DNA of 22,040 bases from a virus, in the IMG/VR virus record IMGVR_UViG_3300029267_003710, positions 1 to 22,040 of that record, one strand, 5' to 3'. Position numbers and translations under genes: made by a program. This document shows, piece by piece, positions 1 through 22,040 of the stretch. The number at the start of each line of letters is the position of its first letter. The first letter of the stretch is position 1. The notes beneath the pieces were generated by a model, which worked only from the letters and a program-made list of their open reading frames with translations, was not told the DNA's origin and made no database searches.

Positions 1-1
1 A

Positions 2-739
2 GCTGCAATAACAGCAGATGAAGAAAACAAACTTGCCAGTCTATTCCACTTGCTTTTTCCAAAAACGAGAAGATCTGGAAAAGCAATGCATCCTACAGCA
101 GGTTTAATGGATGAAGGCACTACTTTTGATATTAATAAAGAAGGTAAAGTTTCATTTGTTATTAGCCCATCTTCTACATCTGATCCGTTGGGCGAAGGTA
201 GAAGTGTGGAGGGAGCTATTTTAGGTGGGACTAAACTCTATTTGGGCAGACAAACAAATACCCCTACTGGAGAGCAAAAAGAATCTCTTAGATTTGATAC
301 AGCAGGTAAGATTAAAGGTACAGTAGGAAGAGATGAAGGGGTTTTGGGAGAATCTATAAATATTACAACACAAGGCGGGATAAATGTAACAATACAACAG
401 CCAGTTACAGCAGGCCCTGATTCTGGTAAATCTCTAAAAATAACTGTGCAGAGTGGAAACGTTGAACTCAATAATACAGGGCCAGGAACAATTGAAGTTA
501 AAACTCCTCAGAATAATATTAAAATGGATGGTACAACAGGACAACTTGATATTAAAAGTCCTAGTGGTAATGTAAATATCGAAGCGACAGCACAAAATGT
601 TAATATTCGAACAGTAGGAGGACAAGTTCAATTACAAGGCCCTACATTGCCTTTGGCGGGAGTGGTTACTCAAAAGCATGTGTGTGCTTTTACTGGAATG
701 CCTCATCCGCAAGGGTCATCTAATGTATTGGCAACATAA
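2..739 (+). CDS. Baseplate central spike protein, C-terminal part (5' end cut by window edge)
   Basis: The reading frame is open from base 2, so the gene starts before the window and 245 C-terminal residues are visible. The Leu codon at position 50 could be read as a TTG start, but in-frame coding upstream argues against it. The segment coded at about 400-650 is a run of short, regular beta strands (GNVELNN, GTIEVKT, QLDIKS, GNVNIEA, NVNIRTV, GQVQLQG). This is the pattern of the triple-stranded beta-helix needle of T4 gp5 / P2 gpV-type spikes. The last 25 residues (VVTQKHVCAFTGMPHPQGSS, then NVLAT) form a compact Cys/His-bearing tip like those that cap phage spikes. Its stop codon overlaps the next start (TAATG). 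The position ahead of the W-, J- and I-like genes fits a spike. The family call is by fold pattern, not by a database match. Confidence 0.75.
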   Translation, partial: AAITADEENKLASLFHLLFPKTRRSGKAMHPTAGLMDEGTTFDINKEGKVSFVISPSSTSDPLGEGRSVEGAILGGTKLYLGRQTNTPTGEQKESLRFDTAGKIKGTVGRDEGVLGESINITTQGGINVTIQQPVTAGPDSGKSLKITVQSGNVELNNTGPGTIEVKTPQNNIKMDGTTGQLDIKSPSGNVNIEATAQNVNIRTVGGQVQLQGPTLPLAGVVTQKHVCAFTGMPHPQGSSNVLAT

Positions 740-1437
740 TGCCGTTAGTCCCTAATACAATGCGTACTCGCGTTATTAATAGTTTGAACACTTCAGGTAA
801 TTTTTCTATTGGTTCTTCAGGCCCAACTTATGCTTTAGTAGATGCTGCTTGTCAGGCTTTTGTACCACTTTGGGTAACTTCAATATCTGCTGATATGCGT
901 CCAGGGACTGGCCCACCACCTCCTGGAGTTTATTTACATGCCCACTCCTTTACAGGGGCTAATTTAATTACAATTACAAATGCTTATCAAACATCTATTT
1001 ATGGTTTTGCTGTTGCCTCTGAGGAATTTGGAATACCTCCAATGCCTCCTGCTCTAACAGCAATGTTATTTTTAACACAGTGTTGGGCACAGGAATTTAT
1101 AAAATTTGTTGATAGTATGTGGTTAAGATCTAATATTCAAGATGGGGGAGTTGTTCATAACCACTTTAATCGTCCGCCTCCTGCTCCTCCGACTAACACT
1201 CATTGGGAATCACTTGATTCCGATACTAAGATTGCTGGGTATACTACCATATTGGTTCGATCTATAAGTAACTGTATGACTACGAAGATGGGATCGACAA
1301 AGTTTAATCCGTCTGACCCTTTATCTCAGTTTAATTCTTTTATTACTGAACTGACCAAGGCTTTTTTAGAGGAAATCAGAGATAATTCTGTAATAGTTCC
1401 GATTGTAGGGGCTGGGCATATTCATGCTTTATTATAA
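739..1437 (+). CDS. Uncharacterised protein of the baseplate operon
   Basis: This 232-residue protein is not recognised. Its ATG overlaps the upstream stop by one base (TAATG), so it is translationally coupled to the spike gene. It has no signal peptide. A hydrophobic, Pro-rich stretch lies around residues 90-130 (FGIPPMPPALTAMLFLTQ), a Pro cluster RPPPAPP near residue 145, and a C-terminal tail ending GAGHIHALL. The C-terminal third looks helical (FNSFITELTKAFLEEI). Its place between the spike and the wedge genes suggests a virion or baseplate-assembly component of the hub, but nothing in the sequence shows a specific role. The coding call is firm: it is a long uninterrupted frame with tight junctions on both sides. 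Confidence 0.7.
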   Translation: MPLVPNTMRTRVINSLNTSGNFSIGSSGPTYALVDAACQAFVPLWVTSISADMRPGTGPPPPGVYLHAHSFTGANLITITNAYQTSIYGFAVASEEFGIPPMPPALTAMLFLTQCWAQEFIKFVDSMWLRSNIQDGGVVHNHFNRPPPAPPTNTHWESLDSDTKIAGYTTILVRSISNCMTTKMGSTKFNPSDPLSQFNSFITELTKAFLEEIRDNSVIVPIVGAGHIHALL

Positions 1438-1448
1438 GGATAAAAAAG

Positions 1449-2240
1449 ATGTTTGATTATCTAGGTACTTTTACACGATCTCAGTGGAATGTTCTTAAAT
1501 CTTTTATAATAGCAGAGAAATTAGATATTAGTTATCGTCTTACTCATCTAACTGCTTTACAAACTAGACTCAAATCTCTAAGAGAAAAATTAATGCTCGC
1601 TGATAATGCTTTAGGTGGTACTTCTTTAACTGGAAATGCCGGAGATTCAAGTACAGTTGTTAGTGAAGGCACTACTGCAGCCCAGGCTTTAATTAAGCAA
1701 TTACCAAATCAATCCAGATATGGTGCAAGTATACCTACAGTAGTTGGAGGCGACCGTCCATGGCAGGATGAACCTATTTCTTTTAATAAACTAGTTATTT
1801 CTGATCAAGGTATAGACGATTTATCAAATGGAATTTTAGTTGAAGATTTAAAACATTGGATTTATGAACAAATTAAACGGCGTAAAGAATATATAGAATA
1901 TAAATTAAAAAAGGTTAATGACGCTATTGAACAAATAGAATACGAAAAACAATTGTTGACGGCTATACAAGTTACTACTACAAGTGCTTATCTTGAATCT
2001 AGGATTAGGACAATAGAAGGCAGATTTATGAACCCAAATTACCAGAATTCATCACTGTTTGAGACTGCCGAATCCTTTAGAACCTTTCCAAAGTTACCTG
2101 CAGTAGCTTCTCAGACAGAAATTGGTTTAGCTACAAAATCACAAAGTGTTATTGATCAGGAGACCACTAGTAGTGTCCTTAAATATAACGCTAATGTTCG
2201 TAAACCTTCGACTAAAGGTTATGGAAGGTCGGGAGGTTAA
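1449..2240 (+). CDS. Uncharacterised coiled-coil protein of the baseplate operon
   Basis: This 263-residue protein starts at an ATG with AAGGA at 1436-1440, 8 bases upstream. Its N-terminal 50 residues are predicted helical (SQWNVLKSFIIAEKLDISYR, then an amphipathic stretch to LREKLML). A Gly/Ser/Thr-rich linker follows at about 55-80. A second long charged helix at about 130-172 (VEDLKHWIYEQIKRRKEYIE and onward) has coiled-coil character. The C-terminus is polar and ends KGYGRSGG. I do not recognise the family. It lies between the spike gene and the gp25/W-like gene, with only 2 bases to the next start, so a structural or assembly role in the baseplate is the simplest inference. Confidence 0.7.
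   Translation: MFDYLGTFTRSQWNVLKSFIIAEKLDISYRLTHLTALQTRLKSLREKLMLADNALGGTSLTGNAGDSSTVVSEGTTAAQALIKQLPNQSRYGASIPTVVGGDRPWQDEPISFNKLVISDQGIDDLSNGILVEDLKHWIYEQIKRRKEYIEYKLKKVNDAIEQIEYEKQLLTAIQVTTTSAYLESRIRTIEGRFMNPNYQNSSLFETAESFRTFPKLPAVASQTEIGLATKSQSVIDQETTSSVLKYNANVRKPSTKGYGRSGG
2231..2236 (+). promoter_or_regulatory. Shine-Dalgarno site (GGGAGG) for a TTG start
   Basis: GGGAGG lies inside the last codons of the upstream gene, 6 bases before the TTG at 2243. It decides the start of the gp25/W-like gene, which has no ATG near this point, and the protein from this TTG carries the conserved-looking HVCPH segment. Confidence 0.75.
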
Positions 2241-2242
2241 AA

Positions 2243-3046
2243 TTGTCGGTTGATTTTTCGTTATCTCATGTTTGTCCACATAAGGTCTATTGGGAACATT
2301 TAGAGTTAGAATCAGATAGGCGATCTTTGAAACCTTTGAGACCACCCTCTAGCGAAAGTGTTACCCTTAGAGTTAATGGCTTTGTTGTTACTAGAGATAA
2401 TTTGGTGTGGGGTTATGATTTAGTTAAAGATCCTGCAAGAATTGATGGTGGTAGGATGGTTTATTTTAGAAATAAGATTAAATCAACTGGAGATCTTTTT
2501 GAATTTTCTTACAATACTTCTGCTTCAAATTGTAGACGGTGTGCTGGCCTAAGAGTTGAGGATGATTTCTTTTTTAATCCTCTGGGTTTGATTGTTATTC
2601 TTAAAGACGAAGCAAAACTTACCCAAGATATGCGTAAATTTGTTATTACGAAAAGATCCTCAAATTCTTTTCATCCTTATATTGGTGCAGGCATAATTGA
2701 AATGATTGGTTCAAAGTTACTTGACGCTGGTTTTACTGAAGTTACAATGACTGAAGAAATTGTTGAGACTCTTGAAAATTTGAAAAATCTCCAATTACAA
2801 CAACAAAATATACAAACAGTAACTGATCGAGAATTTATTTATAGAGTTATTTTGGTAAATGTACAACAAAGTAAGATTGACCCTTCGGTTTTTAATGTTC
2901 AAGTTGTTGCTGTAAATAAGGCTGGTGAAACAGCTGAAGTAGAACAAACGTTAAGTGTTCCAGGCGCCCAAAATTTATTATATGGAGACCCACGAGGAGT
3001 TCCAGGTGATTCCAATTATCTTGGCTCCTCACAAGAAATTAGATAG
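2243..3046 (+). CDS. gp25/W-like baseplate wedge protein with Cys-containing N-terminal extension
   Basis: This 267-residue protein begins at TTG, set by the GGGAGG site. The region from residue 112 to about 240 follows the gp25/W plan: a Gly-containing turn (NPLGLIVILKDEAKLTQDMR), then VITKRSSNSFHPYIGAGIIE, in the place of the family's ...LLT..GSN..HP.YG... signature. A helix (about 170-190) and a final strand pair (FIYRVILVNVQQ, FNVQVVAVNK) complete it. The N-terminal 110 residues are an addition, with HVCPH at 9-13 and CRRCAG at 97-102, which could together bind one zinc. It is followed after 10 bases by the J-like gene, the same order as P2 W-J. Family members are usually about 110-150 residues, so this one is nearly double length. 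The assignment rests on motif pattern and gene order. Confidence 0.7.
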   Translation: MSVDFSLSHVCPHKVYWEHLELESDRRSLKPLRPPSSESVTLRVNGFVVTRDNLVWGYDLVKDPARIDGGRMVYFRNKIKSTGDLFEFSYNTSASNCRRCAGLRVEDDFFFNPLGLIVILKDEAKLTQDMRKFVITKRSSNSFHPYIGAGIIEMIGSKLLDAGFTEVTMTEEIVETLENLKNLQLQQQNIQTVTDREFIYRVILVNVQQSKIDPSVFNVQVVAVNKAGETAEVEQTLSVPGAQNLLYGDPRGVPGDSNYLGSSQEIR

Positions 3047-3056
3047 TGAGGCATAA

Positions 3057-6000
3057 ATGGCTGCTCCGCCTGCTCCTGTAATTACGTTACCGAATAGTGG
3101 CATAAATTTTTCGACGAATATTGCCCAGCAATCAGTTTCTGGGACCTGTGACGCTTCTACTCATGAAATTAGAGTAAATGGAAGTCCTGTTGGGGTTGAT
3201 TATACTCCTGGAGATACTGTTTGGTCATTCCCTGATAGAACTTTAGAATCAGGAGAGAATACCTTTTCTGTTACTGCTTTAAATGTCTCTATGGAAGAAA
3301 GTCTACCAGATACTATAACAATTACTCTTTTAGGTGACGATGAGCTTTCTTTGGTTGTTACTGCTCCAACTGGTATTTCAACTGAATCTAAGAAAGATTC
3401 AGTTACAGCCTCTTGGGTTAAGAATCCTGAGCCTCAAGTCGTGGGTTATAATCTTTATGGAAGTACTGATCCAGGAGGAGGCGTTACTGGTTATACACGT
3501 TTAAATGTGGATTATATTTCAAATCCATATAAATCGGAAGAGATAGAAACTCTATTAACTGAAGAGATAGAACAGGCTGGGACTATTAAAAAGGTTATAG
3601 ATACATATCAGATACAAACTCGGATCTATTATGCTTTTACCCAGACTTTAGATCCAACTACAGGGGAGTCGCTTCAAGCGGGTGTTAGAAGATATTTTGT
3701 AGCAACTGCTGTGGGTTTTGATCCAGTATTAAATGAAGAAGTGGAGAGTATTTATAGCGGAGAAGTCAGTGGATTACCTCAGTTAATTGATACTTCAATT
3801 AAAGATTTAGTGCCTAGGACTTCTTATGATGTTTCCATAAGTCAGATTACTAGAATTCAAGAAACAAATCCAAATGTTGATTTAAAGCCAGGCACAGTCA
3901 CCCGAGATGTGATGATTGACCCACCTTCTGAAGAATTTGAAAGACTTTATATTGTTCAAGATTTTGTTCATAGATCTCAAAGCTTTTTGACCCTCGTTGC
4001 TTTTGATGACGCAGATGGTGACGGTATTAGTGACCCGGTAGAAGATTCTCCCCAAAAACAAGCTTTAAAACAAGCTTTGTTTTTAGAGACCGATGAAGCC
4101 ACACAACAATTAATTGATGAGGCATTTACTAAATTAGCTGGAGACTTCAATGTAGAGCGTAAAGAAGCAACAGCTTCTCGGGGATCTTTAACTATTTATA
4201 CGTTATCATCAGCAGCTCCAACAAAAGATATTGTTGTTAATCAAGGAGCATTATTCTCAACGACTCCAGATTCTTCAACAAATACTCCGGCAATTTTATT
4301 TGTAGCTTTATCAGAGGCTCGGATTCGTGTTTCTTCTCTTTCCTTATTTTTTAATCCAAGAACAAATCGTTACGAAGTCACATTTCCGGTAGAAGCTCAA
4401 GAATCTGGAGCTTCTGGGAATGTTTCAGCGAATACTATTGTGAATATTGTGAGTGGTGTAAATGAACCGGCAGGTGTAACAAATGATCTTGCTTTTGCTT
4501 TTGGCACAGATCAAGAGAGTAATGTTAGTTTGGCAACACGTGCAATGTTAGCTTTTGTTTCTCTTGATACTGGAACAAAAGGTGGTTATCTCGCAACTGC
4601 TTTAGCTGTACCAAATGTTGTGCGTTCCCAGGTTATAGATGCTGGTAATACTTATATGGAGAGAGACTGGGATGAAGTTCGTTTAAAGCATATAGGAGGG
4701 AAGGTAGATGTTTATATTCAAGGTGAAGTAATAAATGAGATAACCGAAAGATTTGCTTTTCAATATCCGGAAATACAAGATGAGTTAGCTTCTGTTGAAA
4801 ATGTTGCAATGTTTCAATTTCGAGTTTTAAATACAGAAGTTACTGTAGAAACTCCTATTTTTGAAGTGACAAAAGTTCGGAATCTTACTCGTTTAAATGA
4901 TTATGATTTAACTGGTTATTCCATTGTAGATGGGGTAATCATAGATTTAGATGAAACGAACCCAGCAAATATTGCTATAGGCCTTGATAGTCTAGATACA
5001 ATAGAAGTTACATATAAATATGTACCAGTAGTCACACATATCTTTAATAATCAACCAATTATTGAGGTCACCGATGTAACAGGGGAAGTTTCTGGGGACC
5101 TTAATGATAATTATAATGTCTATAGAGAAGAAGATCCACTTTTGCTTGGAGATTCAACACAAGCCTCAGATTCTATTGAAATTTTTAAATATGGAAGCAA
5201 GCCTGTCGATTCTTTACAATCGACAACAGAGGATTTAGTTTTATCTGGAGAACAGGAGGTCGAATTAGCAAAGGTAGGAATTATAGAATCAACAATTGTT
5301 GTTAAAAATGAAGCACAGACTATTACATATACTAAAGATGTAGATTATTCAATTACTATTGGTACTTATGAAACAGCATCTTATATTAATCGTCTTGCGA
5401 GTGGTTCAATTGGGAGTGGTGATTTAGTAAAAGTCAGTTATCAAAGTGGTGAAAATGTTGTTGTTAAATATCTGCATAATTCTTTATTAGGGGAAGTACA
5501 GGAAGAAGTTAATGAAATGAAACATGTTACTGCAGATGTTTTGGTTAAGACTGCTCAGAAAAATGATACCACTATTGAAGCGATAGCAGTAATTGATAGT
5601 TCAGCTGACGAAGTAACTGTAGATCAAACTATACGTACAAGAATTTCACGTTATATGGCTAATTCGCCTATTGGTTTTTCTGTGCACCAAGGAGATATTA
5701 TAGCGATTATTGCAAATACATCAGGTGTTATTTATACTGTATTATCTCCTGGTTTAACAAAACTTGTTCGTTCAAATGACTCAAGAGTTTTCAGAGAGGA
5801 AGTAGCACCCACTTGGCAGTGGTATTATTTGGATCATGTTGATGTTTATATTACGTCTGTAGATGTTCTACAATATAATACGATTGATGGAGGGGGGCGA
5901 AAAAAGCAAATTGGAACTGGCCCTGGTTATATTTTTAGACATGTAGAAATATTTGAAGATAATGAACCTTTAACTATGGTAGATGCAGAGGCTGATGTTG

Positions 6001-6203
6001 GACGAGTTGCGGGTCAAGGTTTCATTAAGGGTGACGGTCGTTTATTAGTGAGTACTTTAGATGGCGCTTTGCCTAGTACCCACTCTTATAAAGTAACGTA
6101 TTATGTTTATAATGAAACAGGTGCTTATGATATACAAGCAGTTGACTTTGAATATTTGGCTCTTGGTGAACTAAACTTGACTTTGAGAGCGCAGTCTAGT
6201 TAA
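3057..6203 (+). CDS. Baseplate J-like (T4 gp6-like) wedge protein with N-terminal Ig/Fn3-like domains
   Basis: This 1048-residue protein has GTGAGG at 3046-3051 ahead of its ATG. Residues about 5-93 look like an Ig-like beta sandwich (PAPVITLPNSG ... ENTFSVTALN ... DTITITLLG). Residues about 100-240 are Fn3-like (SVTASWVKNPEPQVVGYNLY). DDADGDGISDPVED at 317-330 is a calcium-loop-like Asp cluster. Residues about 290-560 carry the J-like core: external-start phrase DIVVNQGALFST, the FGTDQESNVSLATRAMLAF helix, DTGTKGGYLATALAVPNVV, and HIGGKVDVYIQG. A second J-type segment follows (ADVLVKTAQ ... QTIRTRISRYM ... HQGDIIAIIANTSGVIYTVL), then a C-terminal beta region. J-like proteins join neighbouring wedges at the baseplate rim. 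Its stop overlaps the next ATG by one base. The core call is strong; the Ig/Fn3 calls are by strand pattern. Confidence 0.87.
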   Translation: MAAPPAPVITLPNSGINFSTNIAQQSVSGTCDASTHEIRVNGSPVGVDYTPGDTVWSFPDRTLESGENTFSVTALNVSMEESLPDTITITLLGDDELSLVVTAPTGISTESKKDSVTASWVKNPEPQVVGYNLYGSTDPGGGVTGYTRLNVDYISNPYKSEEIETLLTEEIEQAGTIKKVIDTYQIQTRIYYAFTQTLDPTTGESLQAGVRRYFVATAVGFDPVLNEEVESIYSGEVSGLPQLIDTSIKDLVPRTSYDVSISQITRIQETNPNVDLKPGTVTRDVMIDPPSEEFERLYIVQDFVHRSQSFLTLVAFDDADGDGISDPVEDSPQKQALKQALFLETDEATQQLIDEAFTKLAGDFNVERKEATASRGSLTIYTLSSAAPTKDIVVNQGALFSTTPDSSTNTPAILFVALSEARIRVSSLSLFFNPRTNRYEVTFPVEAQESGASGNVSANTIVNIVSGVNEPAGVTNDLAFAFGTDQESNVSLATRAMLAFVSLDTGTKGGYLATALAVPNVVRSQVIDAGNTYMERDWDEVRLKHIGGKVDVYIQGEVINEITERFAFQYPEIQDELASVENVAMFQFRVLNTEVTVETPIFEVTKVRNLTRLNDYDLTGYSIVDGVIIDLDETNPANIAIGLDSLDTIEVTYKYVPVVTHIFNNQPIIEVTDVTGEVSGDLNDNYNVYREEDPLLLGDSTQASDSIEIFKYGSKPVDSLQSTTEDLVLSGEQEVELAKVGIIESTIVVKNEAQTITYTKDVDYSITIGTYETASYINRLASGSIGSGDLVKVSYQSGENVVVKYLHNSLLGEVQEEVNEMKHVTADVLVKTAQKNDTTIEAIAVIDSSADEVTVDQTIRTRISRYMANSPIGFSVHQGDIIAIIANTSGVIYTVLSPGLTKLVRSNDSRVFREEVAPTWQWYYLDHVDVYITSVDVLQYNTIDGGGRKKQIGTGPGYIFRHVEIFEDNEPLTMVDAEADVGRVAGQGFIKGDGRLLVSTLDGALPSTHSYKVTYYVYNETGAYDIQAVDFEYLALGELNLTLRAQSS

Positions 6204-8314
6204 TGTCAAATTTACAGTTTAATGCCGAATTTTTTAGAGATGGGCAACAAAGAAGAGTTCTATTGTGGAATGAAACTAATACTGTTTTACAGAAACTTCT
6301 CAGTCAACTCCCAAGTAATTATATCTCAACAATACCTTCTACAAATTACGCTACTTTTCAAAAAGCAATTGCTGAAGAATCTGGTTTAGCCCGTATTACC
6401 CATGAAGACATACAGAATGACTTTTATTATGAAACAACACGATCTGCTTTTTTATATCAGGTTTTGGGTTACCTTTTACATGGTACTCAGGTAGAAAAGT
6501 TTTTCCCTCCGAATTATACTGATGAACAGTACCGCAATTTTTTAATTGCTCTAAAAACCGTACTATTTGGTGGAAGCCGCCCTAAAAATATAGAAACAGG
6601 AACTCAAATATTTACTGAGGTTCCAATAAGTGTTGTTGAGATCTTTAAATTAATACCTCCTTATGGTGATAGTCTTGCTTATGATATTTCAGATCAATTC
6701 GGTTGGTATTTTGAAATAGATGTTCCAGAAATTGGGCCGTTTGATTTGGCTGGGTTGGAAGGCGGTTTAAATTTCTTAGCAAAAATTATTAAACCTGCCC
6801 ATACTTGGTATGAATTACACCTTATTTATAGAGATACTTATTACACAACAGGTAAATGCATTACTCTTTTAGGTTCAACTGGTTATCTTTTAGCTGCCAG
6901 AATTGTCGTAGATAAAACTGCGGGCAGTGATCTAGTTTTAATAGATGGTGTTATAGAAAATTCAGTTCGTAATCGAATAACTTCTTTAACTGATCCATCT
7001 TTAAAAGTTGGTAATAATGTTAGAGTTGTAACAGATAGTAATACAACTTTTCGAGATAATATTGGTAATACCTTAACTTTTTCTGATTTAAATATTAATG
7101 ATCTTGTTTATGTTGAGGGTACAATAGTAGATGCTCCAATTAATGCTGATGGTTTTTATAACCAACTTAAAACTACACCGACAGCAATTTGTGATGTTGT
7201 AAAATCTGATCTTTTTGATTATGACTATGATGATGCCCGTAAGTGCTGCGAAGATCTTAGAGAATTAAAACATATTGTAGCTGAGGATATTACAGGTAAG
7301 AATTATACTCTAGATGCTTATCCGCCAAGTCGAACTTTCTATACTCAATTTGGCCCTTATACTGATTCATCTGGTAATTTGACTTATGATGTAAGTGATC
7401 TTACAGTTAAGGTGAATGGGATCCCTGTAGCTGTCCAACAAATCTTTCCTCAGATTGGTGTTATTTTGTTAACAGTAGCACCTTTGGCTGGTGCTACAGT
7501 AACTGTCACTTATTACTATTTTGAAGAACCTTATTTACATATGGCCCTAAATACATTTGGTTCTCTTTTAAATGACTATCATAATGATATGATCGGGAGA
7601 CTTCCACAGAACACTGTTTTATATCCTGCTCCATTTACTACATGCGACCCAATACAGATTACCTATGATTATAAAGGTTTTGAATTAGCCTATTCGGCAG
7701 TTTTAAATGATAATATAAAGTATTCATTACTATTGAATGATACAAGCCGTTTAAATGTTAATGGGAGTACATTAAATCATTATAATGTTATAGATAGTCG
7801 ATCTCCGATCATCAAATATGGGGCTGATTGGGTAGGGCCTCCAGATATTCATTTTTTATCTGGAACTACGACATTACCTCCGGATACGCCTTTAATGAAA
7901 CTTACAATGGATGTAATTACTGCTCAAATAGAATATTCAATAATTCCAGGAGATAGTGATGTTTTAAATTCTTTGACTGATTTACTTAATTCTTTAGCTT
8001 TACCTTTCAGATTGAATTATGTAAGCTACAATGTTATCAATAGTTTTAGATATGCTATATATACATGTATGTCGGAGTTTTTAGAAACTACCACTTCTGG
8101 AACTGGAGGCTATCTTTCGATTGCTTGTGACAATAGATTAGATATTTCTTTAAGCGGTGATTTCCTAAGTGATACTTATAGCGGTATGACAGATACAAGT
8201 TGTGGTATTTCGTTACAAGGCTTTGAGTGTAATGACCAAGCATGTCATCTGAATGAAGATGATAATGAACGTGATAGAGTTGGGCCAATAGGTGTTTTAC
8301 TGTTAGGACCTTAA
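6203..8314 (+). CDS. Large baseplate protein, gpI-like N-terminus with long beta-rich extension
   Basis: This 703-residue protein is coupled to the J-like gene by a TAATG overlap. The N-terminal 210 residues resemble the P2 gpI type baseplate-fibre adaptor: a helical start, then FLIALKTVLFGGSRPKNIETG at about 113-133, and a closing LAKIIKPAHTWYELHLIYRD at about 190-210. The remaining 490 residues are an extension. One OB-like beta segment lies near 240-310 (GNNVRVVTDSNTTFRDNIGN). A second beta domain near 395-435 ends GATVTVTYYYFEEP, a strand pattern also used in the fibre proteins downstream. The C-terminus is Cys-rich (TSCGIS, FECNDQACHLNEDD) and may bind metal or form disulfides. Position after J supports the I-type role, which is to attach fibres to the wedge. 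gpI itself is about 180 residues, so this is far longer, and the extension is unassigned. Confidence 0.7.
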   Translation: MSNLQFNAEFFRDGQQRRVLLWNETNTVLQKLLSQLPSNYISTIPSTNYATFQKAIAEESGLARITHEDIQNDFYYETTRSAFLYQVLGYLLHGTQVEKFFPPNYTDEQYRNFLIALKTVLFGGSRPKNIETGTQIFTEVPISVVEIFKLIPPYGDSLAYDISDQFGWYFEIDVPEIGPFDLAGLEGGLNFLAKIIKPAHTWYELHLIYRDTYYTTGKCITLLGSTGYLLAARIVVDKTAGSDLVLIDGVIENSVRNRITSLTDPSLKVGNNVRVVTDSNTTFRDNIGNTLTFSDLNINDLVYVEGTIVDAPINADGFYNQLKTTPTAICDVVKSDLFDYDYDDARKCCEDLRELKHIVAEDITGKNYTLDAYPPSRTFYTQFGPYTDSSGNLTYDVSDLTVKVNGIPVAVQQIFPQIGVILLTVAPLAGATVTVTYYYFEEPYLHMALNTFGSLLNDYHNDMIGRLPQNTVLYPAPFTTCDPIQITYDYKGFELAYSAVLNDNIKYSLLLNDTSRLNVNGSTLNHYNVIDSRSPIIKYGADWVGPPDIHFLSGTTTLPPDTPLMKLTMDVITAQIEYSIIPGDSDVLNSLTDLLNSLALPFRLNYVSYNVINSFRYAIYTCMSEFLETTTSGTGGYLSIACDNRLDISLSGDFLSDTYSGMTDTSCGISLQGFECNDQACHLNEDDNERDRVGPIGVLLLGP

Positions 8315-8405
8315 AATAGTTCACTAATACATCTGAATTAAAGTTATGCGATTCGAAGATACTTATAAAATCAGGAGAAATGTAGATCAATTTAGAGGAT
8401 CTGAA
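8315..8405. other. Short leader between the I-like gene and the next virion gene
   Basis: This 91-base stretch is one of only two sizeable gaps in the array. If the downstream gene starts at 8346 rather than 8406, two thirds of it is coding. The 20 extra residues then begin MRFEDTYKI, which parallels MRFNEEYRV after the 8406 start. I see no hairpin with a T tract and no convincing promoter. Confidence 0.4.
8394..8399 (+). promoter_or_regulatory. Shine-Dalgarno site (AGAGGA) favouring the 8406 start
   Basis: AGAGGA sits 6 bases before the ATG at 8406. The alternative in-frame ATG at 8346 has only AT-rich sequence before it and no SD match, so 8406 is preferred. Confidence 0.6.
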
Positions 8406-8954
8406 ATGAGATTTAATGAGGAATATAGAGTACCTAAACAAATCACGGGACATGTCTGGGCTACTCTGCGACATATTGATGGGTCCGAAGAAAAGTTTGA
8501 TTTTGGTAATCTGGTTATAAATGATGCAAGTATTTTAGTAGCGAGATTGCTATCAGATAAGAATGATCCAGTTTGGGGCATAAAGTTTTTGGCTGTGGGC
8601 AGCGGCGATGCTACCTGGCCAGACCCGCCTCCTAGCCCAACAGGAGCAGAACATGGCCTAATTAGTGAAATAGCTAGAAAAACATTCTCTTCGGTAAATT
8701 TTATAGATGGTTCCGGAGCTGTTACGACAACGCCAACTAATGTAGTTGATTATGTGACAATTTTTAATCAGGGAGAGGCTGGGCCTGCGGCGCTTCGCGA
8801 AATGGGACTGGTAGGTGGAGACGCGATTTCGACCCCAGTTGCCTTTGCAAATGGTGGGAAGAATACAGATGTGTTTTTCAATCTTAGGCGATTTTCTGTG
8901 ATAAATGTTCCGGCAACTGGCACCTTAACGCTTGTTTGGCGTATAACAACATGA
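8406..8954 (+). CDS. Small virion/tail-fibre associated protein
   Basis: This is a 182-residue protein from the ATG at 8406, or 202 residues if the SD-less ATG at 8346 is used. It has the plan of a common phage structural family: GHVWATLRHIDGSEEKFDFG, NLVINDASILVARLL, then GIKFLAVGSGDATWPDPPPS with a helix start GLISEIARKTF, and a closing beta domain ending TGTLTLVWRITT. Proteins of this pattern are usually found among baseplate and fibre genes of large phages, with no established biochemical role. Its stop overlaps the next start (ATGA), so it is coupled to the HNH gene that follows. The virion call is by pattern and neighbourhood; the fibre association is inference. Confidence 0.65.
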   Translation: MRFNEEYRVPKQITGHVWATLRHIDGSEEKFDFGNLVINDASILVARLLSDKNDPVWGIKFLAVGSGDATWPDPPPSPTGAEHGLISEIARKTFSSVNFIDGSGAVTTTPTNVVDYVTIFNQGEAGPAALREMGLVGGDAISTPVAFANGGKNTDVFFNLRRFSVINVPATGTLTLVWRITT

Positions 8955-10537
8955 CTAAAAGAATTTGCTATTACTGTGAGCAAGTTTTTGAAGTCCAAGA
9001 GAGAAAGACTGGAATTTTTGTTTGTGATATCTGTAAAAAACAAAGATCTCTTAAACCTAGAACTTGCGCTATTTGTAAAGAAATCTATTATTTAGAAAAA
9101 TCTCCGAGGGGTAGAGTTTTTTATTGTTCAAATTGCAAAACAAAAAAAGATTCACATTTTCGTACATGCAAAGGATGTGATGAATTAAAAGAATTTACAA
9201 AAGATCCTTGGGATCGAGGATATTGTTATTCATGTAAAAAAAGTTGGGATTATGGAGAATACATTGTTTGTCCTTTGTGTTTTAATGAATGTAATGATGA
9301 AATCTATTCAAGACAAAAACATATAACACCCCGCCATTTAAAACTCCATAATTATACGATAGAGCAATTTAAAAAGGAGTTTCCAGGTTTAGATAAAAAT
9401 ACTTTTTGGAAGTATCTTGGTAAACGAAAACTTACTGCTATTCCAACAGATAGTGATAGAAATTATAGAGTAATTGAGTGTTTTGTCGAAGATTGTTTTT
9501 GGAATGGAAAAACGAGTTATGTTCGTCATCTCTATAAAGAAGCAGAAGGCCGTTTTGCTGTGAATAAAAAACATCAAGATTTTATTGATTATATTATAGA
9601 TCTCTATACTAAACAGAACTGGACAAAATCGATGTTAATCAAAGAGTTTAAATTTATTCCAGACGAAATTTTTAGAAGGGAAGGTATTCCTTTTAAAACT
9701 CGTAAAGAAACAGCACAGGATGTTCTCAAACATGGAAATAATCCGATGCAAAATCAAGAGATCATCGATAAGTTAACTTTGGAGAATTGGCAACCTTTAG
9801 ATGAACCTAAAATTAGGAAATGTAAACGTTGTGGAGATGATATTTTAGTCTATCAGAAATGTTCAAGTAAATCTTATTGTGACAAGTGCGCAGAAGAGAA
9901 ATATAGAGAACGCTATGAAGAAGGATTAAGGAAAGGAAAGGAAAGCCGCCATAAAGAACTCGAAATTGAAATAAATGGAGAAATATTTTTTAAAGACCAG
10001 TGTCCCCGTTGTGGAAAAGAAACACTTGTTGAGTCTCTACATATTCACCATAAGTATTGTTTTGAATGTTTTGAAGAATTTAGAGCCCCAAAACATCCGC
10101 TACTTTTTCTTTATAACATGTATTTCAGGGCATGCTTTAATTGTGGACAATTTATAAATATGCAAAATAGAAGCAAGTACGCTACTTATCTTTATTGTCA
10201 TAAATGTTATGTAGAGAGTGAAGAAGCGAAACCTATTTCTCGTGGACCTAATTGGGGTAAACAGCAACAGAAGGCTTTAGAAAGGGATAATTGCACTTGT
10301 CAGAATCCTGGATGTGGTAAGACAAAATCTAATTTAGGTTGTAATCCTTCAGTCCATCATATTACTCCGTTTAGAAAGTTTGGTTACAAACCAGGAGAAA
10401 ACATGAGTTATATTCAAGCAAATGATCTAAATAATCTTATTTGTTACTGCAATACTTGTCATGGTAAGTTTGAAAATAAACCAGATATTTGTAAACAACA
10501 TCTTGAACAATCTCAGTTATTAACAGGAGCGACATAA
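8951..10537 (+). CDS. HNH endonuclease with multiple zinc ribbons (homing-type)
   Basis: This 528-residue protein starts at an ATG overlapping the previous stop (ATGA); an in-frame TTG at 8936 is less likely. Zinc-ribbon Cys pairs occur at C6/C9 with C25/C28, C39/C42 with C59/C62, C73/C76 with C92/C95, and again at about 291-313, 351-373 and 395-419. Residues 107-146 (CPLC ... TPRHLKLHNYTIEQFKKEFPG) resemble a ROS/MucR-like DNA-binding finger. Residues 225-275 (SMLIKEFKFIPDEIFRREGI, then KHGNNPMQNQEI) look like the modular DNA-binding segments of phage homing nucleases. The C-terminal HNH domain spans about 431-512: C450 and C455, the HHITPF pair H469-H470, Asn in NDLNNLICYC, and C503-H504. 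All key residues are present. It probably nicks or cuts DNA at a specific site and spreads itself. It interrupts an otherwise structural array. Confidence 0.87.
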   Translation: MTKRICYYCEQVFEVQERKTGIFVCDICKKQRSLKPRTCAICKEIYYLEKSPRGRVFYCSNCKTKKDSHFRTCKGCDELKEFTKDPWDRGYCYSCKKSWDYGEYIVCPLCFNECNDEIYSRQKHITPRHLKLHNYTIEQFKKEFPGLDKNTFWKYLGKRKLTAIPTDSDRNYRVIECFVEDCFWNGKTSYVRHLYKEAEGRFAVNKKHQDFIDYIIDLYTKQNWTKSMLIKEFKFIPDEIFRREGIPFKTRKETAQDVLKHGNNPMQNQEIIDKLTLENWQPLDEPKIRKCKRCGDDILVYQKCSSKSYCDKCAEEKYRERYEEGLRKGKESRHKELEIEINGEIFFKDQCPRCGKETLVESLHIHHKYCFECFEEFRAPKHPLLFLYNMYFRACFNCGQFINMQNRSKYATYLYCHKCYVESEEAKPISRGPNWGKQQQKALERDNCTCQNPGCGKTKSNLGCNPSVHHITPFRKFGYKPGENMSYIQANDLNNLICYCNTCHGKFENKPDICKQHLEQSQLLTGAT

Positions 10538-10541
10538 CCAC

Positions 10542-10781
10542 ATGAATGCTCTTAAAGTTAAGAACTGCAAATTAACAAATAGAGAAGCACAAGAATATAA
10601 GATTTTGTTTAAGATAGATAGAGATGGGAATCTCGACCCTAGAGATGTTAAACTATTACAGAAAGAAAATAATTCTTTTGTGGAAGTTCCTTATCTTAAG
10701 GCTCTTTCATTAACTGTTCATCGAGATTATGTAGATTTTCATATTGATCAAAGACGAATGGTTGAATCAACCTGGAGGTAG
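10542..10781 (+). CDS. Small uncharacterised protein
   Basis: This 79-residue protein starts at an ATG 12 bases after AGGAG (10525-10529) and 4 bases past the HNH stop. It is charged and has no membrane segment. It contains KIDRDGNLDPRDVKLL, which superficially recalls an EF-hand-like Asp loop, but one loop alone is not evidence of calcium binding. I do not recognise the family. It could be cargo carried with the HNH gene or a small member of the fibre operon. Tight spacing to both neighbours (2 bases to the next start) and a uniform frame support it as a real gene. Confidence 0.55.
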   Translation: MNALKVKNCKLTNREAQEYKILFKIDRDGNLDPRDVKLLQKENNSFVEVPYLKALSLTVHRDYVDFHIDQRRMVESTWR

Positions 10782-10783
10782 TA

Positions 10784-10984
10784 ATGAATTTACCACAAGA
10801 TGGTACAGCAAGTGGAACTCAAGGTGGTTGGCCCCAAACTCAGATAGATGCTATAGTTTCTGGGGCTGATATGAGAGATTTTTATAATAAAACTACTGGA
10901 TCTAATTGGCGAAATTCATCTGGATATTTGCTTGATTATAAAGTAAATTATCTTTTAACTGGAGTAAATGTAACAGCTTATTAA
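10784..10984 (+). CDS. Small uncharacterised protein, possible minor virion component
   Basis: This 66-residue protein has GGAGG at 10774-10778, 5 bases before the ATG, a strong initiation site. The sequence is polar and Gly/Thr/Asn-rich at the N-terminus (DGTASGTQGGWPQTQIDAIV), with a Tyr/Leu-rich end (GYLLDYKVNYLLTGVNVTAY). There is no signal peptide or transmembrane segment. The composition resembles fibre or structural proteins more than the HNH gene upstream, and it lies 12 bases before the first large fibre gene. Function unknown. Confidence 0.55.
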   Translation: MNLPQDGTASGTQGGWPQTQIDAIVSGADMRDFYNKTTGSNWRNSSGYLLDYKVNYLLTGVNVTAY

Positions 10985-10996
10985 AAGAGGTAAAAA

Positions 10997-13900
10997 ATGG
11001 CTCTCGATTATGGAAGTCAAGTAAGCAGGACATTACAACCAGATGATCGGAATTTTCTCGATGTTGTCTGGGACAAGGGCAAACCGCCTTTGGATAGTGA
11101 ATTAACTTTAATGTCGGATATTCGAGATGTTCAATCTCGACGGGCAAATATTAAACTACAGTCTGGTGTTTTAAACTTTCGTTTATCTGGTTTTGATGAA
11201 CTCTATAAAGGGACAACTGATATAGTTTTTCCTTCTGCATTTCTTGGTGAAAATGAATTTATTATTCAGAATTTCAGAGCAATTGTAAATGGTTGGGTTT
11301 TAGATCTTATCGATAGTTCAGTCGAGGGCGGTAATTTTACTACAGATGGTTGGATTTCGGTAGAGATGCCGACTCCGCCAGCTGCTGGTCAAAGACAAGA
11401 TCTTATTTTCCTAGAAGTATATAGAGTATTAATTAGACCTAATTCAACAGTTAATAAGCCGGCAGTTGACAAGATCTATAAGTATGGTAATACTCAATAT
11501 CGTGGAACTCAATTGACAGATGATATGGAAGATCCGTCTGTAGGTGTTGAAACTACTCAGAGAGTTCAACTACAATTTCGACTTAGAACTGTTTCTGGTG
11601 TTAACTTTACTAATTATCCAGAAGGTGTTGATGACCCAACTGTAAAAGCACGTGGTCCAAATACTGGAGATACTTCTTATACCTATACAAATCAAGGTTC
11701 TACTTCAAATGATCATGGTCTTTTTAGAGCAGGGAATGGTGACTCAACTTCTCGCAGTGTTCTTGGAACAGTAGACGGTTATATTTATGCAATTCCTGTT
11801 TTAGGAGTACATCGCAGAAACTCAACTGCTTATAATGTTCACACTAACCCGAATGGGTCAGGAGTTAGTGTAGGAGATAGCACTAAGAGTGATAGACCTG
11901 ATGGTATGTTTAATGACGAAATTAATGAAAAGGATATCATAGATCTTCGGCATTTGGTTTTAGATTGTGAATGTAGTCTTTCTGAAATGGTGAATTTAAA
12001 TTTTGATCAACTTCTTCGAGGACAAAATCAAAATTCTTGGGGCAATGATTATGTTGGGGCACAGAAGGGTACAAAATTACTTCAGGTTGACGGCATAAGT
12101 GCTGTGGATCAACCAGGTATTTATGATTTTGCAGCTCCTGATGGTTTTAGACGAATGTTTACAGATAAAACTATCACTCAAACTATTCCATTTTCATTTC
12201 TTGAAAATGCCGATAGCACTTTTACAAATGCTTATATTACTTTTGCTTACCAGACAGTCCTAAAAAATATAACAATAACTTCGATTGCTCCGAATACAAT
12301 TCCGGGCACAGGAGTAGTCTTAGTTTGGAGATCTACAGGAAATACGGTTGCAACTTTAGGCTGGCATGTCGTTAGTAATTACCAAATTTGGGCGACAATT
12401 GATGTAGCTGACCCTAATTATATAGCCGGAGGACGCATTGACGCAGTTTTTTATCTGATATGGACTCATGTAGTAGGAAACCAAGGAGATGGTTTTAGAC
12501 ATGTACCAAATCATCTTTACTATACATTTAATGCGAATATAGCCCAGAATGAAAGAATGGGTTTTAGTTATATAGAACTTGAAAAGCGGACTGTAGGTCT
12601 TTTTGAGACAACTCTATCAGCCTTCCCTTCTATAGGAGGTAATCAGGATTATATTGAAGATATTAATCCTGCTGCAAATCAAACAAGTTATTTTAGTACG
12701 CAGAAAGGAGCTTTGCGAGTTTATAATGGTTTTATGCAAGGGAACGGGACAGCTACTTATAACTTCCCATCTACATTAGCCGGATTTGCTATTACAGGTT
12801 TCTATAGATTTTGGAATTATACTGATCCACTAAATCCAGTTCAGATACATCCTAGTAGTGTTACAAGAGCAGTTGGAAGTTACACTGTAATTTTTGGGCA
12901 GGTTTTTACCACAAATCAAGTAATTAAATATGAAGCTACTCTTAGAATTAAAAGCCTTACAATAGAAAGACATGCAAAAGGCATAGTTGAATCCTATGCG
13001 GCGGCAACTGAATCAATGGCAGGTACAGGTGCAAGTAATTATACTGTTACATCTTCATCTGGGGAGATTATACATAAAATGGGAGTTTATGAAGACTTAT
13101 TAGGAGAAAAAAATTATGCCTATGTTAATGGACTTCGTAGACAGATAACAGTAAATTATGGGGAAGGTACCGGGGCTGTTAGTGTTGCTTTTCCTGTTGC
13201 TCCAGGTGCAGCTGATACAATAATCTTTGAGTTTGTTTCAACTTATACTCCCACTGCAAGTGATCGCCTGCAGATTTATTATGAATATGACCCATATCAA
13301 GGTCTTGGTCTGGACATTGATGAAGCTGTTATTAAACAAATTTCTCAAAAAGGCATAATGCATTCTATTGGTACGGGGGGCAATAGTTGGGTATCTCTTC
13401 CTTTTCCTCTTTCATCTCAGGTTGGTTATACTGATATTGAGATATCTTCAATATCTGCAAAATTACCTTTAAATGGAAATTATTATGATGCTGACCTCGA
13501 TATGACTGCTGTCGCTGTCGTTGATTCAGCAATGCCTACTGGTTTAAGACGTTTAGATTTATATGAATCAATTAAGCAAGCATCTGTCATATATTCAAGG
13601 CCGACTACAGGTGCTCCGCCCTTAAGTTCTACTTATACTGCTTACACTCATACCTATGAAGGCTTAAAATTAAGAGTTACAACACCTTCTGGTTCTTATT
13701 CAGTTCCAGTTCCTCAAAGGGGCCTAAGTGATGCCCTAACTGTAGACAAAGGAACTGGTGTGATTGACCCTTATTTCTTTCAATACTCAAACCCAACACC
13801 TGATGCCCCTTATCCGGCTGTTGTCCAGTATGTGCATTGGTTTATCATTAGCTTGCCGCCTGAAAATGAGTTATATTTGTTTATTTTGACTGATACCAAA

Positions 13901-14005
13901 ACTGGAGGCACTATTGGTTCAGCTTATTCTGATTATTCGATTACTGGTTTAACCGCTTATGATGTTTTTCGTTTACGCTATAGACCTTTATTGAGCAGAA
14001 GATGA
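10997..14005 (+). CDS. Large tail-fibre / virion structural protein
   Basis: This 1002-residue protein starts at an ATG with AGAGG 6 bases upstream. Residues 20-42 (FLDVVWDKGKPPLDSELTLM, then SDI) form an N-terminal motif that reappears in the next gene, probably the baseplate-attachment end. Around residues 255-325 comes a section with the features YAIPVLGVHRRNSTAY, DRPDGMFND and DIIDLRHLVL, seen in phage fibre proteins that list a parameter domain before the shaft. The rest is beta-rich and Tyr/Thr/Asn-heavy. A module near residues 690-770 contains YAYVNGLRRQ and ends DRLQIYYEYDPY, like the beta domains in the J-like and I-like genes. No enzymatic motif is visible. Length, composition and position after the baseplate genes support a fibre. 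The receptor-binding part is probably in the C-terminal half; this is inference. Confidence 0.72.
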   Translation: MALDYGSQVSRTLQPDDRNFLDVVWDKGKPPLDSELTLMSDIRDVQSRRANIKLQSGVLNFRLSGFDELYKGTTDIVFPSAFLGENEFIIQNFRAIVNGWVLDLIDSSVEGGNFTTDGWISVEMPTPPAAGQRQDLIFLEVYRVLIRPNSTVNKPAVDKIYKYGNTQYRGTQLTDDMEDPSVGVETTQRVQLQFRLRTVSGVNFTNYPEGVDDPTVKARGPNTGDTSYTYTNQGSTSNDHGLFRAGNGDSTSRSVLGTVDGYIYAIPVLGVHRRNSTAYNVHTNPNGSGVSVGDSTKSDRPDGMFNDEINEKDIIDLRHLVLDCECSLSEMVNLNFDQLLRGQNQNSWGNDYVGAQKGTKLLQVDGISAVDQPGIYDFAAPDGFRRMFTDKTITQTIPFSFLENADSTFTNAYITFAYQTVLKNITITSIAPNTIPGTGVVLVWRSTGNTVATLGWHVVSNYQIWATIDVADPNYIAGGRIDAVFYLIWTHVVGNQGDGFRHVPNHLYYTFNANIAQNERMGFSYIELEKRTVGLFETTLSAFPSIGGNQDYIEDINPAANQTSYFSTQKGALRVYNGFMQGNGTATYNFPSTLAGFAITGFYRFWNYTDPLNPVQIHPSSVTRAVGSYTVIFGQVFTTNQVIKYEATLRIKSLTIERHAKGIVESYAAATESMAGTGASNYTVTSSSGEIIHKMGVYEDLLGEKNYAYVNGLRRQITVNYGEGTGAVSVAFPVAPGAADTIIFEFVSTYTPTASDRLQIYYEYDPYQGLGLDIDEAVIKQISQKGIMHSIGTGGNSWVSLPFPLSSQVGYTDIEISSISAKLPLNGNYYDADLDMTAVAVVDSAMPTGLRRLDLYESIKQASVIYSRPTTGAPPLSSTYTAYTHTYEGLKLRVTTPSGSYSVPVPQRGLSDALTVDKGTGVIDPYFFQYSNPTPDAPYPAVVQYVHWFIISLPPENELYLFILTDTKTGGTIGSAYSDYSITGLTAYDVFRLRYRPLLSRR

Positions 14006-14007
14006 TC

Positions 14008-14013
14008 AAGGAG
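14008..14013 (+). promoter_or_regulatory. Shine-Dalgarno site (AAGGAG) for a GTG start
   Basis: AAGGAG lies 7 bases before the GTG at 14021 and decides that start. The ATG at 14031 is out of frame. Confidence 0.75.
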
Positions 14014-14020
14014 ATCTGAA

Positions 14021-16282
14021 GTGAGCAGTAATGTTTCGAGAGATACGTTTATCCCATCACGGGGTTATCAAGAACTAATATTCAGTCAAAATAGGCCAGT
14101 TCTTGATGCTGAGCTGAATGAATGGCAAGATGTTTATCGTCGGCGTGAAGAATTAATTGAAAAATCAGGTATAGGTAATGGAGCAATTGGCGATGGTTTT
14201 TTATCTCTTTCATCCGGTAGCCCAAATTCTCTTTTAATTTATCAAGGTACTTATTATAATGAAGGTCGAGAGTTAACACTATTCAGTAATGTCTTAATTA
14301 CAGGTTTAACGACTCCTGGGGCTAATAGAACTGATTATGTTTATATAGAGTATTATGATACAGAGATTGATGGCACAGTTGACCCAAATATTATTGATCC
14401 TGTAATAGGTATTGAGACTGCTTGTCGTAAAAAGACTGTAATTAATGTAAGAGTTGCTGAAGGGACAGCAATCCCTCAACCAGCTGCCGGCAGAGTTCAT
14501 GTACAAATAGCTACACTTAGTAGAACAGCTGGCAATCCAAATATAACCTCAACGATGATAACTGATGACCGGAAAAAAGCCTCACGCAATTTTGTAATAT
14601 CAGGTTTAAGGCCTTCACATACGGGAGGTTTGGCCTATGCAATGACTTTAGGCTCTTGTTTTGTAGCAGACACAAAATATACATTAGGATCTTTTGCTGG
14701 GGCGGTACCTGCTGCTTCAACGCGATATCTTTATATAGACAATGCTGGAACTTTACAATTAGCTGCGACTCTACCTACGACATTTAATACTCCGCTAGCT
14801 AAATTTGTTTCAAATGCTACAACTATAACCTCGCTTACAGACCTTAGAATGTTTAGTAATTTAGCTACTGATACTCCTAGAATTGATGTTTCAATTAATA
14901 TAGACGGTTCCTTTAAGGATGATACGGTAACTCTGGGTAATATTAAGATTTTAAGGCCGCATCAGCAAACTACTCCAAATATGACCGTTTATGTAGAAGC
15001 GGGAACATACATTTCGTCAAATGGTCAAAAAGCAATTACATATGCTGGTGGCTCAAGTCCTGTTTTTGCTTTGCCTGTAGGCAATCCTAAGATTGATTTA
15101 TTAACGATTGATGACTGGGGCAATCTTGCAATTACACCTGGTATTCCAGGAGCTATTCCAGTTGCTCCTGTTTACCCAACTGATAAACAAGTTATTGCAG
15201 AAGTTACTGTAAATCCAGGCGATACACAAATATTAGATTCTCAAATTAGAGATGTTCGGGGTTTTCTTAATTTGGGTGGAGGTTTAGGTGTTCAAATTAA
15301 TCGAGATGACTTTGCGTCCGCAGCTGGTCAGCAAATCTTCTCTTTTACTTTTACATATACCCCAGGTACAGATGATCTTTTAGTTTTTAGTGCTGGGCAA
15401 CTTCAAACAAATAATTTAGATTATTTAGAGTCTTCCTCTAATACTATTACATTTATTCATGGAAGAGTTGCAGGTGAAAGAGTTAGTGCTATTCGGATTT
15501 CGGGAGGCGGTGGCCCAGGTGCCGGAGCACCCCAGCTTTATCAAAGATTTACAGCAACTGCGGGCCAGACAATTTTAAATATTACCTCTGGAAGTTATAC
15601 TCCAGGAAATGATTCATTACGTGTTTTTAAAAATGGCAAAAAATTAACTCTTCCAAATGATTATACAGAACCTTCTACAACACAGGTAATTTTGGCAGTC
15701 CCAGCAGCTGCCGGAGCTATTTATGAACTTATAGTTGAGGGTGGTACTGGGACAAGTCCAACTGCGAATGAACCCAGAAGTGTTCCAGTATCATCTTTTT
15801 CTGCGGATCCTTCTGCTTCCCCTACAGCCGGGATTATTTCAGGAGCTGTTTCTGGTGTTGTAGCTATAGATTCTATAGATTTTTCTCCGACTGCTACACA
15901 GAGAATTCGCTTTTCAATACCTGCTCCTCGAGATATACACTTAGGTGGTGTTTATGGGGTTTCTCTTCAGTTTTGGATTGCCTCTGGTTTAACTGCCCAA
16001 CCTGCGGCGGGTATATTTGTTCGTGTACACTATGCTGTTTTAGATGACGGTGAAAATGTTATAACCGGGGGTAATAGATCCACAGTAACAACTGCCGTAA
16101 CTCCTTTTGGGGCCTCAGCAAATACAGTAGAATATGTAAATCTTGCATTAGTCCCAACTCACTTTACTAGTAATACTACATTTATAGCATTTGAATTTGA
16201 GAGAGATGTAATAGATCTCAGTGATACTTATAATGATGTTATGCGGTTATGCGACGTTAGATTTAAATATGTTTCCGCGTAG
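14021..16282 (+). CDS. Tail-fibre protein with attachment motif, tandem beta modules and C-terminal sandwich
   Basis: This 753-residue protein begins at GTG. Residues 16-38 (YQELIFSQNRPVLDAELNEW, then QDV) match the N-terminal motif of the preceding fibre gene. Residues about 319-416 form a module shared with the gene at 17570: NMTVYVEAGTYIS ... IDLLTIDDWGNLAITPGIPG ... PTDKQVIAEVTV ... QIRDVRGFL. Then two tandem copies of one beta module follow, at about 427-495 (TYTPGTDDLLVFSAGQLQTN) and 505-573 (SYTPGNDSLRVFKNGKKLTL). A Gly/Pro linker joins them. The C-terminal beta sandwich (about 620-753) opens TQRIRFSIPAPRDIHLGG and closes DTYNDVMRLCDVRFKY, again parallel to the 17570 gene. This is a mosaic fibre built from reused parts. 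Receptor binding by the last domain is inferred. Confidence 0.77.
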   Translation: MSSNVSRDTFIPSRGYQELIFSQNRPVLDAELNEWQDVYRRREELIEKSGIGNGAIGDGFLSLSSGSPNSLLIYQGTYYNEGRELTLFSNVLITGLTTPGANRTDYVYIEYYDTEIDGTVDPNIIDPVIGIETACRKKTVINVRVAEGTAIPQPAAGRVHVQIATLSRTAGNPNITSTMITDDRKKASRNFVISGLRPSHTGGLAYAMTLGSCFVADTKYTLGSFAGAVPAASTRYLYIDNAGTLQLAATLPTTFNTPLAKFVSNATTITSLTDLRMFSNLATDTPRIDVSINIDGSFKDDTVTLGNIKILRPHQQTTPNMTVYVEAGTYISSNGQKAITYAGGSSPVFALPVGNPKIDLLTIDDWGNLAITPGIPGAIPVAPVYPTDKQVIAEVTVNPGDTQILDSQIRDVRGFLNLGGGLGVQINRDDFASAAGQQIFSFTFTYTPGTDDLLVFSAGQLQTNNLDYLESSSNTITFIHGRVAGERVSAIRISGGGGPGAGAPQLYQRFTATAGQTILNITSGSYTPGNDSLRVFKNGKKLTLPNDYTEPSTTQVILAVPAAAGAIYELIVEGGTGTSPTANEPRSVPVSSFSADPSASPTAGIISGAVSGVVAIDSIDFSPTATQRIRFSIPAPRDIHLGGVYGVSLQFWIASGLTAQPAAGIFVRVHYAVLDDGENVITGGNRSTVTTAVTPFGASANTVEYVNLALVPTHFTSNTTFIAFEFERDVIDLSDTYNDVMRLCDVRFKYVSA

Positions 16283-16295
16283 AAAGGAGATATAA

Positions 16296-17105
16296 ATGCC
16301 TCCTGAGAAAAGGCTTGAAGCAAGCCAGTCTTTTGTATCTGATACAAATGCAGTATTAAAAATTTTAACACTCAATACTGGAACTTGGCTTCAAATTGAA
16401 ATGTTTTCAGGTGTAGATGACCAGAATTATCGCTCTTTAAGGCATAGAGCTGCTGGGGGGCCTCCTTGGATTATTGTTGATACAACGTCACCAGCGGGAC
16501 CAAATGCTATAGATGTTGGCCCTCCGGCAGCTGCGCTCACTTGGTATTATTTGTATATAATTGGAGATTCTACTGCAAATCTCCCTACTGCTGGGCTACT
16601 TTCAACGAATATTGAAGCTCCTTATGGTCCTGGTCCTACTTTACCTCCCGGCTATGATTTAAGCCGTAGGGTAGGAACAACCAGAACAGATGCTTTAGGA
16701 GCTCTTCTTAATTTTAGAAAGTTTGGCCAATTTGCTATATATGATCAGTATGCAGCAACTCTAGTTTATTCAGGTAATATTCCAATACCTATTACAGCAG
16801 TGCCAGTCGCTAATTTTGTTCCAGCTACTGCAGAAAGATGTCTTGTTATAGTTGAGCTTTGGGATAATGTTGGAGCACCTACTGAATTTATTGATATTTA
16901 TGGAGAACATATAGGTCCAGTTGCTTTAGGTCCGACTTTTCAGGTAACAGCGACAACAACGAATCCAGGTGTTACACAAATTAATTCTATGTGCGGTTGG
17001 GTACATACTGGAGGCAATATTTATATGGCTGGGACAGGAAACCCGGGATCTCTTGCAAATATTTATATTGCAGGTTATTGGGAAGACGATGCCCCAGCAA
17101 TTTAA
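16296..17105 (+). CDS. Fibre/receptor-contact protein, paralogue of the 18517 gene
   Basis: This 269-residue protein has AAAGGAG at 16283-16289 before its ATG. The segment at residues 66-142 (NAIDVG ... TWYYLYIIGDST ... AGLLSTN ... PTLPPGYDLSRRVGTTRTD) aligns with residues 62-132 of the protein at 18517. The conserved points are N-x-I-D-x-G, the YY-hydrophobic-IGDS strand, AGLLS, P-T-x-P-x-GYD and R-x-VG. The C-terminus ends in a beta pair (NIYMAGTGNPGSLANIYIAG, then YWEDD). There is no signal sequence, no catalytic motif and no coiled coil. It is much shorter than the two fibres upstream. It may be a distal tip or a separate short fibre. A virion role is inferred from modules and position. 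Confidence 0.68.
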   Translation: MPPEKRLEASQSFVSDTNAVLKILTLNTGTWLQIEMFSGVDDQNYRSLRHRAAGGPPWIIVDTTSPAGPNAIDVGPPAAALTWYYLYIIGDSTANLPTAGLLSTNIEAPYGPGPTLPPGYDLSRRVGTTRTDALGALLNFRKFGQFAIYDQYAATLVYSGNIPIPITAVPVANFVPATAERCLVIVELWDNVGAPTEFIDIYGEHIGPVALGPTFQVTATTTNPGVTQINSMCGWVHTGGNIYMAGTGNPGSLANIYIAGYWEDDAPAI

Positions 17106-17114
17106 ATTTAGATT

Positions 17115-17122
17115 AAAAGGAG
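17115..17122 (+). promoter_or_regulatory. Shine-Dalgarno site (AAAAGGAG) for the 17128 start
   Basis: This strong site 5 bases before the ATG at 17128 shows the next gene starts there, after the upstream fibre stop, although its frame stays open back to 16969 inside the fibre gene. Confidence 0.75.
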
Positions 17123-17127
17123 TGAGA

Positions 17128-17565
17128 ATGAAAGAGGCAAAGACGAAAAAAGAATTTGAAGTTTTAGGCCAACAGCATTTTGATTTTAAAAAGAAGAGAT
17201 TTAATCAAAGGATTTTGAAACCGATTGTTGTTTATAGAAAGAAAACTGGAGAAGTTTTATCTGTAAGTTTTTCTAATAGAGATGATGAGTTAGGAAAGAT
17301 AGATCAAAGATTGTATGCAATTTTAGAATTAGATGATGCTACTTTGCCCTGTCCCATACAAGATTATGTTGTAAAGAAAAATAATTTAAAGAAAAAGCCT
17401 AAAAAACAACTTAAGATTAACAAAAAGAAGCAATTAGAACATTTTTTAGTATCTTTAAAAATAAAGGCCGAAATGGCTGAAAAAAATAATTTGAAGGAAG
17501 CTTTCAAAGAATTAAATGAACAAATTAATTTACTTGAAAAACAAATTAAAGATCTTGGAGTTTAA
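17128..17565 (+). CDS. Lys-rich coiled-coil protein within the fibre cluster, possible fibre-assembly factor
   Basis: This 145-residue protein is very different from its neighbours: Lys-rich (KKNNLKKKPKKQLKINKKKQ), with few Gly or Thr. It has a small beta-prone N-terminal half (LKPIVVYRKKTGEVLSVSFS) and a C-terminal helix of about 45 residues (QLEHFLVSLKIKAEMAEKNN ... LNEQINLLEKQIKDLGV) with heptad-like Leu/Ile spacing, so a coiled coil is likely. It has no signal peptide. Lying between two fibre genes, it could be a fibre-assembly chaperone (small coiled-coil chaperones such as T4 gp57A are known), or a nucleic-acid-binding cargo gene. No family is recognised. The 17128 start is set by the strong SD site. 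Confidence 0.65.
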   Translation: MKEAKTKKEFEVLGQQHFDFKKKRFNQRILKPIVVYRKKTGEVLSVSFSNRDDELGKIDQRLYAILELDDATLPCPIQDYVVKKNNLKKKPKKQLKINKKKQLEHFLVSLKIKAEMAEKNNLKEAFKELNEQINLLEKQIKDLGV

Positions 17566-17569
17566 TTAG

Positions 17570-18502
17570 ATGCCAACTTTTCTTTTGCGGGAACGGATAG
17601 GCGATTTTGCTGTACATCCTACCTATCCTGAAGGAATGAATGTTACTGTACAACCGGGAGTCTTAATATCAAATACTGGTACTTATATTACAGGAATTCC
17701 TGATTCAAATAATTATGGTTCAGCTCAGGTACTTTCTTCATCTCAAACAGTAGGGCCTTTTGTTGCCCCAGCAGCAGGAACACTTAGAAATGACTTGATA
17801 GTCATTTCTACAGATCTGACTATTAATGTAATTACAGGAACGCCTGTAGCTGTTCCTGGACCTGCAGTATCTCCTGTTTTCCCGTCAAATGTAATTCCTC
17901 TAGCTGAAATTTCTCTTACAGCAGCAACTGCTTCAATTGGTTCAGATGAAATTCAAGATGTGAGGTCCTTTTTAACTCCCCATCAAGATCGAACACGCAA
18001 GATTCGTATTGACACATGGGAAGCAGCCGGAGTAGCTCCGGCTGCTGGGACATCAGGAGATTTTAGTACGACTATATTTAATGCCGGTTTAGGAGCTGGC
18101 GTTAAATTTTCAATAACGATTCCTGAGGACTTTGATTACAATAGAAGTATGTATTTGAAGTTTCGTGGTTTTACTGGAGCTGCCGGAGGGGCAGGTAATG
18201 TCCAGTGGGACGTTGATGTCACAAGAGTAGCCTTGGGCGCTGGAGCTGGGACCTTTCCTCCTGGTGTTACAGCTACAACAAATAATGTATTCGCAGCTCT
18301 TGATGATCTTTCCTATGAAGTTTATAGTATGCAAATCGCTGGCTCCGTTGGGACAAAACATTTTAATTTAAGAACATTATTACCTGGAGATCTCTTAGCT
18401 TTCGTCATTACTCGGAATGCTGGTGATGCTTATCTTGGTGCTGTAAACATCGTGGAAGCAACTATTGATTATAATGTTGGCTATTCAGTATATCCAGGCT
18501 AA
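17570..18502 (+). CDS. Tail-fibre protein sharing two modules with the 14021 fibre
   Basis: This 310-residue protein follows the coiled-coil gene after 4 bases; GGAG lies 11 bases upstream of the ATG. Residues about 20-137 (MNVTVQPGVLIS ... RNDLIVISTDLTINVITGTP ... NVIPLAEISL ... EIQDVRSFL) match residues about 319-416 of the fibre at 14021. The C-terminal domain (about 165-310) is a beta sandwich opening GVKFSITIPEDFDYNRSMYL and closing with GDAYLGAVNIVEATIDY, the same plan as the end of that fibre. It therefore looks like a short version of that gene: no attachment motif, no tandem beta modules, just the parameter module and the terminal sandwich. The junction between the two domains (residues 151-159) is coded by an 11-bp perfect hairpin. 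It is probably a separate short fibre or a tip protein. Confidence 0.72.
   Translation: MPTFLLRERIGDFAVHPTYPEGMNVTVQPGVLISNTGTYITGIPDSNNYGSAQVLSSSQTVGPFVAPAAGTLRNDLIVISTDLTINVITGTPVAVPGPAVSPVFPSNVIPLAEISLTAATASIGSDEIQDVRSFLTPHQDRTRKIRIDTWEAAGVAPAAGTSGDFSTTIFNAGLGAGVKFSITIPEDFDYNRSMYLKFRGFTGAAGGAGNVQWDVDVTRVALGAGAGTFPPGVTATTNNVFAALDDLSYEVYSMQIAGSVGTKHFNLRTLLPGDLLAFVITRNAGDAYLGAVNIVEATIDYNVGYSVYPG
18022..18046. repeat. Perfect 11-bp inverted repeat with 3-base loop
   Basis: AGCAGCCGGAG, loop TAG, then CTCCGGCTGCT. It is GC-rich in an AT-rich region and lies inside a gene, coding the linker EAAGVAPAA between two fibre domains. No T tract follows, so it is not an intrinsic terminator. Confidence 0.8.
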
Positions 18503-18516
18503 TCGGAGAGAAAACG

Positions 18517-19323
18517 ATGACTTTTTTGTTTCAAGTTCCCCAGCCTGCTGATTATGTTGGGGGCTCTTGGAGTAACTTAGAAATTACTCCAAACGCCGCG
18601 GCATATCAGACTAAATTTGAGATCAGAAGTTTTCGAGGTATTAGCGGGGATGGTTCATTTCATTTTAATATTACCTCAATATTAATTGTAAATTCAGGTA
18701 CTATTGGCGCTAATGGGATTGATACTGGGGCCTTGGCAGCAAACAAAAATTATTATATTTGGGTCATTGGGGATTCAAATGGCATAAAAGCAAATGCTGG
18801 GCTTTTAAGTCTTAAAAATGGATTAAATGGTAATCCAACGATGCCGACTGGTTATGATAAAAAGAGATTGGTTGGTTCGATTACTACAGACGCTACTCCA
18901 CATTTTAGACCTATTAGAAAAGTAAATGATTTAGTTTTTTTATGTGATCCTTATGGTTATGTGAATACATCGTCTTCCTTTGTAGAAGCAAATATGGATA
19001 TTGGCCCTTATACTTCTTATTTTGCTCGAAAAGCTCTTTTAAATACATTTATAAATACATCAGGTTCTGTAGATGCCAATGCCCGTTATCAAGCACGAGC
19101 AACTTATTTTGCTCCTACAAATTATCAATATGATCACTACTTTTTAGTAAATGTTTCTGGAGCAGATTCTGGGTATGGTTATGATTCTAATAGTGGTTGG
19201 GTTGATCTGGAAGCAGATCTTGCGGCTGATCCTCCTGTAGTTAATTTTAGTCATGTTTATACATGTTCTGGAGCTGTTTTCTTTGGTTGGTTGGTTGGTT
19301 TTCAAGAAATCTTACCTCAATAA
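18517..19323 (+). CDS. Fibre/receptor-contact protein, paralogue of the 16296 gene
   Basis: This 268-residue protein has GGAGAG at 18505-18510, 6 bases before the ATG. Residues 62-132 (NGIDTG ... NKNYYIWVIGDSNGIKANAG ... PTMPTGYDKKRLVGSITTDA) repeat the module of the 16296 protein. The N-terminal 60 residues are a different beta region (GSWSNLEITPNAAAYQTKFE), and the C-terminal half is Tyr/Asn/Ser-rich, ending FFGWLVGFQEILPQ. No catalytic motif or signal peptide. It is the last structural-looking gene before the glycosyltransferases. A short fibre or tip protein is the best guess. The tetranucleotide GGTT run at 19285-19300 lies near its 3' end. Confidence 0.68.
   Translation: MTFLFQVPQPADYVGGSWSNLEITPNAAAYQTKFEIRSFRGISGDGSFHFNITSILIVNSGTIGANGIDTGALAANKNYYIWVIGDSNGIKANAGLLSLKNGLNGNPTMPTGYDKKRLVGSITTDATPHFRPIRKVNDLVFLCDPYGYVNTSSSFVEANMDIGPYTSYFARKALLNTFINTSGSVDANARYQARATYFAPTNYQYDHYFLVNVSGADSGYGYDSNSGWVDLEADLAADPPVVNFSHVYTCSGAVFFGWLVGFQEILPQ
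19285..19300 (+). repeat. Four tandem GGTT units inside a fibre gene
   Basis: GGTT is repeated four times in a row and codes part of FFGWLVG, 8 residues before the stop region. Tetranucleotide runs can slip, but four units is short. Confidence 0.7.
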
Positions 19324-19391
19324 TCTCACTCATTTTGTGAATTATCCTTATCTAAAACGCATGATTTTTGTTGTGTCTTTGTAAAATAATT
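19324..19391. other. Gap between fibre cluster and glycosyltransferase pair
   Basis: This is 68 AT-rich bases. A TAAAAT at 19382-19387 could serve as a -10 box, but no good -35 box lies 16-18 bases upstream. A 4-bp TCAC/GTGA inverted repeat near 19327-19341 is too weak for a terminator. No Shine-Dalgarno match precedes the ATG at 19392. Confidence 0.4.
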
Positions 19392-20489
19392 ATGAAAATA
19401 ACTTTCTTTATTAGTGATTGGGGAGGTTGTGGTTATTACCGTTGTGTTGTTCCTGCTCAATATTTAATTCAAAATGGTGTTGAATTTAAAATACACACAG
19501 AGTATAAAAGAGAACACATCGATCAAAATGATATTATAATTCTTCAACGTCAATTTGACCCTAATGTTCTTTCTTGGCAAAAATATGCTCAGGATCAAGG
19601 TATTAAAGTAATCTCTGAATGTGATGATGATATTTTTCATGTACCTCCTTGGAACCCCACTAAAGAGCATTGGAGATCTGTTCGTAAAGTCTCTGCTGAA
19701 ATTTTAAAGAGAAGCGATTTAATAACTGTAACAAATAAGGCTTTAAAAAAAGAATTTTCGAAACATAATTCGAATATCTCTATTTTAGAAAATTGTATTG
19801 ATTTCAAAGTTGTATCTCAATTAGAAAAGAAAGATTATTATAAACAAATTATTGAACTCGAACACAATCCAATGAGAAGAAAACCTCTTTTGGTTAGTAA
19901 AATTATTAATGAGAAAAAAGAACTCGGTAAAATTAATATTGGTTGGGCAGGTAGCTTTACACATGAACGGGACTTATTTATTCTTAGAGAAGTTTTACCT
20001 ATAATTTGTAGAAATAATCCAAGAGTTATGATTTATATGGCTGGCTTTACTTTAAGGGAATTAATCGAGAAAATTCCTTCTCATCAGTTGCGTTTGATAG
20101 AAGGTGTTGATACTCCGAAATATTTGCCTTTGTTATTTGCTTTAAATCTTGATATAGGTCTTTGCCCAATTGAAGAACACCTCTTTAATGAAGGTAAGAG
20201 TAATCTTAAAGCTTTAGAATACTTAAGTGCTAAGATTGTACCTGTTGCTAGTAATTTTGGTAGTTATAAAGAAACACTCAAAGACTATGAAACAGGTTTT
20301 TTATGCTCTACAAATCCTAAGCATTGGGTCAAACGAATACAGGAGTTAATTGATTCATATTCTCTTCGAAATAGAATGGCTGAAACCGGTTACAATTTTG
20401 TAAAGAAAGACTATAATATTGTATATAATTGGAAGAAATGGAAAGAATCTTATGAGCAAGTGTTAAATGGCTCAAGTAGTATTTTTTAA
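19392..20489 (+). CDS. GT-B type glycosyltransferase (first of a tandem pair)
   Basis: This 365-residue protein is taken from the ATG at 19392; an in-frame TTG at 19368 would add eight residues ahead of the conserved start. The N-terminal half opens with a strand and GCGYYR at 12-17, then ISECDDDIFHVPPW at 74-87. The C-terminal half holds the nucleotide-sugar domain: INIGWAGSFTHERDL at 181-195 and EHLFNEGKSNLKALEYLSAK at 262-281, the latter in the place of the GT4 E-x7-E loop, followed by VASNFGSYKE. This is the GT-B two-domain plan. The sugar and acceptor cannot be read from the sequence. Coming straight after fibre genes, it may glycosylate virion proteins or alter host surface sugars; that is inference. 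It overlaps its paralogue by 23 bases. Confidence 0.82.
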   Translation: MKITFFISDWGGCGYYRCVVPAQYLIQNGVEFKIHTEYKREHIDQNDIIILQRQFDPNVLSWQKYAQDQGIKVISECDDDIFHVPPWNPTKEHWRSVRKVSAEILKRSDLITVTNKALKKEFSKHNSNISILENCIDFKVVSQLEKKDYYKQIIELEHNPMRRKPLLVSKIINEKKELGKINIGWAGSFTHERDLFILREVLPIICRNNPRVMIYMAGFTLRELIEKIPSHQLRLIEGVDTPKYLPLLFALNLDIGLCPIEEHLFNEGKSNLKALEYLSAKIVPVASNFGSYKETLKDYETGFLCSTNPKHWVKRIQELIDSYSLRNRMAETGYNFVKKDYNIVYNWKKWKESYEQVLNGSSSIF

Positions 20490-21471
20490 ATCAGATAGTA
20501 CGGGTTGTGGTTATTATAGATCTGATTTACCTGCGAAGGTTTTGAAAGATCATGGTATCTCATCGGAAGTTCGTTTTATTAAGCCTACTTTTAGAGCATA
20601 TCCTGAAACTAAAGTTATTTTTGTCCAGCGTCATTATATTTTTATTGATGTTCCTGCTTTACTTCGTAAATTTAAAAGACGAGGTTTGAAGATAGTTTAT
20701 GATTTGGACGATGACTTTTTTAATTTAACTCCAGAAATCAATCTTTATCGTATAAGAGAAAATTTATTAAAAGAGATCCGAACTCTAGCTTCTTTTGCAG
20801 ATATAATGACAGTTTCAACTCCTCAGTTGAAGGAATTATCAAAACAGATTTTTGATCAAGAAATTGTTGTTATTCCTAATATGCTTGATCTTTCAATTTG
20901 GAAACCTAATAAAACAAAGGATGATGGTAGAATACGCATTGGTTGGGCAGGATCACCTACCCACCACAGAGATTTAATGTCGATTTATCCAGTTTTAAAA
21001 AGAATTTTGAACGAATGTAATAATGTTGATTTAGTCTTTTTTGGTTATTGCCCAAAAGATTTTTTAAAATTTGGTGAAAGAGTTTCATTTATTAAAGGTG
21101 GATCTTATGACTATTATGTAAATACTTTACCTGATTTAGGTATTGATATTGGGGTTATTCCTGTTATTGATTCAGCATTTAATAAATCGAAGAGTTTAAT
21201 TAAATTTGCAGAATATTGTGCTTTAGGGTTGCCTTGCGTTATATCAAATTTACCGCCATACCATGAAATTGCTGGAGATAGCAGAGATTTTCTTGTTTCT
21301 ACTGAGCAAGATTGGTATAAAAAGTTAATACTTTTAATTCGAGATTTAGACCTTCGAAAGACAGTTTCTAAATTGAATTTAGTTATTGCTAAACAGTTTA
21401 GTGCAGAAACTAAAGGGAATCTTTGGCATTCTTTAATCAACGCAATCCAAACCAATAAAATCACTAAATAG
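20467..21471 (+). CDS. GT-B type glycosyltransferase (second of a tandem pair)
   Basis: This 334-residue paralogue of the preceding enzyme keeps every landmark: TGCGYYRSDLPAKVL at 12-26, IVYDLDDDFFNLTPE at 77-90, IRIGWAGSPTHHRDL at 156-170, and FNKSKSLIKFAEYCALGLPC at 238-257, then VISNLPPYHE. The two are clearly diverged, so this is an old duplication, or acquisition of two relatives, rather than a recent copy. The start lies inside the previous gene with no clear SD, which points to translational coupling. It ends with TAG at 21471, 8 bases into the convergent tnpB. Both nucleotide-binding and acceptor halves are complete, so it should be active. Substrates are unknown. Confidence 0.82.
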   Translation: MAQVVFFKSDSTGCGYYRSDLPAKVLKDHGISSEVRFIKPTFRAYPETKVIFVQRHYIFIDVPALLRKFKRRGLKIVYDLDDDFFNLTPEINLYRIRENLLKEIRTLASFADIMTVSTPQLKELSKQIFDQEIVVIPNMLDLSIWKPNKTKDDGRIRIGWAGSPTHHRDLMSIYPVLKRILNECNNVDLVFFGYCPKDFLKFGERVSFIKGGSYDYYVNTLPDLGIDIGVIPVIDSAFNKSKSLIKFAEYCALGLPCVISNLPPYHEIAGDSRDFLVSTEQDWYKKLILLIRDLDLRKTVSKLNLVIAKQFSAETKGNLWHSLINAIQTNKITK

Positions 21472-22040
21472 CATTCAGTAACTTTATTAAATTTGATTTA
21501 TCAGGGTAAACCCTAATAGGGTGAAGCGCAGCACCCTCTATCACCTCCGATCTTGGCTTAACGCCACTATCTTTGATGACTACTTTAGAATCTGAACCAG
21601 TCTTGGTGACTACTTTCTTAGCTATATTCAAACTACCATTAACATCTGAGTTAATCTTAACACCCTTGGATGATTTGAAGAGGCCTCTAGTGATTCTTTT
21701 GCCTAGATAAGTTTTATGTTTACAAACTTCTTCATTGTCAAGAAAGCTACACTTGCTAGTATAACTCTCTTCATTTGTGATTACTCTAATATTGACCTCT
21801 TCTGATTTGTATTTCAGCATATTGATTAACTTAGTAAATGGTATTTGAACAAAGTTTTGATTGTTGATATGGCCTAAGTTAACCTCAGTCTTCCATTGTT
21901 TGTTGTGACCAATTATGATTGTATCGATATTATTGTCTATACAATAATTAACGATAAACCTACTTGTTTTATGGAGATAATCATTGATTCGGTTATTTCT
22001 TTTAAAAGTGATTTGTCTGATTTGTTTAGATGACTTTTTA
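21464..22040 (-). CDS. tnpB: TnpB (IS200/IS605 OrfB) RNA-guided nuclease, C-terminal part (N-terminus beyond right edge)
   Basis: The minus-strand frame is open from the right edge to a TAG at 21464-21466, giving 191 C-terminal residues; the ATG at 21820 is internal. Recognisable TnpB segments in order: NRINDYLHKTSRFIVNYC, then DTIIIGHNKQWK, NNQNFVQIPF, MLKYKSEEVNIRVITNEESY, TSKCSFLDNE, Y-x-GKRITRGLFKSSKG, and INSDVNGSLNIAKK. The Asp of NSDVNGS (codon 21644-21646) is the RuvC-III aspartate. The usual CxxC...CxxC zinc finger is replaced by the SFLDNE...RGLF form seen in one TnpB branch. The Gly in IIIGHN stands where most TnpBs have the RuvC-II Glu. TnpB cuts DNA matching an omega-RNA made from the element's 3' end and helps the transposon persist. 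No tnpA lies in the window. The first RuvC Asp is outside it. Confidence 0.92.
   Translation of the reverse strand, partial: KKSSKQIRQITFKRNNRINDYLHKTSRFIVNYCIDNNIDTIIIGHNKQWKTEVNLGHINNQNFVQIPFTKLINMLKYKSEEVNIRVITNEESYTSKCSFLDNEEVCKHKTYLGKRITRGLFKSSKGVKINSDVNGSLNIAKKVVTKTGSDSKVVIKDSGVKPRSEVIEGAALHPIRVYPDKSNLIKLLNAI
21503..21537 (-). ncRNA. Putative omega-RNA stem region at the 3' end of tnpB
   Basis: Read on the minus strand, AGGGTG pairs with CACCCT (21532-21537 with 21518-21523, 8-base loop). An adjacent AGGGT/ACCCT pair (21510-21514 with 21503-21507) uses complementary units of the same sequence, so alternative or pseudoknotted pairings are possible. TnpB omega-RNAs are known to come from the 3' end of tnpB and the transposon right end. 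The boundaries of any transcript cannot be set from sequence alone, and this stretch also codes the TnpB C-terminus. Confidence 0.35.

What the first reader, a model, noticed from the sequence alone, without database searches (positions are those of the whole stretch)
21464..21545. Nested GGGT/ACCC repeats inside the tnpB 3' end, with the guide expected to read into the glycosyltransferase gene
Seen: complementary units alternate AGGGT-ACCCT-AGGGT-CACCCT at 21503-21537, able to form two competing or pseudoknotted stems within the coding sequence of the TnpB C-terminus. Known: TnpB guide RNAs run from the tnpB 3' end through the element's right end, and the bases just outside become the guide. 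Inference: on the minus strand the guide would come from sequence at or past 21471, the 3' end of the second glycosyltransferase gene. The nuclease would then cut relatives lacking the insertion at that gene, favouring spread of the element and the flanking fibre/glycosyltransferase region.
Basis: partly seen in the sequence, partly recalled or inferred. Interest (0 to 1): 0.6.

Follow-up and report, generated by a model that had tools for sequence, protein, structure and literature searches.

The report
TnpB guide-RNA scaffold inside coding sequence
The repeats are hairpins of the guide-RNA scaffold of a phage-borne TnpB nuclease, encoded inside the nuclease's own gene and running into the end of the neighbouring sugar-transferase gene; this is a new example of a known kind of selfish element.

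Summary
The GGGT/ACCC units exist at the stated coordinates. On the minus strand they form two tandem hairpins inside the tnpB frame (HP1 21519-21536, HP2 21499-21518). About 60 TnpB relatives carry HP1 at the homologous codons, most followed by HP2. HP1 covaries even at amino-acid level (90 of 93 cells paired, against 62 for synonymous redraws). Covariance models trained without the window pick this site as their best match in the 22 kb (34 bits). Relatives show a third hairpin just before the guide. In the window an uninterrupted 18-bp hairpin (21452-21490, minus strand only) sits there; it is the longest in the contig and runs through the stop codon and last codons of the glycosyltransferase. 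This three-hairpin plan is the published one for 'Derived' TnpBs. Many relatives lie beside a serine recombinase, as in IS607 elements. The 'competing or pseudoknotted' pairing is not conserved. The element's right end is unresolved: about 21441-21448 (hairpin 3), 21468 (covariance model) or 21475. No empty site was found. Cutting and homing remain inference.

The parts
21464..22040 (-). C-terminal 191 aa of TnpB, cut by the contig end; RuvC-II Glu codon 21767-21769, RuvC-III NSDVN 21638-21652
   Evidence: Pfam OrfB_IS605 1.9e-7 and Cas12f1-like_TNB 6.2e-11; NCBIfam guided_TnpB 6.6e-25, below its whole-protein cut-off, the fragment being truncated; E91 and D132 invariant in 13 aligned sequences
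21519..21536 (-). Hairpin 1 of the guide-RNA scaffold (GGGTG..CACCC), codons (E)GAALHP
   Evidence: ungapped covariation: 90/93 cells paired vs synonymous redraw mean 62, max 74; helix 1 89% paired
21499..21518 (-). Hairpin 2 (TATTAGGG-TTTA-CCCTGATA, 8 bp)
   Evidence: window z -4.7 for the 30 nt after HP1; 63 sequences mean z -1.85; 66/70 cells paired in an ungapped clade, 0 of 2000 shuffles
21448..21495 (-). Hairpin 3 candidate: uninterrupted 18-bp stem 21452-21490 (loop GCT), extended to 21448-21495; overlaps the stop and last codons of the glycosyltransferase
   Evidence: longest uninterrupted hairpin on either strand of the window; the 35-nt core folds at -11.6 kcal/mol on the minus strand and 0.0 on the plus strand; relatives have a hairpin 5-8 nt before their right end
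21441..21476 (-). Zone of the element's right end and guide start: about 21441-21448 (hairpin 3), 21468 (covariance models and CTAT motif) or 21475 (ACTG motif)
21421..21474 (-). Expected guide segment (16-20 nt starting 3' of whichever right end is correct), antisense to the 3' end of the glycosyltransferase gene
   Evidence: inference from TnpB biology (PMC10097598, PMC10278001) and the right-end candidates; the 20-mers for 21475 and 21468 each occur once in the window
20467..21471 (+). Second glycosyltransferase gene, convergent with and overlapping the tnpB 3' end by 8 bp
   Evidence: PHROG 7162 glycosyltransferase 2.5e-41, residues 5-300 of 334; ORF list

Best explanation
The repeats are hairpins 1 and 2 of the guide RNA (omegaRNA) of a phage-borne TnpB of the 'Derived' type, probably from an IS607-like element. 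The tnpB message, read on the minus strand, carries the scaffold inside its last codons: HP1, HP2, then a third hairpin close to the guide. Bases beyond the right end, antisense to the 3' end of the glycosyltransferase gene, become the guide. Shown here: the TnpB fragment, the covarying hairpins in relatives, their presence at homologous codons in the window, and strand asymmetry. Inferred: that the 18-bp hairpin over the glycosyltransferase stop codon is hairpin 3, that the right end is about 21441-21448, that the RNA is made and processed, and that the nuclease cuts the uninterrupted gene in co-infecting relatives so that repair copies the element in. The stated confidence is for the scaffold-and-guide identity, not for the exact right end or for homing.
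For: TnpB domains. RuvC-II Glu and RuvC-III Asp conserved. HP1 pairing at fixed columns with no pairing used for selection: 95/108 cells vs shuffle mean 65, max 80; 90/93 vs synonymous redraw max 74 and codon redeal max 70. HP2. Three helices on an unfitted MAFFT alignment: covariation score 0.314 vs shuffled 0.161, 0/500, and at most 0.190 when slid. Models trained without the window find this site first. HP3 mean z -2.75 in 30 relatives, sense more stable than antisense in 25/28. Window HP3; minus versus plus strand. Serine recombinase (Pfam Resolvase) just upstream in relatives. Published plan: Derived TnpBs (RuvC-III NADxN) have two 5' stem-loops and a 3' stem-loop, and almost all omegaRNAs have a hairpin within 10 nt of the scaffold's 3' end (PMC10278001).
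Against: tnpB is cut by the contig end, so RuvC-I, tnpA, the left end and the TAM cannot be seen. The window's right end does not match the relatives' AACTAT motif well (best 3.7 and 3.1 bits vs training minimum 7.4). The covariance models place the end at 21468 with hairpin 3 partly broken, against the 18-bp hairpin. Nearest relatives are at most about 62% identical over the aligned part, and the window sits on its own weakly placed branch. No empty site and no RNA data.
Confidence: 0.85

Rival explanations
1. Same element, but the right end is at 21468 (...GAATGCTAT) or 21475 (...GTTACTGA): the element starts at or just after the glycosyltransferase stop codon, and the 18-bp hairpin is an accident that pairs the scaffold tail with the guide.
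For: Both covariance models end at 21468; motif scores 3.7 bits (21475) and 3.1 bits (21468) are the best two of the region.
Against: Leaves no stable hairpin within 10 nt of the guide, unlike the relatives and the published rule (PMC10278001); it would make the longest hairpin of the contig a coincidence and the guide self-paired.
Confidence: 0.38
2. The 3' hairpin is a transcription terminator between two convergent genes, native to the phage and unrelated to the element.
For: It lies between convergent stop codons.
Against: No U-tract and no terminator call; the core has no structure on the plus strand (0.0 kcal/mol) and -11.6 on the minus strand; position and order match hairpin 3 of the relatives.
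Confidence: 0.12
3. A decayed or domesticated TnpB: the protein or guide no longer cuts, and the hairpins are remnants or serve regulation (as in phage-encoded TldR repressors, PMC13418256).
For: The right-end motif is poorly preserved; RuvC-I and tnpA are not visible; the tnpB frame runs 55 nt past HP1, farther than in most relatives.
Against: Frame open over 191 aa, RuvC-II Glu and RuvC-III Asp kept, HP1 and HP2 fully paired.
Confidence: 0.15
4. The repeats are only a by-product of the protein motif E-G-x-x-x-H-P-x-R, with no RNA role.
For: The motif fixes some GG and CC bases.
Against: Synonymous redraws of the same peptides pair far less (mean 62, max 74, observed 90 of 93), and residues change in matched pairs: V..H, L..N, F..S, AV..Q, AV..P, I/T..Y.
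Confidence: 0.02

Closest known systems
omegaRNA of 'Derived' TnpBs (Nety et al. 2023, PMC10278001)
   Same: RuvC-III of NADxN type (here NSDVN); two 5' stem-loops plus a 3' stem-loop near the guide
   Different: Published model rests on 16 orthologs and was not compared base by base here; in this locus the two 5' hairpins lie wholly inside the open frame and hairpin 3 may overlap a neighbouring gene; activity untested
IS607-family elements (serine recombinase tnpA plus tnpB; PMC6188088)
   Same: Many relatives have a Resolvase-domain gene directly upstream of tnpB; relatives' flanks diverge right after ACTAT
   Different: tnpA and left end lie outside this contig, so membership of this copy is untested
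ISDra2 TnpB-omegaRNA (IS200/IS605; PMC10097598)
   Same: omegaRNA overlaps the tnpB 3' end and runs to the guide at the right end
   Different: There the functional parts of gene and RNA hardly overlap; here conserved paired bases constrain C-terminal residues of the protein
RAGATH-18-derived guide RNAs of IS607 TnpBs (PMC11061315)
   Same: IS607-associated TnpB with its guide RNA 3' of the gene
   Different: Those RNAs are independent of the coding sequence; no Rfam family matches here or in 11 relatives

Membership tests
TnpB RNA-guided nuclease | OrfB/TnpB domains with RuvC catalytic D-E-D | tested here: inconclusive
   Domains met; RuvC-II Glu and RuvC-III Asp conserved; RuvC-I lies outside the contig
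Derived TnpB clade | RuvC-III motif NADxN | tested here: met
   Window has NSDVN, relatives NADVN/NADLN/NSDIN at the same columns; definition from PMC10278001; Ser for Ala is a small departure
Derived TnpB omegaRNA | Two 5' stem-loops conserved by covariation | tested here: met
   HP1 and HP2, present in the window
Derived TnpB omegaRNA | 3' stem-loop within about 10 nt of the guide | tested here: inconclusive
   Present in relatives; in the window an 18-bp hairpin fits but the right end is not fixed
IS607 element | Serine recombinase tnpA beside tnpB | not testable with these tools
   Contig ends inside tnpB; met in relatives
IS607/IS605 element | Defined ends shown by an empty site | tested here: inconclusive
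   No relative with the site in IMG/VR; the near-identical contig L018 ends at window 15848
omegaRNA in Rfam | Match to a curated RNA family | tested here: not met
   No meaningful match

The most novel reading that the evidence does not exclude
A phage TnpB element whose terminal guide-RNA hairpin is read on one strand while its complement encodes the last codons and stop of a glycosyltransferase on the other, so one stretch serves two convergent proteins and an RNA, and the guide aims at the uninterrupted glycosyltransferase gene of rival phages.
Probability: 0.4. Interest if true: 0.6.

Novelty: new member of a known kind. Interest (0 to 1): 0.42.

Why it matters
It turns a sequence curiosity into a testable guide-RNA annotation for a large, mostly viral branch of TnpBs with no Rfam family, and shows amino acids near a protein's C-terminus changing in matched pairs to preserve an RNA hairpin. 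If the guide works, it is a concrete case of a homing-like nuclease aimed at a phage glycosyltransferase gene.

Tried and rejected
Close TnpB relatives by exact peptides in IMG/VR: none; exact repeat pattern: none. EGAALHPI back-translated pattern: two unrelated hits. The near-identical phage contig L018 does not reach the site. Glycosyltransferase and junction patterns: no empty site. Empty sites for TnpB-bearing named phages (L005, L007, L008): none in the phage collection. A pseudoknot between ATAG before HP1 and CTAT at the right end was considered: ATAG varies in some relatives (L077, L080) while the right end does not, so it is not claimed. Cross-pairing of the inner repeat units: not conserved. 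Rfam: no family. Terminator: not supported. My first right-end estimate by motif alone (21468/21475) was downgraded after finding hairpin 3.

Full report
What is there. The window is a 22,040-base virus record with tail, baseplate and fibre-like genes, two glycosyltransferase genes on the plus strand (19368-20489, 20467-21471) and, convergent on the minus strand, the last 191 residues of a TnpB protein cut off by the contig end.

Relatives. TnpB relatives were collected from phage and plasmid records, bacterial genomes and IMG/VR by an alignment-based scan (80 loci). The best are about 62% identical over the aligned part, and the window sits on its own poorly placed branch. Many relatives have an IS607-type serine recombinase directly upstream (Pfam Resolvase); others stand alone. 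Synergistes elements end in GTAACTAT or ATAACTAT, after which the flanks differ from locus to locus, which fixes their right ends.

Hairpin 1. At fixed columns, chosen by a sequence anchor and not by pairing, 95 of 108 cells pair, against a shuffle mean of 65 and maximum of 80. In the in-frame subset 90 of 93 pair, against at most 74 in 2000 synonymous redraws of the same peptides and at most 70 when the codon before Pro is redealt. The residues change in matched pairs (GV..H, GL..N, GF..S, AV..Q, AV..P, GI/GT..Y), so the RNA stem constrains the protein. Related sequences are not independent, so these counts are not probabilities.

Hairpin 2. The 30 bases after hairpin 1 fold better than shuffles in 63 sequences (mean z -1.85, t -7.9; window -4.7). 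In a clade with fixed geometry 66 of 70 cells pair and none of 2000 shuffles reach this.

Hairpin 3. Most of 30 relatives have a hairpin ending 5-8 bases before their right end (mean z -2.75), more stable on the sense strand in 25 of 28. On an alignment made without structure the three helices score 0.314 for covariation against 0.161 for shuffles and at most 0.190 when slid. On the model-fitted alignment, which leans towards the structure, 82% of cells pair.

The window against the models. Two covariance models trained without the window pick 21468-21542, minus strand, as the best match in 22 kb (32.1 bits; 34.1 bits; the runner-up scores 19.5). HP1 and HP2 fit; the models end at a CTAT at 21468 with hairpin 3 partly broken. 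Free folding finds an uninterrupted 18-bp hairpin at 21452-21490, the longest on either strand of the window; its 35-base core folds at -11.6 kcal/mol on the minus strand and not at all on the plus strand. The whole stretch has z -4.8 on the minus strand and -1.2 on the plus strand. The published rule that almost every omegaRNA has a hairpin within 10 nt of its 3' end (PMC10278001) favours this hairpin as the true third one. The right end would then be about 21441-21448, and the last 7-9 codons and stop of the glycosyltransferase would be element sequence. I give this about 50%, 21468 about 25%, 21475 about 13%, elsewhere the rest. In each named case the guide is antisense to the 3' end of the glycosyltransferase gene.

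Mechanism. From established TnpB work (PMC10097598, PMC10278001, and a plasmid gene-drive study, PMC11870625) the expected path is: tnpB mRNA is trimmed to the scaffold plus about 16 guide bases; the complex cuts DNA that matches the guide beside a TAM; a copy carrying the element lacks the contiguous site and is spared; repair from it copies the element. None of these steps is shown here. Co-transfer of the flanking fibre and glycosyltransferase region is a plausible side effect of repair and is untested.

Comparison. The three-hairpin plan with a RuvC-III of NADxN type (here NSDVN) matches the published Derived TnpB clade. It differs from ISDra2, where functional parts of gene and RNA barely overlap, and from RAGATH-18 systems, whose RNA is separate from the coding sequence. 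No Rfam family covers it. The finding is therefore a new member of a known kind, with an unusually tight overlap of reading frame, RNA and neighbouring gene.

Noticed in passing
8936-10537 (+): A 533-aa protein with HNH endonuclease matches (PHROG 8446 1.8e-15) and several Cys-rich zinc-finger-like blocks sits among tail genes; a second candidate homing nuclease in the same contig.
   Followed up: no
L018 (IMGVR_UViG_3300017987_000345): A second IMG/VR contig is 99.994% identical to window 1-15848 and extends the phage upstream, but stops before the glycosyltransferase and tnpB region.
   Followed up: partly
12141-12238 (-): Weak second match to the omegaRNA model (19.5 bits, E 0.076) antisense inside a tail-region gene; probably chance.
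   Followed up: no
L065, L068, L070: Viral tnpB frames interrupted by in-frame TAG codons, which would fit phages that reassign TAG; not checked further.
   Followed up: no
L007 (Bacillus phage G): Search with the tnpB region returned three places within the phage G record itself, so some sequence of this region is repeated in that genome.
   Followed up: no
L104 and L108: Two near-identical TnpB genes on one viral contig (3300010167_000012) have different 3' flanks after hairpin 2, a natural pair for studying right-end change.
   Followed up: no
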